This document shows, piece after piece, positions 1 through 48,562 of a DNA stretch of 48,562 bases. Source of the DNA: a virus. Below the pieces are notes generated by a model. It was not told the origin of the DNA. It saw only the letters and a list, made by a program, of their open reading frames with translations, and made no database searches. A program made the translations under genes and the position numbers. The first letter of the stretch is position 1. Every line of letters starts with the position of its first letter. The stretch is taken from positions 1-48,562 of IMG/VR virus record IMGVR_UViG_3300046535_000272; one strand, given 5' to 3'.

Positions 1-127
1 ACATTCGCGTGATCGGCCACCCGTACCTCCGCCTTGCGAGCATCTTTTGAAGCAAGAGAAAGAGCAAGGTGTTCAAAACCTGGGCGCATATTTGCGAGGG
101 TTGTGCGCGCGCGAGGGGCCGCCCCCC
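1..127. repeat. 127-base direct terminal repeat, left copy
   Basis: Identical over its full length to 48436-48562. It lies in the gene-free region between the divergent arms. An exact 127-base overlap at the two ends of a contig is what a k=127 de Bruijn assembler leaves on a circular or circularly permuted molecule, so I read it as closure of the map and not as a proven biological terminal repeat. Unique genome length is then 48,435 bases. Confidence 0.95.
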
Positions 128-288
128 TTCGACGGCCCCACCCCCACCCAAGTGACATTTCTAAAAAATGCTCGCGCGTCGGCTGCAGCCGCGATTGCAA
201 ATCGAGATGTTTGAAGAATGAAACACTTTGCATTGCGCACGATTGAATTGCAGATGATTTAATTGGGCTCGAGTTAATCGGCCGCCCG

Positions 289-320
289 ATACGATGGTCG
301 TATGGCCCATACCAATGACT
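289..320 (+). promoter_or_regulatory. Repeat element with TACGA-N3-TCGTA dyad, copy 1
   Basis: A 15-base dyad, ATACGA-TGG-TCGTAT (289-303), is followed by CCATACCAATGACT (307-320). The 32-base element matches 12394-12425 at 26 of 32 positions in the same orientation. The second copy overlaps the start of the ParB-like gene, so both are candidate binding sites for that protein. Here the ATG inside the element opens only a 10-codon frame, so it is not a gene start. Confidence 0.55.
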
Positions 321-403
321 GGCATGCCACATGGCTGGCATACCTAACATTCATCTCAATGTGTGACATTGTAGCCCACGGTCCCACGGGGCGTTCAAAA
401 TAT

Positions 404-439
404 GTTACAAGATTTTTTTTTTTTTTTTTTTTTTGTAAC
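404..439. repeat. T22 homopolymer between 7-base inverted arms
   Basis: A run of 22 T (413-434) lies between GTTACAA (404-410) and TTGTAAC (433-439), so the tract forms most of the loop of a small dyad. It is by far the longest homopolymer in the window. A low-stability tract of this kind fits a DNA-unwinding element, but length errors in homopolymers are common in assemblies. Confidence 0.75.
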
Positions 440-629
440 CAAAAAAATTTATGTTGCACCGCAGCAATTTCATCGTGTGGGTGCGGGCAGAAATGTCACA
501 TTGTCATTTAACGTCAGACCGTCCAGAAAATGTTTGGGTGCGACAATTTGTCACATGGACATTCCACTCGCGCCATGCGACAACGTGATTGTGCAAACCG
601 CACAGCCCGCGCCACATGGCGCAACAAAT

Positions 630-637
630 GGAGTCTA
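630..637 (+). promoter_or_regulatory. GGAGTCTA translation-start element (copy 1)
   Basis: GGAGTCTA two bases before the ATG at 640. GGAG can pair with 16S rRNA; the conserved TCTA cannot be explained by that pairing. This site decides the start of the first gene over an upstream in-frame ATG at 589. A small hairpin (609-622) precedes it. Confidence 0.7.
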
Positions 638-639
638 AC

Positions 640-1095
640 ATGACAACCGTAAATATTGGTAAGTCGATCGATTTGGACGTTGACTTTGCGTCAATGCCGC
701 AGGCAGCCATCGATCACATTCTGTATATCGGCGCGCGCAACGTCCTAATGGACTCGCATGCGTCAATTACGAAAGAGTCCAACCCGAATGATTTGGTCGC
801 GGCCGCAACCGCGATGGCGCAGAAAAAGTTGGACGCGCTCATGCGTGGCGAAGTTCGCGTGCAATCGACACGCGAAGGCGATCCGGTTCGGGCCGAGGCC
901 ATTCGCATGGCAACGGCGCAAATCACGGCCATTATCAAGAAGGCGGGCAAAAAGGTATCGGACTACAAACCCGCCGACATCCGCGCGAAAGCGGTGGAAC
1001 GTGTCACACCGGAATTGCTCGCAATGGCGGCCGAACGTGTGGCGCAACTCAAAACCGTCGCCACGCCAGAGTCATTGGCCGATCTTGGTCTGTGA
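640..1095 (+). CDS. Early protein, paralogue of the 8108-8629 product
   Basis: 151 residues, start set by GGAGTCTA at 630-637. It is clearly related to the 173-residue product at 8108-8629: both share the order D-P-V..EA-R-A...KK-GKK-SDY, followed by a helical segment ending in a RVA motif. That block covers roughly residues 75-135 here. The family occurs in many podovirus early regions and has no function I can name. The protein is soluble, helical and lysine-rich in the middle, which would allow nucleic-acid binding, but no fold is recognisable. It ends in LADLGL, a C-terminal peptide shared with three other early proteins. The stop overlaps the next start (TGATG). Confidence 0.85.
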   Translation: MTTVNIGKSIDLDVDFASMPQAAIDHILYIGARNVLMDSHASITKESNPNDLVAAATAMAQKKLDALMRGEVRVQSTREGDPVRAEAIRMATAQITAIIKKAGKKVSDYKPADIRAKAVERVTPELLAMAAERVAQLKTVATPESLADLGL

Positions 1096-1259
1096 TGCTT
1101 ATCCGGTTTATGGTTACAATCGACGGTGAAGAAATGTGGCAAACCGTCGATACGGAAGGCAAACCATACACGTTCGAGAAAATAAAATCCGATCTCGAGT
1201 GGTGGTATCGTCAACGATATGGCGAGAGCCGTATGATTGAAATTGTCACGGTAGAGTGA
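1095..1259 (+). CDS. Small hypothetical protein (54 aa)
   Basis: ATG overlaps the stop of the preceding gene as TGATG, so translation is probably coupled. The product is acidic with a WW-Y-RQRYG segment near residues 36-43 and no membrane segment. It is the last gene before a strong terminator at 1270, closing the first transcription unit. Not recognised. Confidence 0.7.
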   Translation: MLIRFMVTIDGEEMWQTVDTEGKPYTFEKIKSDLEWWYRQRYGESRMIEIVTVE

Positions 1260-1269
1260 TAATCACGTA

Positions 1270-1306
1270 GGCCCGTGCCATGTTGAAGTGGCACGGGCCA
1301 TTTTTT
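1270..1306 (+). terminator. Rho-independent terminator T1
   Basis: A perfect 11-bp GC-rich stem (GGCCCGTGCCA 1270-1280 with TGGCACGGGCC 1289-1299), an 8-nt loop and a run of six T (1301-1306). It lies 11 bases after the 54-residue gene and just before promoter 1324-1352. Confidence 0.93.
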
Positions 1307-1323
1307 CGTTCTCAATTTAATCG

Positions 1324-1352
1324 TTGACACGGTACGGGCAATGTGATATGGT
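1324..1352 (+). promoter_or_regulatory. Sigma70-type early promoter P1
   Basis: Perfect -35 TTGACA (1324-1329), 17-base spacer, -10 TATGGT (1347-1352). The stretch TTTAATCGTTGACA is repeated at the second promoter (1964-1977), with the same spacer and same -10. Predicted start of transcription is near 1359, the first base of a hairpin. Confidence 0.85.
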
Positions 1353-1358
1353 TCATTA

Positions 1359-1385
1359 CGTGCCACGGCATATCGTCGTGGCACG
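1359..1385 (+). promoter_or_regulatory. 5'-terminal hairpin of the P1 transcript
   Basis: CGTGCCACG (1359-1367) and CGTGGCACG (1377-1385) form a 9-bp stem with a 9-nt loop starting at the predicted +1. There is no T run, so it is not a terminator. It probably protects the 5' end of the message or affects initiation; this role is inferred from position. Confidence 0.65.
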
Positions 1386-1410
1386 GGCTGTTTGAAACGG
1401 AGAAAACAAC

Positions 1411-1674
1411 ATGGAAATACAAGGCATATCCGCATCCAAATTGGATACGATTTGGGACACGATTTGTTACCACGGCTGCGATGGTGTTTTTGAAACCAAA
1501 GATATTTTAAACGATTTGGTTCGAGATGGTTTCAAACCCAAAACGGCATCGTTGTACTTCAATCGTTTCGTGCAATGGGCGATTGACAACCCGAACGAGT
1601 TTTCCGGCCCGAAATCAAAGATCGTTCGGTTGTCGACGGGACAATATAAACTTGACGATAACGAAGAACGGTGA
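1411..1674 (+). CDS. Small hypothetical protein (87 aa)
   Basis: First gene of the P1 transcript, with a CGGAG ribosome site 12 bases upstream. The 87-residue product looks like a small alpha/beta or winged-helix fold: a helix, a C-H-x-C stretch near residues 19-22, then F-x-T-K-D-I-L-N-D-L-V and a Y-F-N-R-F-V-Q-W helix. That pattern could be a winged-helix DNA-binding protein, but no family is recognised. The stop overlaps the next start as GTGA. The cassette is bounded by its own promoter and terminator, like a phage moron. Confidence 0.8.
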   Translation: MEIQGISASKLDTIWDTICYHGCDGVFETKDILNDLVRDGFKPKTASLYFNRFVQWAIDNPNEFSGPKSKIVRLSTGQYKLDDNEER

Positions 1675-1892
1675 CGCAAATGCCGTTAACATTCCCAACG
1701 CAAGCGGAACAATGCATCGCCGATTGGCGCGCGATAACCAACCGTACCGTATCACTTGCCGCAATGGCGCGCGAACGCGGTGCATTCTTCGAACAAATGT
1801 TCGATTGCAAGTCGTTCACGTTCGATGACGATACCACGATCGAAATTCGTGGAACAGGCCGCAATCACAAAGCAACGGCACACTTGCCATAA
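1671..1892 (+). CDS. Small hypothetical protein (73 aa)
   Basis: GTG start overlapping the previous stop (GTGA); an in-frame ATG at 1680 is the alternative and gives 70 residues. The first half is an amphipathic helix containing TNRTVSLAAMARERG, the second half a short beta-rich stretch (FTFDDDTTIEIRG). Second and last gene of the P1 cassette, directly before terminator T2. Function unknown. Confidence 0.7.
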   Translation: MTQMPLTFPTQAEQCIADWRAITNRTVSLAAMARERGAFFEQMFDCKSFTFDDDTTIEIRGTGRNHKATAHLP

Positions 1893-1896
1893 ACAC

Positions 1897-1932
1897 AGGC
1901 CCGGCCAGGGTAAAACTTGGCCGGGCCTTTTT
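1897..1932 (+). terminator. Rho-independent terminator T2
   Basis: 11-bp stem AGGCCCGGCCA (1897-1907) with TGGCCGGGCCT (1918-1928) and a T run to 1932. It closes the P1 cassette and precedes promoter P2 by 40 bases. Confidence 0.92.
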
Positions 1933-1971
1933 CACGTTCTGAATAAAGTTGTCAGCTGGCTCATTTAATCG

Positions 1972-2000
1972 TTGACATGGCGTGGGCGGTATGGTATGGT
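1972..2000 (+). promoter_or_regulatory. Sigma70-type early promoter P2
   Basis: TTGACA (1972-1977), 17-base spacer, TATGGT (1995-2000); same -35, -10, spacing and upstream TTTAATCG as P1. Predicted +1 is near 2007, five bases before the long stem at 2012. Confidence 0.85.
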
Positions 2001-2011
2001 TTCAACACGGC

Positions 2012-2154
2012 GGGACGTTCCCGTCTATTCTATCACGGCACTAGCAACACCTTTTCGGTCTGATCACACATCGCGGCCAATGGCCATTGGATAAACGCAG
2101 ACCTGATTAGCGAATGATTGATAATAGGCTTTGATAGAATAGACGGGAACGCCC
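2012..2154 (+). ncRNA. Structured leader RNA with a long closing stem
   Basis: Bases 2016-2035 and 2132-2151 are a perfect 20-base inverted repeat; with a bulged A at 2015 the stem extends through GGG (2012-2014) pairing CCC (2152-2154), 23 bp in all. The 96-nt interior can form a further helix (GGTCTG 2057-2062 with CAGACC 2098-2103) capped by the palindrome CCAATGGCCATTGG (2077-2090). It starts at about +6 of the P2 transcript and ends 15 bases before the GGAG of the next gene. It holds no gene. It may be a riboswitch-like leader, a stabilising 5' structure, an RNase III substrate or a small RNA; I recognise no known class. Confidence 0.65.
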
Positions 2155-2181
2155 TTGTTCCACAACACGGAGTTTCAGACT

Positions 2182-2334
2182 ATGCAACGTATAATTAGCC
2201 TTCTCACCAATCAATACTTTCGTTTCAGCCGCGATACCGCAACCGGCGAACGCTGGTTTGTTATTGGCCTGTGGTGGGATGACGATCATGCGGTGTTCAT
2301 CAACGTCCCGCTTCCGTATATTCAACGCAGCTAA
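2182..2334 (+). CDS. Small hypothetical protein (50 aa)
   Basis: First gene after the structured leader, with GGAGTTTC (2169-2176), a diverged form of the GGAGTCTA element, ahead of its ATG. The 50-residue product has aromatic clusters (QYFRFSRD, WFVIGLWWDDD) that suggest a small beta-rich soluble domain. Not recognised. Being directly downstream of the leader, it is the gene most likely to be controlled by it. Confidence 0.7.
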   Translation: MQRIISLLTNQYFRFSRDTATGERWFVIGLWWDDDHAVFINVPLPYIQRS

Positions 2335-2354
2335 ATCTAACCGTCGTTTCACAC

Positions 2355-2362
2355 GGAGTCTA
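2355..2362 (+). promoter_or_regulatory. GGAGTCTA translation-start element (copy 2)
   Basis: GGAGTCTA four bases before the ATG at 2367 of a 24-codon gene; preceded by ACAC as at several other copies. Confidence 0.65.
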
Positions 2363-2366
2363 AACC

Positions 2367-2441
2367 ATGAAACCACTTTCCAGAATCCAAATCATGCTTC
2401 GCAAGGCCGAACTGGCCGCTTACCGGGCAGGTGCGCGATGA
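2367..2441 (+). CDS. Very small peptide gene (24 aa)
   Basis: Supported by the GGAGTCTA element and by the ATGA overlap with the next gene, not by homology. The peptide is basic and helical (MKPLSRIQIM, then LRKAELAAYRAGAR). It may be a functional peptide or a leader frame that couples translation to the 76-residue gene. Confidence 0.55.
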   Translation: MKPLSRIQIMLRKAELAAYRAGAR

Positions 2442-2668
2442 AAAATTCAGTCCGCGTTCCAATCAAAATGAAGCGCCGTCGTTTCAATTTCGACGAGTTC
2501 GACTCGCTCCCGCGTTCGCTGCGTGATGCAATCAATTATGCAGCCTTCAAATATACAGCCAATCGTGCTGCGACGGCGAGCATGGTTCAGGAAATGGACG
2601 CAAAACAGGTCGCCGCCGCATATTCGCAGCGCGACGCACTCGATGAACTGAAGGAGTTGGGCCTATGA
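2438..2668 (+). CDS. Small hypothetical protein (76 aa) with LKELGL tail
   Basis: ATG at 2438 overlaps the stop of the 24-codon gene. The N-terminus is strongly basic (RVPIKMKRRRF), followed by a mostly helical body (SLPRSLRDAINYAAFKY, then TASMVQEMDAKQVAAA) and the C-terminal LKELGL. The basic start would suit nucleic-acid binding. The C-terminal peptide is shared with products at 640, 3267 and 4921. An in-frame start at 2258 would run through the previous gene and is rejected. Confidence 0.75.
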   Translation: MKNSVRVPIKMKRRRFNFDEFDSLPRSLRDAINYAAFKYTANRAATASMVQEMDAKQVAAAYSQRDALDELKELGL

Positions 2669-2766
2669 CCGAGATCGACCTCCGCATCCGAGTCATGTTC
2701 ATCGAGGCTATTGTCTGCACAGCCTTGATGGCCGGGATTGGCTTCATTGTCGCGGTAGCGCTATGA
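2665..2766 (+). CDS. Small membrane peptide (33 aa)
   Basis: ATGA overlaps at both ends (with the genes ending at 2668 and starting at 2763) support it. After a charged start (MTEIDLRIRV) one hydrophobic segment of about 20 residues (FIEAIVCTALMAGIGFIVAV) would span the inner membrane. No family recognised. Confidence 0.6.
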   Translation: MTEIDLRIRVMFIEAIVCTALMAGIGFIVAVAL

Positions 2767-2957
2767 GCCGAGCAATTGACTGGTGGTTCAGACGAAAGGC
2801 CGGGACATTCATCTGGGCCGATAAACTTATCATCTATCGCTCGTTTCGGCTGTCAAGTGTCCGGCATCCAGAACCGTTCAATAAAACACAGCGCGGTGAA
2901 ATGCGCCGCGCAACGAGGAAGTTTCGTTGCGCGGAAAAACAAGTTAGGGAGACATGA
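2763..2957 (+). CDS. Small basic hypothetical protein (64 aa)
   Basis: Starts inside the stop of the membrane peptide (ATGA) and ends one base before the next start. It is rich in Arg, Lys and aromatic residues (DWWFRRKAGTFIW, then TQRGEMRRATRKFR), consistent with RNA or DNA binding but not diagnostic. Unrecognised. Confidence 0.65.
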   Translation: MSRAIDWWFRRKAGTFIWADKLIIYRSFRLSSVRHPEPFNKTQRGEMRRATRKFRCAEKQVRET

Positions 2958-3119
2958 ATGCCCAGCACCTCAGACAAACAGCGCCGCTTCATGGCGGCTG
3001 CAGCCCACAACAAAGCCTTCGCAAAGAAAGCTGGAATTTCGCAGAAAGTCGCGAAGGAGTTCAATCGCGCTGACACGCGCAAGCGGACGCTGAAGGCGCG
3101 CGTTCCCAAGTCGAAGTGA
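2958..3119 (+). CDS. Small conserved phage protein (53 aa)
   Basis: The pattern S-T-S-D-K-Q-R-R-F-M-A-A-A-A-H-N followed by FAKKAGISQKVAKEF and a basic tail is a widespread small phage protein family of unknown function, found in many unrelated caudoviruses. It is short, basic and helical. The start is set directly after the preceding stop at 2957, with AGGGAGA upstream. Last gene before a 147-base intergenic stretch. Confidence 0.8.
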   Translation: MPSTSDKQRRFMAAAAHNKAFAKKAGISQKVAKEFNRADTRKRTLKARVPKSK

Positions 3120-3266
3120 ACACGAGGCAGGACAGCACTCAACGAGAGGTCTACGGATTAATCGTTGTATGAACCTTCAAAAGCCCTGAGCGACAGCATT
3201 CAGGGACGGCTCAGGGGTAAGGACTGTTAATTCCCTGAGAGATTTTCTCAAACGGAGTCAAGGCCA
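3120..3266 (+). other. Intergenic leader with inverted repeats
   Basis: No gene. CCCTGAGC (3184-3191) pairs with GCTCAGGG (3209-3216) and CCCTGAG recurs at 3233-3239, so two alternative foldings with the same GCTCAGGG are possible. No clear promoter; ATTAATCGTTGTAT (3158-3171) resembles the start of P1/P2 but lacks a good -35 and -10. Confidence 0.45.
3254..3261 (+). promoter_or_regulatory. GGAGTCAA translation-start element (variant)
   Basis: GGAGTCAA preceded by AAC, five bases before the ATG at 3267; a one-base variant of GGAGTCTA. Confidence 0.55.
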
Positions 3267-3602
3267 ATGCCAGAAGTCTATCCCCTCCCAGCCCACGCCG
3301 TCAGCATGTGGATCGCTGGCGACGATCTTTTCATCGCCTTCCCAGGTCAAGGACCGGAGGAGCGCGGCCACACAGTCCGGCTCCCAGCCTCAGTCGCCGG
3401 GCTGCAGACCACTATCGCAATCATGCGTGAGCGGAGCACGGCCAAGAGCCTTCGGCTCGGCCACAGAGGCACGCCCACGCAGTACGAACTCGAACAGGAT
3501 AAGCGTTACGGCGCGATCCTCGAGGCTATGGCTGCGGACACGGCTGAGAAACGAGACGCGAAGCGGCGCGCAGAAGCTGAACTTGCTGAACTTGGACTAT
3601 AA
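3267..3602 (+). CDS. Hypothetical early protein (111 aa) with LAELGL tail
   Basis: The N-terminal half is predicted beta-rich (AVSMWIAGDDLFIAFPGQ, then HTVRLP), the C-terminal half is a charged helix (YELEQDKRYGAILEAMAADT, then EKRDAKRRAEAELAELGL). The end LAELGL matches the tails of the products at 640, 2438 and 4921. The start is chosen from the GGAGTCAA site. No family recognised; the next leader element begins seven bases after the stop. Confidence 0.8.
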   Translation: MPEVYPLPAHAVSMWIAGDDLFIAFPGQGPEERGHTVRLPASVAGLQTTIAIMRERSTAKSLRLGHRGTPTQYELEQDKRYGAILEAMAADTAEKRDAKRRAEAELAELGL

Positions 3603-3608
3603 CCAAAT

Positions 3609-3616
3609 GGAGTCTA
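3609..3616 (+). promoter_or_regulatory. GGAGTCTA translation-start element (copy 3)
   Basis: GGAGTCTA two bases before the ATG at 3619, only seven bases after the previous stop. Confidence 0.7.
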
Positions 3617-3618
3617 CC

Positions 3619-3861
3619 ATGATGATTGCAGGACCGCATAACACCAAAGTCTATCAAGCAATGGTCGTCAAGTCTGGCCTCGGCCTCATGACCGCCGGAA
3701 TCAAGCCGAATAAGGCCTGGACCAAGCGGGGCGCGTTGGCAACAGCCAACTCAATCACTGGCGCCAGTGATAAGACTTACCTCGCCGCCATCGCTTCGCT
3801 CGAGGCCTGGATCGCCTCCCACCCGTTCAAGAACGACGACCAGAACGAGGTGCGGGCATGA
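3619..3861 (+). CDS. Hypothetical protein (80 aa)
   Basis: ATG fixed by the GGAGTCTA element at 3609-3616. The product is helical and contains TAGIKPNKAWTKRGALATAN in its middle. Its stop overlaps the next start as ATGA, opening a tightly packed run of seven small genes to 5169. Not recognised. Confidence 0.75.
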   Translation: MMIAGPHNTKVYQAMVVKSGLGLMTAGIKPNKAWTKRGALATANSITGASDKTYLAAIASLEAWIASHPFKNDDQNEVRA

Positions 3862-4097
3862 CCTACCGCAGCCTCTACGGCCTCACCTTCAAGGTCTGGT
3901 CCCCGTCGCATTACGAGCTTTGCACGATCGATGACGGCTCGTCGCTTTCGCTCGTCAGCGTCAACTTCGATGGCGCGGGCTGGCTCATCAACGTCCTTAT
4001 GAAGAAGGGGCACACAATCAGGCGCGGGCCTTATTCGTCCTTCAGACATGCCTGCGAAGTCATCGCATTCGGCACGAACCAGGAGCAAAGCGCATGA
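3858..4097 (+). CDS. Hypothetical protein (79 aa)
   Basis: ATGA overlaps with both neighbours. The sequence is mixed beta/alpha with no membrane segment: MTYRSLYGLTFKVW at the start, SLSLVSVNFDGAGWLINV in the middle. No motif that I can assign. Confidence 0.7.
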   Translation: MTYRSLYGLTFKVWSPSHYELCTIDDGSSLSLVSVNFDGAGWLINVLMKKGHTIRRGPYSSFRHACEVIAFGTNQEQSA

Positions 4098-4234
4098 CAG
4101 AAAATGAGTATTTACAAAAGCGCTGGCAAGAACTTTCTATCGAGACCAAGCGTTTATTGCGTCTGAATGCCCCAGATGCTCAATCATTCATGATTATGCT
4201 TTGGCGTATGCAATATTGGAGGGATAAGTCATGA
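4094..4234 (+). CDS. Small hypothetical protein (46 aa)
   Basis: Supported by ATGA overlaps with the genes on both sides and by codon continuity. Helical, with a Trp/Met-rich C-terminal half (FMIMLWRMQYWRDKS). Codons are more A/T-rich than in the neighbours. Unrecognised. Confidence 0.6.
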   Translation: MTENEYLQKRWQELSIETKRLLRLNAPDAQSFMIMLWRMQYWRDKS

Positions 4235-4461
4235 GCCGCGATCCCGACGGAAAGTTACATTGCTGTGAGAAGTGCCGGTACGCAGGTGATCTGCATTACC
4301 GCAAGGACCTCGACGAATACTGGTGCGACGGCTGCATCAGCGACGAGAACGAGGCCGCTTACGAGCGGCATCAAGAATCTTTAATGGGCGATGGCCCTGA
4401 GACGGCGCGCGAAGAACAGCTTCGGACTTGGAAAGAGCATCAGGAGGCACATAAGCGATGA
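4231..4461 (+). CDS. Small zinc-ribbon-like protein (76 aa)
   Basis: Cys pairs CCEKC (residues 11-15) and CDGC (32-35), separated by 16-17 residues, form a plausible four-Cys zinc ribbon. The rest is a charged helix (AYERHQESL, then TAREEQLRTWKEHQEAHKR). A nucleic-acid or protein-binding zinc ribbon is likely; the specific role is unknown. ATGA overlaps on both sides. Confidence 0.75.
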   Translation: MSRDPDGKLHCCEKCRYAGDLHYRKDLDEYWCDGCISDENEAAYERHQESLMGDGPETAREEQLRTWKEHQEAHKR

Positions 4462-4841
4462 CTGCCCAAGCACCACCATATCCGGTTGACCCTGACGTTC
4501 GTATTGAGGCGTTACAGTCAGCCTTGTGTGAGTACGCTATCCGATTTGAGAATCTCAAGAGTGTTGCCCAAGCATCAGCGGACGTCGCCGCCCATTGGAA
4601 GGAGCGCCACGACATCGTATTGCAGAAGCACATCGAATGCTGCGGAATTGCCAAAGCTGCGCCAGAGCCCGTCGCGTGGCAGTATCGCGTCAAGTACGAC
4701 AAGGGAAATTCGCGCGAAAACGAATGGTGCGATTGGCACCACACCAGCGAATTATATTACACGTCTCTTTGCAAAGAGATTGCGGCCGGACGTGATCGAA
4801 TTGAGGTCCGTGCCCTCTATGCATCGACGGAGGACAAGTGA
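4458..4841 (+). CDS. Hypothetical phage protein (127 aa)
   Basis: The N-terminal half is a long helix with coiled-coil character (RIEALQSALCEYAIRFENLK). The C-terminal half carries the EPVAWQYRVKY start and VRALYAS end found at the C-terminus of many phage proteins of unknown function. Two Cys at 61-62 are not part of an obvious motif. The stop overlaps the next start as TGATG. Confidence 0.75.
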   Translation: MTAQAPPYPVDPDVRIEALQSALCEYAIRFENLKSVAQASADVAAHWKERHDIVLQKHIECCGIAKAAPEPVAWQYRVKYDKGNSRENEWCDWHHTSELYYTSLCKEIAAGRDRIEVRALYASTEDK

Positions 4842-4924
4842 TGTTCCCGCAGATTTTATACATCTTCTTAGCCGTCTGCGCCATCTGCTGGCCGATAGCG
4901 AAATTTTTCCAGGCGCTCTCATGA
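4841..4924 (+). CDS. Very small membrane peptide (27 aa)
   Basis: Strong GGAGG ribosome site 10 bases upstream and overlaps at both ends (TGATG, ATGA) support this 27-codon gene. Nearly the whole peptide is hydrophobic (QILYIFLAVCAICWPIAKFF) and would form one membrane helix. It could act on the host inner membrane; no homology is visible. Confidence 0.6.
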   Translation: MFPQILYIFLAVCAICWPIAKFFQALS

Positions 4925-5169
4925 CTGAGGACGAGCAAGAAGCACATTCAATCAAGTGGAACGTCGCCCGCATAGTCAAATTGACTTCGGGCGCGTTCGC
5001 GCTTTTCGCCCACTATCAAGACGGCGGCCTGCCCCTGATCCAGATCGGCACCCTCGCCGAACTCGAGTCCTTCATCCCAACCGCTGAAGAATGTTCCTAT
5101 GAGTATAGCCCCCCGGAACGGAAGGCCGGTAAGCAAACCTTCCTCGATCTGGCCGATCTTGGCCTTTAA
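4921..5169 (+). CDS. Hypothetical early protein (82 aa) with LADLGL tail
   Basis: ATG at 4921 overlaps the stop of the membrane peptide. A beta-rich body (NVARIVKLTSGAFALFAHYQ, then LPLIQIGTLAELESFI) precedes a short linker and the C-terminal LADLGL, the same tail as on the first gene product. Longer in-frame starts would run back through two other genes and are rejected. Last gene of the unit that begins at 3619. Confidence 0.75.
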   Translation: MTEDEQEAHSIKWNVARIVKLTSGAFALFAHYQDGGLPLIQIGTLAELESFIPTAEECSYEYSPPERKAGKQTFLDLADLGL

Positions 5170-5173
5170 CCGC

Positions 5174-5181
5174 GGAGTCTA
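5174..5181 (+). promoter_or_regulatory. GGAGTCTA translation-start element (copy 4)
   Basis: CGGAGTCTA three bases before the ATG at 5185; directly after the stop at 5169. Confidence 0.7.
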
Positions 5182-5184
5182 CAA

Positions 5185-5490
5185 ATGACTGAATTTGAAC
5201 AAGCCGTTATCAACGAGGTGAAACGCGTGCGGACCTTCATCAACAAGGCCGATCTGTGTAACCGCTTTGAGTTTTCAATCAGCGCAATCGGTCGCGTCTC
5301 CGACGGCGACGTTGAGATTAAATTCAATGTCGAACTCGATTACAACCGGGTCGTCGAGGCCAATTCAGTCGACGGCGCACTTTACGAAGCCCTTCGTCGC
5401 CTCGGCTGGCAACGTACCAACTCGCCACTCTGCCTCCCCGTCGTTGAGGACGAACCGAAGGCAACCGATATCACAGGAGTTGCAATATGA
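5185..5490 (+). CDS. Hypothetical protein (101 aa)
   Basis: Start set by the GGAGTCTA element. A helix (EFEQAVINEVKRVRTFI) is followed by a beta-rich middle (FEFSISAIGRVSDGDVEIKF) and the segment GALYEALRRLGW. Acidic, soluble, unrecognised. Overlaps the next gene by ATGA. Confidence 0.75.
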   Translation: MTEFEQAVINEVKRVRTFINKADLCNRFEFSISAIGRVSDGDVEIKFNVELDYNRVVEANSVDGALYEALRRLGWQRTNSPLCLPVVEDEPKATDITGVAI

Positions 5491-5810
5491 ACCTCGCAAA
5501 CGAAATTTCCGCCCTTTCATCCGAACTCGAATCCCTCCGCGCCACCACCGAGACCCTCAAGCATCACAACGCGATCCTCGAGTTTGAGAACTCGCAACTT
5601 CGCGGCGCGCTTGAGAAAGCCCAGGCCGAGCGGGACCATCACATGGTCAAGAAGGCCGAACTCAAGACTTTGCTCGACCAGACCGGCGCTTCGCTCGTCT
5701 CCGGCATTCAGAAGTTCCACGAAAGCAACCGGCAGGAACAGCTCGAAGGAATGCGAACAGATGATCCGCCGAAGTTCCTGGCCTCGCCGGTGGCGGAGGC
5801 GGCGCAATGA
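5487..5810 (+). CDS. Coiled-coil protein (107 aa)
   Basis: Residues 1-60 form a regular heptad coiled coil (NEISALSSELESLRATTETL, then HNAILEFENSQLRGALEKAQ), so the protein is probably a dimer or trimer. The tail ends in VAEAAQ, similar to the AEAAQ end of the 8108-8629 product. Such short coiled-coil proteins are common in phage early regions without known function. ATGA overlap downstream. Confidence 0.78.
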   Translation: MNLANEISALSSELESLRATTETLKHHNAILEFENSQLRGALEKAQAERDHHMVKKAELKTLLDQTGASLVSGIQKFHESNRQEQLEGMRTDDPPKFLASPVAEAAQ

Positions 5811-5968
5811 CTGTCAATCCTCGTCTCCTCGAACGCCGTCGTACTGCAGCCCTTATCGAAGGCTTCGGCAGCGTCACCGCTGAATATATTCAGCTCCTCC
5901 GATTCCGTATAATGGAGCTGGAGGACGAAATCGAAGCCCTCAAATATGAAATGGAGAAACATAAGTGA
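5807..5968 (+). CDS. Small helical protein (53 aa)
   Basis: ATGA overlap with the gene before, GTGA overlap with the gene after. A basic start (PRLLERRRTAALIEGF) leads into a heptad-like helix (IQLLRFRIMELEDEIEALKY). Could pair with the neighbouring coiled-coil protein. Not recognised. Confidence 0.65.
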   Translation: MTVNPRLLERRRTAALIEGFGSVTAEYIQLLRFRIMELEDEIEALKYEMEKHK

Positions 5969-6174
5969 TAATCCTCACCGAAAAAGTCGCCTTCGAGCGC
6001 CTCATCGAGGGCTTCCGCCTGTCAGTCGACGGCTGCAAGTCCCTCGCTCACCACCAGCCTGAGAAGGCCCACATGTGGCTGAAGATGGCCGAGGTCTACA
6101 CCGTCGCGCAGCAGGCCGCATGGAAGCTGATGGATGAGGCGGCGGCGAACTATAAAGGAACACCACTGTCATGA
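5965..6174 (+). CDS. Small helical protein (69 aa)
   Basis: GTG start inside the previous stop (GTGA). Predominantly helical, with VAFERLIEGFRLSVDGC and AHMWLKMAEVYTVAQQAAWK. Its stop overlaps the helicase start by ATGA, so the two are probably translated together. Function unknown. Confidence 0.68.
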   Translation: MIILTEKVAFERLIEGFRLSVDGCKSLAHHQPEKAHMWLKMAEVYTVAQQAAWKLMDEAAANYKGTPLS

Positions 6175-7664
6175 ACGATCTCGCCGACATTCTAGCTCTA
6201 GCTAACAAACCAAAGCTCGTTCCCACGCCAGAGCAGGCCGCAATCATCGAGGCGGCCAAGTCGTCAACCGACAATCTGTTAATTAATGCCTTGGCCGGGG
6301 CCGCCAAGACCAGCACGCTGGTCATGATCGCGCATGCTTTGCCAAGCACTATCATGCTCAGCTTGGCCTTCAACAAGCGCATTGCAACCGAGATGAAGGA
6401 CCGCTTGCCCTCCAACGTCATGTGCAAGACCTTGAACGCCCTCGGCCACGGCGTCTGGGCTCAGGCCTGTTCCCGCCGCCTCGTCCTTGATACCAAGAAA
6501 TCTTACACAATCCTGAAAGGACTCGTCGATGGCCTCAACCGACGCGATAAAGGCGAAGCTTACGAATCCTTTTCTGACACTCTCAAGCTCATCGGCAAGG
6601 CTAAGCTCGCCGGATATATCCCTGACAACATACCAACCGGAAAGCGACTCATATCTTGCGCCGATTTCTGGGCCGATCTGGAAGAGGATACCGAAGAGCT
6701 TAGTCGAGGGCTGGTGGATCGCACCCTTGGAGAATCAATCGTCCAAGCATATAGTGGAACAATCGACTTCGACGATCAGATATATATGCCCACACTGTTC
6801 GGCGGTGCATTTCCACGATTTCCCCTCGTTCTGGTTGACGAGGCTCAAGACCTTTCGAGTATTAACCATGCCATGCTCGAAAAACTCGTTACACAGCGTC
6901 TTATCGCTGTCGGAGACCCCTACCAAAGCATTTATGCTTTCCGTGGAGCCATGTCAACCAGCATGGCGACGCTCCGCTCGCGCTTCGCGATGAAGGAAAT
7001 GAATCTTTCGATCAGCTTCCGTTGTCCTAAGTCTGTCGTCGAACGAGCGCGCTCCCGCGCTCCGCACATGCAATGGTCCGAGTGGGCCGAGGAAGGAACA
7101 GTCAATGTTGCTGAATCATGGTCTGCCGCTGATATTAGTGATGGTTCTGCTGTTATCTGCCGGAATAACGCTCCTCTTTTCAGACTTGCGTTCACCCTTA
7201 TCCGTGCTGGCAGGGGCGTCACTGTCGTTGGTAGCGATATTGGTCCTGCGCTCGTAAAGGCACTGAAGAAACTCGGTCCGGAGGATATGGATTATGAACA
7301 AGCCCACAAAGCGATCGACGCCTGGGAAACAGATAAGCTTCGCAAAGCAAAAGGGAAAGCAACCACTAAAGATAAGGCTGACTGCCTCCGAGTCTTTTTA
7401 TCTGTGGGAGGCGATCTCCGCGGAGCTATCGCTTATGCGGAATCCATCTTCAAAAGCGCCGGGCCTATCCTCCTTATGTCAGGCCATAAATCCAAAGGCT
7501 TGGAGTACGATCATGTGTTCCATCTCGATCCATCGAGAATCCCATCCCCATACGCCTCCGGCCCCGACGAAGAAGAGCAGGAACTTAACGTCCGCTACGT
7601 AATCGAGACCCGCGCGAAGAAGTCCTTGACATTGATCGAAATGGAGAATTACGTTGGCGTATAA
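6171..7664 (+). CDS. SF1 UvrD/Rep-like DNA helicase
   Basis: 497 residues with the ordered motifs of a superfamily 1A helicase: motif I AGAAKTST (42-49), motif II DEAQD (223-227), motif III GDPYQSIYAFRGA (248-260), motif IV SFRCP (282-286), motif V KSKGLEYDH (440-448) and motif VI near VIETRAKKS (477-485). It should use ATP to unwind DNA in a 3'-5' direction during replication or recombination. At about 500 residues it is shorter than cellular UvrD (about 720) and resembles phage helicases with reduced 1B/2B domains. Motif I has Ala where AGxGKT has its middle Gly. ATGA overlap upstream; a small gene overlaps its end. Confidence 0.92.
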   Translation: MNDLADILALANKPKLVPTPEQAAIIEAAKSSTDNLLINALAGAAKTSTLVMIAHALPSTIMLSLAFNKRIATEMKDRLPSNVMCKTLNALGHGVWAQACSRRLVLDTKKSYTILKGLVDGLNRRDKGEAYESFSDTLKLIGKAKLAGYIPDNIPTGKRLISCADFWADLEEDTEELSRGLVDRTLGESIVQAYSGTIDFDDQIYMPTLFGGAFPRFPLVLVDEAQDLSSINHAMLEKLVTQRLIAVGDPYQSIYAFRGAMSTSMATLRSRFAMKEMNLSISFRCPKSVVERARSRAPHMQWSEWAEEGTVNVAESWSAADISDGSAVICRNNAPLFRLAFTLIRAGRGVTVVGSDIGPALVKALKKLGPEDMDYEQAHKAIDAWETDKLRKAKGKATTKDKADCLRVFLSVGGDLRGAIAYAESIFKSAGPILLMSGHKSKGLEYDHVFHLDPSRIPSPYASGPDEEEQELNVRYVIETRAKKSLTLIEMENYVGV

Positions 7665-7956
7665 CACTTCCATCACGTCTTACGTCGATATCAGGTCCGC
7701 GCTCGACCGCGCTCTTGAGTCGGAGAAGGGTGTGCGGCTCCGCTTCGCCGACGACAAGGCCGCGATGACATTCGCCGGGCGCGTTCACTCGCTTCGGTTC
7801 CTCGACCGCAAGGAGAATAAGAAAATTTATCCAGAGGACCACCCTATGTGGGGCCGCTCCGTTTACGACCCGCTGATGGTGAAGAAGGAGGCGCCAACAG
7901 TGGTGGCGATTATTAAGCTGGAGGGCGTGGAATTTGATCTGGAGGAGATTTTGTAG
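7654..7956 (+). CDS. Hypothetical protein (100 aa)
   Basis: TTG start at 7654 with GGAGA upstream, overlapping the helicase end by 11 bases. The protein is alpha/beta, with DIRSALDRALESEKGVRLRF near the start and TVVAIIKLEGVEFDLEEIL at the end; the pattern around FADDKAAMTFAGRVHSLRF is seen in short phage proteins of unknown role. Last gene of the transcription unit; a 151-base promoter region follows. Confidence 0.75.
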   Translation: MAYNTSITSYVDIRSALDRALESEKGVRLRFADDKAAMTFAGRVHSLRFLDRKENKKIYPEDHPMWGRSVYDPLMVKKEAPTVVAIIKLEGVEFDLEEIL

Positions 7957-8018
7957 AAAACCGCCCATATGTATGGGTCACGATCTGAATTAAAGTATCC
8001 AGGGAACCAAAATAATGA

Positions 8019-8057
8019 TTGACAATTGTCAATATGGTGTGGTTTAATCACCACACC
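8019..8057 (+). promoter_or_regulatory. Promoter P3 overlapped by two operator-like dyads
   Basis: -35 TTGACA (8019-8024), 18-base spacer, -10 TTTAAT (8043-8048). The -35 lies in the perfect 14-base palindrome TTGACAATTGTCAA (8019-8032). The -10 lies inside a second perfect dyad, GGTGTGGT (8036-8043), TTAATC, ACCACACC (8050-8057). A dyad on each promoter element is typical of repressor control. A third small dyad, CCCATA-TG-TATGGG (7964-7977), lies upstream, and a 5' hairpin GCAACC-CGCCC-GGTTGC (8063-8079) follows the predicted +1. Confidence 0.75.
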
Positions 8058-8107
8058 GGCGCGCAACCCGCCCGGTTGCATTCCACCATTAACCATCAGA
8101 GGAAACT

Positions 8108-8629
8108 ATGGAACAGATCACAATCGCCGGAAAAACTTTCAACGTCCCGCTCCGTTACGAGGAAGGCCACGAACTGACCGCTGGCGAGGCATCGGCCCTC
8201 AACCAGACCTATCACGAGAACATTCGCAACAACCTCGCGAAGAAGGTCAAGGAACTCGACGACGCCGGGACCTTCGACCAGAACTCGATGCAGGCCACGG
8301 TCGATCAGTACGCCGAGTCGTATCAGTTCGGCATCCGCGCTGCGGGCGCTGGTGTATCGCGTGATCCTGTCATGTCTGAAGCCATGCGGATCGCCAAGAA
8401 GCAGCTCGGCGAACTGCTCAAGAAGTCCGGCAAGAAGGCCTCCGACTACACGTCCGAGACCATCACCAACGCGGCGAAGGCTCTTCTCGCCAAGTCGTCG
8501 GACATCATGGAACTGGCGAAGCAGCGTGTCGCAGAGCAGCAGTCGTTGGCCCAGGCCGACCTCGGCGACATTCTTTCCGGCCTTGCTGAGAAGCCCGCCG
8601 AACAGCCCCAGGCGGAAGCGGCTCAGTAA
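8108..8629 (+). CDS. Early protein, paralogue of the 640-1095 product
   Basis: 173 residues, first gene behind P3, with AGAGGAAA before the ATG. The middle (SRDPVMSEAMRIAKKQ, then LLKKSGKKASDYTSETI and VAEQQSLAQADLGDIL) aligns with the 151-residue product at 640-1095. The N-terminal 90 residues have diverged (MEQITIAGKTFNVPLRYEEG). It keeps ADLG internally but has a 15-20 residue Pro/Glu-rich extension ending AEAAQ in place of the LGL tail. This family is common in podovirus early regions; its function is not known to me. Two copies at the heads of two transcription units suggest a duplicated regulator or DNA-associated protein. Confidence 0.85.
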   Translation: MEQITIAGKTFNVPLRYEEGHELTAGEASALNQTYHENIRNNLAKKVKELDDAGTFDQNSMQATVDQYAESYQFGIRAAGAGVSRDPVMSEAMRIAKKQLGELLKKSGKKASDYTSETITNAAKALLAKSSDIMELAKQRVAEQQSLAQADLGDILSGLAEKPAEQPQAEAAQ

Positions 8630-8632
8630 GTA

Positions 8633-8839
8633 ATGTCGGGTGTCTCGCTCAATCTTTGGTACGAGGCACTCGGCAGCCAGCGCGGGATCGTCCTTCAGTG
8701 TACGGGCGATCCCGCGAAGGTTCGAGAGAAATTGTACAAGCTTCGCAAGGACGCGAATGACCCGGACCTCGAGTCCATGTCTGTTGTACAATCTCCCTCG
8801 ACCCCTTCTCAGTTATGGATCGTTAAGGTGAAGAAATGA
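8633..8839 (+). CDS. Small hypothetical protein (68 aa)
   Basis: ATG three bases after the previous stop. Two beta-strands (LNLWYEALGSQRGIVLQCTG and QLWIVKVKK) flank a helix (VREKLYKLRKDA). The pattern WYEAL...GI, then LY..R, DP.L and LWIV recurs in phage and bacterial small proteins of unknown function. ATGA overlap with the next gene. Confidence 0.72.
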   Translation: MSGVSLNLWYEALGSQRGIVLQCTGDPAKVREKLYKLRKDANDPDLESMSVVQSPSTPSQLWIVKVKK

Positions 8840-9051
8840 AACGCAAAGAGGACAGGCCGATCAGTAAGCACACGCTTAACTTGTTCGTCGGCCAACTCGA
8901 CAAGCTTCAGGAACTTCATCCGCGTCTCGGTGCCGCGAAGGTCATTCGGACCTTGATCGAAGATCATATTCGCAGGAATGAAGAAGGCGCGGCGCAACAC
9001 TTCGAGCCAATACCGGAACCGAACGTGGAACTGACGGAGATTATAGAATGA
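8836..9051 (+). CDS. Ribbon-helix-helix-like DNA-binding protein
   Basis: Residues 8-45 read as a ribbon (KHTLNLFVGQ) and two helices (LDKLQELHPRL and GAAKVIRTLIEDHIRRN), the layout of Arc/CopG-type ribbon-helix-helix proteins, with an acidic tail. Such dimers bind short dyads in promoters. The dyads at P3, about 780 bases upstream in the same unit, are natural candidate targets, making autoregulation plausible; this is inference. ATGA overlaps on both sides. Confidence 0.7.
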   Translation: MKRKEDRPISKHTLNLFVGQLDKLQELHPRLGAAKVIRTLIEDHIRRNEEGAAQHFEPIPEPNVELTEIIE

Positions 9052-9209
9052 GCGAAGATAAAAAAGACCCAAACGAAGGCCGTGAGGGATATGAACTCTA
9101 CGATGGTAAATGGATTAAAGTTATTAACGGCGATCGATCTGGCTGGTGGCGATATCACGATCACTATGATCGTGATGGTTACTGCGATAATCCGGCACGG
9201 GGCTATTGA
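9048..9209 (+). CDS. Small hypothetical protein (53 aa)
   Basis: ATGA overlap with the upstream gene; the next gene starts two bases after its stop. Acidic and aromatic (GYELYDGKWIKVINGDRSG, then WWRYHDHYDRDGYCDN). No recognised family. Confidence 0.62.
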   Translation: MSEDKKDPNEGREGYELYDGKWIKVINGDRSGWWRYHDHYDRDGYCDNPARGY

Positions 9210-9210
9210 T

Positions 9211-9426
9211 ATGTCAGACATGGCCGAACTCTTCGCCCGCGACCCCTTGAAGCATACTCGAGAGTCCATCGATGAAATTATCGCATACTACCGGCAAGCT
9301 CGTGCGGCATTTAACCTTGGTGAAAAGTCTGCGGGCTCGACTAAGAAAGCGAAAGCCGCGCCGGTGCCGAAGGGTGAAAAACTCGATGCGCTGGATTTAG
9401 ACGCGCTGCTTGGAAAGCAACTGTGA
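9211..9426 (+). CDS. Small phage protein (71 aa)
   Basis: The start MSDMAELFARDPLKHT followed by DEIIAYYRQARAAF and a Lys/Ala-rich linker resembles a small family seen beside nucleases and recombinases in phages of Alphaproteobacteria. The C-terminal LDALDLDALLGKQL is leucine-rich. Function unknown. TGATG overlap with the nuclease gene suggests coupled synthesis and perhaps a shared role. Confidence 0.72.
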   Translation: MSDMAELFARDPLKHTRESIDEIIAYYRQARAAFNLGEKSAGSTKKAKAAPVPKGEKLDALDLDALLGKQL

Positions 9427-10433
9427 TGGATCAAATCAACACGGAGTCTAAATCACCGTTCCTATTCGGAACCAACATTCAGTTCGCCTGGGACTCCACG
9501 TCCCTTGGCTGGCTCAAGACTTGCCCGCGCATGTATCAATACTTTATGATTGAAGGTTGGCGCGGCACCGGCCAGTCAGTCCACCTCGACTTCGGCTCTT
9601 TCTACCACCACGCGCTTGAACTGTACGACCGGCACCGTGCGACCGGCGCAGACCATGCAACGGCGCTTTATGAAGCGGTGAAATACTGTCTCGAGGTGAC
9701 TTGGATCGAGCCCGATCCTGACACCGGAATCGTCGGCGGTCCTATGGACTGGGGCCACAACCTCAAAACCCGCGAGACTCTCGTCCGCTCCGTGATCTGG
9801 TATCTCGAAGAGTTCGGCACGAACGACGCGGCCAAGACGGTGATTCTCGCCAACGGGAAACCGGCAGTTGAACTTTCGTTCCGGCTGGAACTTGACTTTG
9901 GCCCTGATGCTACTGTAAATCCTTTTCACGATGCCAGTAAGGGCCAAAAGTTATACGACCAGCCCTATATTATTTCCGGCCACCTCGATCGCGTGGTCGA
10001 GTTCTCCGACGGCATCTACGTCATGGACCGCAAGACTTCTTCCACCACGATTGGGAGTTACTATTTCGATGGCTACAACCCCGATAACCAAATGTCACTC
10101 TATACTTTTGCTTCAAAGGTCATTTATCAAACTCCTGTCAGAGGCGTCATTATTGACGCTGCTCAGATCGCCGTTGGATTCACTCGATTCTCCAGAGGAT
10201 TTACTTTCCGAACCGAAGCGCAAACCGAGGAATGGCTCGCGAACACTAAAGAATGGCTTGCCCTTGCCGAACACTACGCGACCGAAGACTTCTGGCCCAT
10301 GAACGACAAATCCTGCCACCAGTACGGCGGCTGCGCCTTCCGCAAAGTATGCTCGAAATCGCCGGAGGTGCGGCAGAAGTTCCTCGAGTCTGACTTCACC
10401 AAACGTGCCTGGAACCCGCTGGAGCCGCGATGA
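9426..10433 (+). CDS. RecB/Cas4-type PD-(D/E)XK nuclease with Fe-S cysteines
   Basis: 335 residues from ATG 9426 (a GTG at 9423 is also possible). PD-(D/E)XK exonuclease residues in order: His62 (GSFYHH), Glu149 (AVELSF), Asp188 (GHLDR), Asp201-x-Lys203 (MDRKT) and Gln222-x3-Tyr226 (QMSLY). Cys33 plus Cys297, Cys303 and Cys309 match the four-Cys 4Fe-4S clamp of Cas4/AddB nucleases. It probably resects DNA ends for the Sak4-type recombinase encoded downstream. No CRISPR array or other cas gene is present, so recombination is the likely role. A GGAGTCTA element lies inside its seventh to ninth codons. Confidence 0.88.
   Translation: MDQINTESKSPFLFGTNIQFAWDSTSLGWLKTCPRMYQYFMIEGWRGTGQSVHLDFGSFYHHALELYDRHRATGADHATALYEAVKYCLEVTWIEPDPDTGIVGGPMDWGHNLKTRETLVRSVIWYLEEFGTNDAAKTVILANGKPAVELSFRLELDFGPDATVNPFHDASKGQKLYDQPYIISGHLDRVVEFSDGIYVMDRKTSSTTIGSYYFDGYNPDNQMSLYTFASKVIYQTPVRGVIIDAAQIAVGFTRFSRGFTFRTEAQTEEWLANTKEWLALAEHYATEDFWPMNDKSCHQYGGCAFRKVCSKSPEVRQKFLESDFTKRAWNPLEPR
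9443..9450 (+). promoter_or_regulatory. GGAGTCTA element inside a coding start
   Basis: ACACGGAGTCTA occurs 17 bases after the nuclease ATG with no start codon in the following 12 bases. It encodes part of TESKS. It may be a leftover of an older start or a site bound by a translational regulator. Confidence 0.5.
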
Positions 10434-10630
10434 TCGTAATCCCCTGCACCATCACCGACATCTTCGAGCGGAAGTTCAAGAAGCACCACAGGGGCGTCGG
10501 ACCGGAGGCTGTGTTCACCGCGCACAGCGAGGGCTGGTACATTCAGCTAAACCACATGGTCTCGATCTACATCGGAATGGAGAAACCTAACTTCACAATT
10601 GACCAGCAGGTCAAACTTTCAATCGAATAA
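10430..10630 (+). CDS. Small hypothetical protein (66 aa)
   Basis: ATGA overlap with the nuclease gene. Basic N-terminal half (ITDIFERKFKKHHRGVG) and a beta-rich C-terminal half (GWYIQLNHMVSIYIG). Possibly a nuclease partner by position only. Confidence 0.65.
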   Translation: MIVIPCTITDIFERKFKKHHRGVGPEAVFTAHSEGWYIQLNHMVSIYIGMEKPNFTIDQQVKLSIE

Positions 10631-10641
10631 TAGGGTCTATC

Positions 10642-10854
10642 ATGACTGAATTTAAGAAATATCGTCGCAGCCAAATTGCTGAGATGGCTGAATGGCATCC
10701 AGATTTCGATATGACAGGAGTAAGTGTTAGTGAGGTTGATCGAGCCAATAATTCACCAATGCCTGGTGATATGATTGCGAGGAACCCCAAGAACCATAAA
10801 GATAAATGGCTTGTCGCAGCGGCATATTTCGCCGACAACTTTGAGTCGTTGTGA
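10642..10854 (+). CDS. Small hypothetical protein (70 aa)
   Basis: ATG preceded by AGGGTCTA (10632-10639), a variant of the GGAGTCTA element. The segments MPGDMIARNPKNHKDKWLVA and AAYFADNFE occur in small phage proteins of unknown function. No membrane segment. Codons are somewhat more A/T-rich than in the nuclease and recombinase genes. Confidence 0.7.
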   Translation: MTEFKKYRRSQIAEMAEWHPDFDMTGVSVSEVDRANNSPMPGDMIARNPKNHKDKWLVAAAYFADNFESL

Positions 10855-10877
10855 TGATCGCCCTCAATTAAAATAAC

Positions 10878-10885
10878 GGAGTCTA
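10878..10885 (+). promoter_or_regulatory. GGAGTCTA translation-start element (copy 5)
   Basis: ACGGAGTCTA two bases before the ATG at 10888. Confidence 0.7.
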
Positions 10886-10887
10886 CA

Positions 10888-11067
10888 ATGGCAGCAATTA
10901 CTGAAATCAAGATCGAAAATGGTGAAGTGTGGGCCAAATTATGGACCTACAGAGGTGGGAGTGGAACCGGAGATATTAAATTTTCTGTTTTCACAGCCGA
11001 GGAAATCGAGGACGTTAAAAAACAAGAACGCCAAAGAATTATTGGCATTATAGCGAGAGGCGAATAA
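10888..11067 (+). CDS. Small hypothetical protein (59 aa)
   Basis: Start set by GGAGTCTA. A beta-rich first half (ITEIKIENGEVWAKLWTY) and a charged helix (AEEIEDVKKQERQRIIGIIA). The stop TAA shares a base with the ATG of the recombinase gene, so the two are probably coupled. Unrecognised. Confidence 0.68.
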   Translation: MAAITEIKIENGEVWAKLWTYRGGSGTGDIKFSVFTAEEIEDVKKQERQRIIGIIARGE

Positions 11068-11843
11068 TGGTCGCCCTCACCACTACCAAATCTCAGATCA
11101 CCAAGGCCATCGTCATGGGAGACAGCGGCACCGGCAAGACCGGGGCTTTGGCCTCTTTGGTCGGCGCGGGCTACAAGCTCCGCGTCTTGGACCTCGACAA
11201 CAAGCTTCAGTCCGGCATCCTCCCTCAGGTCGTGACGCGGGACTTTCCCTCCAAGCTGGAGAACATCGACTATGAAGCAGTCCGCGACAAGTTTAAAGCC
11301 TCTGCGTTGGGGCCTATTTTTGATGGGATGCCTAAATCTTTTACTCGCAGTTTGGAGCTTCTCGACAAGTGGTCCGATGGGAGTGTCCCTGCTAAATGGG
11401 GGCCTGAGTATATTTTTGTTCTCGATTCTCTCACTTTCTTTAGTGATTCAGCGTATAATTGGGCCAAATCGCTGAACCCCGGCACGAAGGACCCGCGCCA
11501 ATGGTTCTACACCGCGCAGCAAGCCGTTGAAAACACAATCGCAATGCTGACGGCCGACGCCTTTCACACCAACGTCCTTGTGATCGCGCACGTATCCTGG
11601 CAGGATCGGCCAGACGGCACGATGAAGGGTTATCCGGCCTCCGTCGGCAAGGCCCTCGGCCCCACGATCCCGGCCTACTTCGACAACATGATCTTATGCC
11701 AGACAGGTGCTGGCAATAAGCGAACCATCCAGACGGTTCCGACCGCCTTGGTGGACTTGAAGAACCCGGCGTCATTCACTATGGCTCCGACCCTACCCCT
11801 GGAAACAGGTCTTGCAACCTTCTTTGAAACCTTGAGGAAATGA
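11067..11843 (+). CDS. Sak4-like RecA-fold single-strand annealing/recombination ATPase
   Basis: 258 residues with Walker A GDSGTGKT (18-25) and Walker B YIFVLD (115-120) on a single RecA-type core. Length and motif layout match the phage Sak4 group, short RecA/Rad51-related ATPases that promote strand annealing together with a phage SSB. Context agrees: a RecB-type nuclease lies upstream and an SSB-like protein starts four bases after its stop. The alternative, a general AAA ATPase, is less likely given these neighbours. Confidence 0.85.
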   Translation: MVALTTTKSQITKAIVMGDSGTGKTGALASLVGAGYKLRVLDLDNKLQSGILPQVVTRDFPSKLENIDYEAVRDKFKASALGPIFDGMPKSFTRSLELLDKWSDGSVPAKWGPEYIFVLDSLTFFSDSAYNWAKSLNPGTKDPRQWFYTAQQAVENTIAMLTADAFHTNVLVIAHVSWQDRPDGTMKGYPASVGKALGPTIPAYFDNMILCQTGAGNKRTIQTVPTALVDLKNPASFTMAPTLPLETGLATFFETLRK

Positions 11844-11847
11844 AATC

Positions 11848-12297
11848 ATGGCAAACTTCACAGACATTCTCAACAAGCCCGCCGAAGCTGTCGAAAAACC
11901 GAAGCCCCGTCCAGTCGGCACATACCTCTCAATCGTCAACGGTCCGCACAAGCAGAAGGAAATCAATGACAAAGGCGTGATCGACATCTCTTTCAAGACT
12001 ATGCAAGCACAGGCTGACGTAGATCAAGAAGCTCTCGCCGCATCCGGCGGCGTTGGGAACATTGTCACTAAGTCATTCTGGATGCAAGACAATGAGGGCA
12101 ACGTGACCGATTATGCTCTCGTCCAATTCCTCGAGCATCATCTTGGGATCGAAAAGACAGGCAAATCGATCGCCCAAATGCTCGCCGAGGCGCCAGGAAA
12201 AGAGGTGCTTGTCACTCTGAAACATCGTATTTATACCGATAAGGCTTCTAACGAGCCGGCTATCGCAGTCGATGTTGGAAGCACGGCAAAGGTCTAA
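11848..12297 (+). CDS. Probable SSB-like partner of the Sak4 recombinase
   Basis: 149 residues. The start ANFTDILNKPAEAVEKPKP leads into a beta-rich body (GTYLSIVNGPHKQ, DISFKTMQAQ, TKSFWMQDNEGN, VLVTLKHRIY), compatible with an OB-like fold. A small beta-rich protein directly behind sak4 is a common arrangement for phage SSBs. I see no acidic C-terminal tail typical of cellular SSB, so the assignment rests on context. Last gene before a 122-base intergenic stretch. Confidence 0.55.
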   Translation: MANFTDILNKPAEAVEKPKPRPVGTYLSIVNGPHKQKEINDKGVIDISFKTMQAQADVDQEALAASGGVGNIVTKSFWMQDNEGNVTDYALVQFLEHHLGIEKTGKSIAQMLAEAPGKEVLVTLKHRIYTDKASNEPAIAVDVGSTAKV

Positions 12298-12393
12298 GCT
12301 CCACCATCGTTCGCCCCCTTGGTGAACTTGGACCCTCGGCTCCTCCGCGTTTCGAGTAGACTCCGTGGCGCGGGGGAGTCATTCGTCATTATC

Positions 12394-12425
12394 ATACGAC
12401 CATCGTAGGAACCATACCAATGACT
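12394..12425 (+). promoter_or_regulatory. Repeat element with TACGA-N3-TCGTA dyad, copy 2
   Basis: ATACGA-CCA-TCGTA (12394-12407) then CCATACCAATGACT (12412-12425), matching 289-320 at 26 of 32 bases. It overlaps the AGGA ribosome site and the ATG (12420) of the ParB-like gene, so a protein bound here would block that gene. Elsewhere in the intergenic stretch (12298-12393) I see only a reversed GGAGTCTA (12356-12363) and no clear promoter. Confidence 0.55.
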
Positions 12426-13763
12426 TCCGGCCAATTTACCAGTATATCCTTGGGAGATATCATTGTCAACAGAGCCGAGCGTCAGCGTCGTCAGCTTCCG
12501 AATCTTGATGTTTTGGCTGATTCTATCAAACGGCTTGGTCTTATTCACCCTGTGGTCATTACTCGGGAGTTGGAGCTTGTCGCAGGTGAGCGCCGACTCG
12601 AGGCCACTCGCCTTCTTGGTCATACTCACATTAATTGTCAATATATTGACGAACTTGATAGCTATACTCGTCGCGCCGTCGAACTAGAGGAGAATATTAA
12701 ACGTGAGACTCTCCCTTGGCAAGATGAAGCGAAAGCGGTTCTTGAATATTTCGAGCACCGTAAGAGTGAAAACCCCGCATGGTCTCAAGACGACACCGCG
12801 CAGGCCCTCGGTCTATCACAACAGACCGTTGGCGAGAAGATAAAGGTCGCGCGTGAGTTGCTGAACGGCAACGGTATGGTCAAAGACGCCCCCAGGTATT
12901 CAACAGCAATAGGAATTGTGCGCCGTGCCGAATCTCGCAAAGACGACGAAGCGCTTGCGGCGCTCACTAAACGGCCGCCGGTTCCCGGTGAGGATGAAGC
13001 TTCGCCAGATTCCATTCTTGTTGCCGATTTCAACGAGTGGGCTCCCGAATACCGTGGTCCGAAGTTCAATTTTCTCCACTGTGACTTCCCGTATGGAATC
13101 GACGCGAACAAGTTCAATCAAGGTTCGGCTACTCTCCACGGAGGTTACTCTGATACGGAGGAAGAATATTGGATTCTCCTGCACACGCTCGCGGCGAACC
13201 TGAACACGCTTTGCACCGAGTCGGCCCACATCATGTTCTGGTTCTCCATGCACTACTACCACGACACGATGATCTTCTTCGAGACCTACACAGATTTTCG
13301 CATGGACCCCTTCCCTCTAATATGGATGAAGAGCGACAATGTCGGAATCCTCCCTGATCCAGAACGCGGTCCGCGCCGGATTTACGAGACATGTCTGTTT
13401 GGTAGTCGAGGCGATCGGAAGATCGTTCGGCCAACTTCAAATAGCGTGTTCAGTCCTTCTCAACGAGACGAGCACATGTCCATTAAGCCGGAAGCCATGC
13501 TCGCGAACTTCTTTAGAATGTTTGTCGACTCTAACACGATTGCCCTCGATCCAACCTGCGGCAGTGGTGGTGCATTGCGGGCAGCTGAATCTCTTGGCGC
13601 GTCACACGTCATCGGACTTGAAAGAGTTGAAGATTTCGCTGAACGCGCCCGCGCCGCCCTCCGAAAATCCAGAGAAGTAAGGAAAGCAAATGCGAATAGC
13701 GCAAGTGGTAATAACAAGGACCAAGAGCGGAAAATGGAAGATAGCCGCAATGTCGCTGGATAA
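12420..13763 (+). CDS. ParB-like nuclease/DNA-binding domain fused to a DNA methyltransferase
   Basis: 447 residues. Residues 5-95 are a ParB/Srx-type domain (VLADSIKRLGLIHPVVITRE, GERR 56-59), followed by a helix-turn-helix-like stretch (WSQDDTAQALGLSQQTVGEK, 121-140). Residues 195-420 are an AdoMet-dependent amino-methyltransferase: catalytic motif IV CDFPYG (221-226) comes before the AdoMet motif DPTCGSGGALRAA (377-389), the order of the beta class (N6-adenine or N4-cytosine). DFPY in place of DPPY is a minor variant. ParB-methyltransferase fusions occur in other phages and may protect phage DNA from host restriction. AGGA lies nine bases before the ATG; a dyad repeat overlaps the start. 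Confidence 0.9.
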   Translation: MTSGQFTSISLGDIIVNRAERQRRQLPNLDVLADSIKRLGLIHPVVITRELELVAGERRLEATRLLGHTHINCQYIDELDSYTRRAVELEENIKRETLPWQDEAKAVLEYFEHRKSENPAWSQDDTAQALGLSQQTVGEKIKVARELLNGNGMVKDAPRYSTAIGIVRRAESRKDDEALAALTKRPPVPGEDEASPDSILVADFNEWAPEYRGPKFNFLHCDFPYGIDANKFNQGSATLHGGYSDTEEEYWILLHTLAANLNTLCTESAHIMFWFSMHYYHDTMIFFETYTDFRMDPFPLIWMKSDNVGILPDPERGPRRIYETCLFGSRGDRKIVRPTSNSVFSPSQRDEHMSIKPEAMLANFFRMFVDSNTIALDPTCGSGGALRAAESLGASHVIGLERVEDFAERARAALRKSREVRKANANSASGNNKDQERKMEDSRNVAG

Positions 13764-13866
13764 GACTGAAAAAACACACTCGACTAATTCAACTGGATTA
13801 ACGGCAGATCGTCTTCTTGATTTCATGGAAAATTACGAGTGGGAGCAACTCACCCTTGACGTATAA
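13690..13866 (+). CDS. Small overlapping protein (58 aa)
   Basis: AAGGA six bases before its ATG supports this gene although it overlaps the methyltransferase end by 74 bases and the next gene's start by 11 or more. Basic N-terminal part (MRIAQVVITRTKSGKWKIA) and an acidic tail (DFMENYEWEQLTLDV). The first strand resembles a small beta-hairpin. Could be a chance frame. Confidence 0.5.
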   Translation: MRIAQVVITRTKSGKWKIAAMSLDKTEKTHSTNSTGLTADRLLDFMENYEWEQLTLDV

Positions 13867-14893
13867 AATCTGCATCGTCGGCGAAGCATGGGGCGCGGAG
13901 GAAGAAGCTCAGCGCGCGCCCTTCGTCGGCGCTTCAGGCTATCATCTAACCCAAATGCTCGACGAAGCCGGAATCCACCGCGCCGATTGTTTTCTCACCA
14001 ACTGCTTCAATCTTCGCCCTCCAGGAGGTAATGATGTTAGTAACCTCTGCCAAGATAAATCTAACGGTGTCGCTGGTCTTGGACCTGTCACGCTCGGGAA
14101 GTATCTCGATCCTAAATACCTACCTGAACTTGACCGGCTTGTTTCAGAAATCACAGACGCCAGACCAAATATTATCATTGCTCTCGGAAACACTGCTGCA
14201 TGGGCAATCCTCGGTTCCAGCGGTATCAGCAAAATTAGAGGTTCAATCACTGCTGGAGGACGGCGGGGTTATACTCAGTTCAAAGTCCTTCCCACCTATC
14301 ACCCCGCCGCAATACTCCGAGACTGGTCTCTTAGACCGGTCACAGTCCTCGATCTAGCCAAGGCTAAACGCGAGAGTGAGTTCCCTGAAATCCGCCGCCC
14401 CGAACGTACAGTTTATATCGAACCAACTCTCGAGGACCTCGATGCCTACTTCGAAGCGGAACTCCGCCACGCACCAGTTATATCTTTCGATATTGAAACT
14501 AGCGGAGACCAAATTACATGCATCGGCTTTGCCCCAGGACCGACAAGCGCGATTGTTATTCCTTTTAGGGACAATAGGGTCCGTGATCCAGAACGATGCG
14601 TGGGAAGTTACTGGCCCACCCACGAAGCTGAGGTACTGGCGTGGCGATTTGTGCGTCGAGTTCTCAGCCTCCCTCAACCCAAAGTCGCACAAAACGGACT
14701 TTACGATATCAATTTCCTCTGGACGAGGTACGGAATCCCCGTCGTGAACTACGAAGATGACACAATGCTGCTGCACCATGCGCTGCATCCGGAGTCCTTG
14801 AAGGGACTGGGCTTCTTAGGTTCAGTTTATACAAACGAGTCATCGTGGAAGTTGTTAAACCGGCGCGATCCAACTGTGAAGAGGGAAAAATGA
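13856..14893 (+). CDS. Split DNA polymerase A, part 1: UDG-like domain plus first half of 3'-5' exonuclease
   Basis: 345 residues from TTG 13856 (GGGAG 10 bases upstream); TTG 13817 is an alternative. Residues 5-170 resemble family 4 uracil-DNA glycosylases: GEAWG, PFVGASG, TNCFNLRPPGG and PTYHPAA. This domain fused to a polymerase is known from SPO1-type phage polymerases. From about 205 a DEDD 3'-5' exonuclease begins: Exo I FDIET (Asp212, Glu214) and Exo II NGLYD (Asn280, Asp284). The frame stops before Exo III, which is found as YNALD in the product at 15989. The two products together give about 850 residues, a normal full length. UDG Fe-S cysteines are not seen, so that domain may be structural. 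ATGA overlap with the next gene. Confidence 0.87.
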   Translation: MTYKICIVGEAWGAEEEAQRAPFVGASGYHLTQMLDEAGIHRADCFLTNCFNLRPPGGNDVSNLCQDKSNGVAGLGPVTLGKYLDPKYLPELDRLVSEITDARPNIIIALGNTAAWAILGSSGISKIRGSITAGGRRGYTQFKVLPTYHPAAILRDWSLRPVTVLDLAKAKRESEFPEIRRPERTVYIEPTLEDLDAYFEAELRHAPVISFDIETSGDQITCIGFAPGPTSAIVIPFRDNRVRDPERCVGSYWPTHEAEVLAWRFVRRVLSLPQPKVAQNGLYDINFLWTRYGIPVVNYEDDTMLLHHALHPESLKGLGFLGSVYTNESSWKLLNRRDPTVKREK

Positions 14894-15315
14894 GACGTAT
14901 TTATGTGGCATCAAGCTGGCGTAATCAGTATCAACCAGATGTAGTTAATGAGATCAGACAACTCGATCACGAAGTCTACGACTTCCGTAATCCACCCAAC
15001 AAAGCTGCCTTTCAATGGAAGGATATTGATGATGGATGGCAAACCTGGACTATGGACCGCTATCGTTCGTTACTCCAATCTACTCCTGATACCGCCTTTG
15101 GTTTTATTGCTGATTATCGTGCTATGCAATGGGCTGATACATGTGTTTTAGTATTACCTTGCGGGCGTTCAGCACATTTAGAAGCTGGTTATTTTAACGG
15201 AGCCAATAAACGACTGGTGATTTACATTCCGGAGTCAATCGAGCCCGATCTTATGTATCTTATGGCTAACTATATTTGCCTTACGATGGAAGAGGTTCGA
15301 GAGGCTCTTAAATGA
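14890..15315 (+). CDS. Nucleoside 2-deoxyribosyltransferase-like protein
   Basis: 141 residues from ATG 14890, which overlaps the stop of the exonuclease part. The start RRIYVASSWRN and the segment ADTCVLVLPCGRSAHLEAGY match the nucleoside 2-deoxyribosyltransferase fold, including the Glu of the HLEAGY motif that acts as nucleophile in characterised enzymes. It may exchange or remove bases on deoxynucleosides or deoxynucleotides during phage DNA synthesis. It is the first of four genes lying between the halves of the DNA polymerase. Confidence 0.78.
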   Translation: MRRIYVASSWRNQYQPDVVNEIRQLDHEVYDFRNPPNKAAFQWKDIDDGWQTWTMDRYRSLLQSTPDTAFGFIADYRAMQWADTCVLVLPCGRSAHLEAGYFNGANKRLVIYIPESIEPDLMYLMANYICLTMEEVREALK

Positions 15316-15503
15316 TACTCGAGATCACCCAACTCATCTGGCTTCAGACCCCAAAGGGTCAAGGCATCGCCAAGTTCCTGATCGACCACGGGCCGGAGTC
15401 CGATCTCATGTGGGTCTGTTTCATCCACGAGACGAAAGAGATATGGACGTTCTCGAACTTCGACATTCGCGTCGAGACAAACGTAACCTTGGGCCGCAAA
15501 TGA
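15312..15503 (+). CDS. Small hypothetical protein (63 aa)
   Basis: ATGA overlaps with both neighbours. Beta-rich: MILEITQLIWLQTPKGQG, then DLMWVCFIHETKEIWTFSNF. This pattern recurs in small phage proteins found near polymerases, function unknown. Part of the four-gene insert in the polymerase. Confidence 0.72.
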   Translation: MILEITQLIWLQTPKGQGIAKFLIDHGPESDLMWVCFIHETKEIWTFSNFDIRVETNVTLGRK

Positions 15504-15658
15504 TAAAAGCTGAACGACAGTCACCTCTATTTATATTCATAACTATGTGGCTTTACGCCGAAGCTGACTCGAAAGAGGACGCGTACCGACCTTGGTATAT
15601 GGTTTACTATGGAAATAATAAATGGCCGTCTCACTGTGAATGGTTGGTGCCAAGATGA
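15500..15658 (+). CDS. Small hypothetical protein (52 aa)
   Basis: Supported by ATGA overlaps at both ends. Aromatic-rich (PLFIFITMWLYAEADS, then YRPWYMVYYGNNKWPSH). No clear family; too polar after residue 20 for a membrane protein. Confidence 0.6.
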   Translation: MIKAERQSPLFIFITMWLYAEADSKEDAYRPWYMVYYGNNKWPSHCEWLVPR

Positions 15659-16002
15659 GAGTCATCGTCGAGTCCCCTTTCGCCGGAGCCTTTGCCAATG
15701 TCCGTTATTCTCGTGAGTGTATTAGGGATTGCCTGGATCGTGGTGAATCTCCTTTTGCTTCGCACCTACTGTACACACAGAAAGGAATTCTGGATGACAA
15801 GATACCAGACGAGCGCCGTCGTGGAATTGGAGCGGCGAATGGCTGGCTTGCAGTGGCTGATTATGTGGCTGTGTATATGGATATGGGTGTTACTCGCGGG
15901 ATGCTTATTGGTGTGGTTAAGGCCTCTAAATTAAACAAGCCGATCCATCTCCGGTGGCTCCGCGACAACAAACCAGAAGAAATAATCAATGAAAGCTATT
16001 AA
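15655..16002 (+). CDS. Deoxyribosyltransferase-fold-like phage protein (DUF7768/DUF4406-like)
   Basis: 115 residues. The start MRVIVESPFAG, the segment GESPFASHLLYTQ and ADYVAVYMDMGVTRGM are characteristic of a phage family related to the nucleoside deoxyribosyltransferase fold. It is the second protein of that fold class inside the polymerase insert. Its end overlaps the polymerase start by 14 bases, so translation of the polymerase is probably coupled to it. Activity is unknown. Confidence 0.75.
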   Translation: MRVIVESPFAGAFANVRYSRECIRDCLDRGESPFASHLLYTQKGILDDKIPDERRRGIGAANGWLAVADYVAVYMDMGVTRGMLIGVVKASKLNKPIHLRWLRDNKPEEIINESY

Positions 16003-17509
16003 AACCCACGAGTTGACACCGGAGGCGGTCGCCGGTCTTTCCGACGAAGTCAAGTACTGGATATACAACGCCCTCGACTGTTGCCTCACCGCGGAGATTC
16101 TCGATGTCATCCGACCACAGCTGGATAATATTAGCCGCGCCACATACGAATTTTCCAAATCTTTACAGGCTCCGGTGCTCGAAATGCGGATGCGAGGCAT
16201 ACGGGTTGATGACGGATGGCGGCATAAAACTATCGCATCCTATCAAGCCGACCTCATTCAGATCGAGTCTCAACTCAATCGTATCCTGGCTAAAGGAATT
16301 GGTTACACGCTTAATTGGAACTCTCCCGCGCAGCTGAAGAAGCTCCTTTACGAAGTCCTCGGCCTGCCAGTGCAAAAAAAGCGCAACGCCAAGGGCCTCT
16401 ACACCGTCACCGCTGACCGCAACGCCCTCGAGAAATTGGATTCATACTTCAATGCCCAACCTATCATCTCTCATATTCTCGCGCTTAGAGACATCTCAAA
16501 AAAGATTGGTGTCCTCAAAACGTCAGTTGATCCAGATGGTCGAATGCGGACCTCCTATAACATTGCGGGGACTACAACGGGTCGATTCAGCAGTAGCCTC
16601 AGTGATTTTGGAACTGGAGGAAATCTCCAAAATCTTGAGGAGCGCTTACGACGACCTTTTGTCGCAGACCCAGGAATGAAATTCGCGTACATAGACCTCG
16701 AACAAGCGGAGTCGCGCCTTGTCGGAGCCATTGAATGGAATCTCTTCGGAGATGGAAGATACCTCGATGCGTGCGAAAGTGGTGATCTCCATACCAGTGT
16801 CTGCCGCCTTGCGTGGACCGATTTATCTTGGACCGGAGACATTAAACTTGATCGGGAAGTCGCTGACAGACCATTTTACAGACAACATTCCTTTAGACAT
16901 ATGGCTAAAGTTCTCGGACACGGAACTAACTATAACGGCAAACCATTCACAATGGCGAAGCACACCAAGCTCGACGCCAAGCTCATCGCCGAGTTCCAGC
17001 AAAAATATTTCACCGCCTTCCCCGCCCACCAGCGTTGGCACTCGGCGGTGGCCTCAGAGCTTTTACAGTACGGAAACCTCACGACTATTACTGGTCGTCG
17101 CCGCTGGTTTTTTGGCAGGCGTAATGACGATACGACTGTGCGAGAAGCTATTGCCTACGGTCCTCAGGGCGCTGTGGGAGATATACTCAACCACGGTATG
17201 CTTCGTGTGTGGAGGCTAAATATCTGCCAGCTGCTCTTACAAATCCATGACGCGATCCTTGTCCAGTATCCCGAAGAACGTGAAGCCGAAATCCTCCCTG
17301 TCCTGATCGAAACAATCAAAGTCCCCATTGAACTTGCCAACGGCCGCACCTTGATAATCCCCTCCGAAGCCCAGACCGGTTGGAACTGGGGGAAGCATGA
17401 CAAAAACAATGTTGACGGCCTTAAAAAGTGGGCAGGAAATGACACTCGGACTCGTACCGACCACGCGGCGACTAGCCGACTGGATCACATCCTTCACAGA
17501 GTTCTCTAA
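15989..17509 (+). CDS. Split DNA polymerase A, part 2: Exo III segment plus polymerase domain
   Basis: 506 residues. It begins in the middle of an exonuclease domain: YNALD (26-30) is the Exo III Y-x3-D motif that completes Exo I and II encoded at 13856-14893. Polymerase motifs: TTTGRF (195-200), motif A YIDLEQAESR (Asp236), motif B RHMAKVLGHGTNYNG (303-317) and motif C QIHDAI (His420, Asp421). By spacing R-x3-K-x3-X-x3-Y, the residue equivalent to Klenow Phe762 is His311. Motif C has HDA where many family A enzymes have HDE. The catalytic Asp residues are present, so it should replicate phage DNA, probably as a complex with part 1. The next gene overlaps its last 113 bases. Confidence 0.9.
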   Translation: MKAIKTHELTPEAVAGLSDEVKYWIYNALDCCLTAEILDVIRPQLDNISRATYEFSKSLQAPVLEMRMRGIRVDDGWRHKTIASYQADLIQIESQLNRILAKGIGYTLNWNSPAQLKKLLYEVLGLPVQKKRNAKGLYTVTADRNALEKLDSYFNAQPIISHILALRDISKKIGVLKTSVDPDGRMRTSYNIAGTTTGRFSSSLSDFGTGGNLQNLEERLRRPFVADPGMKFAYIDLEQAESRLVGAIEWNLFGDGRYLDACESGDLHTSVCRLAWTDLSWTGDIKLDREVADRPFYRQHSFRHMAKVLGHGTNYNGKPFTMAKHTKLDAKLIAEFQQKYFTAFPAHQRWHSAVASELLQYGNLTTITGRRRWFFGRRNDDTTVREAIAYGPQGAVGDILNHGMLRVWRLNICQLLLQIHDAILVQYPEEREAEILPVLIETIKVPIELANGRTLIIPSEAQTGWNWGKHDKNNVDGLKKWAGNDTRTRTDHAATSRLDHILHRVL

Positions 17510-18668
17510 TGTCCTGGCTTCTCCCAGCATATTCCGTCAATGGGCAGCAATTGGAATACTCAGTGGAGTTATGGAAAGGCGACTTTGGGTCCATACCAAA
17601 GGAAGCAATCTTTATCCTAATCTCTATACCATCCTCGTCGGGCCTCCCGGTGTTGGCAAGAGTGCAGTCCTATCTCAAGTGGAACGGTTCCTCCGTGCTG
17701 TACCGGATATCCATGTGGCACCATCTTCCGTCTCCGCAGCTTCACTCGTGGACTCCTTGGTGCTCGCGAACCGTAAGATTGTCCGCCCCAATGAAGTGCC
17801 ATCATATGTGCAGTTTCATTATCTCACAGCAGTGGCCTCAGAACTCGGAGTCTTTCTCCCGGTTTATGACCCCCTCTTCATGAACTCCCTAACCAAGTTC
17901 TACGACGGAGAGCACTATGAAGAACGCCGCCGCACCGGCAAGGTCAACCACCTCAAGATCGAGCACCCGCACCTTACTATCATCGGCGGCACTACTCCTT
18001 CTTATCTCAACTCCTTCCTTCCCGAAGGTGGATGGGATCAAGGCTTTACCTCGCGCACCATCTTCATCTACTCCGGAGAGCAGCCGTTCAAAGACTTATG
18101 GCCAGACGAGGATCATGACTATTCGAAACTTGAGAAAATCTACCTTGATCTCCTGCATGATCTCAAGTGTATTGGTGGACTGTACGGAAAGTTTGAGTGG
18201 TCGACGGAAGCTGCACTGGCGATCACAGCATGGAACCGCGCCGGTCTACCCCCAGTTCCCGAGCACAATAAGCTTGCCCACTACAACAGTCGACGACTTG
18301 CTCATGCGCTGAAGCTTTGCATGATCGCCTCGATCTCCCGGTCAAGCGACCTCGTAATCGAACTTGAAGATTATCAACGAGCCATAGGCTGGCTCCTCGA
18401 CGCAGAGATAAATGTAGTAGACATCTTCCACAACATGGGCGTGGCTGGCGACGGCGCAGCGATCGACGACTGCTGGGACTTCATCTTCCGAATGTATCAG
18501 AAGGAAAAGAAGCCGATCAGCGAGCACCGCATAGTAAACTTCTTGCGAAGCAAGGTGCCGTCGCACAACATCATGAAGGTGATCGATATCATGAGTCGAT
18601 CAGGAATCATTAAGCTGGAAATGCTTTCCGGCACCAATGCTTATGTGCCAGGGCCAAAGTCTCAGTGA
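17397..18668 (+). CDS. DUF3987-type phage ATPase, probable replicative helicase/primase-like protein
   Basis: 423 residues from ATG 17397 (GGGGGA upstream); ATG 17439 is an alternative, both inside the polymerase end. Walker A GPPGVGKSA lies near residues 82-90. The order IFRQWAAIGILSGVMERRLW, Walker A, SSVSAASLVDSL and the later HLTIIGGTTPSYL match DUF3987-family proteins often found beside phage polymerases. No separate DnaB-type helicase or DnaG-type primase is encoded here, so this protein is the best candidate for replicative helicase work. The C-terminal 90 residues look like a winged helix. It ends the + arm and overlaps the last gene of the - arm by 7 bases. Confidence 0.8.
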   Translation: MTKTMLTALKSGQEMTLGLVPTTRRLADWITSFTEFSNVLASPSIFRQWAAIGILSGVMERRLWVHTKGSNLYPNLYTILVGPPGVGKSAVLSQVERFLRAVPDIHVAPSSVSAASLVDSLVLANRKIVRPNEVPSYVQFHYLTAVASELGVFLPVYDPLFMNSLTKFYDGEHYEERRRTGKVNHLKIEHPHLTIIGGTTPSYLNSFLPEGGWDQGFTSRTIFIYSGEQPFKDLWPDEDHDYSKLEKIYLDLLHDLKCIGGLYGKFEWSTEAALAITAWNRAGLPPVPEHNKLAHYNSRRLAHALKLCMIASISRSSDLVIELEDYQRAIGWLLDAEINVVDIFHNMGVAGDGAAIDDCWDFIFRMYQKEKKPISEHRIVNFLRSKVPSHNIMKVIDIMSRSGIIKLEMLSGTNAYVPGPKSQ

Positions 18669-18820
18669 AGAACTTTGCCGAGCCCGCCAATCAATTCGGC
18701 CGCGATCCAGAAGGCTATCGCCAACGGCAACAGCCCCCAATTCCCAATCGTCCCGATCCGCGTGGCAATGCAGGCAATGACGAAGGCAAACACTAAGAGA
18801 ATTAAACCAAGATTAGCCAT
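18662..18820 (-). CDS. Small membrane protein (52 aa), end of lysis arm
   Basis: GGAG six bases before the ATG at 18820. Two hydrophobic segments (LGLILLVFAFVIACIA, 4-19, and LLPLAIAFWIAAELIGGLG, 30-48) make it a two-helix membrane protein, possibly a holin or antiholin. It overlaps the upstream gene by 8 bases and the convergent + strand gene by 7. Confidence 0.65.
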   Translation of the reverse strand: MANLGLILLVFAFVIACIATRIGTIGNWGLLPLAIAFWIAAELIGGLGKVLH

Positions 18821-19043
18821 CTGAGTCTCCATTCTTTTCACGTTGATACTGTATCTCTTCAGCCTTACCTTCGGCGCGCCCTTTAACTAGGCCTTTCTCC
18901 ATCGCCGCCGCTTGTAGTTTCGCAAGCAGTCCATTAGTCTGCTCTTGAATTTTGAACGCTGTCTTGCGGTTCATAGCTCCTAAAGTCAGCGCGCCAACCG
19001 ACGCCACCAAGGTCGCAATCGCGATTAAGATTTGTAGGGTCAT
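18813..19043 (-). CDS. Single-helix membrane protein (76 aa)
   Basis: N-terminal hydrophobic segment (LQILIAIATLVASVGALTLG) followed by a polar helix rich in Gln, Lys and Glu. The topology (short N-terminal anchor, helical periplasmic or cytoplasmic domain) suits an inner spanin or a holin-associated protein. Overlaps both neighbours by a few bases. Confidence 0.65.
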   Translation of the reverse strand: MTLQILIAIATLVASVGALTLGAMNRKTAFKIQEQTNGLLAKLQAAAMEKGLVKGRAEGKAEEIQYQREKNGDSDG

Positions 19044-19333
19044 CTTTGTTCTCTATTCCACAGTACCGAGGTTAGTTGATTCACTGATTGCACTATAGCT
19101 CTTTGAGTATCGATCACCGTCTTTTGGTGCTCAACTATCTTGAAACTATTTTCCTCGATATTTTTCAGCTGTTCGTATGCCGCCCACTCAGCCCGTCGAT
19201 CTTCGATCGAGACCTTATCTTTATTCGCGAACCCCCTGAAGATCATGTAAACACCACCGGCCAAAACAGCGACACCAAACATAAACTGTAGTATCGGCCA
19301 CGGCCCCAGGAGCTTCATCCCATCTTCAAGCAT
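19040..19333 (-). CDS. Membrane-anchored coiled-coil protein (97 aa)
   Basis: Hydrophobic segment at about residues 12-33 (PILQFMFGVAVLAGGVYMIF) and then a coiled-coil region (AYEQLKNIEENSFKIVEHQK). This is the layout of inner spanins and of some phage holin-like proteins. ATGA overlap with the gene below. Confidence 0.65.
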   Translation of the reverse strand: MLEDGMKLLGPWPILQFMFGVAVLAGGVYMIFRGFANKDKVSIEDRRAEWAAYEQLKNIEENSFKIVEHQKTVIDTQRAIVQSVNQLTSVLWNREQR

Positions 19334-19748
19334 TTTTCACCGTCGTATAGGCTACGTATAGTTCACCCACCGTGAACATCGTCCAGAACGGAATGCCTAT
19401 CGTCGGCGCTCCACGTTCGTATCCAGCGATGATAAGCGCAAGTGCGAACTGTACCCACATGCTTGCGGAGAGTACAGAACAAACGGCGCGGATATATGGC
19501 CCGAAGGGCCTGTTAAAGATAGTTTGCCCGTTAAGTAGTAAGCCGGATATCCGCATCCAGCCTACCATAATCATAAAAAGCCCAATGAACTGTTGAGTCA
19601 TCACCAACAGTATCCACTGGAAAGCGCCAAAGCTTATTGTATCAGGGTAGGCCATTACTTCCACCCCGCCAAAGAACATAGACAAGCCCATGACCCACTC
19701 AAAGGCGCGGCCTTCTGCATAGTAATCGAATTTATTTTGCAGTCGCAC
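19326..19748 (-). CDS. Polytopic membrane protein (140 aa), possible holin
   Basis: Four hydrophobic segments: about 19-33, 43-66, 86-108 and 115-134. It lies between the spanin pair and the small anchored proteins, so a lysis role such as a holin is plausible, but it may be a superinfection-exclusion protein. No family recognised. Confidence 0.6.
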   Translation of the reverse strand: MRLQNKFDYYAEGRAFEWVMGLSMFFGGVEVMAYPDTISFGAFQWILLVMTQQFIGLFMIMVGWMRISGLLLNGQTIFNRPFGPYIRAVCSVLSASMWVQFALALIIAGYERGAPTIGIPFWTMFTVGELYVAYTTVKNA

Positions 19749-19947
19749 ATTGATCTCTATACGTTAGTTCATTTGCAAGAATACGCTTCTTGACAGTTGT
19801 CTTGGCAGTAATCGTGCCGTCGCCTTTTTCAACCACCACTGGCTGATAAACCTGACAGTACGAGTCAACCGCCTTCAGCGGCGTCGCGCAGTTACTTAGG
19901 CTCAAGCCCGCTAAGCCCAGCATCAACATCTTTATCAGACAGCGCAT
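19732..19947 (-). CDS. Outer spanin, Rz1-like lipoprotein
   Basis: 71 residues from ATG 19947. Signal peptide MRCLIKMLMLGLAGLSLSNC with an LSNC lipobox gives a lipoprotein starting at Cys20; the mature part (YCQVYQPVVV, then ILANELTYRDQC) follows the usual Rz1-type pattern of a small polar protein with Asn and a C-terminal Cys. It overlaps the upstream gene by 56 bases in another frame, the nested layout typical of Rz/Rz1 genes. With an inner spanin it fuses inner and outer membranes in the last lysis step. Confidence 0.8.
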   Translation of the reverse strand: MRCLIKMLMLGLAGLSLSNCATPLKAVDSYCQVYQPVVVEKGDGTITAKTTVKKRILANELTYRDQCATAK

Positions 19948-20119
19948 TGACCTTCTCCATAATTGCCTTCCCAGCTTGAGTCTTTGCCATAATGGCTTGA
20001 GAGACTTTCGCGATCTCCGAATCCACTCCAGCATCGAATTGCTTTTGATCCCCAACTTGTTGAATAATCGCGTTGGCGATCTTGAGAATCAAAAGCACAA
20101 TTTCAGGAATCGTGAACAC
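19892..20119 (-). CDS. Probable inner spanin-like protein
   Basis: 75 residues with an N-terminal hydrophobic segment (IPEIVLLILKIANAII) and a helical polar domain. Its 3' end overlaps the lipoprotein gene, which supports the inner partner of a spanin pair. It is short for an inner spanin, and the two anchored proteins at 18813 and 19040 are alternatives for that role. Confidence 0.6.
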   Translation of the reverse strand: MFTIPEIVLLILKIANAIIQQVGDQKQFDAGVDSEIAKVSQAIMAKTQAGKAIMEKVNALSDKDVDAGLSGLEPK

Positions 20120-20391
20120 TAGCCTGTTGCCTTAGCGTCAGCAACTGCGCTCGCCACACCAGCCGGTGCCGCCGAAGTCACTGATACTTCAACACCCTTA
20201 ATGTTCTGTGCAGAGGCAGCAATAGAGGCTGGACGATTCGCAAACCAGGACCAAACAGCCGGGCCAACTGTAGCTGCGCCACCAACCAGCCACGCCCAGG
20301 TTTCACCACTCACCCACCCCTTCGCAACAACGAATCCGCCAGCCGCTGCCGCCACCGCACGAATGATTCCAGTAACTTGTTCTTGAGTCAT
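20119..20391 (-). CDS. Holin-like membrane protein (90 aa)
   Basis: Two hydrophobic segments (IIRAVAAAAGGFVVAKGWV and WAWLVGGAATVGPAVWSWFA) close together at the N-terminus, then a polar Ala/Val-rich tail. Directly follows the endolysin-like gene. Size and topology fit a class II holin, which would open the inner membrane for the cell-wall enzyme. Confidence 0.72.
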   Translation of the reverse strand: MTQEQVTGIIRAVAAAAGGFVVAKGWVSGETWAWLVGGAATVGPAVWSWFANRPASIAASAQNIKGVEVSVTSAAPAGVASAVADAKATG

Positions 20392-20395
20392 TTAG

Positions 20396-20950
20396 TCATC
20401 CTTTGGGTTCCAAGTCTTTAAGTTGCTCGTCTACAGTTTTCACCGCTGGCTTCGCCTTCGGCGTAGTGACCGGCTTCGGTGCCGGTGTCTGTTTCGGCTT
20501 CGGTACAAGCATCTCAGTCCCGAGGACCTTCGCCTGCGCCGTCAGCCAATCTGCATCTGGTGCCGGATACTTTTGTCCAGCCTCATGCCCCGCCTGCGCC
20601 TTCAAGAAGGGGATCGCCATTGGCCCGTGCCAGAAGGCTTCATCCATCACCGTGTTCTCTGTGATCCCAGGTACACGCTCCTTCACATATGCGATATAGC
20701 TCGGCACGTTATTGTGCCCAGACCAAGTTGCAATCGCATCCGCGAACCGCTTATTCTTATACAAGGGCGACGATCGCCACAAGTCCATCTGTGCGCAAAT
20801 GCCTTGCACGTAAGTTGGAAACACCGCGATATTATTTCCTTGGCCAAGGCCGTCGTGAAGCGTGATCGTCTCGGTCGAGCCCCACTTCTTCGCAAGAGCG
20901 CTGCCCCACATCGCGCCGGGATTCTTCGTTCTGATTGAGGCCGGAACCAT
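20396..20950 (-). CDS. Probable endolysin, lysozyme/glucosaminidase-like
   Basis: 184 residues. The N-terminal RTKNPGAMWGSALAKKWGST, then FPTYVQGICAQMDLWRSSPL and WSGHNNVPSYIAYVKE match a phage family with an R-x-x-NPGAM start related to lysozyme or glucosaminidase-like muralytic proteins. The C-terminal 45 residues are a Pro/Lys/Thr-rich tail. No signal peptide, so release would need the neighbouring holin. The same family is sometimes called structural, so a virion role is possible. Confidence 0.7.
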   Translation of the reverse strand: MVPASIRTKNPGAMWGSALAKKWGSTETITLHDGLGQGNNIAVFPTYVQGICAQMDLWRSSPLYKNKRFADAIATWSGHNNVPSYIAYVKERVPGITENTVMDEAFWHGPMAIPFLKAQAGHEAGQKYPAPDADWLTAQAKVLGTEMLVPKPKQTPAPKPVTTPKAKPAVKTVDEQLKDLEPKG

Positions 20951-22119
20951 CAGTGCACCTTGAGGATTTTATTGCAGATGAAGGTTGGCTGAACGATTGA
21001 GAACGGAGTGGAGGTACCGCCCTGTGCATTACCGACAAAGGCGGCAGTTACTCCGGTCGCGGCGGCATTAACAGTAACTGTATCAAAAACAAGATTTTGT
21101 GGACCACCAAAGTATTGGATAGGTCCAGCACTAACTCCAATGTGTTGCCCGTCAGTCGTCGCCGTATGCGTATGCGTCGGATCAGTTATATTAACCGCGC
21201 CGGTCGGCGTGTATGCTGGCAGGTTCCCGCCGACCAGCGTCTTGCTTTGTACGCCAAGAACCGCGCCGAGGACCGTGCCACCAGTCAACAGTCCATTATC
21301 AACGCCGTTCATATTCGACCTGCCAGCCGACACGATCGAGCGATAGTCCGGCATCAGCGGATCGGTGCCGTTATTCCCATAAGGCGAGCCTGCCGCGATA
21401 AGCTTCGCACGATAGTCCGGCAACGCCGCTGTGCAAGCCTGACCAGTTGGATAAACGAAACCGGCTGGAGCCGCGCCACCCGCATTATAGTCCCAGCAAA
21501 CACCAGACGGGATTAACAGATCGATAAATGTCGCTGACGTAATACCAAGCGCGATCAGCGCATCGGCCGTAGTCGGCGCTGTCACCACCGGAATCATCGC
21601 TGCTGAGACAATCACGTTGCCAGCAAGCCCAGCAACCGCAATCGGCGCGCCATTCGAGTCAAACGCGAGGAACAAGTTCGCACGAGCGGACGCCACCGGC
21701 AACGTACTTTCAACCGTGTCCGCCACCGAGAACACAATCGCCCGATTAATCTGATCCTGTAACTGCTGACAGATCATCGTCAGGTAATCGAGCGCGTCTT
21801 CGATATCCTCTGGATAAGCGCCGCCCTGATTCGTCAGGTCCGTTTCTTGAACTTCCGGCAGGAACCGCTCCACTACGATATCGGTCGCGGTCGTCAGCGG
21901 TGATCCGCTCAGTGGATAAGTCACGGACCCACCGTTAGGATCACCGAGCCCGGTTACACTAAATTGCGAAGGCGCGAGCACCGTTTCATTTCCGCTCGAC
22001 CTGTCGACAAGAGTCACGACCAAGTCATCGAGCGCTGGAATCAAGAACGACCAGGGCCACGTCACCGTCGCGCTGTTGCCCTGTGCTACGACTTTAACTG
22101 ATTCAGTGGTGATGGTCAT
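20950..22119 (-). CDS. Tail fibre with phage collar-type C-terminal domain
   Basis: 389 residues from ATG 22119, whose ATGA overlaps the stop of the 1878-residue gene; an upstream start at 22167 would overlap by 52 bases. The N-terminal 140 residues (VTWPWSFLIPALDDLVVTLV, then DLTNQGGAYPEDIEDALDYL) are the attachment domain seen on podovirus tail fibres and spikes. The C-terminal part (IPSGVCWDYNAGG, PDYRAKLIAAG, DPTHTHTATTDGQH) is a tail-collar-like domain with His-rich THTH motif. It should be the main receptor-binding fibre. Confidence 0.85.
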   Translation of the reverse strand: MTITTESVKVVAQGNSATVTWPWSFLIPALDDLVVTLVDRSSGNETVLAPSQFSVTGLGDPNGGSVTYPLSGSPLTTATDIVVERFLPEVQETDLTNQGGAYPEDIEDALDYLTMICQQLQDQINRAIVFSVADTVESTLPVASARANLFLAFDSNGAPIAVAGLAGNVIVSAAMIPVVTAPTTADALIALGITSATFIDLLIPSGVCWDYNAGGAAPAGFVYPTGQACTAALPDYRAKLIAAGSPYGNNGTDPLMPDYRSIVSAGRSNMNGVDNGLLTGGTVLGAVLGVQSKTLVGGNLPAYTPTGAVNITDPTHTHTATTDGQHIGVSAGPIQYFGGPQNLVFDTVTVNAAATGVTAAFVGNAQGGTSTPFSIVQPTFICNKILKVH

Positions 22120-25100
22120 CGGTGTGCTTTCGGTTGTGATTTGCCAGTCATAACTCCGCGTGACCATTCGGCCACGGTCTTAGGGTCTTGCCTGCGATGC
22201 AGGATATCGTTCATGAATGTAAAGGTATCGATCGTTTGGTTAGTTGGCGGGAGACCCGTAAGGAAGCCAACGGCCTGGCCGACATGTCGAATAGTGTGCT
22301 GTGGGTTCGCGGCCTTCTGATCCCGAACGAGGTTCGTCATACTCGCGAGCACATCGTTAATCGGCGAGACCGATGGATCGCGGTTGTGCATCATGCTGTA
22401 GACGAGCGTGTTAACGATCGGGACAGTCCCGGCGAACTGTGCCATCAGCGCTGCTCCAATAGTGCCACCAACCGTTTTCTCGTCGGAGCCGCGAACTGCG
22501 TGATGGACCAGCGCCGGAGCCACGATCATAGCTGTGGCGAAGGCCGCGCCGATTGCAACCCGCTGGAGATTGCTGAAGCTGTCGTCATAGCCCGCAACAT
22601 CCTTCCCGGCCTCACGGAGTTTATTGTAGTTGTGATTCCAGTATCCATTATACGCGATCGTCAGCCATTTGTTAATCTCACCTCGACCGACATTCGCGCG
22701 CGAGACGAGCGACGCCGAACCATGCGCCTCGCGAACAGCCTTATCAGCAACATACACAGCATCAGCATGTTCGAGTCCATCAGCAACTGTTGCTTTGTCA
22801 TAGGCCGCTTTCCAAACTGGAGTTGCCGTCAATTGATCGAGGTATGCTACCATCGCCATCGAGTAGGTTTGATGGATCGCGCGGAGCCGCGCCGCGTCAT
22901 CGAGCAAGTTCGTGTTCATGATCTTATTCAACTCGTAACCAAAGTCTTTCGCGAGCGCCTTCTGCCGGTTTCGCATCTCGCCAGAGTTATCCATCACAAA
23001 GTCAATCGTGTTAAACATATTCGACTGACTTCCAAACAGCCGTCGAGTTGCGTCAGGCAGGAACTGACCAAGTCCGAGGTCCTTCATATTCTTTACTAGT
23101 GCTGCTGGTGCTCCAATGAAAGACATTCCGGCCCGGCCAGTCGTATCAAGATCCATTTTCCCGAGTTCGTACAGAGATGAGGCTCCGGCCGAACCGCCGT
23201 GAATCAGTGCGGTTGACACCTTCCAGCCCATCAGCTGCGCGACCACGTTCTGTCGCACGTTCCGGCTGAGCCAGGCCACTGTATCGTCATGGAAGCCTAC
23301 GTCCGAGCCGCCGTTATTCGCGATATCCCTAATCCACTTATCAAGCATACTCACATATTCAGGACCGAACGCCTTATAAACTCCCTCACGGATCGCCGGG
23401 TCCGCCAGGACCTTGTTCGCATTTATCACCGGGTCTTGCATAAAGACCGCGTGAGCCGTCTGCGACAAGCGCGAATGAATCTGCGAGATCGTCAGATCGA
23501 CAGGGTAAATCTTCCCGGTCCGCTGTTTCAGCGCGTTAGCCGTCGGCAGCGGATCGAACTTCGTTTTCTCAAAGAGGTCCGTTTCGACCTGCTGGCCAAG
23601 CAACTTCGCACGAGGGTCTTCGATCAGTGGGTAGTAGCCGCCCTTCATTCCATTCCAAGGAGTGCCTTCGATCAGCGGCACCGCGACACCAGCCCTCGAC
23701 GACGTGGCTTTCTCAACGAGCGGGGCCAACGGCTCGAACAGCCCATGAATACCATCGACGACGGCCTTGTCCATCGAGGTCAACTCGCGCGACAGATAGG
23801 ATTCAACCTCGGCCTCAGTCCAATGATACCCTTCCAGCATCACGCGCCGGTTGCTCTTATTCCCGTAGTTCAGCGCGATCGCAATCTTGTTCTCATTCGT
23901 CAGCTTTTTCGGCTTGCCGGTTTCCCAATCAAGCAGTTCGTTATTCGTTGTCAAGTCATTCAGCGCCTTACCCCAAGCCCGATCGCCTGGAAGCTCCCCG
24001 GCCATCTTTGCCAGCTTTGTAATCATATCGCCCTTGGCCTGTTCGCCCTCAAGCAGCCCGCGGAGCACGGTTGAGTTCATCGCACCGAGCGGGTCTTTCT
24101 TATCGATCCAGTCGATCAGCTTTTCGGCTTTCAGCAATCGAGAGTCGACTTCGCGGCCAAGCTTTCGCAAGGCCGAAATCGCGCCCTTCGCCTCCGGATT
24201 AAAGTTATTCTTTTCGAGCCCGTCAAGATTCTTCGCAACCTTATCAATCACTTCATTGAAGGCCTCTTTCTTCCCGTGCAGTTCAATCTCTTTCGCCGCG
24301 CGCCCGTTCTTATCCATCGACTGGATCATCGTCGCGAAGTCACGATATTGATTTACAGTGAACGAGTCAATTGGCCGCGCATTCGTTCCAGGCCGCGGTG
24401 TCGGCAAAGTCGCCTCCACCATCAAATCACCCTGTTTATTCCGGTGATCGATGAAGTTGGAAAGTGAGTTCGGCCGCCCATCCGGCAGCGGATTTTGCAA
24501 GTTATAATCAGTATTTTCTTGCGTCCTCCGCGTGTCAATTCCATACGTCTGAAGCTGCCGATGAATCTGATCAGTGTATCTTTGATCGACCTTATCCAGC
24601 GCCACGTCGCTCGCGTATTTATCGAACAGTTTCTCGGCCCGCGCCTGATCCTTCTCGAAGGCCTTCGCCTCGCGCGCGAGCAGGAACGACAGCATCTGCC
24701 TCTGTTTCTGCACAAACGCCTCAGTCACATCGCCTTTTAAGAAGGCCTTCTCAGCCTCGCGGCCACCTTTCTCTGAGGCCCGCCGCCAGCCTTCATACGA
24801 GACTTCGCTTGCGAGGCTCCGGTCGAACTGGTCCTTGGCCCAGGACTCGAGTTCGGTGCGTGACAGCGGCGGCTCCTTGCCCTGAGCCTCAGCCAGCATC
24901 CGCCACTCGGTCGCGAGAATATCCACATTATGATGCGCGAGCGCTTCTTCACTCGCCTCGATCGCGATATTATCAGCCAGGTTCCCGTGCACCGCCTCCA
25001 TCTGCCGCGCCGTTTCAGCATCGACGTGCGCTTGAAATTGAGCCTTCGGCCCTTTCCCGGTATCAGCACGTTCTTGCTCCAGTCGCAGCACCGCCATCGT

Positions 25101-27752
25101 CATATCGGAGCCGGACTCGAAGCCGAAGGCTGGAGCCCATTCGTCAGCAAGGACGCCGGGCGCGCCGAGCTTCACGCGAAGTTCCGGCCGAAGCTTCTCA
25201 CCTTCTGAATTCAACCCCTGATTAAAGAATCTGTCTGCGGCGAAGTCCGGTCGATCCCACATTTCAGCCGCGACGTTATCCTGCATCGTAACTTCATTCG
25301 CCTTCCACTCAGGCGTGAGCCTTCGCGCGACTTCCCGCTTTGCGAGGGCGACGGCCTTGTCGAGGACGCGCTCCTGCGCCCGGTCGATCTGATCGGAGTA
25401 TTTCTTAAACTCGGTTTGAGTTATATTTAAGGTTTTTCCATCCTTGAAAAGGGGTTCAAGATAGAGGGACTGCTTTGCGGCAGCCGTTGCCTCGACAGTG
25501 GCCTGTACGACGGGGTTGTCGTTCTTCTCGATGATCTTGACGAGTTTATCGTCGAACACGACGAAGTTGCGTGTGCGTTCTGCATCATTTAATCTTTGAG
25601 CTTCGGCAAATGCCTCTTCTTTTGTCTTATATGTGCCGTGATCTTTATCAGTTCGATAATCAGTTACAGTGAATTGAGTTTCTTCTGGATTATTGTAGAC
25701 ACGATAATTGGCAGTATCAGGCCGCGATCCCTGATCCAGATACTTAATCCCCGGAATACCGGCTTCGGCCAACGCCGCACTCGCAACCTTCGAATCATTC
25801 CAGATCAGGCCATGATGACCTTTAGTCAACCCAATTGCATCGAGCCATTCTCCCATCGGAGTATCTAGCTCTTTCAAAAGACGAAGCTGCTTCGCAACAG
25901 TCTCCGGCGTATGGAGCGCGCCTGACAATTCCTTATCAGTTACAGCTGCCATTTTCGCGAGCACTTCATCTGAGTGCTCTTTGATCGGCAGGTCCCAATC
26001 CAGAAACTGCGTCGGATCGGCGTTGATGCGGACTTTGTAGAGTTGGCCCTCCTTCGTGAAATCAGGGTTATAAGCACGAAGTAACTCTTCAGCCTTATTA
26101 ACTTTTTCAGCTGGAAAATGTTCGTATTCACTATGCATAAGTTGAACAGCATCATCAACCGAAAGTTTATCGGCCCTCATTCGATCAAGTGCTAATTGAA
26201 GTGGGTAGCGAATTTCAATATCAGGCCCAGCAAGATTTTCAGCAATGGCTTTTGCATTCGGTATGACCGAACCCTTATAACCCTCACCTACTGCACGATT
26301 CTCCGCAAAATACAGCCCATGCCCATAAACCTGCGCCCCCTCCCCCGTTCCGATCTTCGTCAGATCGAAATTCTCAAAGTCGTGCGGCGTGCCATGAAAC
26401 GCCTCAATCGAGGCCTTCTGCTCCTCAACCGCAGCCTTCGCTTCCTCCCTCGATTTTCCCTCATTCACGCGGAGCGTGTCTTTCAGCCCTTCATGCAGCG
26501 TGTCGTTCTTCGCCGCAATCGTGACGTACTTCTTCATCGGGATAGTAACGTCGCCGCCAGTCTCCGCAGCCAACGTGGCCTTATCGGCGAGGCCAGGGAT
26601 ATCGCCAAACAGGCCGTCACCAGGGATCGGCACCTTTCCTTCCCGCTTGTAAATATCGAGGATCGACTGCGCCGGGATCGAGACAGTCCCGTTGACGCCG
26701 TGCGACGCCAAGAACTCCTCGAAGAGTTCCGGCGACCGTTCGAGCGTTTTCGACTCTTTCGACGCCTCAATCGTCGAGTCGAGTGCGGCCCCGGCGCTTT
26801 CAGCCTTCGCCTGATCTATGATCGGCCGCGCCTGCCACAGTTGATCCGGCGGCGTTTCACCAGCCGATAGGGCCTTGGCCCTTGGTCCGCCTGAAGTATG
26901 TTCTGCGAGGAACGTATGCAGCGGATCGACCGGAGCGAACTTTGGAGCCCTCGCTAAGGGCGAAGCCGCCGTGCCCATCAATGCAGCGTTAGCCGCTGGC
27001 GCGTCCCGCAGGAGTCGATCGGCCCAGGCTTCGTTCCCGGTGCCTTCAGCGACGAGGCCAGACAATGCGCCAAAGGCCCCACCGATCACTCCCGGCACCA
27101 GTCGAATGCCACCTTCAATCGCGCGCGCCGCCGGAAGCAAGCCCGCACCTTCCCAGAAGTCCACGACCTGCTGGCTCAACCCAGCCTCTTTCGCCTCGCT
27201 GAGCATTTTTGCAACGTCGCTGGTCTCGCCGAACCCGCCGTAGAAACCAGCTTTAATTCGATCCAAGTATCCGCGCATCTTCTCGCGGCCCGGCTCCGTC
27301 GACTGCAAGTCAGCCAGCGCCGGGCTTTGTTGGCTCAGCGCCAGCGATGTCGCGTGATCAAGTCCTTCTCTACTCAGCGCCGAGAAGAAGTTCGAGATTT
27401 TATTCAGTGTCGTGTAGTCGTCGTTCGACACCTGCGAAGCCATAGGATTCTTGTCGATGTACCGCGCCATCGCAGGGTTTTGAACAGCGGTGATCGCCGA
27501 CTGCGTTTTCGCGTGAGCGTCGTATCCTGGCATATCAGTCTGCACGATCGACGGCGGCACGCCGATCTGCTTACCAATACGCAAGGCCCTCCCGGCTTCA
27601 TCTGGATTCACATTCGAGTTAACAGTGGCTTTCGCCTGCGCGTTCGAGCCGAGCAGCGGCGCGCTTTCCCAACCCTCAGTCACAGGCGCGGCCGCCGGAG
27701 CCGCAGCTGGCGTCGATGGAGTCAAGAGCGGCGCGTCTTCCCAACCAGCCAT
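22116..27752 (-). CDS. Giant internal virion/polyvalent protein with ADP-ribosyltransferase-like domain
   Basis: 1878 residues, the largest gene of the window and in the position of T7 gp16. The N-terminus carries two copies of GWE-x-APLL (3-10 and 27-34). Around residue 450 the segment EAFHGTPHDFENFDLTKIGT followed by YGHGLYFAENRAVGEGY is the signature of ART-PolyVal ADP-ribosyltransferase-like domains, running to about 755 (NFVVFDDKLVKIIE). The rest is mainly helical; the last 300 residues resemble C-terminal domains of polyvalent phage proteins. Such proteins are packaged and injected with the DNA, so it may both form the DNA channel and modify a host target early. I see no transglycosylase motif in it. 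Confidence 0.85.
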   Translation of the reverse strand: MAGWEDAPLLTPSTPAAAPAAAPVTEGWESAPLLGSNAQAKATVNSNVNPDEAGRALRIGKQIGVPPSIVQTDMPGYDAHAKTQSAITAVQNPAMARYIDKNPMASQVSNDDYTTLNKISNFFSALSREGLDHATSLALSQQSPALADLQSTEPGREKMRGYLDRIKAGFYGGFGETSDVAKMLSEAKEAGLSQQVVDFWEGAGLLPAARAIEGGIRLVPGVIGGAFGALSGLVAEGTGNEAWADRLLRDAPAANAALMGTAASPLARAPKFAPVDPLHTFLAEHTSGGPRAKALSAGETPPDQLWQARPIIDQAKAESAGAALDSTIEASKESKTLERSPELFEEFLASHGVNGTVSIPAQSILDIYKREGKVPIPGDGLFGDIPGLADKATLAAETGGDVTIPMKKYVTIAAKNDTLHEGLKDTLRVNEGKSREEAKAAVEEQKASIEAFHGTPHDFENFDLTKIGTGEGAQVYGHGLYFAENRAVGEGYKGSVIPNAKAIAENLAGPDIEIRYPLQLALDRMRADKLSVDDAVQLMHSEYEHFPAEKVNKAEELLRAYNPDFTKEGQLYKVRINADPTQFLDWDLPIKEHSDEVLAKMAAVTDKELSGALHTPETVAKQLRLLKELDTPMGEWLDAIGLTKGHHGLIWNDSKVASAALAEAGIPGIKYLDQGSRPDTANYRVYNNPEETQFTVTDYRTDKDHGTYKTKEEAFAEAQRLNDAERTRNFVVFDDKLVKIIEKNDNPVVQATVEATAAAKQSLYLEPLFKDGKTLNITQTEFKKYSDQIDRAQERVLDKAVALAKREVARRLTPEWKANEVTMQDNVAAEMWDRPDFAADRFFNQGLNSEGEKLRPELRVKLGAPGVLADEWAPAFGFESGSDMTMAVLRLEQERADTGKGPKAQFQAHVDAETARQMEAVHGNLADNIAIEASEEALAHHNVDILATEWRMLAEAQGKEPPLSRTELESWAKDQFDRSLASEVSYEGWRRASEKGGREAEKAFLKGDVTEAFVQKQRQMLSFLLAREAKAFEKDQARAEKLFDKYASDVALDKVDQRYTDQIHRQLQTYGIDTRRTQENTDYNLQNPLPDGRPNSLSNFIDHRNKQGDLMVEATLPTPRPGTNARPIDSFTVNQYRDFATMIQSMDKNGRAAKEIELHGKKEAFNEVIDKVAKNLDGLEKNNFNPEAKGAISALRKLGREVDSRLLKAEKLIDWIDKKDPLGAMNSTVLRGLLEGEQAKGDMITKLAKMAGELPGDRAWGKALNDLTTNNELLDWETGKPKKLTNENKIAIALNYGNKSNRRVMLEGYHWTEAEVESYLSRELTSMDKAVVDGIHGLFEPLAPLVEKATSSRAGVAVPLIEGTPWNGMKGGYYPLIEDPRAKLLGQQVETDLFEKTKFDPLPTANALKQRTGKIYPVDLTISQIHSRLSQTAHAVFMQDPVINANKVLADPAIREGVYKAFGPEYVSMLDKWIRDIANNGGSDVGFHDDTVAWLSRNVRQNVVAQLMGWKVSTALIHGGSAGASSLYELGKMDLDTTGRAGMSFIGAPAALVKNMKDLGLGQFLPDATRRLFGSQSNMFNTIDFVMDNSGEMRNRQKALAKDFGYELNKIMNTNLLDDAARLRAIHQTYSMAMVAYLDQLTATPVWKAAYDKATVADGLEHADAVYVADKAVREAHGSASLVSRANVGRGEINKWLTIAYNGYWNHNYNKLREAGKDVAGYDDSFSNLQRVAIGAAFATAMIVAPALVHHAVRGSDEKTVGGTIGAALMAQFAGTVPIVNTLVYSMMHNRDPSVSPINDVLASMTNLVRDQKAANPQHTIRHVGQAVGFLTGLPPTNQTIDTFTFMNDILHRRQDPKTVAEWSRGVMTGKSQPKAHR

Positions 27753-29899
27753 TACGGCTTCCTTCTATAGTTACCGTTCGGATCAGTGAAAATATCACCG
27801 GACTTCAGGTTGTCGAAGTCTTTGTAAGTGAACTGGAAGCCCCGCTTCGATTCCCCGGTGAACGGGATGAATGGAATACCTGGGTCGAGCACGGTTTCCT
27901 TCAGCAGGCTCTGTCCAATATCAGTGATTTCTTTCGGATAAAGCTTCCGCTTCTTATCCGCCATCTCAGCATTCATCGCCGCCTCGAAGGAGCCGCGGAA
28001 TTGAATGTACTGATCGCGCTTCAACTTGTCAGTCGCGGAATCCGAAATTCCAGCATCGTTCAGGAACGGATGCATAGACTTCATCGCGCCGTCGACAGCG
28101 GTGCCCCGCTTCACAAGCTCCGCGCGATCCTGTTGTTTGATCGTCAGCTGTTGCTTCTGTCCACGTGTGAGCAAAGGCTCGTTGTCGATATTTATCTCTT
28201 GATACTTGTCCGGGTCCGCCGTCGCCAGGCCCGTTAACTCCAAGTACCGTTTCGTCCCAGCATTCGTCGGCGGCACGTCAGCCGAAGCGTTCTTCCTCAT
28301 CCGCGCGTCGAATATCCCTCGGAGCCCGGCCGGTGCGCTTTCATAAGCCTGCTGCGCCGCCGCCGACAGCCCTTCAGTGCTCGAGATATTCTTCTTGTCG
28401 TCAAGCAGTTCATTCATTACGATATTTCGAGTTTGAAGCTGGAGGTCTTTCGCCTTCTGGTTCATGATCCGGTTGTCGGAGACGAGTCGGGACTGAAGCT
28501 GATCCAAGTACGCAGCCTGGTTCGCCGGATCGTTCGGGAACACCTGAACAGACCGTTCCTTTGCACGGTCCAGCGCCGTTGACAAGATTTGAGTCTGGTC
28601 AGTCGCGGGACCGGTGTCGTTATTCCACCAAGATAAACCTTGCGCGCGTCGATCTTCCAGCGCTTTAAGCGGATGCATGCTTCCATCCGCTTCTCTCACA
28701 TTAACATATTGTCCATAAAGCCGCTTTGCTTCTTCTTGATTTCCGGAACGAACGGCTTGGCCAAGTCCCTCTGATGTCCACTTTTGTCCAGCATTAAACG
28801 TCAATTCGGCCAAAGCATCCCGCTCACCTTTTGGAAGCCCCGGTGCAAAATTATCAACGATATTATACGCACTCGCAAGGTCGTTCTTTAGACGTTCAGT
28901 ATATATAGCATCACGCTGCTCCGGTGGAATATTCTCGTCACCGGGTTGAGCCTTGGTTCCATAGCCAGAAGTCATTTGTTTGTAATCCCACTGAGGATTA
29001 CCGGCGCGCGTGTCGCCTTTCGCTAACTTAGCATTTTCTAATAGTTTGAGTCGTTCAACCATCGTGCCGGTGCCGACATCGGAGATTATCTTATCCGACT
29101 GGACTCGCGTGTCCTTCTGAATAATAGCCTGATTGATAATCGGCTCCAGCTTCAGCTGAGTCACCCCATCGATCGCGTCCTTGTTCTTATTCAAAAGTTC
29201 ACGCGCACGAAGCGGATCATCTTTAGACATCGCCTGGAGCCGGGTCGCCCACGCCGTAGTAGTGAACTCCTTTTCCTGCTGTGCCTTAGTTTCATCACTC
29301 TGCCCTTTATAAGCTTCCGCCTCTTTCGTTTTCTGAAGCCCGATGCTAAGTTCCGTCTGAAACCGATCGTCATCCTTGGCATTTGCCGCGATGATCCCGA
29401 GTGAACTTGCCTTTACCGCCGTTTCCTGCTGAGTCTGATACTGTCGATTAGCAGTACGAGCAGAAGCAGCACCATCAACAATTGTATAGCCCACACGACG
29501 CTTAAAGTCATTATCGAACCGCTTAGCCACGTCATCATTCGGAGCGGCCTGGAGCGCGTCTTGTCGGACCTTTTCAATGTCCTCGTAATACTTGGGAAGC
29601 GCATTTACACGGTCAGCCCCTTGTAAAGAATCGAAGTCAAGTTTAAGCTGACCGAGCTTCACGGTCGAGTCGACGAACAAGTTATTGGCGGAGGCAGTAT
29701 TCACCTCGTCTTGCATCTTCAGCGCGTGCTTCGCAAGCACGTCACCAAACTGCCCGATCTCGTTTCCGAGGTTCTGCTCCGCGCGCCCGATCCCCGCGCC
29801 GAAAGCATCGGGAGTGGCACCGGCGGCGTTCTGGTATGGCAGGCCAGAGTTCGAAGTCGGACTAACCGACGGAACTACGGCTGAGGGCACTACCGGCAT
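27752..29899 (-). CDS. Internal virion protein with lysozyme-like (GH24-type) domain
   Basis: 715 residues, in the place of T7 gp15. Around residues 295-420 a phage-lysozyme pattern appears: TSGYGTKAQPGDEN, then ALAELTFNAGQKWTSEGLGQ and ALEDRRAQGLSWW. In GH24 the catalytic Glu sits nine residues before the Asp and 15 before the Thr of the TxGYG motif; here the equivalents read Asp-x8-Asp-x5-Ser, so activity is uncertain. The flanking regions are long helices. It probably travels inside the head and helps cut peptidoglycan at DNA entry. Its stop overlaps the start of the giant protein. Confidence 0.82.
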   Translation of the reverse strand: MPVVPSAVVPSVSPTSNSGLPYQNAAGATPDAFGAGIGRAEQNLGNEIGQFGDVLAKHALKMQDEVNTASANNLFVDSTVKLGQLKLDFDSLQGADRVNALPKYYEDIEKVRQDALQAAPNDDVAKRFDNDFKRRVGYTIVDGAASARTANRQYQTQQETAVKASSLGIIAANAKDDDRFQTELSIGLQKTKEAEAYKGQSDETKAQQEKEFTTTAWATRLQAMSKDDPLRARELLNKNKDAIDGVTQLKLEPIINQAIIQKDTRVQSDKIISDVGTGTMVERLKLLENAKLAKGDTRAGNPQWDYKQMTSGYGTKAQPGDENIPPEQRDAIYTERLKNDLASAYNIVDNFAPGLPKGERDALAELTFNAGQKWTSEGLGQAVRSGNQEEAKRLYGQYVNVREADGSMHPLKALEDRRAQGLSWWNNDTGPATDQTQILSTALDRAKERSVQVFPNDPANQAAYLDQLQSRLVSDNRIMNQKAKDLQLQTRNIVMNELLDDKKNISSTEGLSAAAQQAYESAPAGLRGIFDARMRKNASADVPPTNAGTKRYLELTGLATADPDKYQEINIDNEPLLTRGQKQQLTIKQQDRAELVKRGTAVDGAMKSMHPFLNDAGISDSATDKLKRDQYIQFRGSFEAAMNAEMADKKRKLYPKEITDIGQSLLKETVLDPGIPFIPFTGESKRGFQFTYKDFDNLKSGDIFTDPNGNYRRKP

Positions 29900-30432
29900 T
29901 AGACAATACCTTTATTCGAGTACGAGGCCCACTTGTCAGAAAAGCTGGAGGCACCGCCGAGCAGACTGGAGGCCACGTTAAAGCTTCCAGCAGTCTCGGC
30001 GTTAGAGGCCGCGGCCGTGTCGAGACCAGACTCCGCCGTGAAGTTCGAGGCCTGGGCTTTAAAGCCCGCACTTTGCTTCATCGCGTTGTGTAGGATCGTG
30101 AGCGTATCCAGGTGCCCGATATCTTGCGCGGACTGCCGCACGTTAACGGCGGTGCCAGACCCCACATCGAGTCCACTCGATGCTTGTGTCACCAGCTGCG
30201 TAGCAACAAGGTTCTTCGTCTTGAGATCGTTTGTCTCACCTTGAACCGCGCCGGTCCGCGTCGCCTCATCCGCATTGCGCTTCGCAATGATAGCATTGTT
30301 CGCGGCGACCTGCGCCTTATACCGATCGGCCGCAGCCTCAGCATCAGCCGATTGGCTCGCGCCAGCTGCACCAAGAATGCCCTTACCAACTGAGGCTGCG
30401 AGGCCACCGATCGCCAGTGCTTCAATGCCCAC
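29899..30432 (-). CDS. Internal virion protein, T7 gp14-like
   Basis: 177 residues. The start GIEALAIGGLAASVGKGILG and the segment AAADRYKAQVAANNAIIAKR, then SSGLDVGSGTAVNVRQSAQD are typical of the gp14-like family, which forms the outer part of the ejection channel. One glycine-rich hydrophobic stretch at the N-terminus could insert into membrane. Overlaps the upstream gene by 11 bases. Confidence 0.85.
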   Translation of the reverse strand: MGIEALAIGGLAASVGKGILGAAGASQSADAEAAADRYKAQVAANNAIIAKRNADEATRTGAVQGETNDLKTKNLVATQLVTQASSGLDVGSGTAVNVRQSAQDIGHLDTLTILHNAMKQSAGFKAQASNFTAESGLDTAAASNAETAGSFNVASSLLGGASSFSDKWASYSNKGIV

Positions 30433-30856
30433 CTGAATACCTCATAACTACGTATTCGCCAGCTTGCACTTCCTTGAAGCCAATCCAGCGGAGCCAATTC
30501 TTAGATATCTCAAATTCGTTATCCACCAGGCCAACGACCGGACCATAGTGCGCCGCCATCCACTGAACGAACCTCTTACTCGCGCGGAGCAGCGCCACCT
30601 GATGTGCTTCAATCAGTGGCGTGGTGAGCATCCACAAGCGGCACTCACCGAGCATTGTCTCGGAGTGCCCACCAAAGATCGCCGCCGGTTCACCGTCTAC
30701 CAAACAGACGAACGACGGAAACTCATTCCTGATCGCTTGGTCAAGGAGCCGCACCGCATCAATCTGCAGTTTTTCAATCGTCTTAACTTCATGCTCACGC
30801 AGGTTCGACAGGATCGTCAGCCCGTCCTCGAACTCAGCTTTTTTGAACTCGATCAT
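30422..30856 (-). CDS. GNAT-fold virion-associated protein (DUF2833, T7 gp13-like)
   Basis: 144 residues: FVCLVDGEPAAIFGGHSE, LWMLTTPLIEAHQVALL and KNWLRWIGFKEVQ follow the acetyltransferase-like fold of the DUF2833 family, which includes podovirus internal virion protein A (gp13). An acetyltransferase activity is not shown for that family. Its position between nozzle and gp14-like genes fits. Confidence 0.82.
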   Translation of the reverse strand: MIEFKKAEFEDGLTILSNLREHEVKTIEKLQIDAVRLLDQAIRNEFPSFVCLVDGEPAAIFGGHSETMLGECRLWMLTTPLIEAHQVALLRASKRFVQWMAAHYGPVVGLVDNEFEISKNWLRWIGFKEVQAGEYVVMRYSGGH

Positions 30857-33420
30857 CGGCCGGTGTCTCCTACTTGAACCTCAGGGATCACACCAAGGAC
30901 GGTGGCCGGGAGCGGGTCATCCATCTGCAAGCACATCTGGCCTTCGCTGTTCCAGCCGCCACCGATAACCATCCGGTCATCTCCGGTGAACAATTCAATC
31001 GGAGTCCCGATCGTATGAAGGTCGCGGTCCTTGAACTCGGTCAAATCGTCGAAGGTCTGGCCCATCTTCAGTCCACGCGTCTGGTCAACACGCGCCGTCA
31101 TAGCTGCGATATTCTTACGTTTACCTTGAATTGTCGGCTCGCCTGTGTCGAGATAAAGGGTCTGAAGTTGACAAGTGTACGGAAGCCCGACTGTGATCTT
31201 CGTGCAGGGCTGCGAAAGTGAAACCGCGCCGTTCATCACGACCTTCTCAGTGAACACGTTCCCGTCACCGAGGATCGTCACCGTCTCGCCCTCGAGATGT
31301 TCCAGCCCGGTGACAATCGCGGTCGGCGTGGAGATCGTCCAAGTTCCAGGTGCCTGTGGCCACACATAGACCGGCTCCCGAAAGAAGTCTACATCCTGAA
31401 TATCACGTGTGATAGTACAAATAACTTCGTTTGTTGCAATATAGCTCGTGATCGTCGCAATTCCCTTTCCGGCCCTGATGACATCACCCACCATCCCACT
31501 GTTAAAAACAGCAGCCCCCGCAATAAACGCAACCCCGGCTCCAGTTGCCGCCTGCGGATAGAGATACGCGTTCGGTGCTGACGCTACCGTTGAAAGCCCA
31601 GAATCGACAAAGAACGCGTCCTCCGAACCGTAAGGCATCAGCCTTGTGTGAAGTCGTTCGATGAACGAGTACTGAACCCCGCTCCGATTCCGCTGCACGA
31701 TCACGTAAACAGCGTTCTCCTGTCCTTCTTGAATCGAGGTGATTGACTGAAACCGCCCCTGCGTTTCGTGCCGCGCCCAACCGTAAACTTCTTGTTCCTT
31801 CAAGTAGGTCAGGGAGAGGAGCGCGCCGTCCGAGCGGATCGCCCAAATAATCTTGTATGGCTCTTCCGCGTAGGTCCATTGGGTAATCGAGTAGCCAGTA
31901 AACAGGTGGTTCGACAGGACTGACAAGTCGGTTCCCGTGTATATATTCGTGTAGAAACTATACGCGAGGTCCCGGACCACAGTGCCTTTTTGTTGGACAT
32001 ACAGAATATCATAATTGATAGTAAGTGGCTCGACGTCGGCGCACCCATTGTAGGCTTGCGGGGTGGCCACAACAGTAGTCGGAGAAAGAATAGCACCTTG
32101 ACTACCTCCCGATACCTGCCAGGCGCCGCCGCCGGTCAACATAATAAGGCCGCCCGGCATCGACACCATATACTTGATGTTATTCACCTGCCGCGAGACC
32201 AAGGTCCCGACGATCGAATCACTCGGTTGGATCGGCGACGACACGTCGAAGTTAGTGAATTGTCCTGGCTTGCTCATCCAGAAGGTTTCCGGGAACTGAT
32301 TGCTCCCCGCGTAGACCTTCCGTTGTTGGTCATAGGTGACCGTGATCGGGTTGTTGCCTCCGGCGAACGGATTCACGTTAGTGGGCGGTGCGAATGTGAA
32401 GTCCGGCTGGACGTTCGTGTCCACCGCTGAAGTCCCGGTGACGTTCGTCATGTAGCCGTAAAGGGTTCCGGCTGGGATTGGAGTTCCGGTCGCGGGCAGG
32501 GCCTTGTAAACATTATAAGAGACCGCACCGCCGACCGCGCCCCAGGAAATTCCAACCGATCCTGCCGTTGTCGCAATATCAAGTTGATTTACTTGTCCGC
32601 CAACCGCCGATGCCACCGACTCCGAACCATCCGCCGCAACCGCAGTCACCACGTAAGAATAGTTCGTAGTGCCGCCCGTCGCCGGAGCTACAACCACTGT
32701 TGGCGCGCCCGGAGCCGCTTGCGTCGTGCCAAACACAACTGCGGTGAACGTCCAAGCCGTATCACCAGTCCGTGTTAAATCATACGGCGGATAGCTCGGA
32801 TGGCAAATCGTCATCACATCAGCGGACTGCGTGAACTTCAGCATCGCTAAATCGGAGGCGGCATAAGGCGCAGCGATCTCGTAGACGGACGCCACCGTAC
32901 CGGAAGTGAACACGCCATAACCGGAAGTGTTAACGTTATTCCCGGTCCAGAAGTCTGTCAGATAAAAGTTGTTTGCATCAACTACCACTACGTAAAAGTA
33001 CTTCGCGTTGACTTGCGTCATGCCAGCGGTCAAAACGAAGACTTGCTCTCCAGTAAAGTAGCCGTGCGCGGGCACGTTAAGAACGCCAGGATTCGCGTTT
33101 GAAAAAGAGACAATTGCCTTCGCGGCGTTCAAGACGAGCGCGCCGTCTTTAATCACGCGCATGAAAAAGTTCGAGAACTCGAGAACGTAGTTCTGGACGA
33201 TACTAAACTGGAATGGGATCAATCGTTCAGGGTTGTTTGAATCTCGCGCGCGAACTACCAGTTCGAAGCCCGGCCGATTGCTCGCGCCACCCCGATAGTC
33301 CACAAAGAAATTAAGCATCCGTGCTGCACCGACATGGAACTTTGCAATGTCAACGCGCGCGTACAGTGTCGGTGAAAGTTCGCCGCCAGCAAATGAAGTT
33401 TGGATTACATTGACACTCAC
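30853..33420 (-). CDS. Tail nozzle protein (tail tubular protein B-like)
   Basis: 855 residues, similar in length to T7 gp12 (794). The start VIQTSFAGGELSPTLYARVD, then GAARMLNFFVDYRGGASNRP and GFELV is the standard opening of podovirus nozzle proteins. A fibronectin-like insertion (TTNYSYVVTAVAADGSESVA, about residue 260) is visible. It forms the lower end of the short tail. Overlaps the gp13-like gene by ATGA. Confidence 0.92.
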   Translation of the reverse strand: MSVNVIQTSFAGGELSPTLYARVDIAKFHVGAARMLNFFVDYRGGASNRPGFELVVRARDSNNPERLIPFQFSIVQNYVLEFSNFFMRVIKDGALVLNAAKAIVSFSNANPGVLNVPAHGYFTGEQVFVLTAGMTQVNAKYFYVVVVDANNFYLTDFWTGNNVNTSGYGVFTSGTVASVYEIAAPYAASDLAMLKFTQSADVMTICHPSYPPYDLTRTGDTAWTFTAVVFGTTQAAPGAPTVVVAPATGGTTNYSYVVTAVAADGSESVASAVGGQVNQLDIATTAGSVGISWGAVGGAVSYNVYKALPATGTPIPAGTLYGYMTNVTGTSAVDTNVQPDFTFAPPTNVNPFAGGNNPITVTYDQQRKVYAGSNQFPETFWMSKPGQFTNFDVSSPIQPSDSIVGTLVSRQVNNIKYMVSMPGGLIMLTGGGAWQVSGGSQGAILSPTTVVATPQAYNGCADVEPLTINYDILYVQQKGTVVRDLAYSFYTNIYTGTDLSVLSNHLFTGYSITQWTYAEEPYKIIWAIRSDGALLSLTYLKEQEVYGWARHETQGRFQSITSIQEGQENAVYVIVQRNRSGVQYSFIERLHTRLMPYGSEDAFFVDSGLSTVASAPNAYLYPQAATGAGVAFIAGAAVFNSGMVGDVIRAGKGIATITSYIATNEVICTITRDIQDVDFFREPVYVWPQAPGTWTISTPTAIVTGLEHLEGETVTILGDGNVFTEKVVMNGAVSLSQPCTKITVGLPYTCQLQTLYLDTGEPTIQGKRKNIAAMTARVDQTRGLKMGQTFDDLTEFKDRDLHTIGTPIELFTGDDRMVIGGGWNSEGQMCLQMDDPLPATVLGVIPEVQVGDTGR

Positions 33421-34203
33421 TCAGATCACCCCGAACAGCGGGCCGAGCGGAGCACAATAACCGATACCGACTCCATAAAAATTGGCCGAGTCCTCGCGAA
33501 TTGTAATCCAGTCCGGCATGTTGTCGATTACCGTTAGCCCCTCGTTTCCATCAGAGGCGCGCGCCTGAGTTATGATCGCGTTAGCCTGAGCGAACTTTAA
33601 ATTCGCCATCGCCGTCTGGCCAGTCAACGCAAGCACAAGCTTCGCGGCCAAGGCCTGAACCAGAGCCTCGACAAACTGCGCACCGAACAGACTCGGATCA
33701 ATGATCCGCTTTGTATAGATACCAATCGCCTGATACTGATTCGTCAGAATCACATTCTTTTGCTGCCCATTCGTGTCCTCATCAGTTGAGACTCGGAACG
33801 GTGAGCCGGGACCGACGAAGTATGGATACCCATTCGAGCCTCCGGTTGTGAATGGAGTCCCGACATACGTGTTCTGAATCTGCTGCACGATCCGCGACAT
33901 CTGAATACAGTCGCTTGGATACGCATACTCATAAAGCCAGGGCGGTGACGGGAAGGCAGTCGACCACTGGCTCGCGGTCGAAGCTGCATTCGAGGGTGTA
34001 CCCGGCGCGGACTTCAACAGCGCAAGGAAATCCGTTTTTTGCGCGAAGTTCCAATACGCCATTTGCAGGACTTCATCCCGCGTGTCCTGATAAATCAGGT
34101 TGCAATTCCGCGCCTCGACTGAGGTCTCCGTCAGCGACGCAATCGTAGTCCGGGTGCCAATTGACTGCAAGGCCCGATTGCAAATAGTTACCTCGGAGGG
34201 CAT
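33421..34203 (-). CDS. Tail adaptor (tail tubular protein A-like)
   Basis: 260 residues: EVTICNRALQSIGTRTTIAS, then ARNCNLIYQDTRDEVLQMAY and WNFA form the opening shared by gp11-like adaptors that attach the nozzle to the portal. Stop directly precedes the nozzle start. Confidence 0.9.
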   Translation of the reverse strand: MPSEVTICNRALQSIGTRTTIASLTETSVEARNCNLIYQDTRDEVLQMAYWNFAQKTDFLALLKSAPGTPSNAASTASQWSTAFPSPPWLYEYAYPSDCIQMSRIVQQIQNTYVGTPFTTGGSNGYPYFVGPGSPFRVSTDEDTNGQQKNVILTNQYQAIGIYTKRIIDPSLFGAQFVEALVQALAAKLVLALTGQTAMANLKFAQANAIITQARASDGNEGLTVIDNMPDWITIREDSANFYGVGIGYCAPLGPLFGVI

Positions 34204-34205
34204 TT

Positions 34206-35036
34206 CTACCTCACATCATTCATCATGGCGGCCTGGCAGAATGTCGAAGTACGGCACGAGTACGATAAAATATCGACGGCCCCGGCGGTCGTTGTCAGTG
34301 TTGGCGTTGTACCACCAGCGAACTTAAACACGCTACTCCAGACCGTAGTCCGCGATCCGGTCCCGTCCTGAATAAACGTGATCGACCCAGCCTTACCTAC
34401 CGTGACATTCGAGAGCGTCATAGTGGTGATATTGCCGGTCAGCGTAACCACGGTATTCTTAAACGTCGAGAAGTCAAACGTGGTCGTGGTGCCGTAAGTC
34501 GTTGTAGTTTCAGTCTGCCAAAGTGTGCCAGATTGAACGAACTTATCGGTGGTGCCTGCGAGGAAGTTCGCGTCCGTTGCAATCGGAACGTCAGTTGGAT
34601 TTGCGGAGCCGCCGGTTATGTTGGCCTTGACGGTGCGGCCCGCCATCTGGGCGAGCTTCGCGTTCGTGACTGCATTATTCGTGATATTCAGGACGAGCGA
34701 AGCGCCGGTGCTTGTCACGTCGCCAGTGAATACTGGAGTGTTATCGGCCGGGAGCAAGGTCACGCATCCTGGCGGTAGCCCCACGCCAGTACCGACGAGC
34801 AAGACATTCAACGCGCAAGGCGTTGTGAAACCGCCACCGGAACCGGCGCAGGGCGACGCGACCCAGGTTCCGCCTGAGGACGTAAGACAGTTACCGTTGA
34901 TCCCGGCTGGGACTCCAGCGAAGCCCACAACACCTTGGCCTCGGCCAATCGGCACTGAGCCAGATGGCACCTGCCACTGTGCTTCGGCGACAGCCGGGCT
35001 TAACGCCAATGCAAGTGCGAGAAGTAGCCTTTTCAT
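34206..35036 (-). CDS. Exported fibre-like protein with Sec signal peptide
   Basis: 276 residues from ATG 35036, overlapping the upstream stop as ATGA (an in-frame ATG at 35048 is less well placed). Signal peptide MKRLLLALALALSPAVAEA followed by Gln gives a clear AEA|Q signal peptidase site. The middle segment ITNNAVTNAKLAQMAGRTVK is a repeat type known from phage tail fibres, and the C-terminal half is beta-rich with GTGSRTTVWS and CRTSTFCQA. A fibre-type virion protein with a secretion signal is unexpected, since tails assemble in the cytoplasm. One of seven such proteins in this block. Confidence 0.82.
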   Translation of the reverse strand: MKRLLLALALALSPAVAEAQWQVPSGSVPIGRGQGVVGFAGVPAGINGNCLTSSGGTWVASPCAGSGGGFTTPCALNVLLVGTGVGLPPGCVTLLPADNTPVFTGDVTSTGASLVLNITNNAVTNAKLAQMAGRTVKANITGGSANPTDVPIATDANFLAGTTDKFVQSGTLWQTETTTTYGTTTTFDFSTFKNTVVTLTGNITTMTLSNVTVGKAGSITFIQDGTGSRTTVWSSVFKFAGGTTPTLTTTAGAVDILSYSCRTSTFCQAAMMNDVR

Positions 35037-35440
35037 ATTGTATCCCATCCTGACAGATCATTGAGAGGTGAGAGAATAACTGCACCTTCGCCTTGACCAC
35101 CACTGACGATTAAAGAGCCAATTCCATCAATTCGCTGCGCTCCGAATGGGACAACAGTCATATCAAAACCGAAGTTACGATTCTTGATAATGAGATCGAA
35201 TCCGCCATAAGGCTGACGCATCCACAGACCCAAGTCCGGAAGAATCAAGTTGAACGCGGCGGCGATAGTCTGCTGGATAATTACGATTACGTCGAAGGGT
35301 ATGATTGGAACATTTCCAGCAGCTGTCACAAGTCGCTTTTGATTGAGTGGGCGATAGACCTGCCCGAAAGTTGGGCCGTAGTCTACCTTCCCATAAATGG
35401 TGAAAGAACCAGCAACAGCGCCTTGACCTGGAGTACTCAT
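35033..35440 (-). CDS. Structural protein, short fibre-tip-like (135 aa)
   Basis: Beta-rich 135-residue protein without signal peptide. The pattern of an aromatic start (FTIYGKVDYG), AAFNLILPDLGLWM, then DLIIKNRNFGFDMTVVPFG and the end SPLNDLSGW is common to small phage fibre or decoration proteins. It sits among exported proteins and could form the cytoplasmic base of that assembly. Function inferred from pattern and place. Confidence 0.7.
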   Translation of the reverse strand: MSTPGQGAVAGSFTIYGKVDYGPTFGQVYRPLNQKRLVTAAGNVPIIPFDVIVIIQQTIAAAFNLILPDLGLWMRQPYGGFDLIIKNRNFGFDMTVVPFGAQRIDGIGSLIVSGGQGEGAVILSPLNDLSGWDTI

Positions 35441-35452
35441 TTTAGTTTTTCC

Positions 35453-36310
35453 TCAAAGGTGCCATTTAGATTTAAGAACCGAATGAAAGGCTGCAACATT
35501 CGCTGGAACAGTATACGAACCCGATACGCCCCACTCACCGGCGGCCCCGCGCCAATAGTCAGGGCCAACACCAGTGACCTCAGTTCCAAAACACATCGTT
35601 CCACCAGTTATCCAATTACCTGGAGAACTACTAGTAGCGGCGGGAATGCCATCTACATAGTTTGTCATTATCCCACCTGAGTCTATTGTGAAAATAAATG
35701 TATGACCAGCTGGATAAATTGTACCTACATTAGAAACGCAGCCGACACTATTGCGAAAGAAATTAGCTGTCGTTATAGATGCACTCGCCGATACGCACCA
35801 TGAAGCAGCATTATCAAAATCAACATGACCTGGCGCGGCGTAAGAAAGAGTCCGGCCGAAAGTTCCGGAACCAGTCTCAGCCATTGTGCCAACGTACCAA
35901 CCTGTAAGTGTGTTACCAGCCCCCATTGGGAATGGGGCTGAACAACCTAGTGCGCATACATCAGTCGCAGTGATTTGAACACCAGGCAAAGAATTAAATA
36001 AGGTGGGGCTATAGACGGGCCAGTTTGTGCTACCAAACTTAACCATAGTATTTCCGCCGCCACTAATATCAGCGACAGCATGAAGTTCAAATCCGACATT
36101 AGTAACACTAGCGGGACAACTAAGGTCCCACCAGCCAAGTATATTACTAATCATTGGATACGATGCTACAGTACAGACACCTCCCGGGCGCGCTCCGCAA
36201 AAAGCGGGTAGGCAAGACTCGAGTTGAGCATAGGCGCGCGGAATAATAATAGCTGGCGCAGCAAAGCCGGTAGCTCTGAGAAGGCCCCGCCTAGTAATAA
36301 GACGGCTCAT
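35453..36310 (-). CDS. Exported LamG-like protein with twin-arginine (Tat) signal peptide
   Basis: 285 residues. The N-terminus MSRLITRRGLLRATGFAAPA, then IIIPRAYA and Gln, contains the twin-arginine motif TRRGLL, a moderately hydrophobic core and an AYA|Q cleavage site, so export in folded form by the host Tat system is predicted. The mature part is beta-rich with Cys pairs and a concanavalin/LamG-like organisation (ILGWWDLS, HVDFDNAASWCVS, TFIFTIDSGG, GEWGVSG), as found on adhesion domains. It starts at the stop of the next gene upstream. A Tat substrate in a phage structural operon is rare. Confidence 0.8.
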   Translation of the reverse strand: MSRLITRRGLLRATGFAAPAIIIPRAYAQLESCLPAFCGARPGGVCTVASYPMISNILGWWDLSCPASVTNVGFELHAVADISGGGNTMVKFGSTNWPVYSPTLFNSLPGVQITATDVCALGCSAPFPMGAGNTLTGWYVGTMAETGSGTFGRTLSYAAPGHVDFDNAASWCVSASASITTANFFRNSVGCVSNVGTIYPAGHTFIFTIDSGGIMTNYVDGIPAATSSSPGNWITGGTMCFGTEVTGVGPDYWRGAAGEWGVSGSYTVPANVAAFHSVLKSKWHL

Positions 36311-37770
36311 TACGGAACCCCAACTGCAGTCATGTAAGTGCGGAGACGGGAATATAAGTTAGCCGGATCAGGTGGCACCAATGAACCACCAAAAGTTATT
36401 GCCGCCTGTTGATTATTAAGACCGGTTGGAGTTCCACTACTGTTCGCTCCGAGAACGTACATGTTCACATTTGGAATTGCGCCTGACACATCCAGAGGAG
36501 TGAAAAAGTTACTACCATTAAAGTATGCACCTGTTGACGCAGAGCCATCACGCGAAGCAAGCCAATGCCCAATCATACTACCAATGCCACTAGTGTTTCC
36601 ACCAGCACTAGTATCATTTATGCGCGCGTAGAAGTTATTATTACCAGAAAATTTAATATTTATGAGAGCTTGATCCGCACCATTAAGCGACCCCATAGTG
36701 GTGGAATCTGGCGTATCAGTTAAATTCCACGCTGACATATGTGCTGAGTTAAGCACATACTTTGGTGATGGCGCACTAACAGGGTTAAAACCAGTATCAA
36801 TATAGACTGTCGAACCGCCAACACCAGTATAACCGCGATTAGCTGTAAATGTCGGGGACCCGTGCAGTGTGGCTGGATAACTCGTTTGGACTAGATTTAG
36901 TTGTGCTGTCGTAGTATCTTGCGTTGCGAAGATATAAAGTATATCTAGCTTCGACCAGACACCATCAGTAACAAGACCACAGATTAAATTAGTATATGCG
37001 GTTGAATGAGTTAAATCAAGCCCTGATGTTCTTCCAAGAAACGCGGCACCTTCGGTGCAACCAGCAACGACATTGCCAGTAGTCCAAACAGCAAGTGCTA
37101 TTTTAGGATTATTACTCGTCGGGCTAATCGTGGTCGTTATCGACTGATTATTACCGCGCAGCGTCTGCGATGAATGAACTCCCCAAAGAAAGGAGCCGCA
37201 AGCGGATGAAAAATCAGTATTTAAATTTGATAGTGAGGTCGAAACATTCGTTGTTCGACTTCCAGCGACAATTGCCAGCTGTTTATTATTGTACTGTATA
37301 GTGGCAGACGTCGTACCAGTAGTATTTCCGCCAGGGTCTGTAACGTAGCCAATAAGGTTATAGACCTCAATCGTTATTCCATCAATGGCTGTCGAAAACG
37401 TGGCGACAATGTTAGCTGTCGTTCCAGTCGGATTTGCAACATACCAGATTTCAGAATTACTATTCTGATTATCACCAGAAGCACGAACGCTCCTGGTCAT
37501 AGAGATGCCGCCAATAGTTACAGTATTTAGCTCGGAGGTCCCCGCTAAAGTGCTGTCACTCCAGTTAATTGTGACTACCGAAATCCGATTAGGGTTGGCT
37601 CCGCCAGTTCCCTGAGCGGTAAATGTAACAACGGTGCCAGAAACATTACTGCAAGCGTTACTGACCGGCGTCGATGAAGGCTCATCGAGCGGAAACCAAC
37701 CAGCATTAACGGCCGGTGCCGCCGGAGTAAAGGCGATTAAAGCTGCTAAGAGATATTTAAACAATCTCAT
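36310..37770 (-). CDS. Exported LamG-like protein with Sec signal peptide (486 aa)
   Basis: Signal peptide MRLFKYLLAALIAFTPAAPA then VNA|G. The mature protein is beta-rich and Thr/Ser/Asn-rich; the first half (VTINWSDSTLAGTSELNTVT) looks like an immunoglobulin-type or viral adhesin domain and the second half (YIDTGFNP, NFYARINDTSAGGN, GHWLASRDGSASTGAYFNGS) like a LamG/concanavalin domain. The gene is more A/T-rich than the capsid genes, as are its two neighbours below, suggesting exchange as a module. Likely carbohydrate binding on cells or virions. Confidence 0.8.
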   Translation of the reverse strand: MRLFKYLLAALIAFTPAAPAVNAGWFPLDEPSSTPVSNACSNVSGTVVTFTAQGTGGANPNRISVVTINWSDSTLAGTSELNTVTIGGISMTRSVRASGDNQNSNSEIWYVANPTGTTANIVATFSTAIDGITIEVYNLIGYVTDPGGNTTGTTSATIQYNNKQLAIVAGSRTTNVSTSLSNLNTDFSSACGSFLWGVHSSQTLRGNNQSITTTISPTSNNPKIALAVWTTGNVVAGCTEGAAFLGRTSGLDLTHSTAYTNLICGLVTDGVWSKLDILYIFATQDTTTAQLNLVQTSYPATLHGSPTFTANRGYTGVGGSTVYIDTGFNPVSAPSPKYVLNSAHMSAWNLTDTPDSTTMGSLNGADQALINIKFSGNNNFYARINDTSAGGNTSGIGSMIGHWLASRDGSASTGAYFNGSNFFTPLDVSGAIPNVNMYVLGANSSGTPTGLNNQQAAITFGGSLVPPDPANLYSRLRTYMTAVGVP

Positions 37771-38519
37771 AGTTGGAAGCCCCAGGCTGCGACTGACACA
37801 ACGCCACCGGAGCCGGGTGCGGCAGAGATAACTGCAATACCGGTGTTAATCGCGCTGGATGGAATGCAAGGGGTAAATATTTGTTCATTCAACCCAATAC
37901 CGCTCGCCAATGGCGCGGTCCATTGAGTAAAGTTCAACGTCCCGGTAACGGTTCCAGTTACCGTCGAGTTTGCGGTTGCGGCTGCCGTTGCGTTGGCTCT
38001 GATAGAGAAACCGCAAATATAAGTCTTAATTGAAGCGGACGCTGCAAGTGTAGCGGTTGTCGCGGCGGTCGTCCCTGTAGTAGATGCAGTAATAGGAACT
38101 GCGCCGGATGGATAACCGTTGGTTGAGTTGGCAATAATCGGCGTCATCGACGCGATGCCCTGCACCGTCGTAACAGTGGCATTTGCCGTTCCGGCCGTGC
38201 CAACCTGGTCCGAAGCAATCGCCATCGGGACGGAGGCCGATTTCGTCGTCTGGCCAAGCGCCACGATACCAGGGCTGTCAGTCGCGAGCGCCGTTCGCAG
38301 CGTCCCTGCCGTCATCACGCCGGAGCCGGTCGCTACCGCCGTATCGTTGACTCGCGACAGGTTAAAACTGTATTGACAGAAGCCGTCCGCGCCCGAGACC
38401 ATCGACATGGAGATCGTCGCGGCGGTCGCATCCTTGATCGCAAGTGGATTAGTACAGGCCGCGAATGCACTTCCCAAACTTCCGAGGGACAGTGCGATAG
38501 ATAAAAGTATCCGTTTCAT
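37767..38519 (-). CDS. Exported virion-type protein with Sec signal peptide (250 aa)
   Basis: ATG 38519; a TTG at 38534 is less likely. Signal peptide MKRILLSIALSLGSLGSAFA cleaved before Ala-Cys. The segment MTAGTLRTALATDSPGIVAL with GQTT and VPMAIASDQV is a known motif of phage structural proteins. The mature chain is very rich in Ala and Thr and has Cys pairs that could form disulfides after export. Overlaps the gene below by ATGA. Confidence 0.8.
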   Translation of the reverse strand: MKRILLSIALSLGSLGSAFAACTNPLAIKDATAATISMSMVSGADGFCQYSFNLSRVNDTAVATGSGVMTAGTLRTALATDSPGIVALGQTTKSASVPMAIASDQVGTAGTANATVTTVQGIASMTPIIANSTNGYPSGAVPITASTTGTTAATTATLAASASIKTYICGFSIRANATAAATANSTVTGTVTGTLNFTQWTAPLASGIGLNEQIFTPCIPSSAINTGIAVISAAPGSGGVVSVAAWGFQL

Positions 38520-38530
38520 CTGCGTTTTCC

Positions 38531-38698
38531 TCAAAGGAGATACATTGAATTACAGGCTTGCGAGAAATTGAGTGAATTAGTGCAGCCGCCACCACCGCCT
38601 CCAGCCCCGCCACCGCCCGCGCCGGTGATCGCGAGTTGAGCTGACGCGCTCGTCGCCACAAGCAAGAGGGCGCAAAGTGCGAGTTTAAAACTGCGCAT
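38531..38698 (-). CDS. Very small exported glycine-rich protein (55 aa)
   Basis: ATG 38698. Signal peptide MRSFKLALCALLLVATSASA cleaved before Gln; the mature 34 residues include GAGGGGAGGGGGG and two Cys. The polyglycine segment resembles a flexible linker. It overlaps the next gene upstream by 14 bases. Function unknown. Confidence 0.7.
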   Translation of the reverse strand: MRSFKLALCALLLVATSASAQLAITGAGGGGAGGGGGGCTNSLNFSQACNSMYLL

Positions 38699-39095
38699 AT
38701 GCAATGCTCCCCGGCATACCAACGGCCTGCGTCGTGACCGCGCAAAGGCTCAGTCCCGGTGGCACCACCCACACAACTCCGTTACCGGTGCCCTTCGTAA
38801 AGCCGACTTGCGCCGCGAGAACATAACTGCCGGTTATGTTAACCGAAGATACAGCACAAGTTGCGCCGGTGCCCGCGATGAACTGGATCGCTCCAGCGCC
38901 ACCGGCGATGATATCGACTGCGGTCACGTAGATACTTTGCGTACCGCGCGCCGCGATGAGGAGGGTCGTCGTCGCGGTTGAGATCGTAACCGCAATCGAC
39001 GCTTGAGTGGCCGGAATGACCGGCGACGTGTTCTGAGCGCTCACACTCGCGCTAAGAGCAAGCCATGCAAGTAACGCGAGTGTAAGACGCTTCAT
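38685..39095 (-). CDS. Exported virion-associated protein (136 aa)
   Basis: Signal peptide MKRLTLALLAWLALSASVSA cleaved before Gln. The mature part (TLLIAARGTQSIYVTAVDII, GTGATCAVSSVNITGSYVLA, LSLCAVTTQAVGMPGSIAYA) is a beta-sandwich pattern found in small phage structural or decoration proteins, with two conserved Cys likely to pair outside the cytoplasm. Confidence 0.78.
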   Translation of the reverse strand: MKRLTLALLAWLALSASVSAQNTSPVIPATQASIAVTISTATTTLLIAARGTQSIYVTAVDIIAGGAGAIQFIAGTGATCAVSSVNITGSYVLAAQVGFTKGTGNGVVWVVPPGLSLCAVTTQAVGMPGSIAYAQF

Positions 39096-39099
39096 GGTT

Positions 39100-39522
39100 T
39101 TACGCTTTCGGTGTCGGGGTGGAAGGGTGAGTTGGAGTCGGCTTCGGCTCTTCTTTCGGAGCGAGAATACCGGTCTTGGGCGGCTCCGCTGGCTTCGTAT
39201 TCACAGGCTTCGGCGGTTCCGGCTGAGGCTTATTTGCCGGGCCGCGAACTATCGGAGCGTCAGGTGCGCCGGTCAGCGGCACCGACTTGAACGGATCGCC
39301 GCCAACATCCCGGTCGCCCCACTTCTTGTCCCAGGCCTCAGTCGCTTCTTGATCAAGCGGGATCATGTTGGTCGAGGGCGGCAGTGGGTCGCCCTTCTTT
39401 CGGTTGATCTTCGGATCGTCTTTCGTCGCCCGGTAGGGCCACTGAGTATCATCACCGATAATGGTGCCCGCGTCGAGCACCTGCTCGTCGATATGGTGTG
39501 GTTCAGAAAGTCGCCATCTCAT
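39100..39522 (-). CDS. Proline-rich structural-region protein (140 aa)
   Basis: ATG 39522 with AAGGAG upstream; longer starts would run into the terminator-like hairpin. No signal peptide. The first 80 residues are polar with several Trp (RWRLSEPHHIDEQV, DDTQWPYRATKDD, EAWDKKWGDRD), the last 60 are Pro/Lys/Thr-rich and probably disordered. It may act as a linker or chaperone for the exported proteins around it; unrecognised. Confidence 0.72.
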   Translation of the reverse strand: MRWRLSEPHHIDEQVLDAGTIIGDDTQWPYRATKDDPKINRKKGDPLPPSTNMIPLDQEATEAWDKKWGDRDVGGDPFKSVPLTGAPDAPIVRGPANKPQPEPPKPVNTKPAEPPKTGILAPKEEPKPTPTHPSTPTPKA

Positions 39523-39540
39523 GTTCGTCTCCTTAAAAGT

Positions 39541-39572
39541 GGGGCAGTTGCCCCGATTGAAGTAACTGCCCC
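39541..39572 (-). terminator. Probable terminator or attenuator after the capsid genes
   Basis: On the - strand GGGGCAGTT (39572-39564) pairs with AACTGCCCC (39549-39541), a 9-bp stem, followed by ACTTTTAAG. The T run is short, so termination is likely partial. It separates capsid genes and the first exported protein from the rest of the block, which would lower expression of downstream genes relative to capsid. Confidence 0.6.
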
Positions 39573-39580
39573 AAAGTTTA

Positions 39581-40201
39581 TTATTCCTCGGTCCAGACCA
39601 GCGTACCATTCAGCACGCCAGAAGAGATTGAGATCGTATTGAAGTTTAAACATACCTGCTGGGCCACGCCACGCAAGGTGACGGGCTGAAGCAAGTTTTG
39701 CACGTTGCTGTAGTCGAACAGCAGCGGGTTGGTGACGGTCGCCGCTGCCGTGGTGCCAAGGGTCAACGAAGCGGAATCCAAGTAGGTCGGAGCCGCGTCG
39801 GTGATAGTCGGGACTGCGGTGTAAGCAATCGGCACCGCAGTCGCCGTGGCGTTGTTCGTATCCAGCTTCGAGATGTTGTTGGCCGGATTCGCTGTGGTGG
39901 AAGCAGCGGTGCCGCCCGTCGCAACAGTGGCTCGACGAACCAAGGTGATTGGAACTGTCACCAAGGTGCCGGCGGTGCCACTCAACTTGACTTGCGTAAG
40001 CTTGATCGTCTTGGTCGCGGACCCCGCGAGGCAGATAGTGTCGGTGGCCGACGCTGGAGGAACGAGGCCGATAAATCCGGCCGCGTAAGTCGTCTTGGCG
40101 ATATAACCCCAAGTGACGCCAGTCTGCGGAACGGGCTGAGCCGCCGCAGGGAGGGCTGCGATTAATGCAGCCCCCACCAAGAGTGAACGAAGATATTTCA
40201 T
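39581..40201 (-). CDS. Exported virion-type protein with Sec signal peptide (206 aa)
   Basis: Signal peptide MKYLRSLLVGAALIAALPAA then AQ. The mature chain is beta-rich and Ala/Thr-rich (IKLTQVKLSGTAGTLVTVPI, then TLVRRATVATGGT and VQNLLQPVTLRGVAQQVCLN), a pattern found in surface proteins of phage particles. It follows the Bbp16-like gene by 11 bases and precedes the hairpin at 39541-39572, so it should be made with capsid proteins. Confidence 0.8.
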   Translation of the reverse strand: MKYLRSLLVGAALIAALPAAAQPVPQTGVTWGYIAKTTYAAGFIGLVPPASATDTICLAGSATKTIKLTQVKLSGTAGTLVTVPITLVRRATVATGGTAASTTANPANNISKLDTNNATATAVPIAYTAVPTITDAAPTYLDSASLTLGTTAAATVTNPLLFDYSNVQNLLQPVTLRGVAQQVCLNFNTISISSGVLNGTLVWTEE

Positions 40202-40212
40202 GCTTGCATACC

Positions 40213-40689
40213 TCAGTTCGTGATGGTCAGGCCGGCGGGATAGATTGCCGAATCCTGACGATCAATGACGATACCTGCGACAATTGCGCCCGCAGTCATC
40301 GGCCCGGTCGCCACCGTGTAGTTCAGACGGTAGAAACGCGGGAAGGTGACGAGAAGCGAAGGATCGCGGTGCGGGACATCGATCGGAAGGAGCTTGGCTC
40401 CAACCACGAGGTCCGCGAGAGCGTAGGCACGCGAGATTGCGTAGTCTACGTAAGTACCCGGAGCGCCGGAGCCGTTGTCGGGCGCGCCCTGGAACGACAC
40501 GGTAAGCGTGCCGGCACCGGCGGCCGTGAAGGCCGTAGTAACGATACACGCCACCTTGAGCGCCGGATTATCTCCGATGCCCATATCACGCGGGTTCAGT
40601 AAGTCGATGATGTTGGTCGACGCCGCTGTGGTCGTAATCGCCTGCGGAGATGCAGGAGTAGAGAACATCAATAGTGAGTCGAGAATCAT
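40213..40689 (-). CDS. Virion structural protein, Bbp16-like
   Basis: 158 residues: MILDSLLMFSTPASPQAITT, then NIIDLLNPRDMGIGDNPALK and a beta-rich body. This opening is that of the Bbp16 family encoded just after the major capsid protein in Bordetella phage BPP-1 relatives. Probably a head decoration or stabilising protein. Confidence 0.85.
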   Translation of the reverse strand: MILDSLLMFSTPASPQAITTTAASTNIIDLLNPRDMGIGDNPALKVACIVTTAFTAAGAGTLTVSFQGAPDNGSGAPGTYVDYAISRAYALADLVVGAKLLPIDVPHRDPSLLVTFPRFYRLNYTVATGPMTAGAIVAGIVIDRQDSAIYPAGLTITN

Positions 40690-40700
40690 TTCATTGCTCC

Positions 40701-41759
40701 TTAGACGACACGAGCTTCGTTGTTGAGGATCGCGTCCACAGTACGAATCGGGACGCCGCGGAAAGTCAGAACGACCTGGCCGTCGTACTCACGTAGCTGG
40801 AGCCAGATGTTCGTCTTGTTCTCGACCTGAAGTTCGAGGTAGGTGCGCACGGTGCGGTTGACGTAGATCACCGTCTTGCCCATCGAGCCTTGCACGTTCG
40901 GCGAGTCCGAGGTCTGCACAGCGGTCGTACCAACAGCGGTGGTCGGCAGACGATTCAGTCCGCGGATCAAGCCGTTGATAATATTCGCTGCGTTAACCGT
41001 TGACAGGTCCGACACGTCGATGTTGCACAGGCGCACGTTGTAACGCCAGTCACGAACCTGAAGGCCGAGTTCCCACTTGAAGTGGTCAACCCAACCCCAG
41101 AAATACGCGCCGGTTGCGAACGTCTGGTTCACGTCCTGAATGCGCTGAAGGCCCATGTCAGTATGCTGGAGGCCGGTGATCTTGCCCTTCGGGAAGATAC
41201 CGCAGGTGGTCCGCTCGCCCCACGTCACGATCCAGATGGACGTGTTGTCGGTGCCGACACCCTGCATGTCGATCACGTTTGCGGCCGAGAGGGCCGTAGT
41301 CGTGAGGACGCTGTTGTAACGCGGCGCCAGTCCAGTGAAGCGATCCGGGTTAACTCCGGTCGAACCGTAGATCACGGTTGCGGCCATCTGCTGCGTCATG
41401 CCTTCGAGGAAGGCCATCGATTCCGAAAGCCGGAACCGGGCCTGGTCGTCGGCCAGCGCCGCCACGTCCTTGTCGATCTGGCTTTCAGCTTCCAGGTTGC
41501 CACACGTATCGACGATTGGAGCGGTCGTGGACTTCGTAGGCTGAATACCAGCATTCAGAAGTCGCCAGGTGCCGGACGGCAGTCCAGTTCGCACGATGGT
41601 CTTATTACCCGTCGGGAGATTGCCCTCCATGACGAGCATGTCCGTCATGATCTCGTTTGTCTGCGAGAGCATTTCGATAATCATCGCAATCTTGTAGTCG
41701 TCGCCGACTCGTTTTGCCCAGTCGGCGTAAGTTAGGGCGTTTGAGGCAAGCGTTGCCAT
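40701..41759 (-). CDS. Major capsid protein, Bbp17-like
   Basis: 352 residues. ALTYADWAKRVGDDYKIAMI, then IEMLSQTNEIMTDMLVMEGN and LPTGNKTIVRTGLPSGTWRL match the BPP-1 type major capsid protein. It lies directly after the scaffold gene and has a good ribosome site (AGGACACAG). Self-assembles into the HK97-fold shell. Confidence 0.93.
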   Translation of the reverse strand: MATLASNALTYADWAKRVGDDYKIAMIIEMLSQTNEIMTDMLVMEGNLPTGNKTIVRTGLPSGTWRLLNAGIQPTKSTTAPIVDTCGNLEAESQIDKDVAALADDQARFRLSESMAFLEGMTQQMAATVIYGSTGVNPDRFTGLAPRYNSVLTTTALSAANVIDMQGVGTDNTSIWIVTWGERTTCGIFPKGKITGLQHTDMGLQRIQDVNQTFATGAYFWGWVDHFKWELGLQVRDWRYNVRLCNIDVSDLSTVNAANIINGLIRGLNRLPTTAVGTTAVQTSDSPNVQGSMGKTVIYVNRTVRTYLELQVENKTNIWLQLREYDGQVVLTFRGVPIRTVDAILNNEARVV

Positions 41760-41770
41760 TTATCTGTGTC

Positions 41771-42439
41771 CTATTTCATTTTGGAGTTGGGGAAGAAGGT
41801 CGTCCCAATATCGGGGCTGCCCTTCGGTGGTGCGCCAGAGACGTGCCCGCCTTCGGTCAGGAGTGCGGCCATTTTGGCCAGTCCTTTCCAAATCGCGGGG
41901 TGGTTCCCAGCTCCAGTGGCATCGAGGCCCTGTCGGAATGCTACGGATAAATCCGGCCCGAGAGAATCGATAGCCTTGGCAATTGACGTTTTGGTCGGCT
42001 CGAACTTTGCCCCGCCGATCTCGGGGTCCGCTTTGACTTCGTTAACCCACTTTTCATTCGTGGTCTTCCAGGCATTGACCTGTGCTTCCTGCACAGACTT
42101 GATGCCGTCTTTATAAAGGTCGAGAAGCTTCTGCCCGCGCGCCTGTGGATCGAGCTTGGCGTCGGCCATCGTCTCACCGAAAGACTTGAAGAGCGGGTCG
42201 TCCGCCTTCATGCCCTCCGGCACAGTCAGCTTGGCCGCGTCGAAGGCGACGGCCTCAGCAGGTTTCGGGGCCTCGGCTTTACCAAGTTCCGTTTTCGGGG
42301 CTTCAGCCGGTGGCGTGGCTGGGTCTCCCGCAGCTGGTTCACCTGCGGTAGAAGGCGTGACCGGAGGTGTAGCCGCTGCGGGAGGTGTGGCAGCAGGCGA
42401 GTGTTCGGCAGGCGCTGCTGCAACGACGGGATCAGCCAT
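41771..42439 (-). CDS. Capsid scaffold protein
   Basis: 222 residues: an Ala/Pro-rich first 70 residues followed by helical segments (AKLTVPEGMKADDPLFKSFG, then DPQARGQKLLDLYKDGIKSV). The phrase VNAWKTTNEKWVNEVKADPE with IGG is typical of podovirus scaffold or assembly proteins. The place before the capsid gene agrees. It is expected to be absent from mature particles. Confidence 0.83.
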   Translation of the reverse strand: MADPVVAAAPAEHSPAATPPAAATPPVTPSTAGEPAAGDPATPPAEAPKTELGKAEAPKPAEAVAFDAAKLTVPEGMKADDPLFKSFGETMADAKLDPQARGQKLLDLYKDGIKSVQEAQVNAWKTTNEKWVNEVKADPEIGGAKFEPTKTSIAKAIDSLGPDLSVAFRQGLDATGAGNHPAIWKGLAKMAALLTEGGHVSGAPPKGSPDIGTTFFPNSKMK

Positions 42440-42452
42440 GTTTCGTTCCTTC

Positions 42453-43217
42453 TTAACGGACCCAGAAACCGATTTCTGGAGCGTAGGTTGCGGCCGAAGG
42501 GGCGCTCACCCCTTGGTACCAAAGATAGAAAAGGATGCAGTGGCCAGGACCGGCGACGATCGGCGGCATTGGCTGCGGCATGATGTTCGGGTTAGCTATC
42601 ACGATCGAGCCGACGGCTCCGTCATTCGCGCCGAAGTTCAGGACATTCATATCCCCGGCGACGTTAATGACTGTGGATGAAACGGAGGGGCGGAGGTTGC
42701 GGAGGCCGGAAACATTCCGCACGAGGGCCGATGGCCCGACGGCCGTGATCGCGCCGCAATTAACTACGACGCCGGAAGCGGCGGCCGAGGCCATGTTCGC
42801 GTTTACGCCAGCGCCAAGCGTGGTGCCGCCGGAAGTGTAGCGATTCACGTTATCCACAGCAAGGGCCGCTGCGGTGAAGCCCGCCGTCGTGGTCTGGGCT
42901 CCGGCCACCGCCGCCAGCAAGGCTATGTAATCGAGGTACAGCCGCGCCGTCGCGTTGTTGTTAAACATCGTAATGAAGGGCTTGGTCGCATCGAACGCGG
43001 TGCCGTAAGTCGGCACGATTCCAGTCTGCGCGTTGTTCGCGACGAAGTAGGTGCCCTCGTCCGCGAGGTTGTGCTTCTTTTGCACTAACGGCTGAGTGTA
43101 TAGCTCACCGTAGGAGCCCTGGCGGAAGGCCGTGTCGTTGTTGGTGCTGTCCGGGTTGAACAGCGGTAGCGCCCGGCCAACCAGACCTCGTATCAAGGAT
43201 GAAGGAGACAGACTCAC
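42453..43217 (-). CDS. Head-region structural protein (254 aa)
   Basis: The pattern FRQGSYGELYTQPLVQKKHN, LADEGTYFVANNAQTG and the end SYAPEIGFWVR-like (TYAPEIGFWVR) marks a conserved family in the head module of BPP-1-like and related phages; beta-rich, no catalytic motif. Probably a surface decoration protein. Confidence 0.75.
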   Translation of the reverse strand: MSLSPSSLIRGLVGRALPLFNPDSTNNDTAFRQGSYGELYTQPLVQKKHNLADEGTYFVANNAQTGIVPTYGTAFDATKPFITMFNNNATARLYLDYIALLAAVAGAQTTTAGFTAAALAVDNVNRYTSGGTTLGAGVNANMASAAASGVVVNCGAITAVGPSALVRNVSGLRNLRPSVSSTVINVAGDMNVLNFGANDGAVGSIVIANPNIMPQPMPPIVAGPGHCILFYLWYQGVSAPSAATYAPEIGFWVR

Positions 43218-43507
43218 GCTGTGTTCTCCTTCATCATGACGAGATAAAGTTCGGTGGAGCAGGCGTGAAGCTCGGCGATCAAGCGAAGGCCGACGTTGGC
43301 TTCGCCACAGGCGCGTGCCATCGCGAGTGCGTCACTCGAATAAGGTGACCTGAAGGGCCCGGTAGATTCGAGAAGCCCACACATCCAAGCGCGCCCGGCC
43401 TCCGATTGCATGATTTGACGTAGACCCTCAGCGCGGAGTACCTCCTTCGTCTTGAGGTCTTTCGTGGCCTTCTCGACCGATTTCGGATCGCTGGAGTCAT
43501 AAGTCAT
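43214..43507 (-). CDS. Bbp19-like head-module protein
   Basis: 97 residues, helical: LRQIMQSEAGRAWMCGLLES, then TGPF and DALAMARACGEANVGLRLIA. The G-R-x-W-x-x-x-LL pattern belongs to the small Bbp19-like family encoded next to portal genes; function unknown, perhaps assembly. Overlaps both neighbours by a few bases. Confidence 0.8.
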   Translation of the reverse strand: MTYDSSDPKSVEKATKDLKTKEVLRAEGLRQIMQSEAGRAWMCGLLESTGPFRSPYSSDALAMARACGEANVGLRLIAELHACSTELYLVMMKENTA

Positions 43508-45213
43508 GAGGCGGGCCCTCCACCAAGCATGGCCTGCAACGCGTTCACGCCGCCACCTACGTCAGTCGCAGATAGGTTCTTCGCAGCGTCGGCGAAGCCC
43601 TTTGACGTGTCGGCGACCTGATTCATCTGCGCGGCCTGTTGTGCTTTCAACTTGGCCTGCCGGATCGCGGCGATTTCGTCCTCAGTATTAATGTCGGTTG
43701 GATCATTCCCGAGGACCATTCCGTACCGAGTCATCATCCGGTCCCAGTTTGGGATATCGAGGACTTCCGGATGGACCCCGGCGATGTTGCCGACCTGGGC
43801 GAGGAACCGCTCGATCCCGGTGGTGTTCGCCGCGGACTGTGCGGCGGCAAGCATCGAGACGTATTCGACTTGGATCGGCGCGTTGGCGATCTCAGGTGGA
43901 GGCGGGGACAGCAGTCCGCCCCGCGACATGATCGAGAACACTCGATCGATAATTGGGTCTTGAGCCTCGGTCTGAAGTCGTTCAAGGACCGGGCCGAGCA
44001 TGACCAACTTTTCCTCGCGGCGGGCGTCGATCTCAGTTGCGGTCCGCACCGTGTCCAGGGACGAGATCATTAGGAAGAGGTCGTTGAAGAAAATCTCTTT
44101 GATCCGCTGTTGGATCATGCCGATATCTTGCATCATCTCGGCAACCGGCGGGCGGAAGTTTTGATATGCAGGGCTGAAGCCCACGCCCTCCTTCTTGCTG
44201 ACGTAAGTCACGCCGCCGGGTAAGGTCGAGGCGGGCTGGTTCTTCAGCTCAACGTCAGCCACCATTGGCGGATTCGCGAGCTTATCGATTGCTTGGGCTT
44301 TTCGTTTTGTTTCCTGCTGAAGTTGCTTAACGTCGCCCAGCGCGTCCATTCCAACGGATCGCCCGTAAGCGTCGTTACCGGTGGTGTCCCACCTGGGACA
44401 TATGAAGGGGGCATCGAAGAAGCCTTTTTTACGTAGAAATTCCGGGTCACTGCCAGTGGCTCCTTCCTCAAAATACCACTCACACCAGGCGAAGCGGCTA
44501 TTCACGTAGCCGGTGTTCGGCTTGATGAAGTGAATCACCTTGTATTCTTGTGAAAGGCCCGCGCCGCCGGTCTTATACGTATTCTTAATTGATTGCGAGC
44601 AATTCGCAAGCCCGAACTCTTTGACGATTTGGCGACAGGTCATCGTCATCTCGCGGGCGAGACCACCGACGTAGAGGCGCTCATTGTTCCAGGCGTAATA
44701 CTCACCGGCGCACGGATTGTAGCACTGAATAACATTCTCAAAATCTTCGTAAATTATCATCGGCGCGGTGCCGAAGATACCAAGATCTAGGTACATCACG
44801 GCGGCGGCGTTGTAGAAGTTCGATTTCTGAAAAACGTGCATCATCCGCTTCTCGCATTCGGCGAGCCAGATGTTCACAGGATTTATTTCGTCCTTACCGT
44901 ATCCGGCGATACGGAGCTTGAACCACGGCCGGGTCGGCGAGGTAATTCCCGACATCATACCAGATGCGAGGACTCGGGCTGCTATCGTGCCAGTAGAATC
45001 CATGATCGTCCCGTTGATAGGGGAACCACGGTTCATCTGGTTTGGCGTCACCAGCCATCGATAACGCCTGGGCAATAAGTATTGCGCTAGCTGCCCCCAA
45101 GCCACCCACCACGAGTACCTCTCTGTTTTCAGCCCCGCGAGTTCCGACTCGAGTTCACTCCGCTCATTCGCGTAGGGCGAGGATGAAGTCTGCGGTGATG
45201 CGCCGACGGCCAT
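43504..45213 (-). CDS. Portal (head-tail connector) protein
   Basis: 569 residues, close to T7 gp8 (536). LKTERYSWWVAWGQLAQYLL, then PINGTIMDSTGTIAARVLAS and GMMSGITSPTRPWFKL is the conserved opening of podovirus head-tail connectors. It forms the dodecameric channel for packaging and ejection, between terminase and tail adaptor. Confidence 0.94.
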   Translation of the reverse strand: MAVGASPQTSSSPYANERSELESELAGLKTERYSWWVAWGQLAQYLLPRRYRWLVTPNQMNRGSPINGTIMDSTGTIAARVLASGMMSGITSPTRPWFKLRIAGYGKDEINPVNIWLAECEKRMMHVFQKSNFYNAAAVMYLDLGIFGTAPMIIYEDFENVIQCYNPCAGEYYAWNNERLYVGGLAREMTMTCRQIVKEFGLANCSQSIKNTYKTGGAGLSQEYKVIHFIKPNTGYVNSRFAWCEWYFEEGATGSDPEFLRKKGFFDAPFICPRWDTTGNDAYGRSVGMDALGDVKQLQQETKRKAQAIDKLANPPMVADVELKNQPASTLPGGVTYVSKKEGVGFSPAYQNFRPPVAEMMQDIGMIQQRIKEIFFNDLFLMISSLDTVRTATEIDARREEKLVMLGPVLERLQTEAQDPIIDRVFSIMSRGGLLSPPPPEIANAPIQVEYVSMLAAAQSAANTTGIERFLAQVGNIAGVHPEVLDIPNWDRMMTRYGMVLGNDPTDINTEDEIAAIRQAKLKAQQAAQMNQVADTSKGFADAAKNLSATDVGGGVNALQAMLGGGPAS

Positions 45214-45432
45214 TTACTGTCCTAGAAGCGACTTCTTCGCTGTGTTCGTTTTCGACTGATCGACGCCCAAGCTTGACGTAAGTAAGGTGTCCCCGAAGCC
45301 AGGGATGCGGTTCGTGTTGCCAGAGGGCTTGCCGGTGCCCGAGGCATAAGTTGGCGTGCTCGGTAACGGGTCCGGCAACTGCGGTGGAGGTGGAGTTGAA
45401 GCGGACGAGCCGCCGCCGAAAAGGAAACTCAT
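45214..45432 (-). CDS. Small phage protein before portal (72 aa)
   Basis: MSFLFGGGSSASTPPPPQLP is a frequent opening of short Gly/Pro-rich proteins encoded between terminase and portal genes in podoviruses. The rest is polar and ends in KKSLLGQ. Function unknown; the stop precedes the portal start directly. Confidence 0.75.
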   Translation of the reverse strand: MSFLFGGGSSASTPPPPQLPDPLPSTPTYASGTGKPSGNTNRIPGFGDTLLTSSLGVDQSKTNTAKKSLLGQ

Positions 45433-45668
45433 TTCTTTGGCCCATCGATAGCAGGATCGCCGGTGTGATAGTTCGGCGTGAATAGATCGGCGAGTTCCTT
45501 ACGTTCCTTCACCGACAAGGTGGCGTCGACGATCGAGAGGGCCTTCTTCGCCTGCGCCTGAAGCATGGCGTCGGTGAGGGTCTCGACCGTGTAAGCCTTC
45601 TTCGGCGGGAGCGAGACGCCCGCGAGATCGATCGGCTTGTCAGTCGTATTAACGATGATGAAGCTCAT
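45429..45668 (-). CDS. Small hypothetical protein (79 aa)
   Basis: Beta-strand start (SFIIVNTTDKPIDLAGVSLP) and a helical second half (LSIVDATLSVKERKELADLF). ATGA overlaps with both neighbours. No family recognised. Confidence 0.7.
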   Translation of the reverse strand: MSFIIVNTTDKPIDLAGVSLPPKKAYTVETLTDAMLQAQAKKALSIVDATLSVKERKELADLFTPNYHTGDPAIDGPKK

Positions 45669-45817
45669 GCGGCCTCCTGCTTTACGAGAGGAATCGTGTC
45701 AATGAGATAGGTGCCGTCCGACTGACGGGTCTTGACGATCAACATTCCATTCGTGAGGGTCCCGGCAACAATACGATCGCTCTGCCAGACCGGGAGATTC
45801 AATCCTGTTCCGTGCAT
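45665..45817 (-). CDS. Small hypothetical protein (50 aa)
   Basis: ATG overlaps the terminase stop (TGATG) and its own stop overlaps the next start (ATGA). Short beta-rich chain (GTLTNGMLIVKTRQSDGTYL). Unrecognised but well supported by packing. Confidence 0.65.
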   Translation of the reverse strand: MHGTGLNLPVWQSDRIVAGTLTNGMLIVKTRQSDGTYLIDTIPLVKQEAA

Positions 45818-47304
45818 CACGCGGCCTCCGTCTCATGTTGCGTAAGCGGGTCGTATTCGGACTGCACGAGGGCATCCGGACGCATTTCATTGCGGAGCTT
45901 CGGCACCACCGGATAAGCGAACGTCAGTGCTAAGGCATCCGCGAGATCAGGCGAGCCGACTCCACGTTTCCGCATGGAGTCCTTGGACTCGAGAAGGATT
46001 TCGTTTCGACCGTTAAAGCCGTACTCCGGCCCGGAAAGTCCTGTGATAAGGTCTGGGAGATCGGGAATAGCTCCCACTGAGAGCCACTCTTTGGCTGAAC
46101 CCCAGATTTCAGCCCTCTTATTGGCGTAGGCGATTCCGCTCTCGATAGCACCAAAGTTATTGTCCGACTTGCCGCCAAATTGCACTTCAATAACAGGCAC
46201 ACGTAATTGTCGGAGTCTATCCACCACGCCGCCACCGACACCTCCCCCATCCACAAAAACTGCATCGGCGCGATGGTGCATGTAGGCCTCGACCACGCGC
46301 GATGCCAGCGTCATTGTATCGACACCCCGGAAGCGCACTGGAGGAATTGATCTGCCATCGCGACCTTTTCGGAAGTAGATAACGGATTCGTCGTCACCGA
46401 AACGAGCCACATCGACCCCCATACACAAGGGGTCAAAAACGTATACAGACACTTCCCGTCCCGCAGCCGAACTGGCCAAGTCGGCTCCAATGAACTGGAT
46501 GGTGCCGGACCGAGGGAAAACCCCCCTGACACGGATACGAACGAAATCGGAGTCTTCTCCATAATCGTCGATCCAGTTCTGACTTTCGCGCTTGTCGGTG
46601 AAGGAGACGCTCCGCGAGTCTATTGAGTCGGTGAGCCAACGACTCGCGAAGCGGCCGCCTGGGAAAGCTTCGCGGAAGCGCCCGGTCGGCGCGTTAGGGT
46701 TGCCGAACATGCACCAGATACGTTGGGTGTTCGCGTCAGTCATACAGCCGTCGGCGGCCTCGTGGATACCATCTGGAATAACGGCGGCTTCGTCGAATAT
46801 AATTAGAAGCCGCTTGCCTTCATTATGAAGACCTTGAAATGCGACAATATTATGTTCGGACCAGGGTACCATGTCAATGCGCCATGTACGCTCCCGATCG
46901 GGGTCCCGACTGAAGAGGGCGGTAGCTGTAAGCCTAAATAATTCCCGCCCGATGAACATATTGAACCACTTGCCAAGTTCCGCCCACGTCTTGGTCTTAA
47001 GCTGCGTTTCCGTGTTTGCTGTGACAACACCTTTTGTGTCCTCGAAGGTTGTCATGGACCAAAGGATTATGATCGAGACGGTGGCCGACTTGCCCACGCC
47101 GTTCCCGCTAACGCGGGCAATCCTGATCGCTTCCTCTGGGGAAAGAAGCCCGCGACCAAGTTGCGTGAGCAAGTCGATTTGCCATTGTTCAAGTGAACGG
47201 TGCTCAAGCGGAGACCCCGGCTCGCCCCAAGGGAACGCCCAGATGGCGAACCCGAGTGGGTCGTTGGTGAAAGAAGCCAGGTCCTCGATGAGCGCGTCGC
47301 TCAC
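45817..47304 (-). CDS. terL: Terminase large subunit
   Basis: 495 residues. ATPase: Walker A SGNGVGKS (66-73) and Walker B LLIIFDEA (166-173). RNase H-like nuclease: GVDVARFGDDES (296-307), FVDGGGVGGGVVDRL (350-364) and SPDLADALAL (451-460). It drives DNA into the prohead through the portal and cuts the concatemer. Overlaps the next gene by TGATG. Confidence 0.95.
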   Translation of the reverse strand: MSDALIEDLASFTNDPLGFAIWAFPWGEPGSPLEHRSLEQWQIDLLTQLGRGLLSPEEAIRIARVSGNGVGKSATVSIIILWSMTTFEDTKGVVTANTETQLKTKTWAELGKWFNMFIGRELFRLTATALFSRDPDRERTWRIDMVPWSEHNIVAFQGLHNEGKRLLIIFDEAAVIPDGIHEAADGCMTDANTQRIWCMFGNPNAPTGRFREAFPGGRFASRWLTDSIDSRSVSFTDKRESQNWIDDYGEDSDFVRIRVRGVFPRSGTIQFIGADLASSAAGREVSVYVFDPLCMGVDVARFGDDESVIYFRKGRDGRSIPPVRFRGVDTMTLASRVVEAYMHHRADAVFVDGGGVGGGVVDRLRQLRVPVIEVQFGGKSDNNFGAIESGIAYANKRAEIWGSAKEWLSVGAIPDLPDLITGLSGPEYGFNGRNEILLESKDSMRKRGVGSPDLADALALTFAYPVVPKLRNEMRPDALVQSEYDPLTQHETEAA

Positions 47305-47705
47305 GCGGCCGGATCAGGAGTCGGTGTGGCAGCTGGAACAACCGGCTGGCCCGGAGTGTTGGCTGGCGTAGCGGTCTGGAGTTCAGTATTGGTTTCACCG
47401 AGATCGGTGACGGCGCCCTGAATCGCGGTGAGATCATCGACGGTCAGGACCTGTCCGGCCTGAAGGCCAGAGACCTGCGTCTTGAGATCGTCGATCTGTT
47501 TACCCTGCACCTGCAAGGCCTGCGCGACTGAAGTGACAAGGTCCTTGTTCTGCTTGATTTCATCGATAAGCTTTTGAACGTCTGCTTGCAGTGCCATGAG
47601 GAGCTTCCTTTCGGTGGTGGGAGTGTTGATATAGTCCGCGACCTGCTCGATGAGCTGCCGGAACTCCGACTCGGGGTGCCAGCCCTGGAGTCTACTTCGA
47701 TTCAC
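47301..47705 (-). CDS. Coiled-coil protein between terminase genes (134 aa)
   Basis: GTG start at 47705 preceded by GGAGGTGATC, a near-perfect complement of the 16S rRNA end; an ATG at 47597 with AAGGAAG is the shorter alternative (98 residues). The centre is a heptad coiled coil (ALQADVQKLIDEIKQNKDLV, then LQVQGKQIDDLKTQVSGLQA), the tail Pro/Thr-rich. It may assist terminase assembly. Overlaps both terminase genes. Confidence 0.75.
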   Translation of the reverse strand: MNRSRLQGWHPESEFRQLIEQVADYINTPTTERKLLMALQADVQKLIDEIKQNKDLVTSVAQALQVQGKQIDDLKTQVSGLQAGQVLTVDDLTAIQGAVTDLGETNTELQTATPANTPGQPVVPAATPTPDPAA

Positions 47706-48324
47706 GGATCACCTCCGTGAAGTCGCCGTCGATGATGGTTGGGGCCAGACTCGTGGAGTGCGACACTGGGTCTGGCCCCGTGGTCCGCGCTGGGGGAAGC
47801 GCAGCTCTTTCCCGCGCCGCTTTCATGCGTTCGCCGAGGTTTACGTTGACGTTCACGTTGGTCTGCTTCGGCCCGTGCCCGGTCCGGTCGGCAGTCAGCT
47901 TGATCGTGTCGAGGAGCTGATCAGTGCTCACCTCGGCCGGAGACAGTTCAAGGCGATCCTGGAGTTCCGCAGTCGCGTCAAGAGCGAGGCTCGTCATGCG
48001 CTGTTGGAGGTCCAAGACGGGTTTGGCTGTTTCCGCCTGGTAGAACGCGATCAGCTCCTCAAAAGCCGGGTCGCCTCGGAGTATGCTAATGCGACTTGGA
48101 GTATAGCCAGTGACAAGACCAGACTCAGTCGCTGACATTCCAGTTGCCAAGCATCTGGCGAGAGCGTGATGTCGGTCGGTGATTCGCTGGAGTTGGGTGG
48201 GCTTGATGCCACGCTCCACTTGGAGGAGGGCAATATCACTCTCAGTAAGCTCACGAACAGCCTCCGCTCCGAGCGGTAAAGGTCGCCGCCCACCGAGATG
48301 AAGATCGAGGTTAAGATCGGTCAC
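47692..48324 (-). CDS. terS: Terminase small subunit
   Basis: 210 residues from GTG 48324 (AAGGA 10 bases upstream); ATG 48372 and TTG 48408 are in-frame alternatives without good ribosome sites. A helix-turn-helix region (ALARCLATGMSATESGLVTG, then YTPSRISILRGDPAFEELI) is followed by a helical oligomerisation part and NVNVNVNLGERMKAARERAA, the last two being common in podovirus small terminases. It should recognise the packaging site, which probably lies in the adjacent gene-free region. Confidence 0.82.
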   Translation of the reverse strand: MTDLNLDLHLGGRRPLPLGAEAVRELTESDIALLQVERGIKPTQLQRITDRHHALARCLATGMSATESGLVTGYTPSRISILRGDPAFEELIAFYQAETAKPVLDLQQRMTSLALDATAELQDRLELSPAEVSTDQLLDTIKLTADRTGHGPKQTNVNVNVNLGERMKAARERAALPPARTTGPDPVSHSTSLAPTIIDGDFTEVIRESK

Positions 48325-48435
48325 GAGTGACTGGTCCTTATCTTGCCCGGAACCTGCCAGGCTGTGGCCCATATCATGGCATGGTATGCCCGGCTCCGCA
48401 AGCCGCAATCTGTGGTGTCAAGCGATTGTTCAATC

Positions 48436-48562
48436 ACATTCGCGTGATCGGCCACCCGTACCTCCGCCTTGCGAGCATCTTTTGAAGCAAGAGAAAGAGC
48501 AAGGTGTTCAAAACCTGGGCGCATATTTGCGAGGGTTGTGCGCGCGCGAGGGGCCGCCCCCC
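48436..48562. repeat. 127-base direct terminal repeat, right copy
   Basis: Exact copy of bases 1-127, upstream of the small terminase gene that runs leftward. Joining the two ends makes one continuous gene-free region of about 670 bases between the terminase arm and the early arm. Confidence 0.95.

Follow-up and report, generated by a model that had tools for sequence, protein, structure and literature searches.

The DNA analyzed here (the window) is a whole IMG/VR record of 48,562 bases and represents a BPP-1-like podovirus: a Bbp17-type capsid gene, a Bbp16 cement gene, a head-tail connector gene, and a tail-tube gene are present in the conserved order, and the late operon lies on the minus strand. 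The cement gene (40213-40689) and the tail-tube gene (33421-34203) enclose a block of nine genes, seven of them with export-type N-termini. A preliminary description of this DNA had recognized a set of seven exported, virion-type products; all seven reading frames are confirmed, on the minus strand within the late structural operon, with the boundaries listed below. It was silent on the two non-exported genes (39100-39522 and 35033-35440) that interleave with the seven. In operon order, with SP denoting the signal-peptide score and a slash the predicted cleavage site, the genes are as follows:

40701..41759, minus strand: major capsid protein, Bbp17-like (42-51% identical to BPP-1 relatives along its full length by tblastn); anchor of the survey
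40213..40689, minus strand: cement protein, Bbp16 family (Pfam Bbp16, E 9.6e-22); upstream edge of the block
39581..40201, minus strand: predicted exported protein 1, 206 aa; signal peptide MKYLRSLLVGAALIAALPAAA/QPVP, SP 15.1; one Cys pair
39100..39522, minus strand: non-exported protein starting MRWRLSEPHHIDEQVL; SP -11, Cys 0; position compared with L026
38685..39095, minus strand: predicted exported protein 2, 136 aa; signal ends VSA/QNTS, SP 10.7; family A3
38531..38698, minus strand: predicted exported protein 3, 55 aa; signal peptide, Gly-rich linker, and CTNSLNFSQAC; SP 16.1; 2 Cys in the mature part
37767..38519, minus strand: predicted exported protein 4, 250 aa; signal ends AFA/ACTN, SP 11.8; 4 Cys
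36310..37770, minus strand: predicted exported protein 5, 486 aa; SP 10.9; phrog_18498, E 4e-12
35453..36310, minus strand: predicted exported protein 6, 285 aa; Tat-like TRRGLLRATG...AYA/Q (motif scan); 9 Cys
35033..35440, minus strand: non-exported small protein directly upstream of 34206-35036; SP -5.8, no Cys
34206..35036, minus strand: predicted exported protein 7, 276 aa; SP 12.6; PHROG tail fibre, E 1.5e-5 (C-terminal domain); 6 Cys
33421..34203, minus strand: tail-tube protein in the Bbp14 position (synteny with BPP-1 and L007); downstream edge of the block
20950..22167, minus strand: candidate ordinary, non-exported tail fibre in the same operon, proposed from sequence appearance and position; no signal peptide by the matrix and no Pfam match

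Several features lie outside the block. Probable lysis genes span 19732-20391 and include a holin of the Pam3 gp28 family (20119-20391) and a small protein (19732-20055), possibly an Rz1-type spanin, that bears a lipobox-like LSNC. A 1878-aa polyvalent protein with an LPD22 domain (22116-27752) adjoins a 715-aa protein with a phage lysozyme domain (27752-29899). Among the early proteins, Pfam identified a DNA polymerase A, a UvrD-type helicase, and a uracil-DNA glycosylase, and no integrase in the subset of early genes tested. Four seemingly unrelated early ORFs on the plus strand (stops at 1095, 2668, 3602, and 5169) have near-identical C-termini of the form L-x-[DE]-L-G-L (ESLADLGL, LDELKELGL, AELAELGL, and LDLADLGL), possibly a common binding or turnover tag. 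The window also holds a promoter-like repeat pair (1315-1353 and 1963-2001; 39 bases, 79% identical, TTGACA plus a TATGGTT box), and a palindrome-like ATACGAyCrTCGTA followed by CCATACCAATGACT, possibly an operator, is repeated at 289-320 and 12394-12425.

Domains of the block proteins

The 39581-40201 product belongs to the most conserved exported family of the clade (family A2, 23 sequences), and its mature part is confidently predicted as an all-beta domain (AlphaFold pLDDT 84, pTM 0.80) that matches uncharacterized proteins of uncultured Caudovirales at TM up to 0.82. Profile comparison found no relationship with Bbp16-type cement proteins (hhalign probability of 0.2% against the Bbp16 alignment). 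The mature 38685-39095 product is also confidently predicted, as a 116-aa beta-sandwich with one Cys pair (pLDDT 92). Its family weakly resembles three viral surface proteins of jelly-roll fold, namely the KHP40 cement protein (7dou), the HFTV1 turret (8qpg), and the Agrobacterium phage 7-7-1 fibre (9rkv), at TM 0.38-0.51, with no sequence relation and scores too weak for homology; these three proteins are assembled in the cytoplasm. The 37767-38519 product has relatives in other clade members (family 15).

The preliminary description had read motifs of phage fibres or LamG-type adhesins in several of the proteins. A tail-fibre assignment holds for two of the seven, for 34206-35036, from its PHROG match, and for the C-terminal half of 36310-37770, which has tblastn matches in Microcystis, Sinorhizobium, Mesorhizobium, and Flavobacterium phage proteins. 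The LamG similarity of 35453-36310 is too weak for an assignment (Laminin_G_3, E 0.009, 16.6 bits against a Pfam cut-off of 27.6), and the label "virion-type" suits several of the seven by fold and motif. The relative of 36310-37770 in Microcystis phage Mwe-JY13 (40% identity by tblastn) has neither a signal peptide nor Cys, and the N-terminus of the Mesorhizobium relative is likewise without a signal. The mature 34206-35036 product starts with (A)QWQVPxGxVPIGRGxGVxGF, common to L007, L009, and L114, and its C-terminal part differs from theirs. Annotated phages searched by tblastn with 35453-36310, 37767-38519, and 39581-40201 gave no match, and sequence searches of solved structures returned nothing useful.

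Predicted export signals and cysteine pairs

Signal peptides were scored with a home-made cleavage-site matrix, built from 34 well-known E. coli signal peptides, together with rules for n-region charge and h-region hydropathy; most training scores fall between 12 and 28. Six of the seven products lie near this training set (matrix scores 10.7-16.1, two N-terminal positive charges, h-region hydropathy of at least 2.6) and have the basic n-region, hydrophobic core, and small residues at -3 and -1 of Sec (signal peptidase I) signals, and no other gene from 19040 to 48408 passes on score, charge, and hydropathy together. The seventh, 35453-36310, has a Sec score of only 0.8; it starts MSRLITRRGLLRATG...RAYAQ, a twin-arginine (Tat)-type beginning in which TRRGLL is followed by a hydrophobic core and a cleavage site. 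By matrix and motif scan, then, the export starts originally reported are borne out, six as clear Sec-type and one as Tat-like. The report of five A-x-A sites followed by Gln is correct for Gln in five of the seven, with A-x-A/Q in four and V-S-A/Q in 38685-39095. None of the seven has an L-x-x-C lipobox with Cys at +1 of the predicted site, and a lipoprotein identity was rejected on that ground.

These signals recur in relatives of the phage. We surveyed 169 loci with a capsid match, including the window and two annotated phages, drawn as capsid homologues from viral and genome collections; genes were called by one simple rule, with starts also set by rule, and the contigs are fragments and not independent. 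Between the cement and tail-tube genes, 121 of 650 non-redundant genes (18.6%) have predicted signal peptides, versus 13 of 1586 (0.8%) upstream of the capsid gene (Fisher p 2e-53), and shuffled N-termini pass at a rate of 0.85% (55/6500): the enrichment is not due to chance. Tat-like starts number 5 among 670 interval genes versus 1 among 1654 upstream genes. Ala occupies -3 in 72% of predicted cleavage sites and -1 in 87%, percentages subject to matrix bias. Gln occupies +1 in 67%, a figure free of that bias because the training set hardly has Gln there. Small, crudely called samples of bacterial signal peptides have Gln at +1 in 58% (a Terriglobia MAG), 58% (Reyranella), and 20% (Labrys), baselines compatible with several host groups.

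Cysteines provide an independent mark, one that makes no use of the matrix score. The preliminary description was right to point to Cys pairs: the mature products contain, in operon order, 2, 2, 2, 4, 4, 9, and 6 Cys, versus 0 in each of the two interleaved non-exported genes. Across the survey, 102 Cys-bearing exported proteins have an even number of Cys in the mature part and 8 an odd number, versus 506 even and 673 odd for upstream non-exported genes; counted by family, the even:odd ratios are 46:7 and 60:100 (Fisher p 2e-10). A set with weak signals, outside the definition of the rule, shows a parity of 39:3, and secreted genes of three bacteria have the same bias (30 even versus 6 odd). 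In the A3 alignment, one Cys pair is invariant and a second is nearly always gained or lost together; in A2, both Cys are displaced in L115, L029, and L175. Such even counts and co-varying pairs are, at the level of sequence, marks of disulfide bonds.

Many of the large exported proteins carry, directly after the cleavage site, a variant of the tail-fibre motif (...GDNSxxIATTAFV...) in which Cys replaces Ile and another Cys precedes the motif (CATRPTGDNSNACASTAFV). When the viral collection was scanned with a DNA pattern for this second-Cys form, 65 stretches were found, some of them near-duplicates or overlapping the survey. By rule, the signal peptide is strong in 46 and weak in 13 (the weak calls L273 and L305 being doubtful), and four more (L129, L265, L292, and L295) have one by eye; L283 ends at a contig edge, and L287 was discarded as a chance match in the wrong frame. 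Ordinary fibres of the GDxSxxIATTAFV type share motif, spacing, and types of C-terminal domain with the exported proteins but lack the Cys pair, and 82 of the 87 usable ORFs among the Ile-form matches listed have no signal peptide. Three of those listed have a signal peptide adjoining the motif, all in the block-bearing clade, and the other two calls lie >100 residues away from it; two stricter control patterns gave too few matches. The signal peptide almost always accompanies the Cys form and not the Cys-free form, and thus goes with the Cys form and the clade.

Distribution among relatives and known systems

Phages bearing the block form a large uncultured, mostly soil group related to BPP-1. 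The interval is complete in 93 loci; the strict rule detects one to six exported genes in 21 of these and none in the other 72, and it undercounts, several "negative" loci starting with obvious signal peptides. The export feature therefore marks part of the BPP-1-like phages: the set travels with a large uncultured clade and is missing from BPP-1, Caulobacter phage SR18, and most cultured relatives sampled. BPP-1 and its relatives (Rauchvirus and allies) share the capsid, cement, tail-tube, and portal genes of the window and their order, but BPP-1 has one short gene (bbp15) between the cement and tail-tube genes, and SR18 likewise has a single short gene there, neither interval containing an exported gene. 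In the window, 39100-39522 occupies the place of Bbp15, a correspondence of position.

Many relatives also have virion genes flanking the block, in late operon position. A recurrent order in the clade runs from the gene in the Bbp15 position to a small non-exported protein and then to a large exported fibre, with a non-exported gene of 90-160 residues preceding 23 of 39 large exported genes. In several clade members (L127, L131, L157, and L138, among others), the exported fibre is separated from the tail-tube gene by a recurrent run of four to six very small genes without export signals, which the window lacks. Between L007 and the window, the capsid and tail-tube proteins are 85% and 76% identical, and the exported genes are 49% identical, only partly alignable, or without detectable relatives; fast gene turnover is typical of host-recognition genes. 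We found no cultured members of the block-bearing clade. Genome contigs scanned with a single capsid query gave no match, and a scan with a capsid alignment gave distant prophages and one contig (L029) of an Acidobacteriota (Terriglobia-labelled) MAG, which is from a related phage encoding four or more exported proteins and may be misbinned.

Sec signals are known from other phage-encoded proteins: lambda Lom, encoded between tail spike and fibre genes, has a signal peptide (PMC12309495), and the endolysin of the BPP-1 relative UFJF_PfDIW6 has a predicted Sec signal (PMC8951688). Unlike the block, Lom and signal-peptide endolysins are single genes for a barrel or an enzyme and not a fibre-type set. 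The literature that we searched, whose coverage was incomplete so that absence is not proof, held no account of exported tail fibres in tailed phages.

Possible fates of the predicted exported proteins

Tailed phages assemble in the cytoplasm, and a secreted fibre-like set is unexpected for that reason. The preliminary description had offered three roles, namely coating of released virions, decoration or blocking of the host surface, and action in the periplasm, and these are weighed in turn. We give an even chance to the reading that the block encodes secreted, disulfide-stabilized fibre or receptor-binding proteins that are made late, complete their maturation in the periplasm, and are added to virions at lysis. 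Host Sec, and probably Tat for one protein, would carry the products out of the cytoplasm, with signal peptidase cutting at sites of the A-x-A/Q type, and the mature, beta-rich proteins would fold in the oxidizing periplasm, where their Cys residues would pair. The six Sec signals and the Tat-like one, the enrichment, the site consensus, and the parity and covariation of Cys support export and oxidative folding well, and we consider both very probable from these sequence features. At lysis, the exported proteins would meet virions assembled in the cytoplasm and dock through their conserved mature N-termini, perhaps aided by the non-exported neighbors 35033-35440 and 39100-39522; they would then form surface or tail appendages of the released particle, with the variable C-terminal parts binding the next host. 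Docking is favored by the neighborhood of virion genes, the fibre domains, the conserved N-termini and variable C-termini, and the several exported partners per phage. Counting against it, cytoplasmic assembly makes joining at lysis topologically awkward, a fibre bound to the receptors of its own dying host is wasted, and a non-exported candidate fibre (20950-22167) is already present; we place docking slightly below an even chance.

The main rival, which we regard as somewhat unlikely, is that the proteins are secreted binders of the host surface, or free receptor binders, that never enter the virion and that occupy receptors or glycans of the infected cell and of debris, so that superinfection is excluded or progeny are kept off debris. 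Export and disulfides fit such a role directly and pose no topological problem, receptor-binding-type domains are present, and Lom, among the tail genes of lambda, is a precedent for an exported phage surface protein (PMC12309495). Yet a single blocking function would hardly call for three to eight distinct exported proteins in each phage, all encoded in one late operon alongside virion genes; expression at that stage comes late for superinfection exclusion, and the seven showed no apparent outer-membrane anchor, lipobox, or barrel. Virion docking and secreted receptor blocking could also coexist.

Two further readings carry little weight. The periplasm is the first destination of the proteins and some families are small single beta domains, features that would suit effectors with a prelytic role in the envelope (with peptidoglycan or surface polysaccharide as possible targets) and not in adhesion; this is improbable given that Pfam, NCBIfam, and PHROGs contain no enzyme-domain match for any of the seven, that lysis genes lie elsewhere (holin-like 20119-20391), and that the domains resemble fibres and capsid-surface proteins. 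Alternatively, the N-termini might be uncleaved hydrophobic segments of virion proteins assembled in the cytoplasm, serving assembly or membrane penetration. The location in the structural operon agrees with this, as does the intracellular assembly of every virion protein in tailed phages known so far, but a Gln +1 consensus, basic n-regions, and even, co-varying Cys are not expected of such segments, and 29899-30432, the sole candidate internal virion protein that starts with a hydrophobic segment, is acidic in its n-region and Cys-free. Membrane anchors and hydrophobic virion N-termini, against which the preliminary description had set its export signals, are rejected on site consensus and Cys parity; Ala at -3 and -1, Gln at +1, even Cys, and clade-wide conservation point to cleavable signals, and we give uncleaved segments a very low probability.

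The standing assumption for fibre and receptor-binding modules is that they fold in the reducing cytoplasm and become part of the virion before lysis. Returning to docking at lysis, we tentatively suggest that virion maturation in this clade may be split between two compartments: the cytoplasm would produce capsid and tail, and secreted surface fibres would acquire their disulfide staples in the periplasm and be attached to the particle only once lysis has brought the two together. A signal peptide together with an even Cys count within a structural operon offers a search rule for more cases. It also cautions against the practice, in annotation pipelines and host-range prediction, of treating such genes as plain tail fibres. 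If true, a clade-wide secreted, disulfide-stapled set would amount to an extracytoplasmic second assembly stage of tailed phages or to a new class of secreted phage adhesins.
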